Below are positions 1-54,516 of a DNA stretch of 54,516 nucleotides, piece by piece. The position numbers were made by a program, and so were the translations under genes. Location: positions 1 through 54,516 of the forward strand of contig JBDKVB010000036.1 in NCBI GenBank assembly GCA_039679385.1, read 5' to 3'. This stretch comes from Armatimonadia bacterium (GTDB lineage: Bacteria > Armatimonadota > Zipacnadia > Zipacnadales > JABUFB01). Each line of letters starts with the position of its first letter. The stretch's first letter is position 1. A model generated the notes under the pieces. It saw only the letters and a list, made by a program, of their open reading frames with translations, was not told the origin of the DNA and did no database searches.

Positions 1-1
1 C

Positions 2-169
2 GGTCTCTACCACACCGACACCGATGCGAGCGGCAATTTCGCAATAAACATACCGGTCGGCCAGTACCGGATCGCCGTCAACCACAGTTGCTGGGCAACT
101 CCCGACCCGCTCAAAGTGGTGCCGATGGGGAATCCCAACACGTCGGTCACAGCGCCTTGTACTCAGTAG
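2..169 (+). CDS. 3' end of a secreted protein with a carboxypeptidase-regulatory-like domain (partial)
   Basis: Only the last 55 codons are present; the gene begins outside the window. The reading frame runs from base 2 to a TAG at 167-169. The peptide contains the pattern TDASGNFAINIPVGQYRI, which is the strand-turn signature of CarboxypepD_reg/Cna-B-like beta-sandwich repeats (T-D-x-x-G-x-F, then V-x-x-G-x-Y-x-I). Such domains are structural modules in secreted or surface proteins and have no catalytic role of their own. The final stretch has two cysteines, possibly a disulfide. The function of the full protein cannot be told from this piece. Confidence 0.6.
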   Translation, partial: GLYHTDTDASGNFAINIPVGQYRIAVNHSCWATPDPLKVVPMGNPNTSVTAPCTQ

Positions 170-172
170 GAG

Positions 173-202
173 GGGCGGCGGGCAACCCTAGGGTAGCCGC
201 CC
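173..202 (+). terminator. Possible stem-loop just after the first gene
   Basis: GGGCGGC at 173-179 pairs perfectly with GCCGCCC at 196-202 (7 bp, 16-nt loop), starting four bases after the stop codon at 169. No T-run follows, so on its own it is a weak terminator candidate. It lies just ahead of the stronger hairpin at 223-260 and the two may act together. Confidence 0.4.
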
Positions 203-222
203 AGTCTGCAGATAGTAGCGAT

Positions 223-260
223 ACGGCCGGTGGCAAGAGCGAAGGCTCACCACCGGCCGT
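223..260 (+). terminator. Strong nested hairpin, probable terminator
   Basis: ACGGCCGGTGG (223-233) pairs perfectly with CCACCGGCCGT (250-260), an 11-bp stem. The loop contains a second hairpin, GAGC-GAAG-GCTC. The following bases are TCTGTGT rather than a clean T-run. The position 54 nt after the stop at 169 fits transcription termination of the first gene; the stem is symmetrical, so it could work on either strand. Confidence 0.6.
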
Positions 261-603
261 TCTGTGTCTGCCTGCTCCCGGACACCGCACCGCAAGGTGC
301 CATCCTTCACCGCTTCTTGCCACGCAGAGTCGTCTGATTCGTCTCGGCCTCGGGCGGTTTCTGCTTCCAGCCCCACACCGCAAGGAATCAGCCTGTACAG
401 CGAGGAAACCAGCAGTGTGGGTGCTGCTCCGGACGCGGCGCCCCTCTCTGAGATGCGAGCTGAGCCGATCCGTCGGATGCTGCAGATGGAACGTCCACTG
501 ACACGCCTCTGGCCGCACTGACGCCTTGCCTCACGATGCAGCGCGAGCAGTCCCGGCACCAACTGCGGACAGTGCGGACCAGGAACTGACTGGAGGGACC
601 AAA
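261..603. other. Gene-free interval upstream of the FAD oxidoreductase
   Basis: About 340 bases with no credible gene: the short open frames on either strand lack ribosome binding sites and recognisable protein character. It holds a small perfect hairpin with a GNRA tetraloop at 287-300 (GCACC-GCAA-GGTGC) and, at its end, a clear Shine-Dalgarno GGAGGG at 592-597 for the gene starting at 604. I see no convincing -35/-10 pair. Confidence 0.5.
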
Positions 604-3600
604 ATGGGGCATGGAGGACAGTTGTTCCGGATACTGGCAGTGATGGTTGCCCTGCTGACGGTCGGAGGCCTCAGCGCCGCCGTCGCCGCTGAGGCTCCGG
701 GGTTGGTGGCCTACTGGCCGCTGGACACGGTGACGGGCCAGATCACCCCGGACCTCTCCGGGAACGAGGCCAACCTGATCATCGGCCTGGCGCAGAAGGT
801 CAAGGGTGTGAGCAGCACCGGCCTGAAGTTCGACGGCAAGACCGCGCAGGCACGCTGCATGAGCGCCGGCAGCATCGACGCTGCGACCGGACTGACCATC
901 GAGGCGTGGGTGAATCTCGACGGCCTCGACTTCTCCGGCTTCCCCTCTGTGGTGCGCAGGGATGGGGCCTACGCACTTCGGTTCAGCCAGAGCCGGATCG
1001 GGATGGTGCTGTGGTTCGACGGCAATCCGATCTCGATCGGCGGCAAGAAGACGGACTGGGTAACAGGCCGCTGGTACCATCTCGCGGCGACCTACGACGG
1101 CACGACCATGCGCACCTATGTGGACGGCCAGCAGGATGACGCGCTGGAACGGCCGACGGACAAACCGCTGGAGATGAGCACCGCCGGAGCCTTCGTGGGG
1201 TCGAGCCCGGGACAGCACTCGCTGAAGGGGACCGTGGATGAGGTGCGCCTCTACAACCGTGCGCTGACGCCGGAGGAAGTGACTGCCTCCTATCGGCGGG
1301 GGCTCGCCTCTCTCGAGACCCAGAAGGATCTTGTCTTCGAGCCGGAAGTGATTGGCAAAGCGCCCGCGCCGTTCCGCAAGCCACCCAGGGAGGTGACCAT
1401 GGTGCAGGACGGGTTCCTGTGGATCGATGCCGAGGACTTCGCCGACTACGGCGGCTGGATGATCGACACGCAGTTCGTGCATCTCATGGGCTCGGCGTAC
1501 CTGATCTCCACCGGCGTCGGCAAGCCGGTCGACAATGCAACGGCCAGGATTCAGATCCCGCAGGCCGGGACTTACCGGCTCTGGGTACGCGCCAAGAACT
1601 GGCTGAAGGACTACTACCCCGGCCAGTTCCGGGTGATGGTGAACGGCAAGCCGTCGGCAAAGGTCTTCGGCACCGCACCGACGGAGGACTGGATCTGGGA
1701 GTCCGGCGGCGACTGGCAGCTCCCGCAGGGCGAGACCGAACTGGCACTGATCGACCTGACCGGCTACTACGGTCGTTGCGATGCGTTGATCCTGACGCGC
1801 GACCTGAACTACACGCCTCCCTCTGAGGTCGAGGCGATTGCCAAGGAGCGCAGCCGACTGACGGGGCTGTCGCTTGAGCCGACGCAACTGGTCGACTACG
1901 ATGTGGTGGTCGTCGGGGCGGGCACGGCCGGTTGCTGTGCAGCTATCTCGGCCGCCCGACATGGGGCGAAGACGGTGCTGGTCCAGGACCGTCCCGTCCT
2001 GGGCGGCAACTCCAGCCTTGAGCTCGGCGTCGGCGTCAATGGCGCCGGGAGCAGCCATCCGAACGCTCGCGAGGGTGGAGTGATGGAAGAGGTCGGCCGC
2101 GTCCAGGCCTTCTACGGCTACCGCAAGACCAGCGAACCCTTCGCCGAGGTCATGGCGAAGGAGCCAAACCTGACGGTGACCTACAACAAGCGCGTGGTTG
2201 CCGCCGAGATGGCGAGCAAGCAGGTCATCGCCTCCGTCAAGGCGGTCGACACTCTCACCGGCGCAATGACGGTCTACCGGGGCAAGTACTTCATCGACTG
2301 CACCGGTGACGGCTGGGTCGGCTACTACGCCGGTGCCGAGTACCGCTACGGACGCGAGGCCAAGAGCGAGTTCAACGAAGGCCTCGCGCCGGATCAGCCC
2401 GACGAGATCACCATGAGCGGCTGTATCATGGGGCAGTTTGCCATCTCCTACCGGGCAGAAGACACCGGCAAGCCGGCTCCCTACACTCCGCCTGCCTGGG
2501 CGCCCAAGTTCCCCTCGCCGGAGGAGTTCTGCCGCTCGCCCCGAGGCTTCACCGGTGGGCAGTGGTGGCTTGAGCACCGTGGCGACATCAACGACCTGTG
2601 GGACGCTGAGAAGGCCCGCGACGAGCTGATCCGCATCAGCTACGGCTACTGGGACTACATCAAGAACACCTGGCCGGAGCGGGATAAGGCCATCAACTAC
2701 GCCATGACCTGGGTGCCCTACATGGACGCACGCCGCGAGACTCGGCGTCTCGTGGGCGACTACCTCCTCACCCAGAACGATGTGCAGAGCGCCCGGAGCT
2801 TCCCCGACCGCATTGCCCATGGTGGCTGGCCGCTGGACGTCCATCACCCCGAGGGGATCTACTCAGGTCGTGCCAGCGCCTTCTGGTGTGACACGCCGCT
2901 GCCTGTCTACTCAATTCCCTACCGCATCTTGTACTCCAAGAACATCGACAACCTGCTCATGGCTGGACGCCACGTGAGCGTGACTCACCTCGCCCTGGGG
3001 ACGGTCCGCGTTCAGGGAACCCTCGCGGCGCTCGGTCAGGCTGCGGGAACGGCGGCCGGGATGGCCAAGCAGTACAACACCACGCCCAGGGGGATCTACG
3101 AACAGCACATGAGCGAACTGCAGCAGACCTTGCTGAAGGACGATCAGTACATTCCGGACCTCAAGAACGAGGACTCTCTCGACCTGGCACGGACCGCCAG
3201 GGCGACGGCATCCAGTGTGGCTGACTATGAGGAGTTCGGCTCGAAGCTGGTCCTGCCGGCGGAGATGCATGAGCTCAACATGCCTCGCGCAGTGATGTTC
3301 CCGCGTGGGCAGAGCACGCAACTGAACTCGGTGTTCGTGCTGCTGTCCTCGGCGCTGGACAAGCCGACGACGGTGACGCTACACCTCCGAGAAGCGGCCG
3401 ACGGCGGCGACTTCTCCTCGACGAAGGACATTGCAGCCGCCACTGCCTCCGTTCCTGCCGGGCGGCAGAGCTGGGTCGAGTTCAAGGTCAACGCGCAGAG
3501 CAACTCGCCCTATCTGTACGTGTGGCTTCCCGAGACGCCCGGCCTGTCCTGGCGGTTGATGGAGAAGGCACCTTTCGGGTCCTGTCGGGGCTATGGCGGC

Positions 3601-4071
3601 GGGCCCTGGACGGTGGTGAAGAGCCAGTTCTACGCCTTCTACACCGACCCCGCGATTCGTCTCGCACTGCCCGATGCGTACCGACCGGAGTACGTGATCA
3701 ACGGAGTGGCGCGAATCGTGGACCGCAACATGAACGCCTGGGCGTCGGACCCGGGTCAGGCCATGCCGCAGTGGATCGAGCTGCAGTTCCCGAAGCAGAC
3801 GACCCTGAACTCGGTCTACCTGACCTTCGACACCGATCTGAATGCGCCTTACCACTCGGTCCCGACGGTCCCGCAGTGTGTGCGTGACTACGACCTATCC
3901 TACTGGAATGGCGCGCAGTGGGTGACGGTGGCCGGCGTCAAGGGTAACTTCCAGCGGCGGCGCCTCCACCGCTTCGAGCCGATCAGCACCGACCGCTTGC
4001 GACTGACGGTGCGAGCGACGAACGGTGACAAGGCGGCCCGGCTGTTCGAGATCCGGGCATACAACGAGTAG
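604..4071 (+). CDS. Secreted LamG + FAD-dependent oxidoreductase, multidomain
   Basis: 1155 residues from ATG 604, chosen because GGAGGG lies 6 nt upstream and an ordinary signal peptide follows; an in-frame upstream ATG at 526 has no such site. Order: signal peptide (about 1-28); LamG/concanavalin-like domain (about 30-225, ending VDEVRLYNRALTPEEV); a carbohydrate-binding-like beta-sandwich (about 265-410); FAD_oxidored domain (about 430-860) with a VVVGAGTAGCCAA dinucleotide fold and the family's GGNSS motif, ending with the usual LGTVRVQGTLAALGQAAGTAAG helix; and a C-terminal discoidin-like sandwich (about 870-1155). Members occur in polysaccharide-degrading bacteria; the substrate is unknown, but the attached modules point to a glycan or glycan-derived sugar. 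It is followed after 65 nt by a NanM-like gene, so probably in one transcript. The family call is firm, the substrate open. Confidence 0.85.
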   Translation: MGHGGQLFRILAVMVALLTVGGLSAAVAAEAPGLVAYWPLDTVTGQITPDLSGNEANLIIGLAQKVKGVSSTGLKFDGKTAQARCMSAGSIDAATGLTIEAWVNLDGLDFSGFPSVVRRDGAYALRFSQSRIGMVLWFDGNPISIGGKKTDWVTGRWYHLAATYDGTTMRTYVDGQQDDALERPTDKPLEMSTAGAFVGSSPGQHSLKGTVDEVRLYNRALTPEEVTASYRRGLASLETQKDLVFEPEVIGKAPAPFRKPPREVTMVQDGFLWIDAEDFADYGGWMIDTQFVHLMGSAYLISTGVGKPVDNATARIQIPQAGTYRLWVRAKNWLKDYYPGQFRVMVNGKPSAKVFGTAPTEDWIWESGGDWQLPQGETELALIDLTGYYGRCDALILTRDLNYTPPSEVEAIAKERSRLTGLSLEPTQLVDYDVVVVGAGTAGCCAAISAARHGAKTVLVQDRPVLGGNSSLELGVGVNGAGSSHPNAREGGVMEEVGRVQAFYGYRKTSEPFAEVMAKEPNLTVTYNKRVVAAEMASKQVIASVKAVDTLTGAMTVYRGKYFIDCTGDGWVGYYAGAEYRYGREAKSEFNEGLAPDQPDEITMSGCIMGQFAISYRAEDTGKPAPYTPPAWAPKFPSPEEFCRSPRGFTGGQWWLEHRGDINDLWDAEKARDELIRISYGYWDYIKNTWPERDKAINYAMTWVPYMDARRETRRLVGDYLLTQNDVQSARSFPDRIAHGGWPLDVHHPEGIYSGRASAFWCDTPLPVYSIPYRILYSKNIDNLLMAGRHVSVTHLALGTVRVQGTLAALGQAAGTAAGMAKQYNTTPRGIYEQHMSELQQTLLKDDQYIPDLKNEDSLDLARTARATASSVADYEEFGSKLVLPAEMHELNMPRAVMFPRGQSTQLNSVFVLLSSALDKPTTVTLHLREAADGGDFSSTKDIAAATASVPAGRQSWVEFKVNAQSNSPYLYVWLPETPGLSWRLMEKAPFGSCRGYGGGPWTVVKSQFYAFYTDPAIRLALPDAYRPEYVINGVARIVDRNMNAWASDPGQAMPQWIELQFPKQTTLNSVYLTFDTDLNAPYHSVPTVPQCVRDYDLSYWNGAQWVTVAGVKGNFQRRRLHRFEPISTDRLRLTVRATNGDKAARLFEIRAYNE

Positions 4072-4136
4072 TGGCTCGGAACCAGCAGAGTAGCAGGCGG
4101 TCGCAGTGACTACCATCGCGCAAGGGATGACGGCGG

Positions 4137-5198
4137 ATGCCACGGGCCTGTGTCTTCGTGAGCTTGCTGTTGCTGACCGTGGTGGGTTGGTGTCAGGGGC
4201 AGGAGGTCGGGTTGCTCCAGTGGGAGCGTCTGCCGGACTTGCCCCAGCCGATCTCCGGCCACTTCGCGGGAACCGTGGGCGGACGTCTGACGGTGATCGG
4301 CGGCGCATACTTCCCGGTGTCGCTCTTTGAGGGCGGCCGCAAGACCTGGGTGGACCGCATCAGGGTCCTGGATGGACCGCAGGGCCGGTGGCGAACAGCG
4401 GGCCGATTGCCGCACCCTCTGGCTTACGGGGCCACGGTATGCGATGGCGACGACCTGATCTGCATCGGCGGCGGCGATGCGACGCGCAACTACGCCGAGG
4501 TGTTCCGGCTGGCGTATCGGGGACCAGTCCTGCAGAGTGTCGCCTTACCGTCACTGCCCCAGGAGTGCGCGATGATGGGGGCAGCCAGAATCGGCAGCGT
4601 CCTCTACGTCTGCGGTGGTCAGAGGACGCCAACCGACACCCAGGCGTTGCAGTCGCTCTGGGCTTTGGATCTGCGCAGCCCTGAGCGTGGATGGCAAGTC
4701 CTCGAGCCCTGCCCGGGGCCGGGACGAATCCTGCCGATAGTCTGCGCTCAGGCCGGGGCACTGTACGTAATCAGCGGAGCCGAGCTCCTCGCGGGCCCTG
4801 ACGGAAAGCCAACCCGGCGCTATCTGACAGATGCTTACCGGTACCGTCCGGGGAGGGGATGGGAAGCTCTTCCGGCGGTGCCCCGTCCGGTAGTTGCTGC
4901 GCCTGCCACGGCCTGGGGGCAAGACAATATCCTCGTGCTCGGCGGCGATGACGGATCACTGGCGCCTCGGGTGAACGAGCTGCGGGAGCGACACCCGGGC
5001 TTCAGCCGAGATGCCCTGAGCCTTGACGTGCAGACCGGCAAGTGGTCGCGGGCAGGTGACTGGCCTGCCGGTCTGGTGACGACGACTGCGGTGAGGTGGG
5101 ACGATCGGATCGTGGTGGCTGGAGGCGAGGACCGACCCGGACACCGGTCCTGTCGGGTGTGGGGATTGCGGACCGGGGCTCTTCAACCCTTACGCTGA
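4137..5198 (+). CDS. Kelch-type mutarotase, NanM/YjhT-like
   Basis: 353 residues with an N-terminal signal peptide (MPRACVFVSLLLLTVVGWCQG), so exported. The rest is a six-bladed kelch propeller: repeated pairs such as LTVIGGAYFP, LICIGGGDAT, LYVCGGQRTP, NILVLGGDD and IVVAGGED are kelch double-glycine turns. Length and layout match the N-acetylneuraminate epimerase (NanM, cyclically permuted mutarotase) family, which interconverts alpha and beta sialic acid in the periplasm. NanM-like genes usually sit next to a sialic-acid or related sugar transporter, and here a sodium:solute symporter begins 29 nt downstream. The fold is clear; sialic acid as the sugar is inference. AAGGG near 4123 is a weak ribosome site. 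Confidence 0.75.
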   Translation: MPRACVFVSLLLLTVVGWCQGQEVGLLQWERLPDLPQPISGHFAGTVGGRLTVIGGAYFPVSLFEGGRKTWVDRIRVLDGPQGRWRTAGRLPHPLAYGATVCDGDDLICIGGGDATRNYAEVFRLAYRGPVLQSVALPSLPQECAMMGAARIGSVLYVCGGQRTPTDTQALQSLWALDLRSPERGWQVLEPCPGPGRILPIVCAQAGALYVISGAELLAGPDGKPTRRYLTDAYRYRPGRGWEALPAVPRPVVAAPATAWGQDNILVLGGDDGSLAPRVNELRERHPGFSRDALSLDVQTGKWSRAGDWPAGLVTTTAVRWDDRIVVAGGEDRPGHRSCRVWGLRTGALQPLR

Positions 5199-5227
5199 CG
5201 CCAACCCAGTTCGCGGGAGCTATCGCG

Positions 5228-6763
5228 ATGACCCACTTCTCGGTCCTCGACTACGGCATCTTCGTGATCTACCTGGTTGCCTCCGTGCTCGTCGGGTTGC
5301 TGTTTGTGAAGGAGCAACGCTCGATCAAGGACTACTTCCTTGCCGGGCGCAGTATGGGGCCGGTTGTGGTGGCAATCTCGGTACTGGCGGCGTTGTTCTC
5401 GGGCATCTCTTACCTCGGAGCGCCGAGTGAGGTCTATGCCCACGACCTGTCCTTCATGCTGGTGGGGCTGAGCTTCTTCTTCGCGACTCCCGTCACCAAC
5501 CTGATCTTCCTCCCCTTCTTCTACCGCGTCCGGTTCTACACGGCCTACCAGTACCTGGAGGAGCGCTTCTCAGTCGGCGTGCGGACCCTGTCCTCGGCGC
5601 TCTTCATCATCCGCGTGCTGCTCTGGCTGGCGTTGGCGACCTACGCTCCGGCGCTGGCCTTGGAGCAGGTCACAGGGATGCCGCTCTGGTTCACCCTTGT
5701 GGTGACGGCTGTCCTGACCACCTTCTACACAACCCTGGGCGGGATGAAGGCCGTCATCTGGACTGACGTGATGCAATTCGTGGTGCTCTTCGGGGGACAG
5801 ATCGCCATCTTCTTCGTTGCCACCTCAAAGGTGCCGGGCGGCCTTGGCGGCGTGTATGAGATTGGCAAGGCCGGTGGTAAGTTCGTGCTCGACCTCAGCC
5901 TCGACCCCCAGGTGCGCGTGACCCTGTGGGGACTGCTGATCGGTGGCGCCTTCATGAACCTGGTGCAGATGGCTACCGACCAGGTGTCCGTCCAACGCTA
6001 CATGACCGCCACCAGCCTGCGCGAGGCCCAGAAGTCACTGTGGATCAAGCTGGCGCTGACCTTACCGACGGCCTGGACCTTCTACCTGACCGGCGTGGTG
6101 TTGTTCGCCTTCTACCAGATCCACGGAGACCCGGTCGCCGCCGGGAAGATCGCCAAGGCCGACAGCATCCTGCCGTACTTCGTCGTCAATGAGATGCCCG
6201 TTGGGATGCCCGGCATACTGGTGGCGGCCATCTACGCGGCGAGTATGTCCACTATCTCGGCCGGGATCAACGCACTCACCACGGCGACGCTGGTCGACTT
6301 CTACCAGCGTCTGTGGCGCCCGAAGGCTGAGCCCGGCACGCTGCTGAGGCTGGCCAAGTGGTTCACGTTGTTCTACGGCGCCGTGGTGCTGGTCCTGGCC
6401 TTCGTGGTGGAGAAACTGGGAACGCTGCTTGAAGCCAGCAACAAGGCCATCGGGCTAGTCGGTGGCCCGCTCCTGGGGCTGTTCCTGCTGGGAATGCTCT
6501 CGAAACGTGCCAGCGCAAAGGGTGCGATCGTTGGATGGGCCGCCGGGGTGGCGGTGCTGACCCCGGTCTGCTTCTGCACGAAGGTCTCCTTCCTGTGGTA
6601 TGCGCTGATTGGGTGCTTCGTGACAATGGGCGTCGGCTGGCTCGCGAGCCTGCTGATGCCTCTGCCGCCCGAGAAGTCGCTGGAGGGGCTGACCTGGGAG
6701 AGCCGGTACGTCGAGGAGGAAGAGGAAGCGCCAGAGGAGGAGCCCGAAGCCGTGACGGTCTGA
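5228..6763 (+). CDS. Sodium:solute symporter (SSS family), likely sugar uptake
   Basis: 511 residues starting at ATG 5228, preceded by GGGAG at about 5216; an in-frame start at 5096 would run through the previous gene and is rejected. The protein has the 13-14 hydrophobic helices of the SSS family and typical motifs: KDYFLAGRSMGPVVVAISVLAALFSG near the N-terminus, and GILVAAIYAASMSTISAGINALTT in the core with the Ser/Thr pair of the sodium site. It ends in a very acidic tail (EEEEEAPEEEPEA). It would carry a sugar or sialic-acid-like compound into the cytoplasm with sodium. The gene directly follows the NanM-like mutarotase, a pairing known from sialic acid loci. The specific substrate cannot be read from sequence. 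Confidence 0.88.
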   Translation: MTHFSVLDYGIFVIYLVASVLVGLLFVKEQRSIKDYFLAGRSMGPVVVAISVLAALFSGISYLGAPSEVYAHDLSFMLVGLSFFFATPVTNLIFLPFFYRVRFYTAYQYLEERFSVGVRTLSSALFIIRVLLWLALATYAPALALEQVTGMPLWFTLVVTAVLTTFYTTLGGMKAVIWTDVMQFVVLFGGQIAIFFVATSKVPGGLGGVYEIGKAGGKFVLDLSLDPQVRVTLWGLLIGGAFMNLVQMATDQVSVQRYMTATSLREAQKSLWIKLALTLPTAWTFYLTGVVLFAFYQIHGDPVAAGKIAKADSILPYFVVNEMPVGMPGILVAAIYAASMSTISAGINALTTATLVDFYQRLWRPKAEPGTLLRLAKWFTLFYGAVVLVLAFVVEKLGTLLEASNKAIGLVGGPLLGLFLLGMLSKRASAKGAIVGWAAGVAVLTPVCFCTKVSFLWYALIGCFVTMGVGWLASLLMPLPPEKSLEGLTWESRYVEEEEEAPEEEPEAVTV

Positions 6764-6829
6764 GGGAACCGTTCCCGCAGAGGGTCATGAGCTGCGGCTG
6801 ATTCTACAGTCACCAAGTGGAAGGGGAAG

Positions 6830-7828
6830 ATGAAGATGCCTGCACAGACGGTCCTGCCGCGATGGCGCGGCTTCAATCTTCTGGAGATGTTCACCTCGAA
6901 GAGCACCGGCGAGTGGGAGGAAGACGACTTCCGCTGGATTGCCGACTGGGGCTTCGACTTCGTGCGGCTGCCGATGTGCTACCTGCTGTGGATCGAGGGC
7001 GACGACGTCTACAAGCTCAGCGAGGCCGGGCTGGCGAGGGTCGACCGGGCCGTCGAGCTTGGGCAAAAGTACCACCTCCATGTGAACCTCAACTTCCACC
7101 GTGGGCCTGGCTACTCAGTGAACCGCGAGCGCGAAGAGCCCTTCAACCTGTGGAAGGACGAGGAGGCCCTGCAGGCTTTCTGCTTCCACTGGGAGCACTT
7201 CGCGCAACGCTACAAGGGGATCGGCTCAGACAAGCTCAGCTTCAACCTGGTCAACGAGCCGGCCTCCCCCTCCGACAGGATGTCGCGCGAGGACCACGAG
7301 CGGGTGATGCGGGCTACTGTCGCGAGGATCCGGGCGATTGACGCCGAGCGACTGGTCCTTCTCGATGGCCTGTCCTGGGGCAACGATCCGTGCCCTGAGC
7401 TGGCCGACCTGGGTGTCGCGCAGAGCTGCCGGGCCTATGTGCCCATGCAGATCAGCCACTACCGGGCGAGTTGGGTGAACAGCGAGGGGTGGGCAGAGCC
7501 GACCTGGCCGCTGCAGTTGCCCGGTGGTGAGGTGTGGGACCGTCACCGCCTTGAGCACCACTACGGACGCTGGGCCGAGCTTGCGCAGAAGGGCGTCGGT
7601 GTGCACTGCGGCGAGGGAGGCGCGTACAGCTACACGCCGCACGAGGTGTACCTGGGCTGGCTGCGCGAAGTGATGGAAGTGCTCCAGGGCTACGGCATCG
7701 GCTATGCGCTGTGGAACTTCCGTGGTTCCTTCGGGATACTTGATTCGAAGCGTGAAGACGTGGCCTATGAGGACTGGCACGGTCATACCCTCGACCGCAA
7801 GGCACTGGACCTCTTGCGGCAGTTCTGA
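6830..7828 (+). CDS. Glycoside hydrolase family 5 (cellulase-fold) enzyme
   Basis: 332 residues without a signal peptide, so probably cytoplasmic. The TIM-barrel hallmarks of GH5/clan A are visible: RGFNLLEMF at the start, the strand-4 NEP motif with the acid/base Glu at residue 143, and the strand-7 nucleophile Glu at about 262 in VHCGEGG, followed by ALWNFRGSFG. These are retaining beta-glycosidases that cut beta-1,4-linked glucans, mannans or related chains. GGGGA overlaps the region just ahead of ATG 6830, so the second in-frame ATG at 6836 may be the true start. It stands between the symporter and the sulfatase on the same strand, consistent with intracellular processing of imported oligosaccharides. 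Confidence 0.85.
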   Translation: MKMPAQTVLPRWRGFNLLEMFTSKSTGEWEEDDFRWIADWGFDFVRLPMCYLLWIEGDDVYKLSEAGLARVDRAVELGQKYHLHVNLNFHRGPGYSVNREREEPFNLWKDEEALQAFCFHWEHFAQRYKGIGSDKLSFNLVNEPASPSDRMSREDHERVMRATVARIRAIDAERLVLLDGLSWGNDPCPELADLGVAQSCRAYVPMQISHYRASWVNSEGWAEPTWPLQLPGGEVWDRHRLEHHYGRWAELAQKGVGVHCGEGGAYSYTPHEVYLGWLREVMEVLQGYGIGYALWNFRGSFGILDSKREDVAYEDWHGHTLDRKALDLLRQF

Positions 7829-7875
7829 CGACCCAGAGACGCAGCTTTCCAGGCGCCGGAGTGGGGACGAGGCCG

Positions 7876-9528
7876 ATGGACCGCCGAGGCTTTGTGAAGG
7901 GTCTGGTAGGGGCATCTCTTGCGGTGGCCACGGAAGCCGCCGAGATGCCTGCCGGTCGCACCGATTCCAGGAGGACGCTCATGCCCGAGAAACGCCCGAA
8001 CATCCTGATCTTCATGACTGACCAGCAGAACGGGGCGACGGTGCTCCCGGAGCACCCCTGCAAGACCCCGCATCTGGATCGTTTTGCGCAGGAGAGCGTG
8101 ACCTTCACGCAACTGCACTGCCCGACGGCTCACTGCTGTCCGTCGCGGGCAAGCCTGATGACGGGGCTCTATCCCAGCAAGCACGGTGTGTTCAACAACG
8201 TCGAGACCACGACGGCCATCCACGGGGGACTGAACCCGGGGCTGACGCTGTGGGGTGAGGAGTTGCGCGACGCGGGTTACAAGATGGCCTACTCGGGGAA
8301 GTGGCATGTGTCGCGCGAGGAGGGCCCTGAAGACCGTGGCTGGGAGAGCCTGAACGGGCCCTTCCCCAAGGGCAAACCGGACGCGCGTCTGCAGCCCCAG
8401 ATGTGGCAGGGCGCCAGGCAACAGCTTGCAGCTCCGGAAGCACGTCAGCGGGGCTGTGTGCTGCGGCCCGGCTGGGGAAACGTGCGGCTGTATGGTGAGA
8501 TGGCGCCGAAGGGTGATGACCGCTATGCCGGTCACGGGGATACCCGCATTGTCGCACGCGGTCTGGAGGCGCTGAAGGGCTTGGCCGGCGGCGAAGATCC
8601 CTGGTGCCTGTACCTGGGTGTGAACGGCCCCCATGACTGCTACGTGATCCCCGAGTACTTCGCGAGGATGTACGATCCGGCGCAGGTTGAGCTCCCGCCG
8701 AGTTTCCGCGACGACCTCCTGGATAAGCCGCGCATCTACCAGCGGATGCGGTACCAGCACTGGGCCCAGCTAAGTGACGACGAGATTCGCGAGGCCATCG
8801 CCCACTACTGGGGCTACTGCACGATGGAGGACATGCTCTTCGGCGAGGTCCTGCAGTCCCTGGAGGCCACGGGGCAGGCGGACAACACGGTCGTCCTGTA
8901 TATGTCCGACCACGGAGACTACTGTGGCGCTCACGGGCTGTGGGCGAAGGGCGTCCCTGCCTTCTCAGAGGCCTACCATGTGCCGCTGATGGTGCGCTGG
9001 CCAGGGCGAATAGCGGAGCCGGGAAGTCGGGTCGACGAGTTTATCTCGATGACCGACTTCCGGCCGACCTTCCTCGAACTGGCGGGAGCCCAGGCACGGT
9101 CCGAGCACTCCGGCCAGAGCTTCGTACCCTTCCTGCGTGGGGAGCGACCGGCAGACTGGCGCGATGCCTGGTTCACCCAGTTCAACGGGGTGGAGCTGTA
9201 CTACTCGCAGCGGACCGTGACCACCAAGAACTGGCGCTACGTGTACAATGGCTTCGACTTCGATGAGATGTATGACCTGCAGCAGGATCCGGAGATGATG
9301 CGCAACCTGGTCTTCCCGGACCTCGGCGCCAGACCCGCTTCAACGCACACTCAGGGCCTTGTGGGGCCGGAGGGAGTGCCCTGGCCGCCGCTCTCGCCCG
9401 AGTTGGAGGCAGCGCGACGAGACCTGCTGACCCGCCTGTGGGGCTTCGCCCGCGAGCAGGAGGACATCATCTTCAATCCGTACCTTACGGTGGCTCAGGC
9501 GCCGCTCGGCCCGGGGCTTGTGATGTAG
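7876..9528 (+). CDS. Tat-exported type I sulfatase
   Basis: 550 residues from ATG 7876. An upstream GTG at 7861 is possible, but GGGGACGAGG lies just before 7876 and the twin-arginine signal DRRGFVKG begins at that ATG. The mature protein shows sulfatase hallmarks: PNILIFMTDQQ with the metal Asp, and C87-C-P-S-R91, the CxPSR motif whose cysteine is oxidised to formylglycine, followed by ASLMTGLYPSKHG. Later, MSDHGDYCGAHG holds more metal ligands. It should remove sulfate esters from glycans outside the cytoplasm. No formylglycine-generating or anSME enzyme is in this window, so maturation depends on a gene elsewhere. It is the last gene of the forward carbohydrate locus and ends before a bidirectional terminator. 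Confidence 0.9.
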   Translation: MDRRGFVKGLVGASLAVATEAAEMPAGRTDSRRTLMPEKRPNILIFMTDQQNGATVLPEHPCKTPHLDRFAQESVTFTQLHCPTAHCCPSRASLMTGLYPSKHGVFNNVETTTAIHGGLNPGLTLWGEELRDAGYKMAYSGKWHVSREEGPEDRGWESLNGPFPKGKPDARLQPQMWQGARQQLAAPEARQRGCVLRPGWGNVRLYGEMAPKGDDRYAGHGDTRIVARGLEALKGLAGGEDPWCLYLGVNGPHDCYVIPEYFARMYDPAQVELPPSFRDDLLDKPRIYQRMRYQHWAQLSDDEIREAIAHYWGYCTMEDMLFGEVLQSLEATGQADNTVVLYMSDHGDYCGAHGLWAKGVPAFSEAYHVPLMVRWPGRIAEPGSRVDEFISMTDFRPTFLELAGAQARSEHSGQSFVPFLRGERPADWRDAWFTQFNGVELYYSQRTVTTKNWRYVYNGFDFDEMYDLQQDPEMMRNLVFPDLGARPASTHTQGLVGPEGVPWPPLSPELEAARRDLLTRLWGFAREQEDIIFNPYLTVAQAPLGPGLVM

Positions 9529-9558
9529 GGGAAAGGGAACCGAGGACTGTAACGAATA

Positions 9559-9591
9559 GGGGCCGGACGGTTCGCGTGACCGTCCGGCCCC
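9559..9591. terminator. Bidirectional terminator between convergent genes
   Basis: GGGGCCGGACGGT (9559-9571) pairs perfectly with ACCGTCCGGCCCC (9579-9591): a 13-bp GC-rich stem with a 7-nt loop. It sits between the sulfatase (ends 9528, plus) and the small secreted protein gene (ends 9632, minus), so it can stop transcription from both sides. The T-run is short (TTCGT). Confidence 0.8.
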
Positions 9592-9631
9592 TTCGTATCA
9601 TCTCAACAGTCTTCGCGGCCCTCGGTGAGGC

Positions 9632-10066
9632 CTAGTAACCGAGGCGGAAGTCGATGGCGCCCTCGGCGATTAGCTGGCCGTCCTCATCATAGGTGGCCCA
9701 GGTGGCGGTCTTTACGCCACCGGCCTTGAACCACAGGCCATAGCGTCCCGAGTCCCACAAGATGTCGCCATAGCCGTCCTGAGGTGCCACCCACGTCACC
9801 GTTGGGCCTGCGATAGTGGCCGTCCACGGTGCCATGGTCTCCTGATCGCCGGCAGCGGAGGGTGCGCCTTTGGGGAGCGTCAACCGGAAGGAGTGGATGG
9901 CGCGCTGGTCCTCGTCAACGACGCCGTCGCGCCTGACATGATTGGCACCGACATACAGCATGACCTTCCCCTTCTCTTTCCAGGACTCCACGGTCTCGGC
10001 ACTAGCTACGACACAGACGAAGCTGATCAACAGCCCTGCAACGATCCACGTCAGATGGCGGCGCAT
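9632..10066 (-). CDS. Small secreted protein of unknown function
   Basis: 144 residues with a clear signal peptide ending in the VASA-ET region (MRRHLTWIVAGLLISFVCVVASA). AAAGGAG lies about 10 nt ahead of the start. The mature part, about 120 residues, is rich in beta-strand patterns and Trp/Tyr/Gly (TVTWVAPQDGYGDILWDSGRYGLWFKAGG), suggesting a single beta-sandwich domain. I do not recognise the family. The gene stands alone between the terminator at 9559 and an approximately 215-nt AT-richer stretch that separates it from the GH42 gene. It could be a periplasmic binding or inhibitor-like protein, but nothing in the sequence decides this. Confidence 0.65.
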   Translation of the reverse strand: MRRHLTWIVAGLLISFVCVVASAETVESWKEKGKVMLYVGANHVRRDGVVDEDQRAIHSFRLTLPKGAPSAAGDQETMAPWTATIAGPTVTWVAPQDGYGDILWDSGRYGLWFKAGGVKTATWATYDEDGQLIAEGAIDFRLGY

Positions 10067-10280
10067 CAGAAGGCGGCTCCTTTCTGGCGACGGGCTGCAG
10101 AGTTTACTCGGCCTCGCGTAACATTAACTTGATCAGACCGAGAGCGAGTACAGAGTGAATCTTGATATAATCGAACAAACGCTCAAGTATTGTCGCCAAA
10201 GCGGCCCGCCATGTCAAGCCCCTCTTGTTACATCCATGCACCGTCTCGCCAACGCCGGTGTGTCTCCCCAGTACCCCGCC

Positions 10281-12467
10281 CTAACGCAGCAGCAGAACCC
10301 GGCTCTCGTAGGGGCCGAAGTGCAGCGGCAGAGCGCCTCCCTTTGCACCCTTCAGCGTCCCTCCGGCGATCAGGTCCTGGGCCTCACTGAAGCTGGCCCC
10401 GAGGCACTTGATCTCGCCGCTTCGCTCCGCATCTGCTGTGTTGATGGCGATCAGCACGTGGCGGCCATCCGCTGTGGAAAGCAGGCTCGCACGGATGTCC
10501 GCCGGCGTGAGCAGCGTGGACTCGACCCCTGCCTCACCGGCGATGGCCAGTACAATCTCACCCGCCTGGTTGGCAACGGTCCCCGTGCCCTGACGGGTGA
10601 AATCGTCCCCGACGCCCTGCCGCGTGGAGTAGGCCAGACCCAGGTTGAGCCCCGAGATCACTGCCCGTCCGTCACCGTAGCGGTTCGCCACCAGGGCCGC
10701 AGTCCCATCGGCGTAGGTCCCGAGGACCTGTGCACCCTCACAGGGCTCGAACCACTCGCGGAAGTGGCTGCCTGTGACCTCGGAGGAGCACTCGCCACTG
10801 CGGATCTCGACGGCCTGCTTGCGAGCGGAGGTCACGTCGATCTCGTGGCACCCGAAGACCTCGTCGAAACCGTCACCAGGCACCTCGCGAGCCAGAGACA
10901 GGTCGTGGTTGAAGGCGCACAGATACGGATCGGACAGCAAGGTTCCGCCCTGTCGCACGTAGTCCATAAGCGGCTTCCTTACCTCCTGCGCCAGGGCCGC
11001 CGGGTTCGGAAGGATGATCACCTTGTACCGAGCCAGCAGGTCCGCGTCGACGTACTCCTCATGGATCACGTCCACAGGGAGGTTGGCATCCCAGAAAGCC
11101 CGGTAGTAGCCGCTGAGTGAGTCGACGCTGAGCTGGCAGTTCCGATGGTTGGCCCAGTCGGTCATGAAGGTGCGGTAGCTGAAGAGCAGAGCCACGGGTG
11201 CCGGCGCGGTCTGAGCCAGCGGGAACAGGTCACCGTGTGAGTTGAGGACCCGGCCGACAACAGATACTGCCTCCAGGAGCTCGGTCGAGTTGCCGGCGTA
11301 GTCGGTGAGGCCGAAGGCGCCGATCTCCGATCCGTGCGCCTCCTTGCGGAACTGCCAGAACAGCAGGCCCTTAGCACCGTGGCGGATCGACTCCCAGCAG
11401 AACATGGCCTCGACCTCGGGCCGAATCCGCCCACCACGATCCAGGCCGCTCCCATAGTCTCCGGCGCCCAGCTCGGACTGCCAGAACTCCTTGCCCTGTG
11501 CTGCATTGCGGGTGGCGTCGGTCCCGAGACCGACGTTCATGGTCTGTCCCGGGGAGGAAGGGAAGGCGCTGTAGCCCCACTTGTCCACGGGCGCTGCGTT
11601 CTTCCAGTCATCGAAGGCCATGGCGCCCAGTTGCGGGCAAGTCACGCAGCCGCCGCCCCAGGAATGGGCGATCACGGGAGCCGAGGAATGGGGGCGGATC
11701 AGCCGGGCACGGCGATCGACAAGCGCTGCGATGTTCTCGGCGGTGAAGGTCCGCCAGTCGACCCAGTCGGCGTAACCGAAGACCCAGGTGGGTGGACGCA
11801 CGTCATCCCAGCCGGACACGCGGCGTCCCCAGGCCTGCTCCAGGGCATCGAGCGAACCGTAGCGCTTCGCGAGCCAGTCCTGGAAGGCAGCGCGAGTGGC
11901 TGGGCAGTAGCAGAAGGGCCCTGGAGGGTTCTGGGCCAGGTCGACCCACATGTGGGGTTCGTTGATGGGCTCCCAGAAAGCCAGGGCGGGATGATCGGCC
12001 ACGTGGGCTGCGACGCCCTCGATGAAGGAGGCTTCGAGCTGCTGGACTTCCGCATGGTCGGGACAGAGCCCTGGCCAGCCACCGGACGGCGTGTTGGCAC
12101 GCTGCGAGGACTCGAAGGGCAGGCCGCGCATGTCCACATACCAGTACTGCGGGTACTCGCGGATCGCCCACTCGGGGCAGCCGTAGAGGTGGAGCAGGAA
12201 GCCCACTCGCAACTCGTTGCGGAGGGCGGTCTCCAGGAACTCGTCGAGGTAGTCGAAGTCGATCTCGCCCTGCCGGGGCTCAATCACTCCCCAGACCAGC
12301 CAGGCGCGGATCGTGTTGAAGCCGGCCTCGTGCATGGTGGCCATGTCCCGCGCCCAGTCGGAGCGGGCGGGAGTCATGCCGCGCAGGTACTGGGAGCCGA
12401 AGACAAAAGTGGGATCGGGCAGTCGGGTCGGTCGGCCCGGCCCGGAGGGAAGGTCTGCAGGGGTCAT
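10281..12467 (-). CDS. Beta-galactosidase, glycoside hydrolase family 42
   Basis: 728 residues from ATG 12467. The same frame stays open much further upstream to 13979, but that part is antisense to the yifB gene and is not protein-like. The catalytic barrel shows the acid/base Glu170 (WEPINEPHM) and nucleophile Glu332 (FWQSELGAG), plus the Cys pair CYCPATRAAFQDWL that corresponds to the metal-binding cysteines of many GH42 enzymes. The middle (about 430-640) matches the trimerisation domain with a glutamine-amidotransferase-like fold, followed by a short beta-sandwich to the C-terminus. There is no signal peptide, so it acts in the cytoplasm on beta-galactosides or similar small glycans. Length is slightly above the usual 650-690. 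Confidence 0.88.
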   Translation of the reverse strand: MTPADLPSGPGRPTRLPDPTFVFGSQYLRGMTPARSDWARDMATMHEAGFNTIRAWLVWGVIEPRQGEIDFDYLDEFLETALRNELRVGFLLHLYGCPEWAIREYPQYWYVDMRGLPFESSQRANTPSGGWPGLCPDHAEVQQLEASFIEGVAAHVADHPALAFWEPINEPHMWVDLAQNPPGPFCYCPATRAAFQDWLAKRYGSLDALEQAWGRRVSGWDDVRPPTWVFGYADWVDWRTFTAENIAALVDRRARLIRPHSSAPVIAHSWGGGCVTCPQLGAMAFDDWKNAAPVDKWGYSAFPSSPGQTMNVGLGTDATRNAAQGKEFWQSELGAGDYGSGLDRGGRIRPEVEAMFCWESIRHGAKGLLFWQFRKEAHGSEIGAFGLTDYAGNSTELLEAVSVVGRVLNSHGDLFPLAQTAPAPVALLFSYRTFMTDWANHRNCQLSVDSLSGYYRAFWDANLPVDVIHEEYVDADLLARYKVIILPNPAALAQEVRKPLMDYVRQGGTLLSDPYLCAFNHDLSLAREVPGDGFDEVFGCHEIDVTSARKQAVEIRSGECSSEVTGSHFREWFEPCEGAQVLGTYADGTAALVANRYGDGRAVISGLNLGLAYSTRQGVGDDFTRQGTGTVANQAGEIVLAIAGEAGVESTLLTPADIRASLLSTADGRHVLIAINTADAERSGEIKCLGASFSEAQDLIAGGTLKGAKGGALPLHFGPYESRVLLLR

Positions 12468-12548
12468 GGGCGATAGCGCCTCACTTTGTGGTGATCTGGG
12501 TTTGCTGCGGCGGGCGCCCGGCATCTCACAGACCGCCGGACATGGGCT

Positions 12549-12554
12549 AGTATA
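12549..12554 (-). promoter_or_regulatory. Possible -10 element for the GH42 gene
   Basis: The minus strand reads TATACT here, five of six matches to the sigma-70 -10 box, in the divergent interval between the GH42 gene and yifB. The corresponding -35 region is poor, so this is a weak call. Transcription from it would give an 75-80-nt leader for the GH42 gene. Confidence 0.25.
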
Positions 12555-12677
12555 CGAAAGGCTGTGTGCTTTTGGAAGTGACCGGGGGCGAGAAGGAGGT
12601 CGCGTCACTCGGCAGGCAGGTATTGGAGCTTGTGTAGGGAAACCTCCACCATTCTTACCCGGGGGGAATATGAGTTC

Positions 12678-14210
12678 ATGCTTGCCAGAGTTCACTCCTC
12701 TGCCATACTCGGTATTGAGGCGTATCCTGTCGAAGTGGAAGTTGACATCACGCGTGGAATGCGCAAGTTCGACATTGTCGGTCTGCCCGACCCGGCAGTC
12801 CGTGAGAGTCGCGAGCGGGTGCAGGCGGCGATCAACAACTCGGGGTTCGAGTTCCCGACCGATCAGATCGTGGTGAACCTCGCCCCGGCCGACGTGAAGA
12901 AGGCCGGACCAGCCTTCGACCTTCCCATCGCCTTTGGTATCCTGGTGGCCAGTGGACAGGTGAGCGCCGACGACCTCGACAAGGTCGTCATGATCGGCGA
13001 GCTGTCTCTGGACGGGCTCCTGCGTCCCGTGAGTGGTGCGCTTCCAGTGTCTCTCGGGGCGCGCAAATGGGGGAGCCACTGCCTGGTGGTCCCGCCCGAC
13101 AATGGCAAAGAGGCCGCTGTTGTCGAGGACTTCGAGGTCTACACGGCCGACAACCTGTACGATTGCGTGTCCTTGGTGGAGCAGGGCTTCATGGCTGACC
13201 CGGTGGAGGTGACGCCGGAGGAACTGGAGCCTGCCACGGCGCCCTATGCGATGGACTTCGCCGACGTGCGCGGTCAGGAGCACGTGAAGCGGGCCCTGGA
13301 GATTGCAGCCGCCGGTGGCCACAATGTGCTGATGATTGGGCCCCCGGGATCGGGCAAGACGATGCTGGCCCGACGGGTTCCCAGCATTCTGCCGCCGATG
13401 GCCCTGCCGGAAGCGCTCGAAGTGACCAAGCTGTACTCGATCGCCGGACTGCTGCCCAAGAAGACGGCGCTGCTGCACGAGCGACCGTACCGGCACCCGC
13501 ACCATACCGTGAGCACCGCCGGTCTGGTTGGTGGCGGGTCGATTCCGCAGCCTGGTGAGATCAGTCTGGCACACAACGGTGTGCTCTTTCTCGATGAGCT
13601 GCCGGAGTTTACCTCGGCGGCGCTGGAGGTCTTGCGGCAGCCGCTGGAGGATGGGGAAGTGACCATCGCGAGGGCCCAGATGGCTCTGACCTTCCCGGCG
13701 AACTTCCAGCTTGTCGCGGCCATGAACCCCTGCCCGTGCGGGTTCTTCGGCGACCCGATGAAGCCCTGCACTTGTGCGCCGTCGGCTGTCGGGAAGTACC
13801 AGAAGCGGCTCAGCGGACCGCTCCTCGACCGCATCGACATCCATATGGAGGTACCCCGGCTGACGCCCGACGAGCTGATGGTCCGGCAGCCGGGAGAGCC
13901 TTCGGCGGCCATCCAGAAGCGAGTGGTCGAGGCACGCCGGCGGCAGTGCGAACGGCTGGCCGGAACGCCCTTCCGACACAACGCCGACATGTCCAGCAAG
14001 GCGGTGGAAGACTTCTGCCCGCTACCGGAGGACTGCAGGTCGCTGCTGCGCGCAGCCATCGACCAGTTCGGGCTCTCGGCCCGGGCCCATGACCGGATCA
14101 TCAAGCTTGCACGAACCATTGCCGACCTGGAAGGCGCCGAGGGAATTCAGGTGCCACACTTGGCCGAGGCCGTCCAGTACCGGAGCCTCGACCGCAAGCT
14201 GTGGGGCTAG
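12678..14210 (+). CDS. comM: YifB/ComM-family Mg-chelatase-like AAA+ ATPase
   Basis: 510 residues. The start at 12678 gives MLARVHSSAILGIEAYPVEVEVDI, the almost invariant N-terminus of the family; an in-frame ATG at 12630 would add 16 unrelated residues. Domains: N-terminal ChlI/Lon-S16-like domain (about 1-170), AAA+ core with Walker A GPPGSGKT at 221-228 and Walker B GVLFLDELPEF, a CPCGFFGD cysteine loop, and the C-terminal Mg-chelatase lid. In studied bacteria ComM is a hexameric helicase that promotes branch migration during natural transformation. It is transcribed away from the GH42 gene. The family assignment is secure; a role in transformation in this organism is not tested. Confidence 0.93.
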   Translation: MLARVHSSAILGIEAYPVEVEVDITRGMRKFDIVGLPDPAVRESRERVQAAINNSGFEFPTDQIVVNLAPADVKKAGPAFDLPIAFGILVASGQVSADDLDKVVMIGELSLDGLLRPVSGALPVSLGARKWGSHCLVVPPDNGKEAAVVEDFEVYTADNLYDCVSLVEQGFMADPVEVTPEELEPATAPYAMDFADVRGQEHVKRALEIAAAGGHNVLMIGPPGSGKTMLARRVPSILPPMALPEALEVTKLYSIAGLLPKKTALLHERPYRHPHHTVSTAGLVGGGSIPQPGEISLAHNGVLFLDELPEFTSAALEVLRQPLEDGEVTIARAQMALTFPANFQLVAAMNPCPCGFFGDPMKPCTCAPSAVGKYQKRLSGPLLDRIDIHMEVPRLTPDELMVRQPGEPSAAIQKRVVEARRRQCERLAGTPFRHNADMSSKAVEDFCPLPEDCRSLLRAAIDQFGLSARAHDRIIKLARTIADLEGAEGIQVPHLAEAVQYRSLDRKLWG

Positions 14211-14273
14211 GCGTAAGTGCTGCGCCGGAGACCGTGACTGCCCGCCGGACTTGCCGGCTCAGGAGGACAGAGC

Positions 14274-14495
14274 ATGGAATTCGTCGGTGTGGGGATCATG
14301 CTGTTCGTGTGGCTGTTCGTCGGTCTGATCGGACTTGCGGTTACCGTCTTCTGGATACTGGCGCTGGTCGATTGCCTCACGCGGCGTTTCGAGGACCCGA
14401 TGAACCGTGTGGTGTGGGTACTCGTGATCGTGTTCCTGCACGGCCTGGGGGCGGTCATCTACTGGTTCGTCGGCCGACCCCAGGGCACTCGGTGA
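14274..14495 (+). CDS. Small membrane protein with PLDc_N domain
   Basis: 73 residues with AGGAGGA 8 nt upstream of ATG 14274, an excellent ribosome site. Two hydrophobic helices flank a short polar segment containing ALVDCLTRRFEDPMNRVVWVLVIVFLHGLGAVIYW. This matches the PLDc_N (phospholipase D-nuclease N-terminal) domain, normally the membrane anchor of cardiolipin synthases but very common as a free-standing small protein of unknown role. No phospholipase domain follows. The gene may be cotranscribed with yifB (64-nt gap). Confidence 0.8.
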   Translation: MEFVGVGIMLFVWLFVGLIGLAVTVFWILALVDCLTRRFEDPMNRVVWVLVIVFLHGLGAVIYWFVGRPQGTR

Positions 14496-14519
14496 GCGCT
14501 TGGGCGACTTGCCCTCGCC

Positions 14520-14855
14520 CTACCCCGTGCTGCCGGTATGGCGGAACATGAAGTACGCCGCGGCGATCAGGCACAGCCCGGCCCAGAGGAAGTCAGTGCG
14601 TAGCGTCTGCTTCATGTAGACCACTGAGAAGCCGGCGAAGACACACATGGTGATGACTTCCTGCAGCACCTTGAGCTGGCACAGCGAGAAGTAGCGGAAG
14701 CCGATCCGGTTCGCCGGCACCTGGAGGCAGTACTCCAGGAAGGCGACGCCCCAGCTCAGGAGGATGACGGCCAGCATCGGCTTGCTCTTGAAGTCACGCA
14801 GGTGGCCGTACCAGGCGTAGGTCATGAAGAGGTTGGAGAACACCAACAGAATCAC
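14520..14855 (-). CDS. DUF486 family small membrane protein (DMT superfamily)
   Basis: 111 residues starting with GTG at 14855 and having four hydrophobic helices. The N-terminus VILLVFSNLFMTYAWYGHL and the segment SWGVAFLEYCLQVPANRIG...QLKVLQEVITMCVFAGFSVVYM are highly characteristic of DUF486, a compact member of the drug/metabolite transporter superfamily. The substrate is unknown for the family. It overlaps nothing and converges on the PLDc_N gene. Confidence 0.88.
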   Translation of the reverse strand: MILLVFSNLFMTYAWYGHLRDFKSKPMLAVILLSWGVAFLEYCLQVPANRIGFRYFSLCQLKVLQEVITMCVFAGFSVVYMKQTLRTDFLWAGLCLIAAAYFMFRHTGSTG

Positions 14856-14908
14856 GGGGGCAAAACGGGAAATCGCAGGTCACTTCCTTCGCCACAGACT
14901 GAGGGGAA

Positions 14909-14916
14909 AGTATACT
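14909..14916. promoter_or_regulatory. Palindromic AGTATACT, possible shared -10 region
   Basis: AGTATACT at 14909-14916 is its own reverse complement, so TATACT can be read as a -10 box on either strand. It lies between the divergent DUF486 gene (start 14855) and the nucleotidyltransferase gene (start 14967), about 50 nt from each start. The -35 regions are poor matches on both strands. Confidence 0.3.
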
Positions 14917-14966
14917 GCTGTGCGGGGCCGCTGAGAACCCCGGGGGACAATCTGGAAGGTGGCGGC

Positions 14967-15812
14967 ATGACCGACGCCGTGGTTCTTGCCGGAGGGACGA
15001 TCCCGGATCGAGAAGCGAGCTTCCGTGAGGCAGTGGGAGTTCCCTGCAAGAGCCTGATCCCGCTCTGCGGCCGCATAATGGTCAGCTACCTGGTGGACGC
15101 TCTCAAGGCGGCACAGGGAGTTGATCGGGTAGCGGTCGTCGGACCGGAGAGCCTGCAGGGCCATCCTGACTGCCATGCCGCCGACCTGATTCTGCCGGAG
15201 TCAGAGGGACGTAGCGAGAACCTGTTCCTGGGGGTCGACGCCTTCCCGGAGGCTGACCGGGTGGTGATGATGACCTCCGACACGCCGCTGGTGACGGCCG
15301 AGATGATCGACGATGCGCTGGCCGCCTTTGGCCCCGAGGTCGATCTCGGCTATGTGCTGGTGGCGGCTGACACCGTGTTGACCCGGTTCGCCGACCGTCC
15401 TGCGCCGCCGCCTGACGACCGGGGACGGCGGATGCCCAACTGGGTGACCCTGGGCCTGCGCGACGGACGGTTCACGGGGACCTCCTTCCTGGTCATCAAG
15501 CCGGCCGCGGCCCAGAAGCTGCGGGGCTTCATCAAGGGCGTCTTCGACAACCGAGAACTGGGCAATGTGGTACGGGTGCTTCGCCCGGTCTTCGGTCTGT
15601 GCTTCCTGCTCAAGGTCGCGCTCGTGCTCAAGTGCCCGCGGGCGAGTGGGCTGGTTGGAGTAGCCGATGTCGAGAACCGGCTGAGCAGGGGACTTGGCCT
15701 TGTGTGTCGCAGTTACGTCAGTCCCTACGCCGAGATGGCCTTCGACGTGGACCATCTCACTGACGTACTCCTTGCTGAGGAGGTCCTGAGAGCCCGGGAG
15801 TTGGGCGTCTGA
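14967..15812 (+). CDS. Nucleotidyltransferase, MobA-like NTP-transferase fold
   Basis: 281 residues from ATG 14967 with GGAAGG 8-9 nt upstream; longer frames reaching 14802 would cross the divergent DUF486 gene. The N-terminus AVVLAGG is the start of the nucleotide-binding loop (LAGGxxxR-type), followed by KSLIPLCGRIMVSYLVDAL, typical of MobA/GlmU/IspD-like transferases, and a metal-binding Asp in MMTSDTPLV. The canonical arginine of the loop is replaced by TIPDREA. It should transfer a nucleotide to a phosphorylated sugar, alcohol or cofactor, but the specific substrate is not evident: neighbours are unrelated. Confidence 0.75.
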   Translation: MTDAVVLAGGTIPDREASFREAVGVPCKSLIPLCGRIMVSYLVDALKAAQGVDRVAVVGPESLQGHPDCHAADLILPESEGRSENLFLGVDAFPEADRVVMMTSDTPLVTAEMIDDALAAFGPEVDLGYVLVAADTVLTRFADRPAPPPDDRGRRMPNWVTLGLRDGRFTGTSFLVIKPAAAQKLRGFIKGVFDNRELGNVVRVLRPVFGLCFLLKVALVLKCPRASGLVGVADVENRLSRGLGLVCRSYVSPYAEMAFDVDHLTDVLLAEEVLRARELGV

Positions 15813-15893
15813 GCTGGCGCCCCAGGCGTTGTCCAAGCATGGCAGCCTCCGGTAGGCTTCGCCAGTTTTCCCCGACATGAAGGAGCATCGCAA

Positions 15894-17012
15894 GTGGAAT
15901 TCAACGAGATCAAGTTCCAGGATGCAGCAACGAAGGCGTACCTTGGCAGCCCCAGTATCCTACGGCTGGCGGACGGAGCGCTCGTGGCCACCCACGACTA
16001 CTTCGGAGCCGGCGCACCCAGAACGATGGAGCACGAGTGGGGACTGGCCAGCGTCTACCGCTCGGAGGACGACGGCAAGAGCTGGACCGAAGTCAACCAC
16101 ATCATGGGGTGCTTCTGGGGGAGTCTCTTCGAGCACCGTGGCGCGATCTACCTGCTAAGCGTCTCACAGGAGTACGGTTCGCTGGTGATCAGGCGCAGCG
16201 ACGACCGCGGTGATAGCTGGACGCATCCGCGAGACAGCCACACCGGCCTGCTCTTCGCCGGGGGCCCGTACCGCAGCGACCCGAACTACCACACCTCGCC
16301 GGTGCCTATGCTGTGCTCGGGCGGCCGGATCTACCGTGGCTTTGAGGACTGCTGGGGAGCCCGCTGGCCCCAGGGGTTCCACTCGCTGGTCATCTCCGTC
16401 GACGAGGACGCAGACCTGCTCGAGGCGGGGAACTGGCGGATGAGCAACAAGCTGGGCTTCGATCCTGCGTGGGCCCCGGCCTCCTGGCAGGCTCCGGCGC
16501 CGGGTTGGCTTGAGGGCAACGTTGTGGAAGCCCCCAACGGTGAGCTATGGAACCTCCTGCGGGTGAACTCGACGCCGGCTGTCGACGTGGCGGCGGTCGT
16601 CAAAGTCCATGACGAAGGGCGTCGGGTCACCTTCGACCCGGAGACGGGGTTCATCCACTTCCCCGGCGGGATGACGAAGTTCGAGATCCGCCGCGATCCG
16701 CAGACCGGGCTCTACCTCTCGCTCAGCAACAACAACACCGATCCGACGTGGGCCGCCCAGCGAAATGTGCTGTCGCTGTACGCCTCCGACGATCTGCTGC
16801 ACTGGCGGCATGTGCAGACGCTGCTCGAGGACGATCAGGACATCCCCTGGGAACAGTCGCTGCGGTTCACGGCCTTCCAGTACGTGGACTGGCAGTTCGA
16901 TGGCGATGACATCATCTACATGTCGCGCACAGCCTACAACGGCGCCCACAACTACCACGATGCAAACCGCATGACCTTCCACAAGATCGCGGGCTTCCGC
17001 AGTCTGCTCTAG
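15894..17012 (+). CDS. Sialidase-fold (BNR/Asp-box) protein
   Basis: 372 residues starting at GTG 15894, with AGGAG about 9 nt upstream. No signal peptide is visible. The protein has two clear Asp boxes, SEDDGKSW (about residue 56) and SDDRGDSW (about 104), in a six-bladed beta-propeller of the exo-alpha-sialidase superfamily. Typical sialidases also carry an arginine triad and a Tyr/Glu pair; I cannot place these with confidence, and many BNR proteins from glycan degraders act on other sugars. Together with the NanM-like protein and symporter upstream and the SGNH esterase next door, it fits use of sialic-acid-like or other acylated glycans. Confidence 0.7.
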   Translation: MEFNEIKFQDAATKAYLGSPSILRLADGALVATHDYFGAGAPRTMEHEWGLASVYRSEDDGKSWTEVNHIMGCFWGSLFEHRGAIYLLSVSQEYGSLVIRRSDDRGDSWTHPRDSHTGLLFAGGPYRSDPNYHTSPVPMLCSGGRIYRGFEDCWGARWPQGFHSLVISVDEDADLLEAGNWRMSNKLGFDPAWAPASWQAPAPGWLEGNVVEAPNGELWNLLRVNSTPAVDVAAVVKVHDEGRRVTFDPETGFIHFPGGMTKFEIRRDPQTGLYLSLSNNNTDPTWAAQRNVLSLYASDDLLHWRHVQTLLEDDQDIPWEQSLRFTAFQYVDWQFDGDDIIYMSRTAYNGAHNYHDANRMTFHKIAGFRSLL

Positions 17013-17042
17013 GACGTGTGATAGCCTCGATACGCAAAGCAG

Positions 17043-17076
17043 AGCGCCCTGGCCGCGAGGAGATGGCCAGGGCGCT
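17043..17076. terminator. Bidirectional terminator between convergent genes
   Basis: AGCGCCCTGGCC (17043-17054) pairs perfectly with GGCCAGGGCGCT (17065-17076), a 12-bp stem with a 10-nt loop, followed on the plus strand by TTTCG. It separates the sialidase-fold gene (plus, ends 17012) from the SGNH hydrolase gene (minus, ends 17098). Confidence 0.8.
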
Positions 17077-17097
17077 TTCGTACGAGAGAGCGTAACG

Positions 17098-18312
17098 CTA
17101 CTGCGGCGCTGCGGGCTTGGCGGCGAGTTGCGCCTTGAGCCAGCAGTAGATCGTGTCCGCGATCTGCCGGTAGCCGTCGGCCGAGGGATGGACGCCGTTG
17201 TTCAGCCGCGCAACCTGTACCTGGGAGCGTGCGTTCGCGGGCCCGGTCACCGTCGGATAGTTGTTCACCGTGTCCAGGTTCACGTGTGCCGGAAGCAGCC
17301 AGATGCCCTCTGCCTCGCGTCCTCCGAACTTGGCGATCATGCGCTCCACCACACGGTGCTGGTTGCGGCGGTACTGCCACCGCGTCTGGCCGCAGTTGTA
17401 GTTGGTGCCGAAGGCATCCTGGGTCGCCGCGGGTGGCGGAAGCAGTAGCAGGCCGATGCGGGTCTGTGGACCAACCCGCCGGAACTCGGCGAGAAGCGTG
17501 TCGGCATAGCCGAACATCGTGTCGATGGTCGTCTCGATCGTCGCCTCCTGCGCTCCGAAAGTGTCGTTGCAGCCCAGAAGCACGGTGATGAAGTCCGGGG
17601 CCTTGCCTTCGCTGTTGGTCTGGCAGTACTTGGCGAAGTCCAGGGTCGGCTTGCCGTCGACCAGCGTCAGGAAGGGGCTCTTGGCCTTCGGGTCGGTGCC
17701 CTCGGTCCAGCGGGTGCAGAAGGTCTGCCAGGCCCATCCGCCGTAGCCCTCATGAACCACCTCCGGGGGCATGGCGGCAATCGGGTGATGCGTGCCGATC
17801 AGCTTCAGCTTCGCCTCACCCTCCATCCCGAAGAGCGCCCAGAGCTCCTGCGGGTAGATGGAGGCGTTCGTGAGACTGTCGCCCACGCACAGCAAGGTGA
17901 AGGACGTCCCTGCGCCTGCTGAAGCGGGCACAACATGCAGGGCGCTCTTGCCTTCTGTGAGAGGCTGCATCTGGGCGTCGAGCACCCGGAGCACCAGCTC
18001 GTAGTCGCCGACGTCGGTCTCAGCCGGCGTGAAACGCCAACGCTCCTCGTCCTGTCTGCCCTTGGTGCAGTCTACGTCGAACACCAGGCTGCGCAGGTCG
18101 CGCGCCAGCACAAGGTTGTCGAAGTACAGGTTCAGCTCTCGTCCGGGAACTACCCACAGGTCGGCGGGAAGGACCAGTCGCACACCCTCCAGCTGGGGTG
18201 CAGCAATGGCGGTCTCTTGCGGCTGCGTCGCGGGTGTTGCGGCTTCCTGTGCATCGGCAAGCGAGGTGAGCAACAGGGTCAGCGCAGCGAATCCGCAGAA
18301 GAGGAGACGCAT
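17098..18312 (-). CDS. Secreted SGNH/GDSL hydrolase with N-terminal beta-sandwich
   Basis: 404 residues from ATG 18312, preceded by a perfect AGGAGGTG 8 nt upstream and followed by a signal peptide (MRLLFCGFAALTLLLTSLADAQ). Residues about 40-130 form a beta-sandwich. The SGNH domain starts with LLCVGDSLTN, placing the nucleophile serine near residue 146, then LLGCNDTFG with the oxyanion Asn (block III, GxND), and NGVHPSADGYRQIAD with the catalytic His and Asp near the C-terminus. These enzymes remove acyl groups from carbohydrates or lipids. Export and neighbours suggest a glycan acetylesterase. The family is firm and the substrate is inferred. Confidence 0.85.
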   Translation of the reverse strand: MRLLFCGFAALTLLLTSLADAQEAATPATQPQETAIAAPQLEGVRLVLPADLWVVPGRELNLYFDNLVLARDLRSLVFDVDCTKGRQDEERWRFTPAETDVGDYELVLRVLDAQMQPLTEGKSALHVVPASAGAGTSFTLLCVGDSLTNASIYPQELWALFGMEGEAKLKLIGTHHPIAAMPPEVVHEGYGGWAWQTFCTRWTEGTDPKAKSPFLTLVDGKPTLDFAKYCQTNSEGKAPDFITVLLGCNDTFGAQEATIETTIDTMFGYADTLLAEFRRVGPQTRIGLLLLPPPAATQDAFGTNYNCGQTRWQYRRNQHRVVERMIAKFGGREAEGIWLLPAHVNLDTVNNYPTVTGPANARSQVQVARLNNGVHPSADGYRQIADTIYCWLKAQLAAKPAAPQ

Positions 18313-18521
18313 AGCGGAACACCTCCTGGGACTTGGGCTAACAGAGTGAGGGCCTTCGATGAGCAATCAGGCAATTCGCTGTCCGGCAACGGGAGGCCTT
18401 CCGGCTCAGGGGCCCACAAGGATTCGTTGCATGAAGCGGGGAACAGACTACTCGGTGGAGATGGGATCATGGGTAGGTCGCCATTCAGCGTCCACCCTTA
18501 CTCATGAGGGAGTTCAGACCG

Positions 18522-19454
18522 ATGATCGCTCGCGTACGGATGAGTGCAGCACTTCTTGGGGCCTTTGCCCTGTGCTTCCCCGCGCTGGGGCAGCAGATGA
18601 AGGTTGAAGAACAGCTTGCGGGGACGATGCCGGCCAAGGTCGAGTCCTTCCTGGCGACGCCGGATGGTCTGCATGTGGCCGTGGTAACGACTCAGGCAGA
18701 CCGCCGCGTGGTCCTTGTCGATGGCAAGGCCGGTCCGGAGTACAAGTGGATCGGTGAGCGGCGTTTCAGCCCTGACGCAAGCCGCTTCGCCTACGTGGCC
18801 TTCACCGGCGAGAAGTACCTCGTGGTCTGCGATGGCCAGGAGGGCAACCCCTATGACGCCATCGCGGCAGGCTGGCCGCAGTTCAGCCCGGACGGCAAGC
18901 GTCTCGCTTACGTGGTGCAGAAGGGTACCGACTGGATGGTCGTGGTGGACGGCCAGGAAGGACCTGCCTACACGGCGATCCTGCGCGATACCCCGGTCTT
19001 CAGTCAGGATAGCAGCGCGGTTCTATACGGCGCACAGAAGAAGGGCGCCTGGTACGCGGTCGTAGACGGCAAAGAGCAGGGACCCTACAAGGGCCTGGGC
19101 GCCGTGGCCTCGTCAGGCAAGAGATTCGCCTATGCCGCGAACAAGGACACAGCCTGGGTGATTGTGGTCGACGGCAAGCCGAGCACCGGCTTCGCCGGTG
19201 TCGCGCCGCTGAGTCCTGTGTTCAGCCCGGACGGACTGCAGTGGGCAGCCGTGGTACGCGTGGGGACCAAGTGGGCGCTCGTACTCGATGGCAAGCGAAC
19301 GGCCGACTACGACGCTGTGATTGCCGGTGGCCCCACCTTCCTGCCCAATGGACGGGTGGAGATCCTTGCAACCAGGGGCGACAAGCTGTACCGCGTCCGC
19401 ACACTCTTGCCCGGGACCGGGCAGATCATGATGGGGACGCCGAAGCCGAAGTAA
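18522..19454 (+). CDS. Secreted TolB/WD40-like propeller with near-identical repeats
   Basis: 310 residues from ATG 18522, with GAGGGAG at 18507-18513; an in-frame ATG at 18504 precedes that site. A signal peptide (about 1-20, ending ALGQ) is followed by about six tandem repeats of roughly 40 residues built on the pattern VVxDGKxGPxYxxI...FSPDGxRxAYV, for example VVDGQEGPAYTAI and VVDGKEQGPYKGL. The FSPDG element is the WD40-like/PD40 signature, so the fold is a beta-propeller. No catalytic residues can be assigned. Its role is probably binding or scaffold. It is 42 nt upstream of the beta-helix gene and likely cotranscribed. Confidence 0.75.
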   Translation: MIARVRMSAALLGAFALCFPALGQQMKVEEQLAGTMPAKVESFLATPDGLHVAVVTTQADRRVVLVDGKAGPEYKWIGERRFSPDASRFAYVAFTGEKYLVVCDGQEGNPYDAIAAGWPQFSPDGKRLAYVVQKGTDWMVVVDGQEGPAYTAILRDTPVFSQDSSAVLYGAQKKGAWYAVVDGKEQGPYKGLGAVASSGKRFAYAANKDTAWVIVVDGKPSTGFAGVAPLSPVFSPDGLQWAAVVRVGTKWALVLDGKRTADYDAVIAGGPTFLPNGRVEILATRGDKLYRVRTLLPGTGQIMMGTPKPK

Positions 19455-19495
19455 CTAGCCTTCTCGACGAGAAACAGACAAGTGGAGGAAGAGGC

Positions 19496-21535
19496 ATGAC
19501 CCGACTCGTGATCACGGGGATGCTCGTAGTGGCGCTGGTGGCAGGCTGCCTTGCGCTTGCCCTGGGCCAGGATCAGGGCGAGACCGTCCTCAGCGCGGAC
19601 TTCGAGCGTGAAGGCCCGGAGACGATCGCCTCGCCCGAGATGGCATCGAAGGTGCTGGTGACCACCGACCCAGCCGAAGTGGTCGCCGGTAACCGCTCTC
19701 TCAAGGGCGACTCACGAACCTCGGAGGCGCAGTGGAACGAGTACCTCCGCTCACGGGCTGGTCTGTTCAGGCCCAGGGAGGGATACCTCGTCTCCTTCGA
19801 TTACCGCGTGCTGGCACGCGAGCCCCGGGCGACGTTCTACCTCCTCTTCCGCCAGCCGGGCGGAACCGGGAATGTAGGTTGGGTTGACTGGCGAGGGGAG
19901 CCGGGCGAGAAGGGACACATCGACGCCACGCTCCCGGCGAGCAGCACCCCTGACTTTGCTCTCATTTTGGGCATCCAGTGGCGCGGCGCCCTGGCCATCG
20001 ACAACCTTGTGATCAGGACAGACCCGCAACAGCGGCCCGAGGGCGACAAGCTCCCGGCACCCGAGCGGACCTGGAAGTCGACCGGCAACTGCGCCTACTA
20101 TGTTGACTCCCAGGCCGGAAACGATGCGGCGGACGGCCGATCCGAGCAGACCGCCTGGAAGAGCCTGGACCGTGTGAACGCCGGCGAGTTCAGCCCCGGC
20201 GACCGGATCCTGCTGAGAGCGGGGTCTGAGTGGTCCGGATATCTTGCGCCCGGAGGCAGTGGGCAAGAGGGAGCGCCGATCCGACTCGAACGATACGGTG
20301 ATGGCCCCAAGCCGCGGATCAACGGACAGGGCAAGACGCTGACAACGCTGCTGCTTCTCAATGTGCAGCACTGGGAAGTCAGCAACCTCGACATCACGAA
20401 CACAGGAACCCGCCGACAACCAGGACGCACCGGCGTGCTGGTGAAGCTGCAGGACTTCGGCGTCGCTGAGCATATTCACCTGCGCGGACTCGACGTTCAC
20501 GATGTGAACGGGAGCCTCGTGAAGTCCCAGGGCGGAGGCTCCGGGATCCACTGCGCCGCCTCCGGGGCAACGGCAAAGTCGCGCTTTGACGACCTGCTCA
20601 TTGAAGGCTGCCATCTCCAGCGGACCGACCGCAACGGCATCACAATGAACGGTTCCTGGGCGCGTCGGGACTGGTTCCCGAGCACCCGCGTGGTGATTCG
20701 CGGCAACCTGCTCGAGGACATCGGTGGCGACGGCATCGTGCCGATTGCCTGCGATGGCGCACTCGTCGAGCACAACGCCCTGCACGGCGGCCGACAGCGA
20801 TGCCGGGATGCCGCCGCCGGAATCTGGCCCTGGAGCTGCGACAACACGGTGATCCAGTTCAACGAGGTCAGCGGGATGAAGGGTACCGTTGACGGCCAGG
20901 GCTACGACTCAGACTGGAACTGCCAGAACACCGTCCTCCAGTACAACTACAGCCACGACAATGAGGGCGGGTTCATGCTGGTGTGCAACAACGGCGGATC
21001 GGTGATGCCCTACAGCATCGGCAACATCGGCACCCTCATCCGCTACAACCTCAGCCAGAACGACGGCTGCCGGACCTTCCACATCACGGGGCCCTGCAAA
21101 GACACCAAGATCTATAACAACACTATCTATCTCGGGAAGACCCTCGACATCCCGATCCTGCGCCCCGGCAACTGGGGCGGGTCCTTCAGCGACAACACGC
21201 TGTTCGCCAACAACCTCTTCCTCGTGGAAGGCAAGGCGAGCTTCGATCTGGGCGGCATGACCGGCACGGTGTTCGAGGGGAATGCCTTCTATGGTGAGAT
21301 AGCGCAGCGGCCTGAGGATGCTCGCGCGATCCTCGCTGATCCACTCCTGCGGGCAGCGGGAACTGGGGCCGACAGCTTCGCCTCGCTGGATGGCTACAAG
21401 CTCAAGGAAGGCTCGCCCTGCGTGGGTGCCGGTCGGGTGATTCCCGACAACGGCGGACGGGACTTCTGGGGCAACCCGGTCCCGGCAGGCAGCAGGCCAG
21501 ACGTCGGCGCCTACCAATCAGGCGCAGAGAGATAG
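19496..21535 (+). CDS. Secreted right-handed parallel beta-helix protein (polysaccharide lyase/epimerase fold)
   Basis: 679 residues from ATG 19496, with GGAGGAAGAGG directly upstream. The signal sequence MTRLVITGMLVVALVAGC includes a possible lipobox (V-A-G-C18), so it may be a lipoprotein, though further hydrophobic residues follow. Residues about 30-190 form a carbohydrate-binding-like sandwich. From about 200 the opening pattern YYVDSQAGNDAADGRSEQTAWKSL marks the beta-helix family, with many short N/D-rich coils (for example VIQFNEVSGM, VLQYNYSHDNEGG, KIYNNTIYLG). Such proteins are pectate-lyase-, chondroitinase- or epimerase-like. The active-site residues cannot be assigned. A terminator follows at 21576. 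Confidence 0.8.
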   Translation: MTRLVITGMLVVALVAGCLALALGQDQGETVLSADFEREGPETIASPEMASKVLVTTDPAEVVAGNRSLKGDSRTSEAQWNEYLRSRAGLFRPREGYLVSFDYRVLAREPRATFYLLFRQPGGTGNVGWVDWRGEPGEKGHIDATLPASSTPDFALILGIQWRGALAIDNLVIRTDPQQRPEGDKLPAPERTWKSTGNCAYYVDSQAGNDAADGRSEQTAWKSLDRVNAGEFSPGDRILLRAGSEWSGYLAPGGSGQEGAPIRLERYGDGPKPRINGQGKTLTTLLLLNVQHWEVSNLDITNTGTRRQPGRTGVLVKLQDFGVAEHIHLRGLDVHDVNGSLVKSQGGGSGIHCAASGATAKSRFDDLLIEGCHLQRTDRNGITMNGSWARRDWFPSTRVVIRGNLLEDIGGDGIVPIACDGALVEHNALHGGRQRCRDAAAGIWPWSCDNTVIQFNEVSGMKGTVDGQGYDSDWNCQNTVLQYNYSHDNEGGFMLVCNNGGSVMPYSIGNIGTLIRYNLSQNDGCRTFHITGPCKDTKIYNNTIYLGKTLDIPILRPGNWGGSFSDNTLFANNLFLVEGKASFDLGGMTGTVFEGNAFYGEIAQRPEDARAILADPLLRAAGTGADSFASLDGYKLKEGSPCVGAGRVIPDNGGRDFWGNPVPAGSRPDVGAYQSGAER

Positions 21536-21575
21536 AGCGGCGGGGCAAAAGGAGTCAGGACGTGAGCCTGCTGCG

Positions 21576-21610
21576 ACGCCGGGTGTCGAGCTCCCGGCGT
21601 GCTCCTTTTT
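21576..21610 (+). terminator. Rho-independent terminator after the beta-helix gene
   Basis: ACGCCGGG (21576-21583) pairs with CCCGGCGT (21593-21600) around a 9-nt loop, and a run of five T follows at 21606-21610. It lies 40 nt after the stop of the beta-helix gene and before the sugar epimerase gene. Confidence 0.85.
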
Positions 21611-21651
21611 GGGACCATGCCTGACGAGACGACGCAACGGAGCGAAACGCA

Positions 21652-22563
21652 ATGGCAAGCCGGTTTCGGTACGGCGCGCATGCGTACCTGTGGACCGATC
21701 ACTGGTCCGACGAGGCGCTGGGGCTGCTGGACCACGCTCGCGAACTCGGTGCGGAGCTCTTTGAGATCCCCTTGGGCGAGGACGTGGAGTGCAGCGAGGA
21801 GGCCGTCAGGCGGCGTAGGGAAGAGGTAGGGCTGGAGCTGACGGTCGGGCCGGGAGGCCAGTGGCCGCCGGCCTGCGACCTGTCCTCCGATGACCCCGAC
21901 GAACGTGCACGGGCACTGTCTTGGCACGCTGAGATGATCCAGCGGGCGGCACAGATGGGAGCGGTCGCCTACTGCGGGGCCCTCTACGGCCGTCCCGGTA
22001 CGGTGCAGCGTCGTCGTCCCCCGGCCGACGAGTACCCGCGAACTGCCGCCGGGCTGCATGAGCTCGCCGAGCTCGCCCGGAGCCTCGGTGTGCGCCTGCT
22101 CCTTGAGCCCATGAGCCGGTTCCGCACGCACGTCGTGAACACGCCCATGCAGGCCCTTCAGCTCGTCAATCTGGCAGACCACGCGAATCTTGGCATCATC
22201 CTGGACACCTACCACATGGTGACCGAGGTGCGCGACTACGCGGCAGGGATCCGCTGCGTCGGTGACCGACTGTGGGGCGTCCACGCTTGCGAGAACGATC
22301 GCGGTGTGCCGGGAGGCGGACTCGTACCCTGGGACGAGGTCTTTGATGCCTTGGTGGAGGTGCAGCCGGAGGCCAGGATCATGCTCGAGACCTACAACAC
22401 CTCGATAGGTGACCACGGCTATCGGCGCGGGCTGTTCCAGAACCAGTGTCCCGATGGCGATGCCTTTGCGAGGCAGGCTTTCGCCTTCCTCAAGCGCCGT
22501 GCTGCTGAGGCTGAGCGGCGCCTTCGGACTGGGGCGACAGGGCCGTCTGGTTCTGCTGTGTGA
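21652..22563 (+). CDS. Sugar isomerase/epimerase, xylose-isomerase-like TIM barrel
   Basis: 303 residues starting at ATG 21652, with GGAGCG upstream. The barrel carries the four metal ligands expected of the D-tagatose 3-epimerase/L-rhamnose isomerase-like group: Glu152 (LLLEPMSR), Asp185 (IILDTYHM), His211 (GVHACEND) and Glu246 (MLETYN). These metal enzymes interconvert ketoses or sugar derivatives in the cytoplasm. It has its own transcription unit after a terminator. Its last 74 nt overlap the end of the convergent channel-like gene. The substrate is not evident. Confidence 0.87.
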   Translation: MASRFRYGAHAYLWTDHWSDEALGLLDHARELGAELFEIPLGEDVECSEEAVRRRREEVGLELTVGPGGQWPPACDLSSDDPDERARALSWHAEMIQRAAQMGAVAYCGALYGRPGTVQRRRPPADEYPRTAAGLHELAELARSLGVRLLLEPMSRFRTHVVNTPMQALQLVNLADHANLGIILDTYHMVTEVRDYAAGIRCVGDRLWGVHACENDRGVPGGGLVPWDEVFDALVEVQPEARIMLETYNTSIGDHGYRRGLFQNQCPDGDAFARQAFAFLKRRAAEAERRLRTGATGPSGSAV

Positions 22564-23059
22564 GTGTGTCCAGGTGTGCGAGCAGTTGGTCGAGGCGCTG
22601 CAGAAGCTGCCGCTGCAGGTCGTCCGACGCGGGAGCTGGTGGCCGACCTGCGGCCGTGAAGAGCAGCCGGCCGATCTCCTGCTTCGCCTGGTCGTAGAGG
22701 GGGTTCCCCAGCAGGATCAGAACAGAGCCGATGAGCTTTCCCGCCGGGGTGACCGGTGGGCAGCCACTCTCGCCTACGGACGCCACCGTCGCGAGGGCAT
22801 TCCACAGCGCGTCACCGAGGGTCTGGATCCCGCTGGGACTGTGGCGCTCGGCTGCGACAAGGGCCACAGACGACACCACTACCAACCCCGTGAGCATGGC
22901 CAGAGCGTGGTCGCTATCGGCCTCGGCGAGATAGCTTGCGATGGCGTCGCGCAGCTCCTCGGCCTTCCCCACGGCGGTCTCACTTTGCGCGGGTTCGGCG
23001 TTCCGGTCCCGAAGCGCTGGCTGTGCAGCCTCCACAGCTTGCTCCTCACTCACTCTCAT
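22490..23059 (-). CDS. Two-helix ion-channel-like protein with a non-canonical selectivity filter
   Basis: 189 residues from ATG 23059. Two hydrophobic helices (about 53-70 and 105-120) flank a pore-helix-like segment (LGDALWNALATVASVG, about 82-96). Overall this matches the Ion_trans_2 potassium channel plan, where the segment would read ALWWAxVTxTTVGYGD. Here the filter position holds SVGESG (residues 94-99), so the GYG signature is lost, while the following PVTPAGKLIG segment is typical of these channels. The N-terminal 50 residues are charged and the C-terminus is a Gln-rich coiled tail. Its start codon overlaps the stop of the TPR-propeller gene (TGATG), so the two are translationally coupled. 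Potassium conduction is doubtful. Confidence 0.6.
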   Translation of the reverse strand: MRVSEEQAVEAAQPALRDRNAEPAQSETAVGKAEELRDAIASYLAEADSDHALAMLTGLVVVSSVALVAAERHSPSGIQTLGDALWNALATVASVGESGCPPVTPAGKLIGSVLILLGNPLYDQAKQEIGRLLFTAAGRPPAPASDDLQRQLLQRLDQLLAHLDTLTQQNQTALSPQSEGAAQPQQHGA

Positions 23060-24636
23060 CACTCCTCGATTCCTGCCAGAGATACGATAGCAAGCCCATC
23101 GCGTGCGTAGCTGAGCAGTTGGCGGCCGTCGGGCGTCATGGACGGCGGGCACACATAGGCGGTCCGCAAGACCAGGATCGGCGCCTTGGCGGAGCCGTCA
23201 GTCGGCATGGCGAAGACCGCATATCCCTGGCCAGGATCGCGCTGCAGGAACAGCAAGGAGTGGCCCTCCGGCGTGAAGTATAGCTGTGTTATGTAGTCCG
23301 TACTTGTGTACACGCTACGCGTCAGCCAGGGGTTGGAGGTCGGCGCCACGCAGATACCATAGGGACGGTCACGCTGGCTGGAGTAGGTAATCAGGGCCAG
23401 GTCGGCTCCCGTGGGACTGGAGCGCACACCCACATAGCTCTCGCCGCGCCCCGGGTAGATGAGCGTTGTCAGGTTCGCCTCCGGCTCATCGCGGACAGTG
23501 AGGACACCGCGGCCGCGTCCCGAGAGGGAGCCATCGAAGCACAGCGCCTTGCCGTCGGGCATCCAGTCCATGAGGCCGCAGTAGGGCAGGCTGCAGACGT
23601 GCCTCTGGGTTCGATCAGTCACCGCGACCGTGTAGAGATTGTAGGGCTGTCGTTGCGGGCGTGACGCAGTCTTGTCCTGGGAGTCCGGGCGCACGTAGCC
23701 TAGCAGTGCGATCTTGTCGCCTCGCGGCGACCAGCGAAGACTCTGGACGGAGCCCTCCAGCGTGCAGACTGGGCGCGGCTCCTCGCGTCCCTCCGAGTCC
23801 ACGATGGGCAACTGAGTGTTCGCAACTGCCCCTGCACCTATATAGGCTAGGTGCTTACCGTCGGGAGAGAAGGAGAACTGCGTGCCGCGGATGGGCAGGG
23901 AGCGAGTGGAGATAGGGAACATGCGGTGCCGAAGCAGCCAGGTCTCCTGACGGGCCGGCTCCAGGGCTGCATACTCGCGCCAGTGGGTCTGGGCCAGGGC
24001 AAGACGGCCACCTTCAGCCAGCAGGCGACCCAGTACCAGATGCGGCTCGGGTGCCTCCGGGTGCTTCTGGGTCAGGGTCCGCAGGGACTGCTGGGCCGCC
24101 TCGTTCAGTCCCTCCGTCAGGTCAAGCTCTGCGAGCGCTACCAGGGCGGGAACGCAGTCCGGGTCGATCGCCAGGGCCGCGTGGAGGGTCATCCTCGCCT
24201 CAAGAAGCTCCTTCCGATCCTCGAGGGCAAGACGCGCCGTACCGACCATGCCCCTGAGGTTCCCACCATCAAGGTGTAAGGCTTTCCGGTAGCTGCGCAG
24301 GGCCAGGGTGTCCAGACCCGCCTCCCGCTGGGCATCCCCGAGCTTCGCAAGCAGCTCGGCGGTCTGACCGTAGAAGAGGGCGGAGTCGTAGTGTGCGGCG
24401 GCAGAGGCGGGGTCACCACAACGAATCGCGAGGTCTCCGCAGGTGGTGAAGGGCTCCTGGGCGTCCGGCTCTACGTCCAGCCACTCGCGAGCCAGGTCAT
24501 AGGCCGCCACGACCTCGCCGGCGTTCTCGAGGTCGGCGATCCGTGAAGGGTACGGGGAGCTCGCGACGGTGTTATTGGCCGTCACCACGACGCCAAGCCC
24601 CAGGAGAGCTGCCAGGCAGAGCAGGTGTCGCAACAT
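23059..24636 (-). CDS. Exported TPR + TolB-like propeller protein
   Basis: 525 residues from ATG 24636, with AGGAAGG 7 nt upstream and a signal peptide (MLRHLLCLAALLGLGVVVTA). Residues about 25-235 contain five or six tetratricopeptide repeats (for example LAKLGDAQREAGLDTLALRSYRKALHLD and a following DPDCVPALVALAELDLTEG). Residues about 240-525 form a TolB/PD40 propeller with FSPDGKHLAYI, WSPRGDKIALL, WMPDGKALCF, FTPEGHSLLFL and MTPDGRQLLSYA blades. The architecture resembles periplasmic interaction scaffolds of the TolB kind. It is the first gene of a two-gene unit with the channel-like protein, suggesting a membrane-associated complex. No enzymatic residues are visible. Confidence 0.8.
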   Translation of the reverse strand: MLRHLLCLAALLGLGVVVTANNTVASSPYPSRIADLENAGEVVAAYDLAREWLDVEPDAQEPFTTCGDLAIRCGDPASAAAHYDSALFYGQTAELLAKLGDAQREAGLDTLALRSYRKALHLDGGNLRGMVGTARLALEDRKELLEARMTLHAALAIDPDCVPALVALAELDLTEGLNEAAQQSLRTLTQKHPEAPEPHLVLGRLLAEGGRLALAQTHWREYAALEPARQETWLLRHRMFPISTRSLPIRGTQFSFSPDGKHLAYIGAGAVANTQLPIVDSEGREEPRPVCTLEGSVQSLRWSPRGDKIALLGYVRPDSQDKTASRPQRQPYNLYTVAVTDRTQRHVCSLPYCGLMDWMPDGKALCFDGSLSGRGRGVLTVRDEPEANLTTLIYPGRGESYVGVRSSPTGADLALITYSSQRDRPYGICVAPTSNPWLTRSVYTSTDYITQLYFTPEGHSLLFLQRDPGQGYAVFAMPTDGSAKAPILVLRTAYVCPPSMTPDGRQLLSYARDGLAIVSLAGIEE

Positions 24637-24778
24637 GAAGCCCTTCCTCAAGCGGAGAACCCGGGAGTAACAAGCCTGCGGACGAAGCCTTTCGACCTCA
24701 GCGCACGGGAATCCTGCAGTCGCGTCCCTACGGTACCTGTGTTGCGGAGGGGGCCTGGGCAGCAGCGGCACGGAGTCG

Positions 24779-24817
24779 AAAAAAAGGGGATAGACCCCCT
24801 TGCGAGGTTCTATCCCC
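24779..24817 (-). terminator. Strong rho-independent terminator of the surface-protein gene
   Basis: On the minus strand GGGGATAGA (24817-24809) pairs with TCTATCCCC (24794-24786), a 9-bp stem, and is followed directly by seven T (24785-24779). It lies about 70 nt downstream of the stop of the SdrD-B protein gene, which ends at 24888. Confidence 0.9.
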
Positions 24818-24887
24818 CGTTCGCCTGGCTCCCCCCCACTGGGGCGCCAGAGAACTCAGTTGATCGAGCACAGGAGAGCGAGGCTCT

Positions 24888-27800
24888 CTAGAGTGCTCGC
24901 CACCAAGCCGTGTTGGTGAGCGCCGAGCCCGACGCGTAGGGCAGGCTCACCTGGTTGGAGGCCGCCCAGTCTGCGCCCGGCGAGAGCTGGCCGGCCGACG
25001 GAGTGGACTGTAGGAAGCCGATGACCCGAAGCTCAGTCCGGCTGTCTCCGGCCGGTAGCGACAGGCTCCAGTCGAGACGGTTCTCCGCTGTGCTGAAGCC
25101 GGCGCCCGAGTCGGAGAAGTAGTACTGCAGGCTGCTGTCGAGGTAGTCAGCCACCTGGATCGTCTTCGCCTGGCTGAGTGTGGCGTTCACGGTAATCGTG
25201 AAGACCACGGCATCGCCCAGACCCAACTGCGGGTCCTGGGAGCCAGATCCGAGGGCGTTGACCTGCGCCAGCACCTGCGTGAGGACCGCAAGGTTGGTAG
25301 CCTCCGAGTTTGCCAGGGCGTCTTCCATCGCCTCGCACAGTCGTCTCTGAGTGGCCTGGTCGCTGGCGGCGTAGGTCCCGGAGAGCAGGTTGAGTTCGCA
25401 GGCCAAGAGCTGTGCCCTGGCTTGCGCCACCGGATCGGAGGAGCTTGCCCCCGCAAGGATCGTAGCCGCGTTGCTCAGCATCGTGGCGCCACTGCCCAGC
25501 TCGAAGGGCAGACCGGTGCCGGTCAGGTAGAAGCTGTTGACGGCGCCGAGCCAGGTCAGAAGGTCCTGCTTGCTGATCGTGGCCCCAGAGCTGAACACAA
25601 GGGCCCTGTCTATCGCCTTGTACCAGTTCAGCGCGGGCATGCAGCTCCCGTAGACCTTCACACCGGACTTGGTCAGGGAGACGTTGACGGTCTCGTTCCG
25701 CTGTACACAGAGCCCGGCGTCCCAGGTCACGTCCGAGGCACCGGCAGCCACTGGGAACTCGGCGGTGTTGCCGGTCGCGTCGATGTCTGAGTCGGCCGCG
25801 TCGTTGCCGCCCGCATGGGCCGTCGTGACCGTGTAGCCGGTCGGAACCGAGAAGAGCAGTTGGTAGGTTCCGGCCTTGGCTACCGCGAACTGGTAGCAGC
25901 CCCCGGCGTCGGTTGTGGTCGTGGCGTCGGCAACCGAAGCGTCGGAGACACTGTGCAAGGTCACTTGTACGCCGGCAACTCCCGCTTCCCCTGCATCCTG
26001 GACACCATTGCCGTTGGCATCCTCCCACACTCTGTCGCCAACCTTCGCTGAGGTGACCAGCGGCTGCTCCGAGGTCGACCGTAGCCACGCCTGGTTGGAC
26101 AGTGTGCTGACGACGACGGGACAGCGCTCCCGACCGGAGACCCAACTCGCCCCGCTGCAGGTCGAGGACACCACGTTGCTGGCCGTCCATCCGTCACCGG
26201 GTGTACCGGCGTCGCCCGCCGGGGAAGCGACTACCCGCGTCCACAGCGTGAGAGTGACCGACGGCTTAGCCGGGCTGACGGTGACGTTCCAGGATACGCA
26301 GCGGTCTGTAGCGGAGAAGGTCCCACCGTTGGAGGCCGATACGAAGGCCAGGGCGCTGTCCAGATAGTCGCGAACCTCGACCTGACGCTCCTGGGTCACC
26401 TGGGCCTTGACCACGATCGTGTAGGCCACGTAGTCGCCGATGCCCGTGGTATCGGTGTGAACGTAGTTCTCCTGGTTGTTGATCCAGTCGCACAGCTCAT
26501 GGTACGGGGCCAGGTCGATGCCCGGTGTGTTGAGCGCGTCCTCCACCTGGGCGCAGAAGGAGCCCTGAGCCGCCGCATCGATGAGAGCGAAGTAGTCCGG
26601 GAAGCCGGCGACCTGGGTCGAGGCGTAGTTCAGCTCGCAGCCCAGAAGCTGGCAGCGTGTCTTCTGCACCATGTCGCTGGCGTCGTAGTTGGACAGCACC
26701 TCATAGGCACGCGCCAGGAGCTCATTGTCCGTCGGCGCGGCGCCGAACTGGATCTTGTAGGGGTCGTCACGGTAGAAGCTGTAGACGTAGCGCAGGAGGC
26801 TGACGAGGTTCGAGCGGCTGACCTGCGTCCCCCTGGTAGTGCCGGCGATTGCCTTGCCGATGTTGTTCTTCCAGAAGCCGATGGTCCGGCAGTTGCCCCA
26901 GACCTTGCCGCCCGACTTCGCGATCTCATAGCGGTCGGCGTAGAGCCCGGCGTCCCAGGTGCGATCCGTTTCGTTGGACTCGAGCGTGGTCGGCGCACAG
27001 ACGCCCTGGGCGTCGATGTCGGAGTCCAGCGCGTCGTCACCGGCATCCTGGAGGGTGACGTTGTAGCCATCAGGCACCATGAACTCGACATGGTAACTGT
27101 CCGGTGCGAGGTTGGTGAACAGGTATAGGCCGCTCGCATCCGTCTGCTGGGTGGCGACCTCGGCGCCCTGAGCGTCGAAGAGCTTCACCGTAACGCCGGC
27201 CAGGCCAGGTTCGCCGTCGTCCTGAAGACCGTTCACGTTGCTGTCGAGCCAGGCGCGGTCACCGATCGCGGCCAGACGGTAGACGCCGGCATCCCAGGTC
27301 AGATCAGTCTCGCCGGACTGCAGGAAGGTCTTGGCGCAGGAGCCGTCCGGGCCCGCATCGGAGTCCAGGGCATCGTCGCTCCCGGCATCCTGAGTAGTGA
27401 AGCGGTAGCCGGAGGGCAGCGTGAACTGGACGTAGTAGGTACCCGGAGTCAGGCCTGTGAAGAGGTACTTGCCGTCGGCGTCGGTGAGGCAGGTACCGGC
27501 CGACTTGCCATCCGCGGTGAAGAGCTCTACGGCGACGCCCGCCACACCGGGCTCACCGCTGTCCTGGAGGCCATTGCCGTTGAGGTCTTCCCACACGAAA
27601 TCACCGATGGAGGCCAGACGGTACATGCCGGCGTCCCAGGTGCGGTCAGACTCGCCCGAGTTGAGGGTGAACTGCTCGGTGTAGCCGTCGGTCGGGTCGG
27701 CATCGGAGTCCACGGTGTCGTCGGAGCCCTGGTTCTGGGTTGTCATGATCCAACCGGTGGGCTTGTCGAACTGTACCTTGTAGTAGCCCCCGGGCAGCCC

Positions 27801-28742
27801 ACGGAACAGGTAGAAGCCCCTAGTGTCGGTGACCTGGGGGCTCTTGGCCTCCTGCCATCCGGCTGCCTTCAGCGCGTACAGGTGTACGGTAACACCAGGG
27901 ATCGGCGCTTCGTCGGCGTCCTGGATCCCGTTGAGGTTCGCATCCTCCCAGACGTAGTCCCCGACCTCGGCCGGTGACGGCGGCTTCGGTGCGTAGAAGC
28001 CGAAGTCGATGTGCTGGCGGACATTCGGGGCCGAGAGGCTGCCGCTCGTAGAGGTGTGCTTGCGAGCGTACTCAGACAGCTCGTCGCTAGACCAATCCAG
28101 CGGCGGCTCAGGCCACGGCGCCCCCGCCTGGGTCATGAAGCCGCGGTAACGCGGGAACATGTAGGGATACCAGTTGAAGACCGGGTTGGTCGTAGCGGGA
28201 ACCGGCACCTGGATGTTGCCATAGCGGGTTCGGGAGGCGTCCTCGCCATGCTTGCTGTAAACCATCCCGATAGCGTCAGCCGGGTCGGTGGTGCAGTTGT
28301 AGGGCGAGCTGGAACCGATCAACTGGAGCGCCGGGTCAGAGGCGTTCTTCGGATCGGCCCAGAGGTAGACCTCGTAGTACTCAGGCACCGGGAACAGCGT
28401 GGCGCTGAGCCTGTCCAGCGGGGTCACGGGGATGGAGTAGAACCCGTTGGCCTGGGTCTTCCCTTTGAGGCCCAGAGTGCGCAGGTCAGCCTGAAGCATC
28501 GGGCCATCTGAGGTCTTCCGGTAGTAAAGACGAACACCCAGATTGATGCCGGCGAAGCCGGTCTCGCCCTCATCCCACATTCCGTTCGGGGTGTCGGCAG
28601 GGAAGTCCGCCGAGCCATCGAGGAACACGTAGCCGCAGATGTAGGCGGAGCTGCCGCCAGAAGCGGCGAAAACCATGGCAGGTGTTGCGAGCAGGAGTAG
28701 TGCCGATACCGCAGCAAGCGATAGAGAGATGCGTGTGGACAT
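24888..28742 (-). CDS. Large secreted SdrD-B/DUF11-type surface protein with duplicated modules
   Basis: 1284 residues with a signal peptide (MSTRISLSLAAVSALLLLATPAMVFA). After an N-terminal region with several aromatic-rich segments (about 30-255), four SdrD-B (Cna-B-like) domains begin near residues 259, 377, 491 and 901, each opening with GDxxWEDxNxNGxQDxGE and closing with a Trp-Asp-Ala-Gly motif; the D-x-N-x-N-G-x-Q-D loops are calcium-type. Between domains 3 and 4, and after domain 4, there is a paired block: an alpha-helical GFWKNN-type module (about 610-750, and a second at about 1015-1165) followed by a DUF11-like stalk domain (about 760-870; about 1174-1284). The second helical module keeps the layout but has lost the GFWKNN signature. 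There is no LPXTG, PEP-CTERM or other anchor at the C-terminus. Likely a cell-surface or matrix component. Confidence 0.88.
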   Translation of the reverse strand: MSTRISLSLAAVSALLLLATPAMVFAASGGSSAYICGYVFLDGSADFPADTPNGMWDEGETGFAGINLGVRLYYRKTSDGPMLQADLRTLGLKGKTQANGFYSIPVTPLDRLSATLFPVPEYYEVYLWADPKNASDPALQLIGSSSPYNCTTDPADAIGMVYSKHGEDASRTRYGNIQVPVPATTNPVFNWYPYMFPRYRGFMTQAGAPWPEPPLDWSSDELSEYARKHTSTSGSLSAPNVRQHIDFGFYAPKPPSPAEVGDYVWEDANLNGIQDADEAPIPGVTVHLYALKAAGWQEAKSPQVTDTRGFYLFRGLPGGYYKVQFDKPTGWIMTTQNQGSDDTVDSDADPTDGYTEQFTLNSGESDRTWDAGMYRLASIGDFVWEDLNGNGLQDSGEPGVAGVAVELFTADGKSAGTCLTDADGKYLFTGLTPGTYYVQFTLPSGYRFTTQDAGSDDALDSDAGPDGSCAKTFLQSGETDLTWDAGVYRLAAIGDRAWLDSNVNGLQDDGEPGLAGVTVKLFDAQGAEVATQQTDASGLYLFTNLAPDSYHVEFMVPDGYNVTLQDAGDDALDSDIDAQGVCAPTTLESNETDRTWDAGLYADRYEIAKSGGKVWGNCRTIGFWKNNIGKAIAGTTRGTQVSRSNLVSLLRYVYSFYRDDPYKIQFGAAPTDNELLARAYEVLSNYDASDMVQKTRCQLLGCELNYASTQVAGFPDYFALIDAAAQGSFCAQVEDALNTPGIDLAPYHELCDWINNQENYVHTDTTGIGDYVAYTIVVKAQVTQERQVEVRDYLDSALAFVSASNGGTFSATDRCVSWNVTVSPAKPSVTLTLWTRVVASPAGDAGTPGDGWTASNVVSSTCSGASWVSGRERCPVVVSTLSNQAWLRSTSEQPLVTSAKVGDRVWEDANGNGVQDAGEAGVAGVQVTLHSVSDASVADATTTTDAGGCYQFAVAKAGTYQLLFSVPTGYTVTTAHAGGNDAADSDIDATGNTAEFPVAAGASDVTWDAGLCVQRNETVNVSLTKSGVKVYGSCMPALNWYKAIDRALVFSSGATISKQDLLTWLGAVNSFYLTGTGLPFELGSGATMLSNAATILAGASSSDPVAQARAQLLACELNLLSGTYAASDQATQRRLCEAMEDALANSEATNLAVLTQVLAQVNALGSGSQDPQLGLGDAVVFTITVNATLSQAKTIQVADYLDSSLQYYFSDSGAGFSTAENRLDWSLSLPAGDSRTELRVIGFLQSTPSAGQLSPGADWAASNQVSLPYASGSALTNTAWWRAL

Positions 28743-28771
28743 GTCCGTCTGCCTCCTCTAAGGTCTCCGAT

Positions 28772-28803
28772 GGGGCAACCAGGCCCCTCCGGGACCATCC
28801 CGG
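28772..28803 (-). promoter_or_regulatory. Two tandem hairpins in the leader of the surface-protein gene
   Basis: Within the 60 nt upstream of the start at 28742 the minus strand can fold CCGGGA-TGG-TCCCGG (28803-28789) and then GGGGC-CTGGTT-GCCCC (28787-28772). There is no T-run, so termination is unlikely; the ribosome site GAGGAGG at about 28752-28758 follows directly. This may be an untranslated leader structure affecting stability or initiation. It does not match a riboswitch class I know. Confidence 0.4.
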
Positions 28804-28863
28804 TAGGGAGGAACTAGGCTTTGCGACCGACTCTGGGTGGTGTGATGGAGGCTGCGGTGGTCG

Positions 28864-29181
28864 TCAGTGCAGTGTGTGCGGCCCCAACTGGCGGAAGAAA
28901 TCACAGAGCATGTCGTCCAGAGCACTTCGCTGCTGAGCCGCGGTCAGGCGCCTCGGGAGACCTAACGGGGGGTCGGAAGGAGATACGATCAGCCGGTTGC
29001 TATCTGGCACCCGACCGAGGTCGCGAGCGGCCTCGGAGGGCGTCGAAGCAGGACCCTTTGGCGAAGCTGATCGCCGAACCTCGCGACACTCGGTTAGTGG
29101 GGCCTCCCATATGGAGGAACCGGCGTCGTTGAGCAGGCGACACTGAAGATCAGTACGACGTGCTTGGACAGTCACACCCAT
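28864..29181 (-). CDS. Small orphan protein with its own promoter
   Basis: 105 residues. I chose ATG 29181 because GGAGG lies 8 nt upstream and a good promoter sits 34-62 nt upstream; the open frame extends to 29280, but that would start beyond the promoter. The protein begins MGVTVQARRTDLQCRLL, has a Ser/Pro/Arg-rich middle with no predicted structure, and ends with an amphipathic helix (LTAAQQRSALDDMLCDFFRQLG). No family is recognised. The basic, partly disordered composition could fit a regulatory or anti-sigma-type partner, but that is speculation. It precedes the SdrD-B gene by 121 nt on the same strand and the two could share a transcript. Confidence 0.5.
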   Translation of the reverse strand: MGVTVQARRTDLQCRLLNDAGSSIWEAPLTECREVRRSASPKGPASTPSEAARDLGRVPDSNRLIVSPSDPPLGLPRRLTAAQQRSALDDMLCDFFRQLGPHTLH

Positions 29182-29214
29182 GTCACCATCCTCCACCACA
29201 ACTGTTACGATATG

Positions 29215-29243
29215 AGAATAGGCGGGGGGTGCTGACAAGTCAA
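29215..29243 (-). promoter_or_regulatory. Sigma-70-type promoter for the small orphan gene
   Basis: The minus strand has TTGACT (29243-29238), a 17-nt spacer and TATTCT (29220-29215). Transcription would start near 29208, about 27 nt before the start codon at 29181, with GGAGG between. The region is an AT-rich island in otherwise GC-rich DNA. Confidence 0.65.
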
Positions 29244-29293
29244 TAAACGGCCACTTAAGATAATCTAATGTTTCGCTCAAGCCCTTAGGGATA

Positions 29294-29299
29294 TATAAT
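29294..29299 (+). promoter_or_regulatory. -10 box TATAAT upstream of the M42 peptidase gene
   Basis: A perfect TATAAT lies in the AT-rich divergent region, but the -35 position (29271-29276, TTTCGC) is a poor match. If used it would give an approximately 200-nt leader to the gene at 29514, containing the small open frame at 29319. Confidence 0.4.
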
Positions 29300-29318
29300 A
29301 GGGTAAAAGGAGTCTAGG

Positions 29319-29348
29319 ATGAGTCGTCAGGACAAGACAAAGTGGTAA
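29319..29348 (+). CDS. Possible nine-residue leader peptide
   Basis: ATG 29319 is preceded by AAGGAG at 29307-29312 with a 6-nt spacer, the best ribosome site in this leader, and encodes MSRQDKTKW followed by TAA. It lies between the TATAAT at 29294 and the M42 gene. A small hairpin follows directly (CACCT-AAA-AGGTG). It could be a leader peptide controlling downstream expression or simply chance; there is no codon bias for a particular amino acid that would indicate attenuation. Confidence 0.25.
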   Translation: MSRQDKTKW

Positions 29349-29513
29349 TAGCCACCTAAAAGGTGTTTATAGATTCGGGCCGGCTCGAGCGTAGTGGGTT
29401 TTTGTACCTCCCTGATGCGTACACAGTAACGACGGCGCGGGGCGGGGAAGGTAACCGGCCATCCGGTAGCGAAGCATGCAGCAGCACTCTAGCTTCTTAG
29501 GAGGTAATGCAGG
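29349..29513 (+). other. Untranslated leader before the M42 peptidase gene
   Basis: The 165 bases between the small open frame and the GTG at 29514 contain no gene. They hold two short hairpins, CACCT-AAA-AGGTG near 29353 and ACCGG-CCAT-CCGGT at 29454-29467, and the ribosome site GAGGT near 29501. No known riboswitch is recognised. Confidence 0.4.
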
Positions 29514-30578
29514 GTGAACAGTGATTCCCGTAAGTTCCTTGAAGCCCTGGTCAATGCACCGTCGCCGTCTGGATTCGAGCAGCCGGTGCAGAGGATTGTC
29601 CGGGCTCGTGCCGACAAGTATGCCGACGAGGTCAGGACCGACGTCCATGGCAACGTGATCGCCGTCAAGAACCCCGAGGGTTTCCCCCGCGTCATGCTAG
29701 CCGGCCACTGTGACCAGATCGGGCTCATGGTCCAGCACATCACGGGGGAGGGCTACCTCAAGTTCGCTCCCATCGGCGGCATCGACGCAACGATCCTGGC
29801 CGGTGCGGCTGTGACGGTCCACGCCGCCAAGGGGCCCTTGGTTGGCGTCATCGGTCGCAAACCCGTACACCTCATGTCGCCCGAGGAGAGGGAGAAGGGA
29901 CGCGTCGATCTGGACCAGCTCTTCATCGACATCGGCGCCAAAGACAAGAAGGCAGCCGAGAAGCTGGTAGCCATTGGCGACTGCGCGACCTTCAACCTGG
30001 GGATGCGTGCACTCGAGGGTGACCTGGTAGTTGCCGCCGGCTTCGACGACAAGGTCGGCTCCTTCGTCGCGATGGAGGTCCTGCGTGTACTCAAGGACGA
30101 GAAGCTGGAATGCGGCCTGTTCAGTGTCTCGACCGTGCAGGAGGAGGTTGGGCTGCGCGGGGCCCACACCAGCGCTTTCGGGATTGACCCGCAGGTAGGC
30201 ATTGCGATCGATGTCACGCACGCCACAGACTACCCCGGCACCGACTGTGGGAAGACCGGGGAGATCAAGATGGGCGAGGGGCCGGCGATTGCCCGGGGTG
30301 CGAATATCAACCCGATACTGGGCGAGATGCTGATCAACACTGCCAAGAAGGGCAAGATCCCCTACCAGGTGGAGCCGGCTCCGCGTGGCACGGGCACTGA
30401 TGCCAACGCGATCCAGATCACCCGTGCAGGGGTGGCGGCTGCTCTTGTGAGCATCCCGAACCGCTACATGCACACTGCCGTTGAGGTGGTCTCGCTGGGG
30501 GACCTGGACAACGCTGTGAAGGTCATCGCTGAGACCGTGAAGCAGATCAGCAAGACGACCGACTTCACGCCGCTCTAG
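29514..30578 (+). CDS. M42 family metallopeptidase (PepA/FrvX-like aminopeptidase)
   Basis: 354 residues starting at GTG 29514 with GAGGT 8 nt upstream. The two-metal centre of family M42 is visible: His65 and Asp67 (AGHCDQIG, where the usual AHMDEIG has Glu in place of Gln68), the bridging Asp178/179 (GFDDKVG), the catalytic Glu210/211 (TVQEEVGLRGA), Asp233 (IDVTHATD) and a His near residue 319 (RYMHTAVEVV). These cytoplasmic dodecamers trim peptides from the N-terminus, often acidic or hydrophobic residues; some have been misnamed endoglucanases. The Gln in place of Glu next to the metal Asp is worth noting. Confidence in the family is high. Confidence 0.9.
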   Translation: MNSDSRKFLEALVNAPSPSGFEQPVQRIVRARADKYADEVRTDVHGNVIAVKNPEGFPRVMLAGHCDQIGLMVQHITGEGYLKFAPIGGIDATILAGAAVTVHAAKGPLVGVIGRKPVHLMSPEEREKGRVDLDQLFIDIGAKDKKAAEKLVAIGDCATFNLGMRALEGDLVVAAGFDDKVGSFVAMEVLRVLKDEKLECGLFSVSTVQEEVGLRGAHTSAFGIDPQVGIAIDVTHATDYPGTDCGKTGEIKMGEGPAIARGANINPILGEMLINTAKKGKIPYQVEPAPRGTGTDANAIQITRAGVAAALVSIPNRYMHTAVEVVSLGDLDNAVKVIAETVKQISKTTDFTPL

Positions 30579-30710
30579 TCCGTCTCAGGTTGTACGAGCG
30601 GGGCTCGACACCGGCGGTTACTGGCCATGCCAGGACGTGCCCCGCAGTCCCTTGGTCCGCCCGTCTCGGCGCGAGCACCACATTCCCACACCCAGGGGCG
30701 TGATGCCAGA

Positions 30711-31511
30711 GTGGTTACCAAAGCAGAGCTCAGTGGGGTCCTGAGAGCACGTCAGCAGGAGATGACCTCGGCCTGGGCCCGACGGATCAAGCAGTCGAGC
30801 GACCGTTACCAACTGATGCCGATCGAGGAGATCGAGCAGTCGGTCCGCGAGTTAGTTCTCGGTCTGTCCATGGCCATCGAGAGCGGCGACTTTGGCCCGC
30901 TGAGCGCCAGTCTCACAGCCACCGGCGCGATGCGAGCTGCCAGTGGTTTCGAGCCTGCAGAGGTCCAGCGAGCGATACTGATGGGGTGTGACGCAGCGTA
31001 TCCAGTCCTGGAGGACGCCTTCGGCAAGAATGCCCAGGACCTCGTGTGGTCGGTGACGCAAGTCGAGAAGGCGCTGCACCGAAGCCTGAATCTGTTGCAG
31101 GGCGTGATGAGGGACGCGCAAGTCCGACAACGCGAATCTGAGGCAGAGTATGCCCGGCGTCGGCTCGAGAGAACCGAGCGACGCCTGCAGGCCCTGCTGA
31201 AGGCTCTCGGAATCGGTGCGATAGCCGTAGACCGGGACAGGATCGTGACCTGGACCGACGAGACAGGGGGAAGCGCGAAGTGCGGCCTGCTGACCCGGGG
31301 CGAGGTCATCAACGGGGAAGCGGCACCAGGCCTTCGAGCCGACATCCTCACCGAGGCGCTGACGACCGGCCGCACTCACCGGGCCAAGCGTCAGGGGGAG
31401 TGCGACATCTGGATGGCCTTCCCTGTGTTCGCGGAGGACGGGCAGTTGGTGGAAGTCATGGGGCTCCTCGGACGCCCCAATCCAGTGCCTTCCGAGGACG
31501 CGGAAGCCTGA
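30711..31511 (+). CDS. RsbR-type sensor: RsbRD_N-like domain, coiled coil and PAS/GAF-like domain
   Basis: 266 residues if started at GTG 30711, where the conserved part begins (TKAELSGVLRARQQEM); an ATG at 30627 would add 28 Pro/Ser/Arg-rich residues and neither start has a strong ribosome site. The N-terminal 150 residues are all-helical and resemble the RsbRD N-terminal domain of stressosome co-antagonists (WARRIKQSSDRYQLMPIEEIEQSVRELVLGL). A heptad-rich coiled coil (about 150-185, RQRESEAEYARRRLERTERRL) links to a C-terminal PAS/GAF-like sensor of about 80 residues. No kinase, STAS or output domain is present. It is 132 nt after the M42 gene. Role as a signalling input is inferred. Confidence 0.6.
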   Translation: MVTKAELSGVLRARQQEMTSAWARRIKQSSDRYQLMPIEEIEQSVRELVLGLSMAIESGDFGPLSASLTATGAMRAASGFEPAEVQRAILMGCDAAYPVLEDAFGKNAQDLVWSVTQVEKALHRSLNLLQGVMRDAQVRQRESEAEYARRRLERTERRLQALLKALGIGAIAVDRDRIVTWTDETGGSAKCGLLTRGEVINGEAAPGLRADILTEALTTGRTHRAKRQGECDIWMAFPVFAEDGQLVEVMGLLGRPNPVPSEDAEA

Positions 31512-31602
31512 CCGACCGCGCCGGCGAGTGGCCCTTCGATCTCCCTTTGAGGCCTTGGTGACCCGATGCAGCCCCTTCACCGGGGCCCTGTCCTGTCAGG
31601 GT

Positions 31603-31631
31603 TTGATTTCCGGGGCCGATGCGGGTAATAT
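31603..31631 (+). promoter_or_regulatory. Sigma-70-type promoter of the phosphate uptake pair
   Basis: TTGATT (31603-31608), a 17-nt spacer and TAATAT (31626-31631) give a good promoter match. Transcription would start near 31638, leaving about 215 nt of leader before the ATG at 31855. No clear PHO box repeat is visible next to it. Confidence 0.6.
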
Positions 31632-31637
31632 GTTGCC

Positions 31638-31854
31638 AGCACGGGTTAGGGCAGGGGTCACCCCACGGGCGACGGATTAGCAAGGTGCTACAGCGGGGCC
31701 TGCGACAGTAGTTGTGTCGCGGGCACCGTTTGGTTCCGGACAGGGGTTTGGCGTCCCGCCGACTGACCAAAGACACCTGGCGGGCGATTGCTTCTGTGCA
31801 CCCTTGTCGGGTGCCGACGGTGGCCGCGAGGCCGGAAGAGAGGAAGACACACAG
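31638..31854 (+). other. Long structured leader before the DUF47/PiT genes
   Basis: No gene is credible in this stretch; an in-frame ATG at 31714 would add 47 low-complexity residues to the DUF47 protein. It contains several hairpins: GGGG-TCA-CCCC near 31655, GCGACA-GTAGTTG-TGTCGC at 31702-31720, and GCACCC-TTGTC-GGGTGC at 31798-31814. The ribosome site AGAGGAAG follows at about 31839. The length and structure could mean leader-based regulation; I recognise no known riboswitch. Confidence 0.45.
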
Positions 31855-32514
31855 ATGGCTAAGGGCGTCGTCGGGAGCATCCAGCGGCTCATGCACTTCT
31901 TCCTGCCCAGGGAGGAAGAGTTCTTCGAGATCTTCGCCGAGATGGGCGACAAGGCAAAGGCTGCAGCAGTGCTGGTGCACCAGATGTTCGTAGACTACCC
32001 GGAGATCGGGAATGTGGTCGAAGAGATCGCCGTGCTTGAGCACGATGTCGATCACATCCGCCACGACTGCGTGCGGCGGCTCAACGAGACCTTCGTGACG
32101 CCGGTCATGTTCGACCGACAGGACATTTTCGATCTGGCCGACATCCTTGATGACGTGGTCGATTTCTGCCGCGCGGCTGTGGACCGTACAGCCCTGTACA
32201 AGGCCGAGAGGGTCCCACCCAATATCATCAGGATGGCCGAGACGCTTGTGGAGGCCACGGCGCTGCTCGCCGAGGTCTGCAACCGCCTCGAAGGGATCCG
32301 CGGCGAGGCACAGACGTATGTCGAGAAGATCAACAACCTGGAGAACCAGGCGGACGCCATGCTCAAGCAGGGCCTCGCAGACCTGTTCAGGGAAGAGAGG
32401 AACGCGGTCGAGATCCTCAAGTGGAAAGAGATCTACGACTACGTTGAGGAAGCTATCGATCACTGCGAGGACACGATCAACCTGATCGAGGCGTCTCTGG
32501 TCAAGAACTCCTAA
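31855..32514 (+). CDS. DUF47 (PhoU-like) phosphate transport accessory protein
   Basis: 219 residues from ATG 31855 with AGAGGAAG about 9 nt upstream. The protein is all-helical and matches the DUF47/TIGR00153 family, with LPREEEFFEIFAEMGDKAKAAAVLV at the N-terminus, the E-x-x-x-D-x-x-x-H metal-type pattern EEIAVLEHDVDHIRHD and YDYVEEAIDHCEDTINLIE at the end. These PhoU-like proteins are encoded beside PiT phosphate transporters, as here (55 nt upstream of one), and are thought to modulate them. Cytoplasmic or membrane-associated. Confidence 0.9.
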   Translation: MAKGVVGSIQRLMHFFLPREEEFFEIFAEMGDKAKAAAVLVHQMFVDYPEIGNVVEEIAVLEHDVDHIRHDCVRRLNETFVTPVMFDRQDIFDLADILDDVVDFCRAAVDRTALYKAERVPPNIIRMAETLVEATALLAEVCNRLEGIRGEAQTYVEKINNLENQADAMLKQGLADLFREERNAVEILKWKEIYDYVEEAIDHCEDTINLIEASLVKNS

Positions 32515-32568
32515 CGCAGGAGCTGAGGAACTGGCGCGGCGCGAGCACAGGAGCGCCGCGATTCACCT

Positions 32569-33573
32569 ATGACTGATGCTTGGGTCTGGGCCGTAGTGGC
32601 CCTGGGACTGATCTTCGAGTTTGTCAACGGATTCCACGACGCCGCGAACGCCATCGCGACGTCGGTTCTCACCCGCGCTCTGTCGATCCGGAACGCGGTC
32701 GTAATGTGTGCGGCGCTGAACTTCCTTGGCGCTGTGTCCAGTAGTGCCGTTGCGACGACGATGGGGAAGGGGATCGTGCCACCGGGAGAAGTGACCAATG
32801 AGGTGGTCGCTGCCGCCTTGCTGGGGGCGATCATCTGGGACCTCATCACCTGGCACTTCGGCCTGCCTACCAGTTCGACCCACGCCATCGTCGGCGGCCT
32901 CATCGGCGCCGCAGCAGGCTACAAAGGGCTGCAAATCGTCGAGTGGGCGGGGACCTCGCGGGTTCTCATGGGCCTGGTGCTATCACCCGTACTGGGGGTC
33001 ACAGTCGCCTTCGTGGTCATGATGATCTTCACATGGATCTTCCGGCACCGCCCGCCCTCGACTCTCAACCGCCGGTTCCGGCTCATCCAGGTTCTGTCCG
33101 CCAGCCTGATGGCCTTCAGCCATGGCGAGAATGACGGCCAAAAGTCCATGGGCGTCATCTCGATGGCCCTTTTCAGCGCCTCGGTCGCCGCCCACGGCGC
33201 CGGTGTTGAGTTCACGATTCCTCTCTGGGTAATGGTCTCCTGCGGTCTGGCAATGGCCCTCGGGAGTGGCGCCGGCGGCTGGCGCATCATCAAGACCCTG
33301 GGGCGCAACGTGATGGAATTGCAGCCCATCCACGGCTGCGTCGCCGAGCTTAGCTCCGCCTGCGTCATCATGGCCGCCTCGAAGGTCGGTGCACCGATCT
33401 CGACCACGCACACCGTCTCCTCAGCGATCATGGGCGTCGGGATGATTCGTCACTTGAGTTCAGTGCGGTGGAAGGTCGTCACGAACATCGTCTGGGCTTG
33501 GTTGCTTACCATGCCGGTCGCGGCGCTCTTCGGGTTCGCCTCGCTACGTCTGCTGCAGTGGGTCTTCGGCTAG
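32569..33573 (+). CDS. pit: PiT-family inorganic phosphate transporter
   Basis: 334 residues with about ten hydrophobic helices. Both inverted-repeat signatures of the family are present: FVNGFHDAANAIAT near residues 18-31 and FSHGENDGQKSMGVI near 185, together with GLPTSSTHAIVGGLIGA and GAPISTTHTVSSAIMGVG, the paired TSSTH/STTH motifs of PiT repeats. It imports phosphate, normally as a metal-phosphate or with H+ or Na+, across the inner membrane. Cotranscription with the DUF47 gene is likely. It converges on the terpenoid operon with only 6 nt between the stop codons. Confidence 0.93.
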   Translation: MTDAWVWAVVALGLIFEFVNGFHDAANAIATSVLTRALSIRNAVVMCAALNFLGAVSSSAVATTMGKGIVPPGEVTNEVVAAALLGAIIWDLITWHFGLPTSSTHAIVGGLIGAAAGYKGLQIVEWAGTSRVLMGLVLSPVLGVTVAFVVMMIFTWIFRHRPPSTLNRRFRLIQVLSASLMAFSHGENDGQKSMGVISMALFSASVAAHGAGVEFTIPLWVMVSCGLAMALGSGAGGWRIIKTLGRNVMELQPIHGCVAELSSACVIMAASKVGAPISTTHTVSSAIMGVGMIRHLSSVRWKVVTNIVWAWLLTMPVAALFGFASLRLLQWVFG

Positions 33574-33579
33574 GGATTG

Positions 33580-34482
33580 CTAGGACGCGGGGATCATCGC
33601 GCGGAGCAAAGCGAGGGTACCGAGACCGTAGTAGGTGTACTCCACATCCGGCACCGCATCGCGTGGGCAGGACGAGAAGCCACCACCAGGCCTGGCACAG
33701 GTGCGGGCAAAGCGTGCAAGCGCTGCGAGATCCACCGGCCCAACTGCGGCAAGGCCGATCAGTGCCAGGAACGCCGTGAAGCTCGACAGTAGGTCGCCCT
33801 CCGGTGCCGCGGCATGGGCTCGGAAGCCGCCGTCTTCCGAGGTCTGCATCGACACCAGGAACCGGGCCGCCGACGCAGCGCAGTCTTCCTCCAGTTCGCC
33901 TGCCATCGTCAGGACCGCAAGCCCCGCTGCTGTGGCATTCGTCTGCGCCGCGGTCTGATCCGCTCTCTCCGCAAAGCCGCCCTCAGGACGACGTAGTTGC
34001 TGCACTCCCCGGAGTACCTCCTCCCCCGCAGACCAACCATCTCCCAGCATCTCATGACACAGGGCAAGCAGGAAAGCCTGGTAGGCGCTCACTGACGCCT
34101 CCGGGTTGTCGTGCAGCGCGCCCTCCGCTTCAGTCAGGCAGGCGTACACAGACGGCGGTACCGGCAGCGGGTCACGCCCCGGTGACTGCAGCATCCGGCG
34201 GCAGTTCAGGTAGCTGAAGCACTCGACCAGGTCTCGTGGTGGTGGCTGTGCAGCGAGGAAGCCCGGGATGGCGCCCAAAGCCGGAGAGGCCGGGGCAGTC
34301 AGCACAAGCGTCCGCAGGGCGAAGTCGGTGTAGTACAGATCCTCGACGCCTGAGCGCCCGACGAAGCCGCCCGCAGGGCCCTGACGGCTTCCGACGTAGC
34401 TTGCCTGCGCCCTCAGGAACCCGTCGCCCAGCAAGGCAGTACCTGTGGCCAGCATCTCGTCCAGCAGATCGAGATAGCCCAT
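33580..34482 (-). CDS. Prenyltransferase/squalene-oxidase-repeat toroid without the zinc site
   Basis: 300 residues, no signal peptide. The repeats have the GGF core of the alpha-alpha toroid seen in protein prenyltransferase beta subunits: PAGGFVGRSG, PEGGFAERAD, EDGGFRAHAA and PGGGFSSCPR. In genuine farnesyl or geranylgeranyl transferases zinc is held by a D-x-C and a later His. Here the corresponding places read DLLSSF and DVEYTYYG, so the Cys and His are absent. It is therefore unlikely to be a zinc-dependent protein prenyltransferase; it could bind or shape an isoprenoid instead. Last gene of the minus-strand terpenoid operon, 11 nt after the DUF116-polyprenyl synthetase gene. Confidence 0.75.
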   Translation of the reverse strand: MGYLDLLDEMLATGTALLGDGFLRAQASYVGSRQGPAGGFVGRSGVEDLYYTDFALRTLVLTAPASPALGAIPGFLAAQPPPRDLVECFSYLNCRRMLQSPGRDPLPVPPSVYACLTEAEGALHDNPEASVSAYQAFLLALCHEMLGDGWSAGEEVLRGVQQLRRPEGGFAERADQTAAQTNATAAGLAVLTMAGELEEDCAASAARFLVSMQTSEDGGFRAHAAAPEGDLLSSFTAFLALIGLAAVGPVDLAALARFARTCARPGGGFSSCPRDAVPDVEYTYYGLGTLALLRAMIPAS

Positions 34483-34493
34483 GGAGGTTCGGC

Positions 34494-36242
34494 TCAGTCG
34501 GATACGAGCCGCACCTCGCGCAGGATGTTGCGGACGAGGAACTGGAAGAGCTCCCGGAGCCCCGGAGGTCCTATCTCTTGCGTAAGGTCCAGGGCACGTG
34601 TACGCAGGCCCCCGTAGAGCCGGTGGGCCTTCTCGAAGACCCCATGTTGATGGTAGAGGGTCCGGACCTGCGGCAGGACCGTGCTCCGGCTCCCGCTGGC
34701 ACGAGCTGCGGTCACCAGGTCGTCCAGGGCCTCTCCCGCACCGGCCTCAAGAGCAAAGGCACGCAGGATCGTGGGCCTGCGGGCCAGCACATCCTGGCCT
34801 CGGTGGCCCTTGTTCGCGTTGTCCTCTTCCCAGTCGGTGAGGTCGTTGAGCACCTGGAAACCCTCGCCGACGAAGGTGGCATACTGGCGCAGGAGGGTGT
34901 CCTCCACAGCGACCTGTGCCGCACGCAGGCCGGCGTAGAGCGCGACCTCGAAGGCCGGCGCCGTCTTCAAAGCCCCAATCTGCAGTGCATGGATGGGCCG
35001 CAACTGCGTGGAGGCTTGGCCGTTCCACATCAACTCTGCGCCCTGCCCGGAGGATAGCTGGAGATGGGCCTGCGCCAATCGGGCGAGGATGTCTGCGACG
35101 CAGCCAGCGCCCAGTTCGGGCCCTTGCGAGGCGATCAGACGATAGCCTAGGCCGATCAGGAAGTCGCCCACGTTGATGGCTGTCTCGACCCCGTAGGTCT
35201 GATGGATCGTCGGTTGGCCGTAGCGGTACGGATCGCGGTCCTCGATGTCGTCGTGGACCAGGGAGGCCTTGTGTATGGCCTCGAAGGCGACGGCGACGGT
35301 GCGGATGCCCGGTGGAAGGAGAGCTTCGGCGTCAGCGCCGGCCTCCAGGGCCTCGAAGCCTGAACGTGCGACGGCATAGGTCGCCAGGGTAATGAAGGGC
35401 CGCAGGCGCTTGCCGCCGCGCTGCAGGAAGTCACAGGCAATGCGCTGGGTAGCCTCCAGCAAGGGTGCTGACACCTCGTCGCCGGGAGGCGTCTGGTTGC
35501 AGGCGCCGAGCAGTGGGGTGAGGTGCTCCGGGGTGAAGACGGTCTGCGCCGCACGCAGCAGGGGAAGGTAGCTGCGCTCGATCAGCCTGCCCCCGGTGGC
35601 ATGGGTGCCGATCAGCTCGCCGAGAAGGTCGACCTCCGCCGTGGTATCCTGGCAGCCGTCGGTCAGCAGAGGAAGGGCCTGGTGAGGCACGCCCAGGTCG
35701 GCAATGCGCTCGAAGGACTTCTCCAGGGAGTCCAGGCAAGCCACACCAAGAATCGCGTCGGCCTCGCCCTCCATGACCTTCTCGACCACTGCCGAAGTGC
35801 CCTCGGCCACGATGACATGGTAGCCGAGGTCCTCCGCCCGCGCCTTGAGGTCCTGGATCACACAACCGCCGCAGCCGGCGCAGTGCAATCCTACGGAGTC
35901 GATGCTCGCCCGGCAGGTATGTCGGTTCTGCAGGCACTTGGGTAGTAGCAGAAGACGGCGCCCAAAGGGGACCGCCGAGAAGGCGCCCCACCAGAGGGCG
36001 TTGTCGAGGGCGACCATGGCGAACCCGAGATACTCGCGAGGAAGCCCCAGGTCACTGAGGATGGAAGCGGCGCCCTCCCGCAGCACTTCATCCCCCGGGA
36101 GAGCCGTATGCCCCAGGGAGTCGGCAAGGAAGGCGGCCCGGGCACGGATCAGCGCCCGGGTCGAACTGTCTGCGGGAACCTGCTTGATGTCGTCTCTGGC
36201 CTCGCCGGTTTCAGTCGGCGGGCGGCCGGTGAGTACACTCAT
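34494..36242 (-). CDS. DUF116-polyprenyl synthetase fusion
   Basis: 582 residues from ATG 36242. The N-terminal third (about 70-215) matches DUF116, with its ordered cysteines C103, C110, C121, C124, C127, then C169 and C197, including the CAGCGGC cluster and the VAEGTSAV turn; DUF116 is thought to bind a metal or FeS centre. The C-terminal part (about 250-582) is an all-helical trans-prenyltransferase: GGKRLRP at about 276, the first aspartate-rich motif DDIED at 331-335, and the second as NDLTD at 466-470, with Asn in place of the first Asp, plus the downstream basic KGHRGQD. It should elongate allylic diphosphates to a C15-C20 or longer chain. I know DUF116 as a separate protein, often beside radical SAM genes, so the fusion is striking. 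A radical SAM gene lies in the same operon. Confidence 0.85.
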   Translation of the reverse strand: MSVLTGRPPTETGEARDDIKQVPADSSTRALIRARAAFLADSLGHTALPGDEVLREGAASILSDLGLPREYLGFAMVALDNALWWGAFSAVPFGRRLLLLPKCLQNRHTCRASIDSVGLHCAGCGGCVIQDLKARAEDLGYHVIVAEGTSAVVEKVMEGEADAILGVACLDSLEKSFERIADLGVPHQALPLLTDGCQDTTAEVDLLGELIGTHATGGRLIERSYLPLLRAAQTVFTPEHLTPLLGACNQTPPGDEVSAPLLEATQRIACDFLQRGGKRLRPFITLATYAVARSGFEALEAGADAEALLPPGIRTVAVAFEAIHKASLVHDDIEDRDPYRYGQPTIHQTYGVETAINVGDFLIGLGYRLIASQGPELGAGCVADILARLAQAHLQLSSGQGAELMWNGQASTQLRPIHALQIGALKTAPAFEVALYAGLRAAQVAVEDTLLRQYATFVGEGFQVLNDLTDWEEDNANKGHRGQDVLARRPTILRAFALEAGAGEALDDLVTAARASGSRSTVLPQVRTLYHQHGVFEKAHRLYGGLRTRALDLTQEIGPPGLRELFQFLVRNILREVRLVSD

Positions 36243-36285
36243 AGGTCTCTGACCGTCCCCTCGTCCTTCCAGACGGGTACCATGG

Positions 36286-37683
36286 TCAGTTGACGGCGCC
36301 GATGCAGTACAGGTTCTGGAATCCGCGCAAGAACAGCCGGTCACCGTCGAACACGGGTGAGCCCCGATAGGGCTCGATCTTGTTGCGGCCGACCTCCGAG
36401 TAGGTGCGGCCCGGAGTGACGACTACGGTTGTGCCATTGTCGCCAGCGACGAACAGGTGACCACCGGCGAAGGTCACGCTCGGGTAGCAGACCGCCCTGC
36501 CCAGACCCAGGTTCTGCTCATAGACAACCTCGCCGGTCGCCGCATCGATGCAACTGAACACGCCCACCTGGTTCACTGCATACAGGAGCCCCTCATGCAG
36601 GACCGGCGAAGCGTAGTAGCGATCTTTCTTTGGCTGAGTGTTCCACAGCTTCCTGCACACAACCTTGTTCTCCACGACAGCCTCGGGCAACTCGACAGCC
36701 TTGCCGCCGTTCTCGATGAAGTAGGCGATGCGGCCGTCGAGGGTGGGGCTCGCGTACTCCAGGCCGGCGATGCCCTTAGCGAGGACCACGCCGTCATCGA
36801 CCCGAAGTATCTCGCCCTTGGGCGTGACGATGACCTGGGTGCCACCGATCGCCGTCGGAAGGTGGGTACCCCAGCACGCCCCGGACCGGGTCTGCCACAG
36901 CCTTGCTCCGGTGCTCTTGTCCAGGGCGGTGAACTGGCTGATGTGCACGATCAGCTTGTCCCCGACCACCACAGGCGAAGCACTGTGCCCCCACATGTCC
37001 GTTGGCTTCTCGATGAACTTCGCCCACTGACGGTTGCCCTCCAGATCGTAGCAGGCGACGATGCCCGTGCCGAACACTACCCACACGTAGTGGCCGTCAC
37101 TGACCGGCGTGGCGGAGGAGTAGCCGTTGATGTCATGCCGCGGCGGCAGGATGTACCAGAGCTTCCGGTAAGGCTCGAGTTCGAGGCCGATGGCGGTCTG
37201 CCTGGCCTGAGCTGCCGCGAGCTTGGTCTTGAGCGCTTCGTCGTCAGGCTTGGACTGCAGACCGGCCTTCGCCTGATTCGCCTCGCGACTCGCCTTGTTG
37301 AACTCCCCTTCGAGGGCCTTCGCCTTGGCCTGGTCAGGGCCGATCTTGGCGAGGTCCTCGGGAGAGGCGATGTCCTCGTAGGTGTTCGTCTTCTGCCAGA
37401 GGATATGGCCATCGGTCGCCTCCAGGCAGACGAGTGTCGAGGGTTCAGCGCAGAGGAAGATCCTGTTGCCGACCAGAATCGGCGTAGCGTTGCCGGTGCC
37501 CGGGAGCGCCGTCTTCCATCTCACGTTCTGGTCCGGTCCCCACTGCAGAACGGGCGTCGCTGTGGGGTACCTGCCGGTGCCGTCGGTGCGCCAACCAACC
37601 GTCTCAGAGGCCAGGGCACTGGTGGCTGCGACCACCAGCACCGTAACGAGCATGATCCTGCGGGCATGGAACGCCAGGGACAT
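36286..37683 (-). CDS. Exported PQQ-like beta-propeller with a helical insertion
   Basis: 465 residues with AGGAGG just before ATG 37683 and a signal peptide (MSLAFHARRIMLVTVLVVAATSALASE). Blades of the PQQ/quinoprotein type recur, such as VCLEATDGHILWQK, VACYDLEGNRQW, TALDKSTGARLWQT and SCIDAATGEVVYEQ. Between early blades sits a long charged helical segment (about 105-170, PEDLAKIGPDQAKAKALEG...), unusual for the fold and probably a coiled-coil. There is no CxxCH heme motif and no evidence that PQQ is actually bound. An extracytoplasmic propeller inside a lipid-biosynthesis operon is odd; it might handle the product on the outer face of the membrane. Confidence 0.8.
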   Translation of the reverse strand: MSLAFHARRIMLVTVLVVAATSALASETVGWRTDGTGRYPTATPVLQWGPDQNVRWKTALPGTGNATPILVGNRIFLCAEPSTLVCLEATDGHILWQKTNTYEDIASPEDLAKIGPDQAKAKALEGEFNKASREANQAKAGLQSKPDDEALKTKLAAAQARQTAIGLELEPYRKLWYILPPRHDINGYSSATPVSDGHYVWVVFGTGIVACYDLEGNRQWAKFIEKPTDMWGHSASPVVVGDKLIVHISQFTALDKSTGARLWQTRSGACWGTHLPTAIGGTQVIVTPKGEILRVDDGVVLAKGIAGLEYASPTLDGRIAYFIENGGKAVELPEAVVENKVVCRKLWNTQPKKDRYYASPVLHEGLLYAVNQVGVFSCIDAATGEVVYEQNLGLGRAVCYPSVTFAGGHLFVAGDNGTTVVVTPGRTYSEVGRNKIEPYRGSPVFDGDRLFLRGFQNLYCIGAVN

Positions 37684-37749
37684 GTGTCTCCTCCTGAGGA
37701 TGATGAATGCTCCGCCCAGGGTCGGGCGGTTCAGAGCGGCACCACAGCC

Positions 37750-39513
37750 CTATCCGGCTCCGGTGGCAAGAGATCGACTGGCGCGAGCCAGCGCCTCGAC
37801 GGTCCACATGACCGGGTAAAGGGCTTCGCTGTACCACAGACTCGCGAAATACAGACCGATGGGCGCGGCGTTCGTCCAGGACCCTTCTTCGACCCGCGCT
37901 ACGAGCTGCTCTATGCCTCGTGACAGCGCCTCCGGAGCAGCCTGAGGCCACTGTGCAAGGGCGCTCACGGCCAGAGCGGTCTCCTCAACGGTGACAGGCA
38001 CACCGGCTTCGGCGCCCCATCCACCCTCCTCGCTTTGTGCAGCAAGGAGGTACTTCAGGCCCCGCTGCGCCTGCTCACCACCAGGACCAAGCTCGGCCAG
38101 CGCCATCAGAACCCGCGAGGTGGCGAGCACCGGGTTGCTGTGATCTGCGGTCCGCTGACTTCCAGACCACAGCGGGACCCAGGAACCGTCAGCCCGCTGC
38201 GTGCGCACCAGATAGGACAAGCCACGACGCATGCAGGTCGCAAGACGCTGGTCCTGACCGAGGGGATCGACGGCATGAAGCGCTCGCAGGGCATGGGCGG
38301 TGATGTCGGCGCAGCTCATGTCAAAGGGTAACTGACCCCAGCCGCGACAGAAGGTCGGCCACCCACCGTCGGCGTTCTGCAGGTCCATCAGCCACCGGGC
38401 ACCCTCGGCAATCCCCTTCGAGTTCGCGGTCCCGGCAAGGGCAAGCACGGCACCCGAGGTGTCATCGGCATCGGGAACGCTGCCGGACAGGTACGACCAG
38501 CCCCAGCCTCCCGCTGCTGCACCGGTGTATGGATGCACCGTGCCGCGCTGCTGACCGGCAAGCCATTGTCGGGACACTACCAGCGCCGCCGCAGCATCCT
38601 GAGCCGGCCCGTCCTCTGGAAGCACGGGCCTTGCCTGCTCGAGGGCGTTCACGGCCCCGCTCGTAACCCAGGTGGCGAGATGGGTGTCGATCGGCCAGCT
38701 CCCATCCTCGCGAAGACTGGTTCGCAGGAAGTGCAGACAACGAGACAGCACGGGATGTTCCGGACCAAGCGCGCCGACCAGGCCCATGGTGACAAAGGCG
38801 GTGAGCGGAGTGGCCTCCAGGTACCCGCCGCTTTCCGGCTGGATCCGCTCCAGGGTCCTCAGGACGCCCGGGGTAACCGCCGACCTCAGAAAGCGCCGGG
38901 AGCGACCGCTGCCCTTGTGATGGTGAACAGTGAGGCCGACGGCAATGAGCGCCGGAAGGGCATAGCTGACCACCTGCAACCGGAGCACGGGGTAAAGCGA
39001 CCGCGGCAAAGCCGCCATCTCGAAGGGCAAGTCCGGAACCTCACTCCAGGGCACCAGACCTGCAAGGGCGCAGTTCATGAGGATAGGCACCGCGAAGGTG
39101 CGATCAGCGCCGTAGGTCTTGCGGATCGCCGCGACCCGCTCCCCGGGTGTGGCACCGGCCCGGTGTGTTACGTAGGCCTCGGCCCGCTCATATGCGCTCT
39201 GACGGTCGGATTGTGCGTGACTCAGATGGAGCGCGGAAAGGGTGAGGAGAGTCGTGGAGAGGTTACTGGGGCTGTCGGGAGTATCGCCCCAGCCGCCGTC
39301 CTCGTTCTGGGTCCGGCAGAGCCAGTCCAGTCCTGCCGCGGTTCTCTCGCGGTCCTCGGGCATCGCGGCCAGTGACAGCGCACTGATTGCCGTCGCGGTT
39401 GCCAGGGCCGAAGAGGACAGATGGCCCTCCCAGTGACCCTCCGGCGAGCAAAGCGACAGCAGATGGTTCACTGCTGTCGCGAGGGCCTGCTGCAGACGAT
39501 CCGGGTGCATCAT
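37750..39513 (-). CDS. Class II terpene cyclase, squalene-hopene cyclase family
   Basis: 587 residues from ATG 39513, with GGAGGG 7 nt upstream and overlapping the radical SAM stop (ATGA). The catalytic acid motif DxDD is present as DADD at 348-351 (PDADDTSG). QW-type repeats stabilise the barrels: QNEDGGWG, REDGSWPIDTHLATWV, QNADGGWP, QRADGSWV and QSEEGGWG. These proton-initiated cyclases fold squalene or a linear polyprenyl compound into a polycyclic product at the membrane. The length is shorter than the usual 630-720 of SHC. No squalene synthase (HpnC/D/E) is in the window, so the substrate may be squalene made elsewhere or a polyprenyl product of the synthetase in this operon. Family certain, product unknown. 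Confidence 0.88.
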   Translation of the reverse strand: MMHPDRLQQALATAVNHLLSLCSPEGHWEGHLSSSALATATAISALSLAAMPEDRERTAAGLDWLCRTQNEDGGWGDTPDSPSNLSTTLLTLSALHLSHAQSDRQSAYERAEAYVTHRAGATPGERVAAIRKTYGADRTFAVPILMNCALAGLVPWSEVPDLPFEMAALPRSLYPVLRLQVVSYALPALIAVGLTVHHHKGSGRSRRFLRSAVTPGVLRTLERIQPESGGYLEATPLTAFVTMGLVGALGPEHPVLSRCLHFLRTSLREDGSWPIDTHLATWVTSGAVNALEQARPVLPEDGPAQDAAAALVVSRQWLAGQQRGTVHPYTGAAAGGWGWSYLSGSVPDADDTSGAVLALAGTANSKGIAEGARWLMDLQNADGGWPTFCRGWGQLPFDMSCADITAHALRALHAVDPLGQDQRLATCMRRGLSYLVRTQRADGSWVPLWSGSQRTADHSNPVLATSRVLMALAELGPGGEQAQRGLKYLLAAQSEEGGWGAEAGVPVTVEETALAVSALAQWPQAAPEALSRGIEQLVARVEEGSWTNAAPIGLYFASLWYSEALYPVMWTVEALARASRSLATGAG

Positions 39514-41030
39514 GCCGGCGCCCTCCGGCGGTGTCGGGCCAGATGACCCGTCCACAGAACGACCTGACCCTTGGCCAGGAGCTGGATCAGGAGGCGACGG
39601 CTCAGCGGCGCTCCGGCACCCTTCTGGTCGTCGAGGTAGATTCGCGGCGTCCACTTGAAGTTGAACCGGTAGCACTCTCGCACCAAGTCCCAGTGTAGCC
39701 GTGTCAGCACGGGCGGCGCAGTGCCGTCCAGAGGAGCGTAGATCACCGGGAAGAGGGTGATGGCCTCACCGCGGAAGCGCCGTACCCAGTCGAGGGTCTG
39801 CTGTACGTGCTCGGGTGTCTCGCCGGGAAGGCCGACAAGAAGGCTGACCATAGGCAGGAACCCCGCGCGACAGAGCCGTCGCAGTTGCTCCTCGCACACC
39901 TCGCCCCAGGTGTCCGGGCCAATGGCTCCCATCTTGGCGCGCCCGCCACTGGCCTGCAGCAGCTCTCCTGCGGCCGTCTCGACGCCCACGTTCACCCAGG
40001 GACGGCGCGTCACCTGGTCGCCCACCAGAAGGTCTCGCGCCTGACGAATCTCGCCGTCGGTCCATTGCGCGATGCTGGCGATGTTGGCGTGGTCGAGTTG
40101 CAGAAGCCGCACTGCCTTGAGCGCCCGGATCTGCTCCAGAAGGGCGAGAGCTGTCGCGGGTCTACAGTGAACGCCGCTGGCCCCGTAACGGAAGAAGTCC
40201 TCACTCAGAGCGGCGAGGGCGGTCTTCGCGGCGGCAAGGTTCGTCTCAACGTCGGCAAGAATCGTGTCCGTCGGGAGATGCCCCATGGGTGTCGTGGCGA
40301 TGGCGCAGAAGCCGCAGCCAAGACCACAGCCCCGGCTGATCTCCACCACTCCCATGGTCGTAGCGCCCCGTATGGGCGGAATCTGATCTACGGGGACGCC
40401 CTCACCGAGGGTCACAGCAGGCAGACTCTCCTGGGCCAGGAGCTTCGAGAAGACCTCGACCACGTTGCCCTCGGAGTAGCCCACGACGACATGATCGACT
40501 CCGGTCTCTGCAGGGGTGACGGAGGAAGGGGAAGAAGTGTCCTGCGCAAGCTGCCAGGCTCCCGGTCCGCCCAGGAGAACCCGGGCCTGCGGAGCACGGG
40601 CCTGCAAGTAGGCGCGAACCCCACTGAGCAGTTGGCGGAACATCGCCAGCGGGTAGATCTCGCCGCCTGCGATCCCGGCCATGGTGGAGCTGCTCATACC
40701 GAGGCCGTGCGGCTCGCCGGAGCTGATGCCGACCACGAGAGTTGCCGGGCCGATGGCCTGGTGGAGGTGTGCGTCGTCGACGACGACGATGTCACCGGGG
40801 TCGATGCCGCCGCGAACCAGGGCCGCCTCGACGCGGCGCAACCCCAGCGGGGCGACCACACACTGCCCCTCGGGATGTGCCGCCCGGGGCATCAGCAGGT
40901 GGTTCATGATCGCAGCCGGGGTCCGCGTCGTCTGGCTGGCCGCCGTCATCCCATCCAGCAGGACACGATAGTCTGCCATCAGGGTTCGGTCAGCGGTGAG
41001 GACGATCGGGTAGCCGTCGCGTCGTAACAC
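39510..41030 (-). CDS. Radical SAM enzyme with an N-terminal Rossmann-like domain
   Basis: 506 residues starting with GTG at 41030, directly after the ferredoxin stop (TGAGTG) with AGGAG 8 nt upstream. The radical SAM motif CxxxCxxC is C235-GLG-C239-GF-C242. The N-terminal 200 residues, with VVVDDAHLHQAI, ATLVVGISSG and RVLLGGPGAW, resemble the cobalamin-binding Rossmann domain of class B radical SAM enzymes, but I see no DxHxxG motif for a base-off histidine, so B12 binding is uncertain. It overlaps the cyclase gene by 4 nt. Its position argues for modification of the isoprenoid product or its precursor, as in radical SAM steps on hopanoids. Confidence 0.85.
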   Translation of the reverse strand: MLRRDGYPIVLTADRTLMADYRVLLDGMTAASQTTRTPAAIMNHLLMPRAAHPEGQCVVAPLGLRRVEAALVRGGIDPGDIVVVDDAHLHQAIGPATLVVGISSGEPHGLGMSSSTMAGIAGGEIYPLAMFRQLLSGVRAYLQARAPQARVLLGGPGAWQLAQDTSSPSSVTPAETGVDHVVVGYSEGNVVEVFSKLLAQESLPAVTLGEGVPVDQIPPIRGATTMGVVEISRGCGLGCGFCAIATTPMGHLPTDTILADVETNLAAAKTALAALSEDFFRYGASGVHCRPATALALLEQIRALKAVRLLQLDHANIASIAQWTDGEIRQARDLLVGDQVTRRPWVNVGVETAAGELLQASGGRAKMGAIGPDTWGEVCEEQLRRLCRAGFLPMVSLLVGLPGETPEHVQQTLDWVRRFRGEAITLFPVIYAPLDGTAPPVLTRLHWDLVRECYRFNFKWTPRIYLDDQKGAGAPLSRRLLIQLLAKGQVVLWTGHLARHRRRAPA

Positions 41031-41864
41031 TCAAGGACTCCTGCGTGCGCTTTCGTCAAGCTGTGCGATCAGGGCGTCGATCTCGTCGAGGACCGGCTGG
41101 CTGCCCGGCGCCTGCGGGGCCTGCGGCAAGGCACGCCCGCACTCCGGACAGGTCTTCTGCCCGGCCAACTCCGGCGGCAGCTCACCCTCCGCCCCCGAAC
41201 ACAGAGGACAAGTCGCGCCAGTCCGCGAGTAGTACATCCGCCGGGCTTCGGCGTCAAGGGTCACGAACTTGCCCGGAGCGCCGCAGATCGCCGGGTCGTC
41301 CGTGTACAGAGGGAAGACGATCGCACCGGCGGGACAGATGCGTGAGCAAGCCGGGCAGCCCGGCTTGCAGTTGTCGGGATTGGTCACCGTCACTTGACCG
41401 GCGCCGTCCTGCGAGTAGACACCGAACAGGCAGAACTGGAGGCAATGGCCGCAGTTCCGGCAGCGCTCCAGGTCGATGACCGGGTACCAGCGCTCCGCGA
41501 GGCGACCCTCCAGGACAGTGGTCTCACTAGCGACTGCCGAGTCCCCGGCAACCGCACCAATCGCCGCCAGGGCCCGCTCCACTGCGGACTCGTCGGCGAG
41601 GTTCACGCAGCCGTCCTCCGGCACCGAGATTCCGCGATGGTGGAGAAGCGCCCTGAGCGCCCGAGGGTGCAGGCACGAGAAGAAGGCTGCGATGGGCGAC
41701 AGCCGCTGCAGCTCTGGCCACACCGCGCTGCCTTCGGGTAGGTGATAGGGATGTGGGATGACAGTGGTCTGAGCCCCTGACTGCCGACACTGCGCGAGCA
41801 GTCCCGCGACGGCTTCAGCGTCTTCAGGGAAGGGCTGTGCGATGACGACCTGCGCGTTCCTCAT
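41031..41864 (-). CDS. Ferredoxin-like protein with C-terminal zinc-ribbon pairs
   Basis: 277 residues from ATG 41864 (MRNAQVVIAQPF); the frame opens further upstream, but only over the promoter region. Residues about 1-120 look alpha/beta and have no recognised family. Then come two 4Fe-4S motifs, CRNCGHCLQFC and CKPGCPACSRICP, followed by two Cys pairs of a zinc-ribbon or rubredoxin type, CPLC and CPEC, separated by about 20 residues. It is the first gene of the minus-strand operon and abuts the radical SAM gene, so a role as electron donor to that enzyme is a reasonable inference. Confidence 0.75.
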   Translation of the reverse strand: MRNAQVVIAQPFPEDAEAVAGLLAQCRQSGAQTTVIPHPYHLPEGSAVWPELQRLSPIAAFFSCLHPRALRALLHHRGISVPEDGCVNLADESAVERALAAIGAVAGDSAVASETTVLEGRLAERWYPVIDLERCRNCGHCLQFCLFGVYSQDGAGQVTVTNPDNCKPGCPACSRICPAGAIVFPLYTDDPAICGAPGKFVTLDAEARRMYYSRTGATCPLCSGAEGELPPELAGQKTCPECGRALPQAPQAPGSQPVLDEIDALIAQLDESARRSP

Positions 41865-41903
41865 CAGCAGTCCACCAGACCGGATCGGGCAAGGCGTGCG
41901 AAC

Positions 41904-41932
41904 TTGACAGTGTTCTAGGCAGTCTATAATAT
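41904..41932 (+). promoter_or_regulatory. Promoter of the electron-transfer operon
   Basis: The plus strand has a perfect TTGACA (41904-41909), a 17-nt spacer and TAATAT (41927-41932); a TATAAT at 41925-41930 gives a 15-nt spacer. Transcription would start near 41938, about 48 nt before the ATG at 41986. The strongest promoter match in the window. Confidence 0.75.
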
Positions 41933-41950
41933 TGTTATACAAACGGTCAA
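41923..41950 (-). promoter_or_regulatory. Promoter of the terpenoid operon, overlapping the divergent one
   Basis: The minus strand has TTGACC (41950-41945), a 16-nt spacer and TATAGA (41928-41923), giving an approximately 50-nt leader before ATG 41864. It overlaps the plus-strand promoter and shares a dyad, TATAA-TATTG-TTATA (41925-41939), that could be an operator. Confidence 0.6.
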
Positions 41951-41985
41951 CCCTCAGTTCTGCCTCCCGAAGGACGAGGACGTCG

Positions 41986-43590
41986 ATGTCTGAATCGCAG
42001 GCAAGTCCGCCCGAAGGCCCGCTCACCTCGAAACCTCAGCCCGGCCTTGCTTCTCCTTCCACGGGAGGTCCTCAGCCTTCGCGACGCGATCCCGTGGCAC
42101 TACTGATCACCTGGGGTATCCCCGGATTCTTTGCGATCGTCGGTGCCTTGCTGCTCGTTGTCTGGCTCCGAGGAGCGCCCAATCCGGCGGACGTCGCCCC
42201 TCGCACTCCCACTTCAGATCGCAGTGCCGGGGCGACCGGCGTTGTTGCCCGACCGGCTGCCGGACCTGGTGGTGCGGTGACTCCCGGGGCGATGCCGGGT
42301 GCACCCTTGGGGACGGGTCCCGTAGTTGGCGCGCCTGCGGGTAGCGCTTCAGGTCTGCCGGGCGCAGCTTCAGCGACCGCAGCCGCCGGCTCGGGCGCTC
42401 CGATAGCCTCCGTGCGGGGGTTCTGGCCCGGCTTCCGCGGACCGAATCGCGACAACCTCAGTCCGGACTCCACGTCACTGTTGACGAGTTGGGGTGGAGG
42501 ACCGACTCGACTGTGGTCGGTCAGCATGGGAGAGGGCTACGCCGGAGCGGCTGTTGCAGATAGCCGGGTCTACGTGCTGGACTATGACCAGACCGCACGG
42601 GCCGATAAGCTGCGCTGCCTGTCCCTGGCCAACGGGCAGGAGCTGTGGTCGCAAAGCTACCCCGTGGACGTGAAGCGCAACCACGGGATGTCGCGCACAG
42701 TGCCCGCGCTGTACAAGCAGTATGTCGTGACCCTGGGACCGAAGTGCCACGTGATGTGTTGCGACGCCAAGACCGGGGCGGTGAAGTGGAGGATTGACCT
42801 CGTGGCGCAGTACGGGGCGACGGTGCCTCCCTGGTACGCCGGGCAGTGCCCGCTGATCGACAACGGGCGAGTGATCCTGGCCCCGGGCGGCAAGGCGCTC
42901 ATGATCGCCGTCGACATCGCAACCGGCAAGGTGGCCTGGCAGGCCCCCAACCCACGCGGCTGGAAGATGACACACACCTCGATCGTCCCCGTGTCGGTTG
43001 CCGGGAAGAAGATGTATGTGTACTGTGGTTCCGGAGGCGTGGCGGGCGTTGCAGCCGACAAGGGAACCCTCCTCTGGGACACGACCGCCTGGGTCGTGAG
43101 CACTGCGACGGTTCCGAGCCCCGTGCCGATTGGTGACGGCAGGATCTTCCTCTGCGGTGGGTACAACTCCGGTGCGATGATGCTGCGGCTCGTGCCCTCG
43201 GGTGGCAAGTTCACGGCCGAGCAGGTATTCCGGCTCAAACCCAACGTTTTCGGCTCCGACCAGCAGACCCCGATTCTGTACAGGGGGCACCTGTACGGCG
43301 TCATCCCTGGCGGGCAACTGGCGTGTCTGAGCCTCGATGGGAAGCAGGTCTGGGCCAGTGGAACGGATCGCTTCGGCCTGGGGCCCTATATGATCGCGGG
43401 CGGGAACATATACGTGCTCGACGACAAGGGCGAACTCTCACTGGTGTCCGCGAGTCCGAGTGGATATAAGAGACTGGCGCGGGCGAAGGTCCTCAACGGT
43501 CCGGATGCCTGGGGACCGATGGCCCTGGCTGGCGGTCGGCTGATCGTGAGAGACCTGACCACCATGGCATGTCTGCAAGTCGGGAGGTAA
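41986..43590 (+). CDS. Membrane-anchored PQQ-like beta-propeller protein
   Basis: 534 residues from ATG 41986, with GAGGA 7 nt upstream; an ATG at 41932 lies over the promoter. A short cytoplasmic N-terminus is followed by one transmembrane helix (about 45-62, LITWGIPGFFAIVGALLLVVWL), then an Ala/Gly/Pro-rich linker (about 65-155) and a C-terminal PQQ/quinoprotein-type propeller (about 160-534; blades such as CLSLANGQELWSQ, CDAKTGAVKWRI and AVDIATGKVAWQA). The propeller therefore faces outward. There is no CxxCH heme motif. First gene of an eight-gene unit. Whether it binds a cofactor or is a scaffold cannot be told. Confidence 0.82.
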   Translation: MSESQASPPEGPLTSKPQPGLASPSTGGPQPSRRDPVALLITWGIPGFFAIVGALLLVVWLRGAPNPADVAPRTPTSDRSAGATGVVARPAAGPGGAVTPGAMPGAPLGTGPVVGAPAGSASGLPGAASATAAAGSGAPIASVRGFWPGFRGPNRDNLSPDSTSLLTSWGGGPTRLWSVSMGEGYAGAAVADSRVYVLDYDQTARADKLRCLSLANGQELWSQSYPVDVKRNHGMSRTVPALYKQYVVTLGPKCHVMCCDAKTGAVKWRIDLVAQYGATVPPWYAGQCPLIDNGRVILAPGGKALMIAVDIATGKVAWQAPNPRGWKMTHTSIVPVSVAGKKMYVYCGSGGVAGVAADKGTLLWDTTAWVVSTATVPSPVPIGDGRIFLCGGYNSGAMMLRLVPSGGKFTAEQVFRLKPNVFGSDQQTPILYRGHLYGVIPGGQLACLSLDGKQVWASGTDRFGLGPYMIAGGNIYVLDDKGELSLVSASPSGYKRLARAKVLNGPDAWGPMALAGGRLIVRDLTTMACLQVGR

Positions 43591-43592
43591 CG

Positions 43593-44606
43593 ATGGCCGA
43601 GACGGTGCCGCCGAGGCGCCCTGGAGGTCGTGGAGCTGGATGGGCCACTGCCGGTCTGGCCCTGGTGGTCGTGGCTGCCGGTCTGCTGGTGTATCAGCAT
43701 CTGCACCAGGGGCGGCAGGTCTCCACGCAGGCCGTCCAGCCACAGCAGACCATCGACCAGACGCTGGAGACGCTGCGGCAGGTCGATCCGGCGCTGGTCA
43801 AGTACCGCGAAGCCCGCACGGTGCAGACAGGCTTCCAGACGCCTCGCGGGATTGCCTTGAGCAGATCAGGCGAACTCTACGTAGTGGGTGACAGGGCCCT
43901 GCGGGTTTTCGAGGCTGACGGCGTCGGCACCACGGGAACCCAACTGGGTGACGAGCCGACCTGCGTGGCAGTGGACGAGGCAGTGATGGTGGCCCTTGGC
44001 TACCGCGGGAGTGTGGAGATCCGTGATGACGGTGGGGCTGTGCAGGCCCACTGGCAGGTGGCCGGGAAGAGCCCCTATGTGACCTGCGTTGCGCTCTCCG
44101 GCGAGCAAGTGTGGGTGGCCGACGCCGGTGATCGCGTAGTGCTGCGCTATGATCGCACCGGGAAGCTTCTGGGACGTCTCGGTGAGAAGGACCCCGCGAA
44201 GAAGGTACCGGGGCTGTTCTTGCCCAGTCCTCACCTGGACGTGGTGCCGCTGGATCAGGGGCGGGTTCTGGTCAACAACACAGGCCGCCACCTGGTGGAA
44301 ACCTACACGGCCCAGGGAGAGTTGAAGTCAGCATGGGGACGCTACGGGCCGGAGATTGATGGCTTCCCCGGGTGCTGCAACCCGACGGATCTCGCACTGC
44401 TGCCCGACGGGAAAGTGGTGGCCAGTGACAAGGGATTGCCGCGGGTGAAGGTGTACAATCAGCAGGGAGCGTTACAGGCGGTCGTCGCGACACCGGCACA
44501 GTTGTCCCGCGACGCCTCTGCGCTGGACCTTGCGGTAAGCGCCGACGGCACAGTCTACGTTCTGGATGGCCCGGCGGCGCTGGTGAGAGTGTTCGTCCCT
44601 AAGTGA
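43593..44606 (+). CDS. Membrane-anchored NHL-repeat propeller protein
   Basis: 337 residues from ATG 43593, two bases after the previous stop and with GGGAGGT just upstream. An Arg-rich cytoplasmic N-terminus leads into one transmembrane helix (about 22-38). The rest is an NHL-type propeller: TPRGIALSRSGELYVVG, VWVADAGDRVVLRYDRTGKLLG, HLVETYTAQGELKSAWG, CNPTDLALLPDGKVVASDKG and LAVSADGTVYVLDG. NHL propellers usually mediate binding. The location after the PQQ-like protein and before FeS proteins suggests a structural part of the same complex. Confidence 0.82.
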   Translation: MAETVPPRRPGGRGAGWATAGLALVVVAAGLLVYQHLHQGRQVSTQAVQPQQTIDQTLETLRQVDPALVKYREARTVQTGFQTPRGIALSRSGELYVVGDRALRVFEADGVGTTGTQLGDEPTCVAVDEAVMVALGYRGSVEIRDDGGAVQAHWQVAGKSPYVTCVALSGEQVWVADAGDRVVLRYDRTGKLLGRLGEKDPAKKVPGLFLPSPHLDVVPLDQGRVLVNNTGRHLVETYTAQGELKSAWGRYGPEIDGFPGCCNPTDLALLPDGKVVASDKGLPRVKVYNQQGALQAVVATPAQLSRDASALDLAVSADGTVYVLDGPAALVRVFVPK

Positions 44607-44629
44607 TGCAGCGAGGATGAGAGGGCGAA

Positions 44630-44842
44630 ATGGGACCCACAGACAAAGAGAATCGGCGGCAGTTCCTCGCCGGGCTTGGTCGCGGCCTCCTGGCTTGCGG
44701 GCTCGGACTGGGAGTGACCGCCCTGGTGGCTCGTGGAGGCAAAGACTGCCTTCGCACCGGGGGCTGTGAAGGCTGTGCGCTGATCGGCAAGTGCGACCTT
44801 AGCGAGGCGCAGGGCTACCGCGACCGCGCACAGAGGAGGTGA
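44630..44842 (+). CDS. Small Tat-signal protein with four clustered cysteines
   Basis: 70 residues. The N-terminus NRRQFLAGLGRG followed by a hydrophobic stretch is a twin-arginine signal, implying export in folded form with a cofactor. The short exported tail holds C-x5-C-x2-C-x5-C (C40 to C57 region: DCLRTGGCEGCALIGKC), enough to hold one FeS cluster or a metal. I do not recognise the family. Small Cys-rich Tat proteins of this type occur beside NapH/NosR-like operons. Its stop overlaps the ribosome site of the ferredoxin gene (AGGAGGTGA), so translation of the two is coupled. Confidence 0.65.
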   Translation: MGPTDKENRRQFLAGLGRGLLACGLGLGVTALVARGGKDCLRTGGCEGCALIGKCDLSEAQGYRDRAQRR

Positions 44843-44847
44843 GGCGG

Positions 44848-45450
44848 ATGTCTGAGGACGGCAAGCTCAAGCGGCCCGAGCAGCGGATCAGTCGGCGCCA
44901 GATTCTGGCCGAGTGCCTGCGCGGTGCCGGGGTGCTGGTGATGGGCGGTGCCCTGGGGTCGCTGGTCACCCGGGGGCATGCGGACAACACGGTATGGCAG
45001 ATCGATCCGAGCAAGTGCGTACAGTGCGGCAAGTGTGCCACCGACTGCGTCCTGAACCCCTCGGCGGTGAAGTGCGTCCACCAGTACCGCGTGTGTGGCT
45101 ACTGCGAGCTTTGTTTCGGCTACTTCGTGGACCAGCGTGCCAATGACGAGGAGCGAGCGGAGAACCAGCGCTGCCCGACGAACGCCATCCGGCGCACCTT
45201 CGTCGAGGACCCGTACTTCCAGTATGACATCGACGAGCTCAAGTGCATCGGGTGCGGGATCTGTGTGAAGGGCTGCAAGACCTTCGGAAATGGTTCCCTG
45301 GTCTTGCAGGTACGGCATGACCGCTGCCTGAACTGCAATGAGTGCAACATCGCTCAGAACTGTCCCGCGAACGCTTTCGTGAGAGTTCCCGCCCAGACGC
45401 CCTATCTTCTGCGCACAGAGCAAGAGGAAGGTCCGGGCGCCAAGCAATGA
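44848..45450 (+). CDS. Tat-exported polyferredoxin (NapG/NrfC-like)
   Basis: 200 residues from ATG 44848, with AGGAGG 8 nt upstream; GTG 44839 is possible but lies inside the ribosome site. The N-terminus SRRQILAECLRG plus a hydrophobic segment is a Tat signal. The mature protein has CVQCGKCATDC, a spaced CGYCELC pair, CIGCGICVKGC and CLNCNECNIAQNCP, together enough for three to four 4Fe-4S clusters, as in NapG, NrfC or DmsB-type electron carriers. It should sit on the outer side of the membrane and exchange electrons with the membrane FeS protein encoded next, with which it overlaps by 4 nt (ATGA). Confidence 0.85.
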   Translation: MSEDGKLKRPEQRISRRQILAECLRGAGVLVMGGALGSLVTRGHADNTVWQIDPSKCVQCGKCATDCVLNPSAVKCVHQYRVCGYCELCFGYFVDQRANDEERAENQRCPTNAIRRTFVEDPYFQYDIDELKCIGCGICVKGCKTFGNGSLVLQVRHDRCLNCNECNIAQNCPANAFVRVPAQTPYLLRTEQEEGPGAKQ

Positions 45451-46832
45451 ACTGCGACCGCTTCACCAACCGAACTGAGGGGAGAGGGCCGCGTCTGTTC
45501 TCGGGGTCTGGGCTTCGCACCTGGACCCTGGTCGCGTGCGTCTTGGTGACGGAGGGTGTGGGAGTAGCGCTGGCTGCCGAGAACTTCCCGCCGCCGGAGT
45601 TCACGACGGGCTACCAGTTCCCGAAGGCGACGGAGCCCGGCCCCAGGGATGCGAGCTTATCGCTGGTGGATGCGGCGGTACTGCTGACGGCGCTATCGTT
45701 GGCGGCGTACTTCGCTTTGCGCCGACGGTCTCGCCGGGAGCTGGCGATTCTGTCGGTGTTCTGCCTGTTGTACCTGGGCTTCTACCGGCATGGCTGCGTC
45801 TGTGCCGTCGGCTCCTTTCAGAATGTCGCGCTTGCGGTTGCCGACCCGGGCTATGTGTTGCCTGTCGTGGTGGGCGCGTTCTTTGTGCTGCCCTTGCTGT
45901 TCGCGCTGTTCTTCGGGCGGGTGTTTTGCTCGGCAGTGTGCCCGCTGGGTCAGGCGCAGGAGGTTGTGCTGCTGAGGGCTGTGAAGGTGCCGCGGTGGGT
46001 CGACCAGGCCCTCGGTGTCCTTCCCTTCCTGTACCTGGGTGTCGCGGTGCTGTATGCCGCCCTGGGGAGTGCCTTTGTGGTCTGCCGGTATGACCCCTTC
46101 GTGCTGTTCTTCCGCCTCGGCGGGAACTTGGAGATGCTGATCTTCGGGGTCGCGGTGCTGCTCCTGGCGACGGTGGTGGGCCGTCCGTACTGCCGATTCC
46201 TGTGCCCCTACGGGGCGCTGCTGCGACTGATCGCGCCCTTCGCGAGGTGGCGGGTCCGCACCACTCCCACGGAGTGCGTGAACTGTCACCTGTGTGCGGA
46301 CGCCTGCCCTTACGGGGCGATTCAGCCGCCGAACGTTACCGACGCGCGGATCGGTCGGCTGGAAGGTCGCAGCCGCTTGGCCTGGTTGGTGGCAGCCTTT
46401 CCGCTGATCCTGGCCGCCGGAGGGTTCCTCGGGTGGCAGAGCGCGCCAGTCCTGGCGAAGCTCGACCCGACGATCAGCCTGGCCAACCGCGTGTGGCTGG
46501 AGGAGCACGGTAGGGTGAAAGGCAAGACTGAGGCGAGTGAGGCCTTCGCCACCCAGGGCACACCCAGCGCAGACCTGTACCGGGAGGCGGCCAAGATCCG
46601 CAAGCGGTTCGATGGTGGCTCCCTGCTCCTGGGTGTTTGGGTCGGCCTGGTGATTGTCCTGAGGATGATCTCGCTGTCGGTGCGACGCCGACGAGAGGCG
46701 TACCAGGTGGACCCGGGGGCCTGCGTGGCCTGCGGTCGTTGCTTTTCGGCCTGTCCCGTGGGCCGGTCCGTGATAGCCGAAGCCGAGGGCGCGAGCATCT
46801 CTGCGCTCACCCCCGGTGAGGAGGGGCGTTGA
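45447..46832 (+). CDS. NapH/NosR-like membrane 4Fe-4S protein
   Basis: 461 residues starting at ATG 45447. A first hydrophobic segment (about 25-46) is followed by five or more transmembrane helices. NosR/NapH-type cysteine signatures lie at the helix ends: HGCVCAVGSFQN, GRVFCSAVCPLGQAQE and GRPYCRFLCPYGALLRL. Then come ferredoxin-type motifs CVNCHLCADACPYGA in the middle and CVACGRCFSACPVG at the C-terminus. NosR's N-terminal FMN domain is absent. Proteins of this group carry electrons between quinol or cytoplasmic carriers and the periplasm. Here it sits between an exported ferredoxin and cytoplasmic Nuo-like genes, so it is the natural membrane relay of the operon. Confidence 0.87.
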   Translation: MNCDRFTNRTEGRGPRLFSGSGLRTWTLVACVLVTEGVGVALAAENFPPPEFTTGYQFPKATEPGPRDASLSLVDAAVLLTALSLAAYFALRRRSRRELAILSVFCLLYLGFYRHGCVCAVGSFQNVALAVADPGYVLPVVVGAFFVLPLLFALFFGRVFCSAVCPLGQAQEVVLLRAVKVPRWVDQALGVLPFLYLGVAVLYAALGSAFVVCRYDPFVLFFRLGGNLEMLIFGVAVLLLATVVGRPYCRFLCPYGALLRLIAPFARWRVRTTPTECVNCHLCADACPYGAIQPPNVTDARIGRLEGRSRLAWLVAAFPLILAAGGFLGWQSAPVLAKLDPTISLANRVWLEEHGRVKGKTEASEAFATQGTPSADLYREAAKIRKRFDGGSLLLGVWVGLVIVLRMISLSVRRRREAYQVDPGACVACGRCFSACPVGRSVIAEAEGASISALTPGEEGR

Positions 46833-49021
46833 TGGCCGAATTGCCCACTGAGTCGACCGCACCGGTCAAACGTGACCGCACGAAACTGTACTACCGGACC
46901 GCGGTGACCGTCGCCTGCGTCGCGGCGGTCTTCTGCCTGGTCGTCCTGGTGCTGCTGGTGGTGAATGCCGTCCAGGCCCGCTCTGCCGACCCCTCGAAAC
47001 CGGCACAAATCGAGATGATGAAGGCCGACCTGGCCAAGCAGCCCACGAACCAGAAGCTGCGCGACGACATCCGCAAACTCGACCAGGATATCCGTTGGTC
47101 CTACTACATCACTCGTCTCCGCGCGATTCAGGGCGCGTATCTGCTTCTGGGCGGCGTCGTGGTCCTGCTGGTGTCGCTGCATTTCGTGCTCAAGCTGCGC
47201 ACACGGCTGCCCGTGCCGACGGAGGTAAGCGGCCTCAAGGTCTGGCTTGAGGCGGCCGTGGCGCGTCGAACGGTGATTCTCCTTGGCGTAGTGCTCGCGT
47301 CGGTCTTGCTGGTAATGGCTGTGCTGGGGAGGCATGATCCCTCCTCGGAGTACGCGAAGACGTCGGTGAAGGACGTCCTGCCTCCGCAGCCGGGACCGAT
47401 GGAAGTCCCGTCGATGGTTGCCGGGCAGCCTACACCTGTGGGACAGCCGAACCTGCAGTCACCACTCTCGCCTCTGGCAGCCGCCGGGAGTCCGGGACTC
47501 GCCGGACCGCAAGGTCCGGCAGGCCCTCCAGGACCCACGGGACCAGCAGGTGAGCGTGGTCCTGCCGGTGAGCAGGGACGCCAGGGAGAGCCGGGACCGG
47601 CCGGTCCGGCAGGAACTGCGGGTTTCCCTGGTCGGCCCGGCGGCTCTAGCCGCCCTGGTGCCACCGGCGAGTCTGCGGGCGAGGGAGGACGGACCGGCAG
47701 ACAGGGGATGGGAGGCCCAGGCAGCTCCGGCTTCCAGGGATCAGGAACGCCCGGATTCCCGGGTGGGCCGCAAAGGCCCGGACTGCCGGGAACGCAAGGT
47801 GGCGCTCCCGCGGTAGGCCAGGGATCTCCTGACCTGCTGGCCAACTGGCCCGTCTTCCGAGGCTACATGCCCGGCCGGGTGTCGACAGACCGGTTCCCCG
47901 TGCAGTGGGACGCCGGTAGTGGACAGGGCGTCCTCTGGAAGGCTGCGGTCCCGCTGCCGGGCAAGGGGTCTCCTGTGGCCTGGAAGGACCGCGTATACCT
48001 CAGCGGCGCCAATGACAAGCAGCGCGAGGTGTATGCCTTCGATGTGGCAACCGGCAAGCTGGTATGGAAGCAGGCGGTGGTACTCAACGAGAGCAAGTCG
48101 CAGCCGGCTCCCGAGGTCAATGAGGAGACCGGGTATGCCGCATCGACCATGACCACGGACGGCAAGAACGTCGTGGCGATGTTTGCCAACGGTGATGTCG
48201 CAGCCTTCGACCTGACCGGCAAGCAGGTCTGGTCTCGCTCCTTCGGTCCTCTGGATAATATCTACGGGCACGCCTCCTCGCCGATCCTCTATCGTAACCT
48301 GGTCTTGCTGCAGCTCGATCAGGGCGGGGACCCCGACGGTGGGCTGTCCGGGCTGCTGGCCCTGGACGTTGCCACCGGGAAGACGCTGTGGCGGACGCCG
48401 CGGCCGGTTCCCAACTCCTGGTCGACTCCCATCGTTGCCTTCACGGGCCGGCGCTTCGAGATCCTCACGATGGCCAGCCCCTTTGTCATCTCCTATGATC
48501 CGGGCACGGGCAAGGAACTGTGGAGGACGATGTGTCTCAACGGCGATGTGGCGCCTTCTCCCGCCTTCGGGGGCGGTCTCGTCCTGGTCGCGCAGGATGG
48601 TTCCGGACTCTTCGCGATCCGTCCTCCGGAGCCGAATACTGGTGACAAGGGCGAAATCGTGTGGCAAGCAGGCGATGGGCTACCGGACATCTGCAGCCCG
48701 GCCGCCAACGACGAGGTTGTGATCCTCGCCGCCAGCGGAGGGCTCGTGACCTGCTATGAGACGGCCACCGGCAAGAAGCTGTGGGAGCATGACCTGGGCA
48801 CCTCGGTCAACGCCTCGCCGGTGATCGCCGGGAAGCTGGTGTACCTGACCGACACCGAGGGCGTCACGCACATCTTCGAGGCCGGACCGGAGTTCAAAGC
48901 GATCGGCGTGGGCAAGTTCGGTGAGCCGGTGTACACGACGGCAGCTTTCGCCGCGGGGAAGGTCTTTGTCCGAGGCACCAAGAACCTGTTCTGCGTGGGA
49001 GCGAAACCTGCCAACGGATGA
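46832..49021 (+). CDS. Membrane protein with collagen-like stalk and PQQ-like propeller
   Basis: 729 residues from ATG 46832, sharing one base with the previous stop (TGATG) and with AGGAGG upstream. Three transmembrane helices lie near residues 22-48, 90-110 and 147-166. A collagen-like segment starts at residue 219 with 17 uninterrupted G-x-y triplets rich in Pro and Ala (GSPGLAGPQGPAGPPG...), then an irregular Gly-rich part to about 333. The C-terminus (about 335-729) is a PQQ/quinoprotein-type propeller (AFDVATGKLVWKQ, AFDLTGKQVWSR, ALDVATGKTLWRT, CYETATGKKLWEH). A trimerising collagen stalk carrying a propeller away from the membrane is a plausible reading. No heme motif is present. Its stop overlaps the next start (ATGA). 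Confidence 0.83.
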   Translation: MAELPTESTAPVKRDRTKLYYRTAVTVACVAAVFCLVVLVLLVVNAVQARSADPSKPAQIEMMKADLAKQPTNQKLRDDIRKLDQDIRWSYYITRLRAIQGAYLLLGGVVVLLVSLHFVLKLRTRLPVPTEVSGLKVWLEAAVARRTVILLGVVLASVLLVMAVLGRHDPSSEYAKTSVKDVLPPQPGPMEVPSMVAGQPTPVGQPNLQSPLSPLAAAGSPGLAGPQGPAGPPGPTGPAGERGPAGEQGRQGEPGPAGPAGTAGFPGRPGGSSRPGATGESAGEGGRTGRQGMGGPGSSGFQGSGTPGFPGGPQRPGLPGTQGGAPAVGQGSPDLLANWPVFRGYMPGRVSTDRFPVQWDAGSGQGVLWKAAVPLPGKGSPVAWKDRVYLSGANDKQREVYAFDVATGKLVWKQAVVLNESKSQPAPEVNEETGYAASTMTTDGKNVVAMFANGDVAAFDLTGKQVWSRSFGPLDNIYGHASSPILYRNLVLLQLDQGGDPDGGLSGLLALDVATGKTLWRTPRPVPNSWSTPIVAFTGRRFEILTMASPFVISYDPGTGKELWRTMCLNGDVAPSPAFGGGLVLVAQDGSGLFAIRPPEPNTGDKGEIVWQAGDGLPDICSPAANDEVVILAASGGLVTCYETATGKKLWEHDLGTSVNASPVIAGKLVYLTDTEGVTHIFEAGPEFKAIGVGKFGEPVYTTAAFAAGKVFVRGTKNLFCVGAKPANG

Positions 49022-51558
49022 GCGAGAAGGATACCGTGACCATACCGGCCCCAGAGACGGCCGATGATGCCCAGAACGCCGGCGATCAGATAGCGGAGGC
49101 GCCCGAGACGCTTGTGGCCGAGCAGCCCGTCACCTCGTCGCCGTGTGCGTGTGCCTGCAAGGGCGGCGAAGCGCCCCTTCCCGGTGCGCAAGAAGAGTCT
49201 GTCGCTCAGCAGGACCTTGACCTCACCTTCGTGGACCAGACGGTCGCCGAGCTTGGCACCGGTCCCGAGGTCCTGATCGCGATTCTGCACGCCCTGCAGC
49301 AGCACTATCGTTACCTCCCCGAGGCCGCCCTGCGTCGTGTGTGCGAGCTGACCGAGATCACTCCGGCGGCCATCGCGGGCGTCTCCACCTTCTACCACAA
49401 GTTCCGCCATCGCCCTGTCGGCAAGCACCTCATCAGCGTCTGCCACGGCACTGCCTGCCACGTCAAGGGTGCGCCCTTGGTCTCCGAAGCACTCCGCCGA
49501 CATCTCGAAGTTGAGGGCGAGGAGGATACGACCGCCGACGGCCTCTTCACGCTTCAGCGTGTGGACTGCCTAGGTTGCTGTACGCTGGCTCCGGTGGTGC
49601 AGATCGACGGGATAACCTACGGTCACGTGACCCCGGATGGCGTCGGGCAGGTAGTGACGGACTTCCTGGAGTTGCATCGCCGGGGCGGGCTGGCAGAGTC
49701 GGAACCCGGCGCCGACGCAGACACCGACGGTCTGGCGCAGATCCGCATCGGTGTGGGGTCCTGTTGCATTGCCGGCGGCAGCCTGGATGTCCGTCAGGCG
49801 CTCGAAGAGGCCGTCAAGGAAGTCGGCGCGGCCGCCGTAGTCATGCCGGTGGGATGCGTCGGGATGTGCCACCAGACCCCGCTGGTCGAGGTGCTGATCC
49901 CGGGGCAGCCGCCTGCGACCTACGCGAGGATGCGCGCTGCGGATGCGGCGGCGGTGATCCGGCGGCACTTCGAGCCCAAAGGCCTTGTACGCAAGGTCAG
50001 GACCGCGCTGAACACGGCGCTGGAGAAGCTGCTGACCGATGAAGCCTGGGAGCCGGTCACCCGCTATGCCCTGGACGTCCGTGATGGCCCCGTCTGCGCC
50101 TTCCTGGGCCCGCAGCATCATCTCGCCACCGAGCTTTACGGGACCGTCGGCCCGCTCGACCTGGAGGCCTACCTGGAGCATGAGGGCTTCGCCGCACTCC
50201 GCACCTGCCTGACCAGGCTGCAGCCGGAGCAGGTGATCGAGGTCATCAGTGACTCGGGCCTGCGCGGGCGGGGAGGAGCGGGATTCCCCACCGGTCGGAA
50301 GTGGGAGTTCGTTCGTGCGGCTGAGGGCGAACCGAAGTACGTCATCTGCAATGGTGACGAGGGCGACCCCGGAGCCTTCATGGACCGGATGCTTCTCGAG
50401 TCCTATCCCTTCCGCGTGCTGGAGGGGCTTGCGATCGCCGCCTATGCCGTGGGTGCGAGCGAGGGCGTGCTGTACATCCGCAATGAATACCCACTGGCCG
50501 TGCGCCGGGTGCGCGAGGCCATCCAGAGGTGTGAGGAGCGCGGGATCCTCGGCGACCACATCCTCGGGACGGAGTTCAGTCTGCGGCTGCGGATCATGGA
50601 GGGCGCGGGTGCCTTCGTATGCGGCGAGGAGACCGGGCTGCTGGCCTCGGTGGAGGGACGTCGCGGGACTCCACGGTTGCGACCGCCCTTCCCGGCGCAG
50701 CACGGGCTCTGGGGCTGCCCGACCCTGGTCAACAACGTCGAGACCCTGGCCCTGGTGGGGTGGATCGTGCGCAACGGCCCGGAGGCCTTCGCGAAGCTGG
50801 GCACCGAGCACAGCAAGGGCACCAAGGTGTTCTCCCTCACCGGCAAGGTGCAGCGCGGCGGTCTGATTGAAGTTCCGATGGGCATCAGCCTGCGGAGAAT
50901 CGTGGAGGAGATCGGTGGAGGAGTGGGCGAGGGGCGACGCTTCAAGGCGGTGCAGATCGGCGGACCTTCCGGTGGCTGCATCCCGGCTGAGCTTTCCGAC
51001 ACGCCGGTCGACTACGAGGCTCTGATCGGCGCCGGCGCAATCATGGGCTCGGGCGGACTCGTCGTGATGGACGACCGCGACTGCATGGTAGACGTCGCCC
51101 GGTACTTCCTGGAGTTCACGCAGCGGGAGTCCTGCGGCAAGTGCACCTTCTGCCGCATCGGCACCAGGCGCATGCTGGACCTGCTCGACCGCATGTGTAC
51201 CGGGCACGGCCGACCGGGCGACCTGGAAAAGCTCGAAGAACTGGCTCTGTGGGTGAAGCGCGGCAGCCTGTGCGGACTGGGGCAGACGGCGCCCAATCCG
51301 GTCCTGACCACTCTGCGCTACTACCGCTCCGAGTATGAGGCACACCTGAACGGCAAGTGCCCGGCAGGCAAGTGCAAGGCGCTCATCGCCTACCGGATCA
51401 ACGACAAGTGCATCGGCTGCACCAAGTGCGCTCAGCGTTGCCCGGCCGATGCAATCGAGCTTACGCCCTACCGCAAGCACGTGGTAGATGAGGCCAAGTG
51501 CATCCGTTGCGACACGTGCCGCCAAGTGTGTCCCGTGGATGCCGTCGAGGTCGTCTGA
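49018..51558 (+). CDS. NuoE-NuoF fusion: NADH dehydrogenase module with C-terminal ferredoxin
   Basis: 846 residues. After a disordered, Cys-containing N-terminus (about 1-70) comes a NuoE domain with the 2Fe-2S ligands in CHGTAC and CLGCC (about 75-225), then a second thioredoxin-like 2Fe-2S domain (GSCCIAGG, GCVGMC; about 240-330), then NuoF: FMN/NAD loop GRGGAGFPTGRKWEF, NGDEGDPGAFMDR, GAGAFVCGEETGLLASVEG and the N3 cluster motif ESCGKCTFCRIG with SLCGLGQ. The C-terminus adds two 4Fe-4S motifs, CIGCTKCAQRCP and CIRCDTCRQVCP. It oxidises NADH in the cytoplasm and passes electrons to FeS partners, like HndA/HndC of hydrogenase complexes. NuoE and NuoF are normally separate proteins. No hydrogenase subunit lies in the window. 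Confidence 0.92.
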   Translation: MSEKDTVTIPAPETADDAQNAGDQIAEAPETLVAEQPVTSSPCACACKGGEAPLPGAQEESVAQQDLDLTFVDQTVAELGTGPEVLIAILHALQQHYRYLPEAALRRVCELTEITPAAIAGVSTFYHKFRHRPVGKHLISVCHGTACHVKGAPLVSEALRRHLEVEGEEDTTADGLFTLQRVDCLGCCTLAPVVQIDGITYGHVTPDGVGQVVTDFLELHRRGGLAESEPGADADTDGLAQIRIGVGSCCIAGGSLDVRQALEEAVKEVGAAAVVMPVGCVGMCHQTPLVEVLIPGQPPATYARMRAADAAAVIRRHFEPKGLVRKVRTALNTALEKLLTDEAWEPVTRYALDVRDGPVCAFLGPQHHLATELYGTVGPLDLEAYLEHEGFAALRTCLTRLQPEQVIEVISDSGLRGRGGAGFPTGRKWEFVRAAEGEPKYVICNGDEGDPGAFMDRMLLESYPFRVLEGLAIAAYAVGASEGVLYIRNEYPLAVRRVREAIQRCEERGILGDHILGTEFSLRLRIMEGAGAFVCGEETGLLASVEGRRGTPRLRPPFPAQHGLWGCPTLVNNVETLALVGWIVRNGPEAFAKLGTEHSKGTKVFSLTGKVQRGGLIEVPMGISLRRIVEEIGGGVGEGRRFKAVQIGGPSGGCIPAELSDTPVDYEALIGAGAIMGSGGLVVMDDRDCMVDVARYFLEFTQRESCGKCTFCRIGTRRMLDLLDRMCTGHGRPGDLEKLEELALWVKRGSLCGLGQTAPNPVLTTLRYYRSEYEAHLNGKCPAGKCKALIAYRINDKCIGCTKCAQRCPADAIELTPYRKHVVDEAKCIRCDTCRQVCPVDAVEVV

Positions 51559-51597
51559 CCGCAGGCCCGCAGGGGCTCTGCAACGAGAGATGCTGCC

Positions 51598-53160
51598 ATG
51601 CCGACGATCACGCTGGACAACCGAGAGGTGACCGTGCCCGAGGGCGCCACGATTCTCGAGGCGGCCCGGAAGCTGGGGCTTGAGATCCCGACGCTGTGCT
51701 CCCTTGAGGGCTGCCGACCGGAGACCTCCTGCCTGGTCTGTGTGGTAAAGGTGAACGGCGGCGCTCGTCTGCTGCCCTCCTGCGCGACGACGGCAGTGGA
51801 GGGTATGGCGGTGGAGAGTGAGACGCCGGAGGTCCACGAGGCACGGCGCACCGCCCTGGAGTTGCTGCTAAGCGACCATCTGGGCGACTGCGTGGGGCCC
51901 TGCCAGTCCATCTGCCCGGCGCGGATGGACATTCCCGAGATGATCCGACTCATCTCCGCCGGGAAGATGGCCGAGGCCGTCGCCAAGGTCAAGGAGCGCA
52001 TCCCCTTCCCGGCGGTCCTCGGACGCATCTGTCCCGAGTTGTGCGAGAAGGGCTGCCGCCGCCGGAGCCTCGACAACCCGGTCGCCATCCGGCAGCTCAA
52101 GCGCTACGTTGGGGACTGGGACATCCTTCAGGTGGCCCGGCACCGGCCTGCCTGCAAGCCGTCCAGTGGACGCCGGGTTGCGATCGTCGGCGCGGGGCCG
52201 GCAGGTCTGACGGCTGCCTACTACCTGCAGCAGGAAGGCCATGCCTGCGTGCTCTTCGACGAGCACGAGCTACCCGGCGGAATGCTGCGCTATGCGGTGC
52301 CGACCAGTCAGTTGCCCCGCGACGTGCTGGACGCAGAGATTCGCAGCCTTCTCGTTCTCGGTGCGGAACTGCGGGCCGGGGTGCAGGTTGGCCGAGACGT
52401 CCCCCTGGCGCAGCTTTGGGACGAGTACCATGCGGTCCTGCTGGCCACCGGCGAGCTAACCCACGAGGCCGCCGGGCAGATGGGTCTGCCCCTGGCGGGA
52501 ACCAGCATCCCGGCGGACAAGCGCACGCAGATGACGCGGCAGCGTGGTGTGTTTGTGGCCGGGTCGGCCTTCTCACCATCCCATCATGCCGTGCGAGCCG
52601 TCGGAAGCGGCTACAACGCCGCGTGCTCCATCAGCCAGTATCTCGAAGGCGAGTTGCTGACCGGGGTTCATCGGCTCTTCACGGTGCAGATGGGACACCT
52701 CGAGGAGGCCCAGATGCGGGAGTTCGCCGCACTGACGCCGCAGCATGACCGTCTGACGCCCTCCGGTGGCGAGGCCACAGGCTTCAGTGTCGAGGAAGCG
52801 GCGGCCGAGGCCGACCGGTGCCTGCATTGCGACTGCGCAGGGATGGAGTGCTGCAAGCTGCGCAAGTGGTCCGAACGTTACGGTGCGGGGCCAACGCGTC
52901 TGCGAGATCATCGACGGCCCTACCGGCGAGAGGCTTCCCATCCGCTGGTAACCTACGAGCCCGGCAAGTGCATTGCCTGCGGGCTGTGCGTGCAGATCGC
53001 CGGTCGCTCGCAGGAGCGCCTCGGGCTGGCCTTCATCGGCCGCGGCTTCGACGTTCAGATCGGCGTGCCCTTCAATGAGACCCTCGCAGCAGGACTGGAG
53101 CAGGTGGCGCGGGAATGTGCTGAAGCCTGCCCGACGGCGGCCCTCGTTCTGCGGAAGTAG
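51598..53160 (+). CDS. NuoG/GltD-like FeS flavoprotein lacking the NAD(P)H-binding domain
   Basis: 520 residues from ATG 51598. Order: a 2Fe-2S domain as in NuoG/HydA N-termini (C34, CRPETSCLVC, C63; about 1-80); a GltD-type helical 4Fe-4S domain (CVGPCQSICP, CPELCEKGC; about 95-180); an FAD-binding fold (VAIVGAGPAGLTAAYYL; PGGMLRYAVP); then, after LLATGEL, the chain jumps within about 40 residues to GVFVAGSAF, so the usual second Rossmann domain with its GxGNxAxD motif for NAD(P)H is missing. The C-terminus has CLHCDC, CCKL, CIACGLC and CAEACP, a NuoG-like ferredoxin region with incomplete cysteine sets. It would accept electrons from the NuoEF subunit and hand them on by its flavin and clusters. 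Confidence 0.85.
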   Translation: MPTITLDNREVTVPEGATILEAARKLGLEIPTLCSLEGCRPETSCLVCVVKVNGGARLLPSCATTAVEGMAVESETPEVHEARRTALELLLSDHLGDCVGPCQSICPARMDIPEMIRLISAGKMAEAVAKVKERIPFPAVLGRICPELCEKGCRRRSLDNPVAIRQLKRYVGDWDILQVARHRPACKPSSGRRVAIVGAGPAGLTAAYYLQQEGHACVLFDEHELPGGMLRYAVPTSQLPRDVLDAEIRSLLVLGAELRAGVQVGRDVPLAQLWDEYHAVLLATGELTHEAAGQMGLPLAGTSIPADKRTQMTRQRGVFVAGSAFSPSHHAVRAVGSGYNAACSISQYLEGELLTGVHRLFTVQMGHLEEAQMREFAALTPQHDRLTPSGGEATGFSVEEAAAEADRCLHCDCAGMECCKLRKWSERYGAGPTRLRDHRRPYRREASHPLVTYEPGKCIACGLCVQIAGRSQERLGLAFIGRGFDVQIGVPFNETLAAGLEQVARECAEACPTAALVLRK

Positions 53161-53216
53161 CGAACCCTCCAGACGATGCATCCGATACCCAGGCCCAATC
53201 AGGGGGATGACCTGCG

Positions 53217-53939
53217 GTGAATGCCCCTCCCGAGAAACTCGAACTTCACGAGCTAACCAAACGCTTCGCCACTCCAGAGGGAGGCGAGATCACTGTCCTC
53301 GACCACGTCTCGCTGTCGGTGGCACCCGGTGAGACCCTGGCGATTCTCGGCCCCTCGGGTTCAGGCAAGAGCACGTTGCTGAACCTCCTGGGAACGCTGG
53401 ATCGGCCCACTTCGGGCAAGGTCACTCTCGGCGACCTTGACCTGTCCACTCTGACGGGGCGCGAGCTGGCCTCCTTCCGGGCGCAGCGCGTCGGCTTCGT
53501 GTTCCAGGAGCACCATCTCCTCCCGCAACTCACCGCCTTCGAGAACGTGCTGCTTCCCGGTCTTGCCCTCGGGGCCGCCCGCAGTGCAGACCTGGAGGAC
53601 GTCGCCCAGGAGTTGCTCTCCCGGGTGCGCCTTACGGAGCGCAGGGAGGCTTACCCGGCTCAGATGTCCGGGGGCGAGCGTCAGCGCGTGGCTCTCGCTC
53701 GGGCGCTGGTGAATGGCGCTGGGCTGCTCTTGTGTGATGAGCCCACTGGTAACCTCGACCGCCAGACCGGCGCGGCGGTGGTATCCTTGCTGCTCGAGGT
53801 TGCGCGGCAACGAGGCGTGACCGTGCTCATGGCCACGCACAACCTGGCACAGGCTGCACGCTTTGACCGCAGTCTGCAACTCCTCGACGGACGGCTATCC
53901 CCGGCGGAAGCCGAGGAGGTCGAGGGGGGAAGCGAGTGA
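53217..53939 (+). CDS. ABC transporter ATP-binding protein, MacB/LolD type
   Basis: 240 residues starting at GTG 53217, with AGGGGG about 10 nt upstream. Walker A is GPSGSGKST (about 45-53), the Q-loop FVFQEHHLLPQLTAFENV, signature MSGGERQRVALARAL, and Walker B LLLCDEPTGNLD, the sequence style of LolD, MacB and FtsE-like ATPases. These work with a FtsX-type permease that does mechanotransmission or lipoprotein/peptide export rather than ordinary transport. The permease gene overlaps it by 4 nt (GTGA). It follows the flavoprotein gene after 56 nt and might share its transcript; a functional link is not shown. Confidence 0.92.
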   Translation: MNAPPEKLELHELTKRFATPEGGEITVLDHVSLSVAPGETLAILGPSGSGKSTLLNLLGTLDRPTSGKVTLGDLDLSTLTGRELASFRAQRVGFVFQEHHLLPQLTAFENVLLPGLALGAARSADLEDVAQELLSRVRLTERREAYPAQMSGGERQRVALARALVNGAGLLLCDEPTGNLDRQTGAAVVSLLLEVARQRGVTVLMATHNLAQAARFDRSLQLLDGRLSPAEAEEVEGGSE

Positions 53940-54516
53940 GCCTCCTACGACTGGTCTTGCGGAGTCTGGTCTTCAACTGGCGCACCGGAGTGGTGGTCGT
54001 CTTCGGTTTCGCGGTTGCGGTTGCGACCATCACCGGGTCCCTGGTGATCGGCGACTCAATGCGTGGCAGCCTGCGCGACACCGCTTTGTCTCGCCTGGGA
54101 CGCATCGACTACGCCCTTTCCGCACCGGGCTTCTTCCGCGACAAGCTCGCAGCCGACCTTGCTGCAGACCCCTCGCTTGCGACTCAGACCCACGGTGTCT
54201 GCTCCTTGCTGATGACCAGGGGAGCGGCCCGGAACGCCGAGTCGGAGGCAGTGATCCCCGAAGTCCAGATCGTCGGAGTTCCCGGCGAGTTCTGGCCTCT
54301 CTTCGACATGCCCCAGCCGCCGCAATTGACGGGTCGTGAGTGCGCGGTCAGTGCAGCCCTCGCCAGGGACCTTGGCGTGCGCGAAGGGCAGTACGTGATC
54401 GTCAGTGTGCACCGCGAGAGCGAGATCGCCTCGGACACCCTCTTCTTCCGCCGGGGCCTCAAGGACACTGCGCCGTCGCTCAGGCTGCAGGTCAAGACCG
54501 TGCTGCCTGCCGGCGG
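53936..54516 (+). CDS. FtsX/MacB-like ABC permease (partial, 5' part)
   Basis: The gene starts at GTG 53936, overlapping the ATPase stop, and runs off the window after 193 codons. The product begins with a short cytoplasmic segment and one transmembrane helix (TGVVVVFGFAVAVATITGSLVIGDSM), followed by a long extracytoplasmic part, RGSLRDTALSRLGRIDYALSAPGFFRDKL, and a segment resembling the MacB periplasmic core (QIVGVPGEFWPLFDMPQPPQLTGRECAVSAALARDLGVREG). The remaining helices would lie beyond the window. With the ATPase upstream it forms a MacB/LolCDE-type complex. Confidence 0.85.
   Translation, partial: MSLLRLVLRSLVFNWRTGVVVVFGFAVAVATITGSLVIGDSMRGSLRDTALSRLGRIDYALSAPGFFRDKLAADLAADPSLATQTHGVCSLLMTRGAARNAESEAVIPEVQIVGVPGEFWPLFDMPQPPQLTGRECAVSAALARDLGVREGQYVIVSVHRESEIASDTLFFRRGLKDTAPSLRLQVKTVLPAG

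Follow-up and report, generated by a model that had tools for sequence, protein, structure and literature searches.

A fusion of DUF116 with a polyprenyl synthase in a conserved bacterial operon with a probable role in squalene-independent terpenoid synthesis

A 54,516-nucleotide stretch of DNA from an Armatimonadia bacterium (here called the window) carries a gene in which DUF116 is fused to a polyprenyl synthase, and this gene stands in an operon that, judged from its sequences, probably makes a cyclised terpenoid independently of squalene. The five-gene pathway setting is common to five bacterial phyla and apparently undescribed; a literature search, with most subscription journals outside its scope, found no published description of the operon, and PMC8692599, considered as one, shares words only. 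The fusion itself is already known because Makarova et al. (2015; PMC5898192) mention a DUF116-polyprenyl synthetase fusion, Psta_0175 of Pirellula staleyi, in one sentence, so that the novelty implied by an earlier, sequence-only reading of the window does not hold. Psta_0175, whose orthology with the window fusion is assumed here, has the same two-domain architecture, and the fold and role considered below for DUF116 are those predicted for the family in the same paper, namely a flavodoxin-like fold and electron transfer. Its operon, cyclase, radical SAM protein, chain length, and relation to squalene are not treated there. The features of the window that matter for the argument are the following (all on the minus strand except the last).

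33580..34482 (-): TOR, a 300-residue single-barrel alpha-alpha toroid protein, prenyltransferase-like (PF00432; Pfam E 2.7e-12), 11 nt downstream of the fusion and kept beside it
34494..36242 (-): DUF116-polyprenyl synthase fusion gene, 582 residues (Pfam matches to both domains, architecture common to five phyla, structure model)
34512..35567 (-): polyprenyl synthase domain of the fusion, residues 226-577 (Pfam, VIA-align Z 32 to solved synthases, motif table)
35616..36050 (-): DUF116 domain of the fusion, residues 65-209 (Pfam, genome search, 34-sequence alignment, domain model with pLDDT 90)
36286..37683 (-): PQQ_2/BamB-like propeller protein, 465 residues (Pfam E 2.3e-23), between cyclase and fusion
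37750..39513 (-): SHC, a divergent squalene-cyclase-like class II cyclase of 587 residues (Pfam E 1.8e-34 and 2.8e-27; DxDD)
39510..41030 (-): rSAM, a 506-residue radical SAM protein (Pfam E 3e-08; CxxxCxxC), overlapping the start of SHC by 4 nt
41031..41864 (-): FER, with two 4Fe-4S ferredoxin motifs (Fer4_10, E 2.6e-06; conserved Cys), start inferred from orthologues, no gap to rSAM
41986..53160 (+): redox module, divergent from FER (Pfam, repeated occurrence next to the operon in other phyla)

The fusion is read from an ATG at 36242 to a stop at 34494 with no internal stops. It starts 43 nt after the preceding gene and ends 11 nt ahead of the TOR gene; an alternative upstream GTG start would give 616 residues, but the orthologues align with the ATG instead. 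DUF116 (PF01976) makes up the N-terminal ~210 residues and is matched by Pfam at residues 65-209 (E 3e-32, 111.7 bits against a gathering cut-off of 25 bits), and polyprenyl_synt (PF00348) at residues 267-511 (E 1.1e-38, 133.4 bits, cut-off 27). An AlphaFold2 model of the whole protein, built on an alignment of 21 orthologues, has a pLDDT of 85 and a pTM of 0.85. Residues 226-577 of this model superpose by VIA-align on entire solved farnesyl and geranylgeranyl diphosphate synthases (best Z 32.4, with 320 residues aligned at 2.6 A), and the all-alpha isoprenoid synthase fold is thus present in the synthase half. The fusion lacks a transmembrane segment, with a maximum 19-residue mean hydropathy of 1.16 versus 3.04-3.12 in three archaeal DUF116 proteins.

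The fusion was found in 17 of 60 relatives of this genome as a single uninterrupted frame with 40-59% identity. DUF116 is present in 24 of 291 Armatimonadota genomes, each with one match over the cut-off, always within a fused open frame 522-709 codons long, and no separate DUF116 above the cut-off was seen among the 291. A genome scan added fusions in Acidobacteriota, Verrucomicrobiota, Lentisphaerota, and Bacteroidota. For the Verrucomicrobiota, DUF116 was found in 73 of 338 genomes; by a hand count from the listing, about 56 of the 78 matches lie in fusion-length frames, and the 15 loci that were opened held 11 fusions and four separate genes. Plasmid records yielded ordinary synthases only, none spanning 80% of the query. 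In a tree of 92 synthases, a quick one with some long branches and with comparison synthases picked by similarity, all 47 fused synthases fall on one side of a branch (SH-aLRT 99), for which a single fusion event followed by spread would be the simplest reading. That two genes were joined by an assembly or gene-calling artefact has a negligible probability, as a single open frame recurs in dozens of independent assemblies and the synthase half is monophyletic. These fusions in independent assemblies likewise exclude the objection, raised with the sequence-only reading, that close relatives might carry separate genes and the window an assembly error.

Three Anaerolineae genomes do have a separate DUF116 gene immediately ahead of a synthase gene, but of different ancestry. 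In the tree the paired synthases group with other synthases and not with the fused clade, and at the fifth position ahead of the first aspartate motif they have F in place of A; the idea that the fusion descends from such an adjacent pair was considered and is unsupported. The Anaerolineae genes are thus best regarded as a second, independent pairing, which favours a link between DUF116 and the synthase beyond this operon. At one Anaerolineae locus (L149:5601-8223, minus strand) an apparent type-2 isopentenyl diphosphate isomerase gene, a separate DUF116, and a polyprenyl synthase whose motif is of the short-chain type stand together. Other Anaerolineae loci (L160-L166, e.g., L160:68-1654) encode proteins of 520-590 residues that carry a DUF116-like domain at the C-terminus; at L160 the N-terminal portion resembles, by eye, a lipoate-protein ligase. 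Similarly, DUF116 is N-terminal in a long open reading frame at L155:1-2013 (minus strand) that by eye resembles a PEP-utilising enzyme. As DUF116 is also joined to other Anaerolineae enzymes, its role may exceed this pathway. Two polyprenyl synthase genes were also seen in tandem in archaeal MAGs (L071:1063-3108; L084:7776-9672; L088:7241-9292).

Apart from the first residue of the second aspartate motif, the synthase half keeps its catalytic motifs. The first aspartate motif, DDxxD, reads DDIED at residues 331-335, and the GKRLRP, GQ, and KT motifs are all present. The second motif reads NDLTD (residues 466-470), with D467 and D470 kept. The sequence-only reading had singled out this motif as a possible cause of altered chain length or activity. 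The motif is real, but it is a weak marker of altered activity, given DDLTD in the nearest orthologue, L102, DD in other fusions, and the conservation of every other catalytic motif. Most members of the Armatimonadota main clade have NDxxD, L102 and L132 (DDLRE) being exceptions, and according to the motif table the fusions outside this clade have DD at the start of the second motif. Because it varies in this way, even within close orthologues, NDLTD says little on chain length.

The residues ahead of the first motif are the better guide. With an aromatic residue at the fourth or fifth position before it, elongation ends at C15 or C20, whereas the CrtE variant M87A, with Ala at the fifth position, makes a C25 product (PMC7261888). 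The fusion has A326 at the fifth and S327 at the fourth position ahead of DDIED; the motif table shows the same A/S in all fusions, and the aromatic residue of FPP and type-I GGPP synthases is absent from every one of them. Because of this A/S pair and as the motif holds no insertion, the synthase is not of the FPP or the type-I or type-II GGPP type. Chain length is therefore better read from S327 and A326, from which we infer a product of C20 or longer, with C25 or longer likely. Medium- and long-chain trans-isoprenyl diphosphate synthases (PF00348; e.g., octaprenyl diphosphate synthase) share with the fusion the aspartate motifs, GKRxRP, GQ, KT, the fold, and the small residues before the first motif, whereas the fusion differs in its N-terminal DUF116, in NDxxD within the Armatimonadota main clade, and in forming a clade of its own. 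The genome encodes two more synthases, whose fifth and fourth positions are A/S in one case and W/T in the other, so that housekeeping isoprenoid needs appear to be covered.

On the minus strand of the window the genes run in the order FER, rSAM, SHC, PQQ_2 propeller, fusion, TOR. The radical SAM gene that the sequence-only reading placed in the operon is indeed there, on the same strand and three genes upstream of the fusion. The order FER-rSAM-SHC-(PQQ)-fusion-TOR is typical of the Armatimonadota main clade: FER, rSAM, and SHC were found in all 13 re-scanned loci and TOR in 12, while the propeller is confined to part of the Armatimonadota (9 of the 13 main-clade loci). Another order, FER-rSAM-fusion-TOR-SHC with all five genes together, is found in 12 of 18 Verrucomicrobiota fusion loci, and also in L023 (Acidobacteriota), L025 (Bacteroidota), and L118 and L128 (Armatimonadota). 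When the fusion is unlinked, the partners persist elsewhere in the genome, as all 13 tested genomes outside the Armatimonadota main clade have both a cyclase of the operon type (45-60% identity) and an rSAM orthologue of full length (39-95% identity). In the three Anaerolineae genomes where DUF116 and synthase are encoded separately, no such cyclase and only partial rSAM matches were seen. A CobW-like GTPase gene and a GcvH-like gene adjoin the operon at L118:12821-15640 and in L190 and L191, with a NifS/IscS-like gene next in L118.

The CxxxCxxC motif of rSAM is conserved in 18 orthologues. The window protein matches TIGR04013 only weakly (62 bits, cut-off 251) and has no match to a Pfam B12-binding domain. 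This weak likeness is common to the rSAM proteins of the Armatimonadota main clade, which have about 500 residues; elsewhere (e.g., L023:3775-4974) they have 395 residues and SPASM-type nearest models. As the other four genes are homologous, the two types, which follow lineage, are read here as a replacement of one pathway enzyme.

SHC shares both cyclase Pfam domains and DxDD with squalene-hopene and other class II terpene cyclases; aligned to A. acidocaldarius SHC, the window protein reads PDADDT, and among 24 orthologues at least 95% keep DxDD. It would thus be conceivable that the operon is an ordinary hopanoid cluster in which the synthase feeds a squalene precursor and the cyclase makes hopene, as is also suggested by the presence of squalene/phytoene synthase (PF00494) in some fusion genomes. 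We consider this very improbable. Against the squalene-hopene cyclase model TIGR01507, SHC scores 105.8 bits and does not reach the equivalog cut-off of 431.1, and undoubted cyclases in two Armatimonadota relatives give E-values of 1e-122 to 1e-136 versus 5.6e-21 for the protein here. The synthase, moreover, has no aromatic stop residue as found in FPP synthases. Finally, PF00494 was not found in 27 of the 36 carriers tested, many of whose genomes are incomplete MAGs: it was missing from 16 of 24 Armatimonadota fusion genomes, including the 96.6%-complete genome studied here, and 11 of the 12 full-operon Verrucomicrobiota genomes lacked it as well. In control genomes the search did detect PF00494 (7 of 14). 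Because the remaining eight Armatimonadota genomes and several scattered-gene genomes, Verrucomicrobiota among them, do have PF00494, as does one of the 12 full-operon Verrucomicrobiota, squalene may be available in some carriers, although PF00494 covers phytoene synthases too.

An SHC-family enzyme that does without squalene has a precedent in Bacillus, where the tetraprenyl-beta-curcumene cyclase pathway (YtpB/SqhC) acts on a non-squalene terpene from a dedicated long-chain synthase, YtpB being an intermediate class IB enzyme. That pathway differs in lacking DUF116, rSAM, FER, and TOR, and a YtpB-type enzyme was not seen in the operon here. It is named in PMC7839719.

In the pathway that we propose, the synthase of the fusion would make a medium- or long-chain all-trans polyprenyl diphosphate. 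The SHC-like cyclase would protonate and cyclise this regular polyprenyl chain, or an alcohol derived from it, in place of squalene, with TOR as a putative chain-binding accessory to the cyclase. The radical SAM protein, with electrons from FER, would modify the chain or the cyclised product. DUF116 may be flavodoxin-like in fold, bind an Fe-S cluster, and, as a redox relay or dock, tie chain synthesis to FER and rSAM. Taken jointly, this explanation, in which the fusion product is a soluble two-domain enzyme at the start of a conserved terpenoid pathway, has in our estimate about an even chance of being right. If it is, bacteria of at least five phyla have in common a terpenoid pathway with a radical SAM step, in which a regular polyprenyl chain is cyclised and squalene plays no part. 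The product would then represent a new class of polycyclic membrane lipid and might be an unrecognised origin of cyclic terpenoid biomarkers, and the so far uncharacterised DUF116 would gain a first testable function.

The evidence on DUF116 comes from its cysteines and its predicted fold. Seven cysteines (C103, C110, C121, C124, C127, C169, and C197), including a CxxCxxC motif, are invariant in an alignment of 34 fused and separate DUF116 sequences, archaeal ones included, and would fit a metal or Fe-S site, in line with the cysteine-rich, probably metal-binding domain of the sequence-only reading. Archaeal DUF116 (PF01976, COG1852, arCOG02078; e.g., MMP0162) is homologous and has the same seven cysteines; it is, however, separate and membrane-anchored. 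Where separate archaeal and Anaerolineae DUF116 have PGG, the fused form has AEG. Since a whole-fusion fold search gave synthase matches only, which swamped DUF116, the domain was modelled separately. The resulting model (pLDDT 90) has an alpha/beta fold behind three helices and, by its secondary structure, places all seven cysteines in loops following strands 1, 3, and 4. A solved relative was found neither by sequence, at E up to 10, nor by Foldseek with the domain model at E <= 0.001. VIA-align scored a designed Rossmann protein at 8.5 and the others at no more than 7.2, matches at the level of a common arrangement that would agree with the flavodoxin-like prediction and show no relationship.

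A role of DUF116 as a redox relay or docking domain is our tentative choice, held at somewhat less than even confidence. A link to the radical SAM step, which the sequence-only reading had suggested, is plausible because the operon contains the rSAM gene and because, in other phyla, genomes with the fusion have one even where the two genes lie apart. The occurrence of two rSAM types in two lineages speaks against one conserved contact between DUF116 and rSAM, the Anaerolineae pair without such an rSAM and the attachment of DUF116 to other enzymes speak against an exclusive rSAM role, and the separately encoded FER could already supply the electrons, which counts against a relay. Alternatively, as the sequence-only reading first proposed, DUF116 might sense redox state or act through its Fe-S site to turn chain elongation on or off, with rSAM merely in the same pathway. 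Such a sensor would agree with the invariance of the seven cysteines in every fused and separate DUF116, and with a DUF116-synthase pairing that arose on two independent occasions, in one case apart from the rSAM and cyclase set; yet we hold it to be rather unlikely, given the steady genomic co-occurrence with rSAM, and with FER in nearly all clustered loci, which a pathway part fits at least equally well. To our knowledge, no synthase of the PF00348 family is redox-gated through such a domain. It is also unlikely, and a little more so, that DUF116 serves only for scaffolding or dimerisation, its cysteines binding a structural metal such as zinc. A flavodoxin-like fold with no significant solved relative and the fusion or adjacency of DUF116 to several unrelated enzymes would suit a scaffold, but the seven invariant cysteines with CxxCxxC are against it, as is the repeated association with Fe-S and redox genes, seen here and also reported for archaeal DUF116 (PMC5898192).

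Redox genes are indeed found next to the operon. The redox module comprises a PQQ_2 propeller, an NHL propeller, a 4Fe-4S protein, a NapH-like Fe-S membrane protein, a second PQQ_2 propeller, a NuoE-NuoF fusion, and a Fer2/FAD oxidoreductase. Such a module often stands beside the operon: in both Armatimonadota and Verrucomicrobiota, homologues of the propeller, 4Fe-4S, and NapH-like proteins are its neighbours, and they also lie next to the unlinked cyclase of a Bacteroidota MAG. This neighbourhood was noted at L197, L198, L199, L195, L185, L188, L190, L184, and L220; in L197 and L198, the module homologues follow SHC in one run with NuoEF. The relation between the module and the terpenoid operon, as it appears from gene order, is an association only. 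A bolder reading, which we regard as rather doubtful, is that a conserved, undescribed locus of at least ten genes in at least three phyla couples squalene-independent polycyclic terpenoid synthesis to a membrane redox chain of NuoEF-like and NapH-like proteins, a 4Fe-4S protein, and PQQ/NHL propellers; the terpenoid would be a lipid made for this chain or redox-active in it, and DUF116 would be the Fe-S link.

Two further features were observed in the window. At 24888-28742 (minus strand), a 1284-residue protein with a likely signal peptide shows by eye several SdrD-like repeats. At 31714-33573 (plus strand), a DUF47/PhoU_div gene precedes a gene for a PHO4 phosphate transporter, the two forming an ordinary pair of the Pit type.
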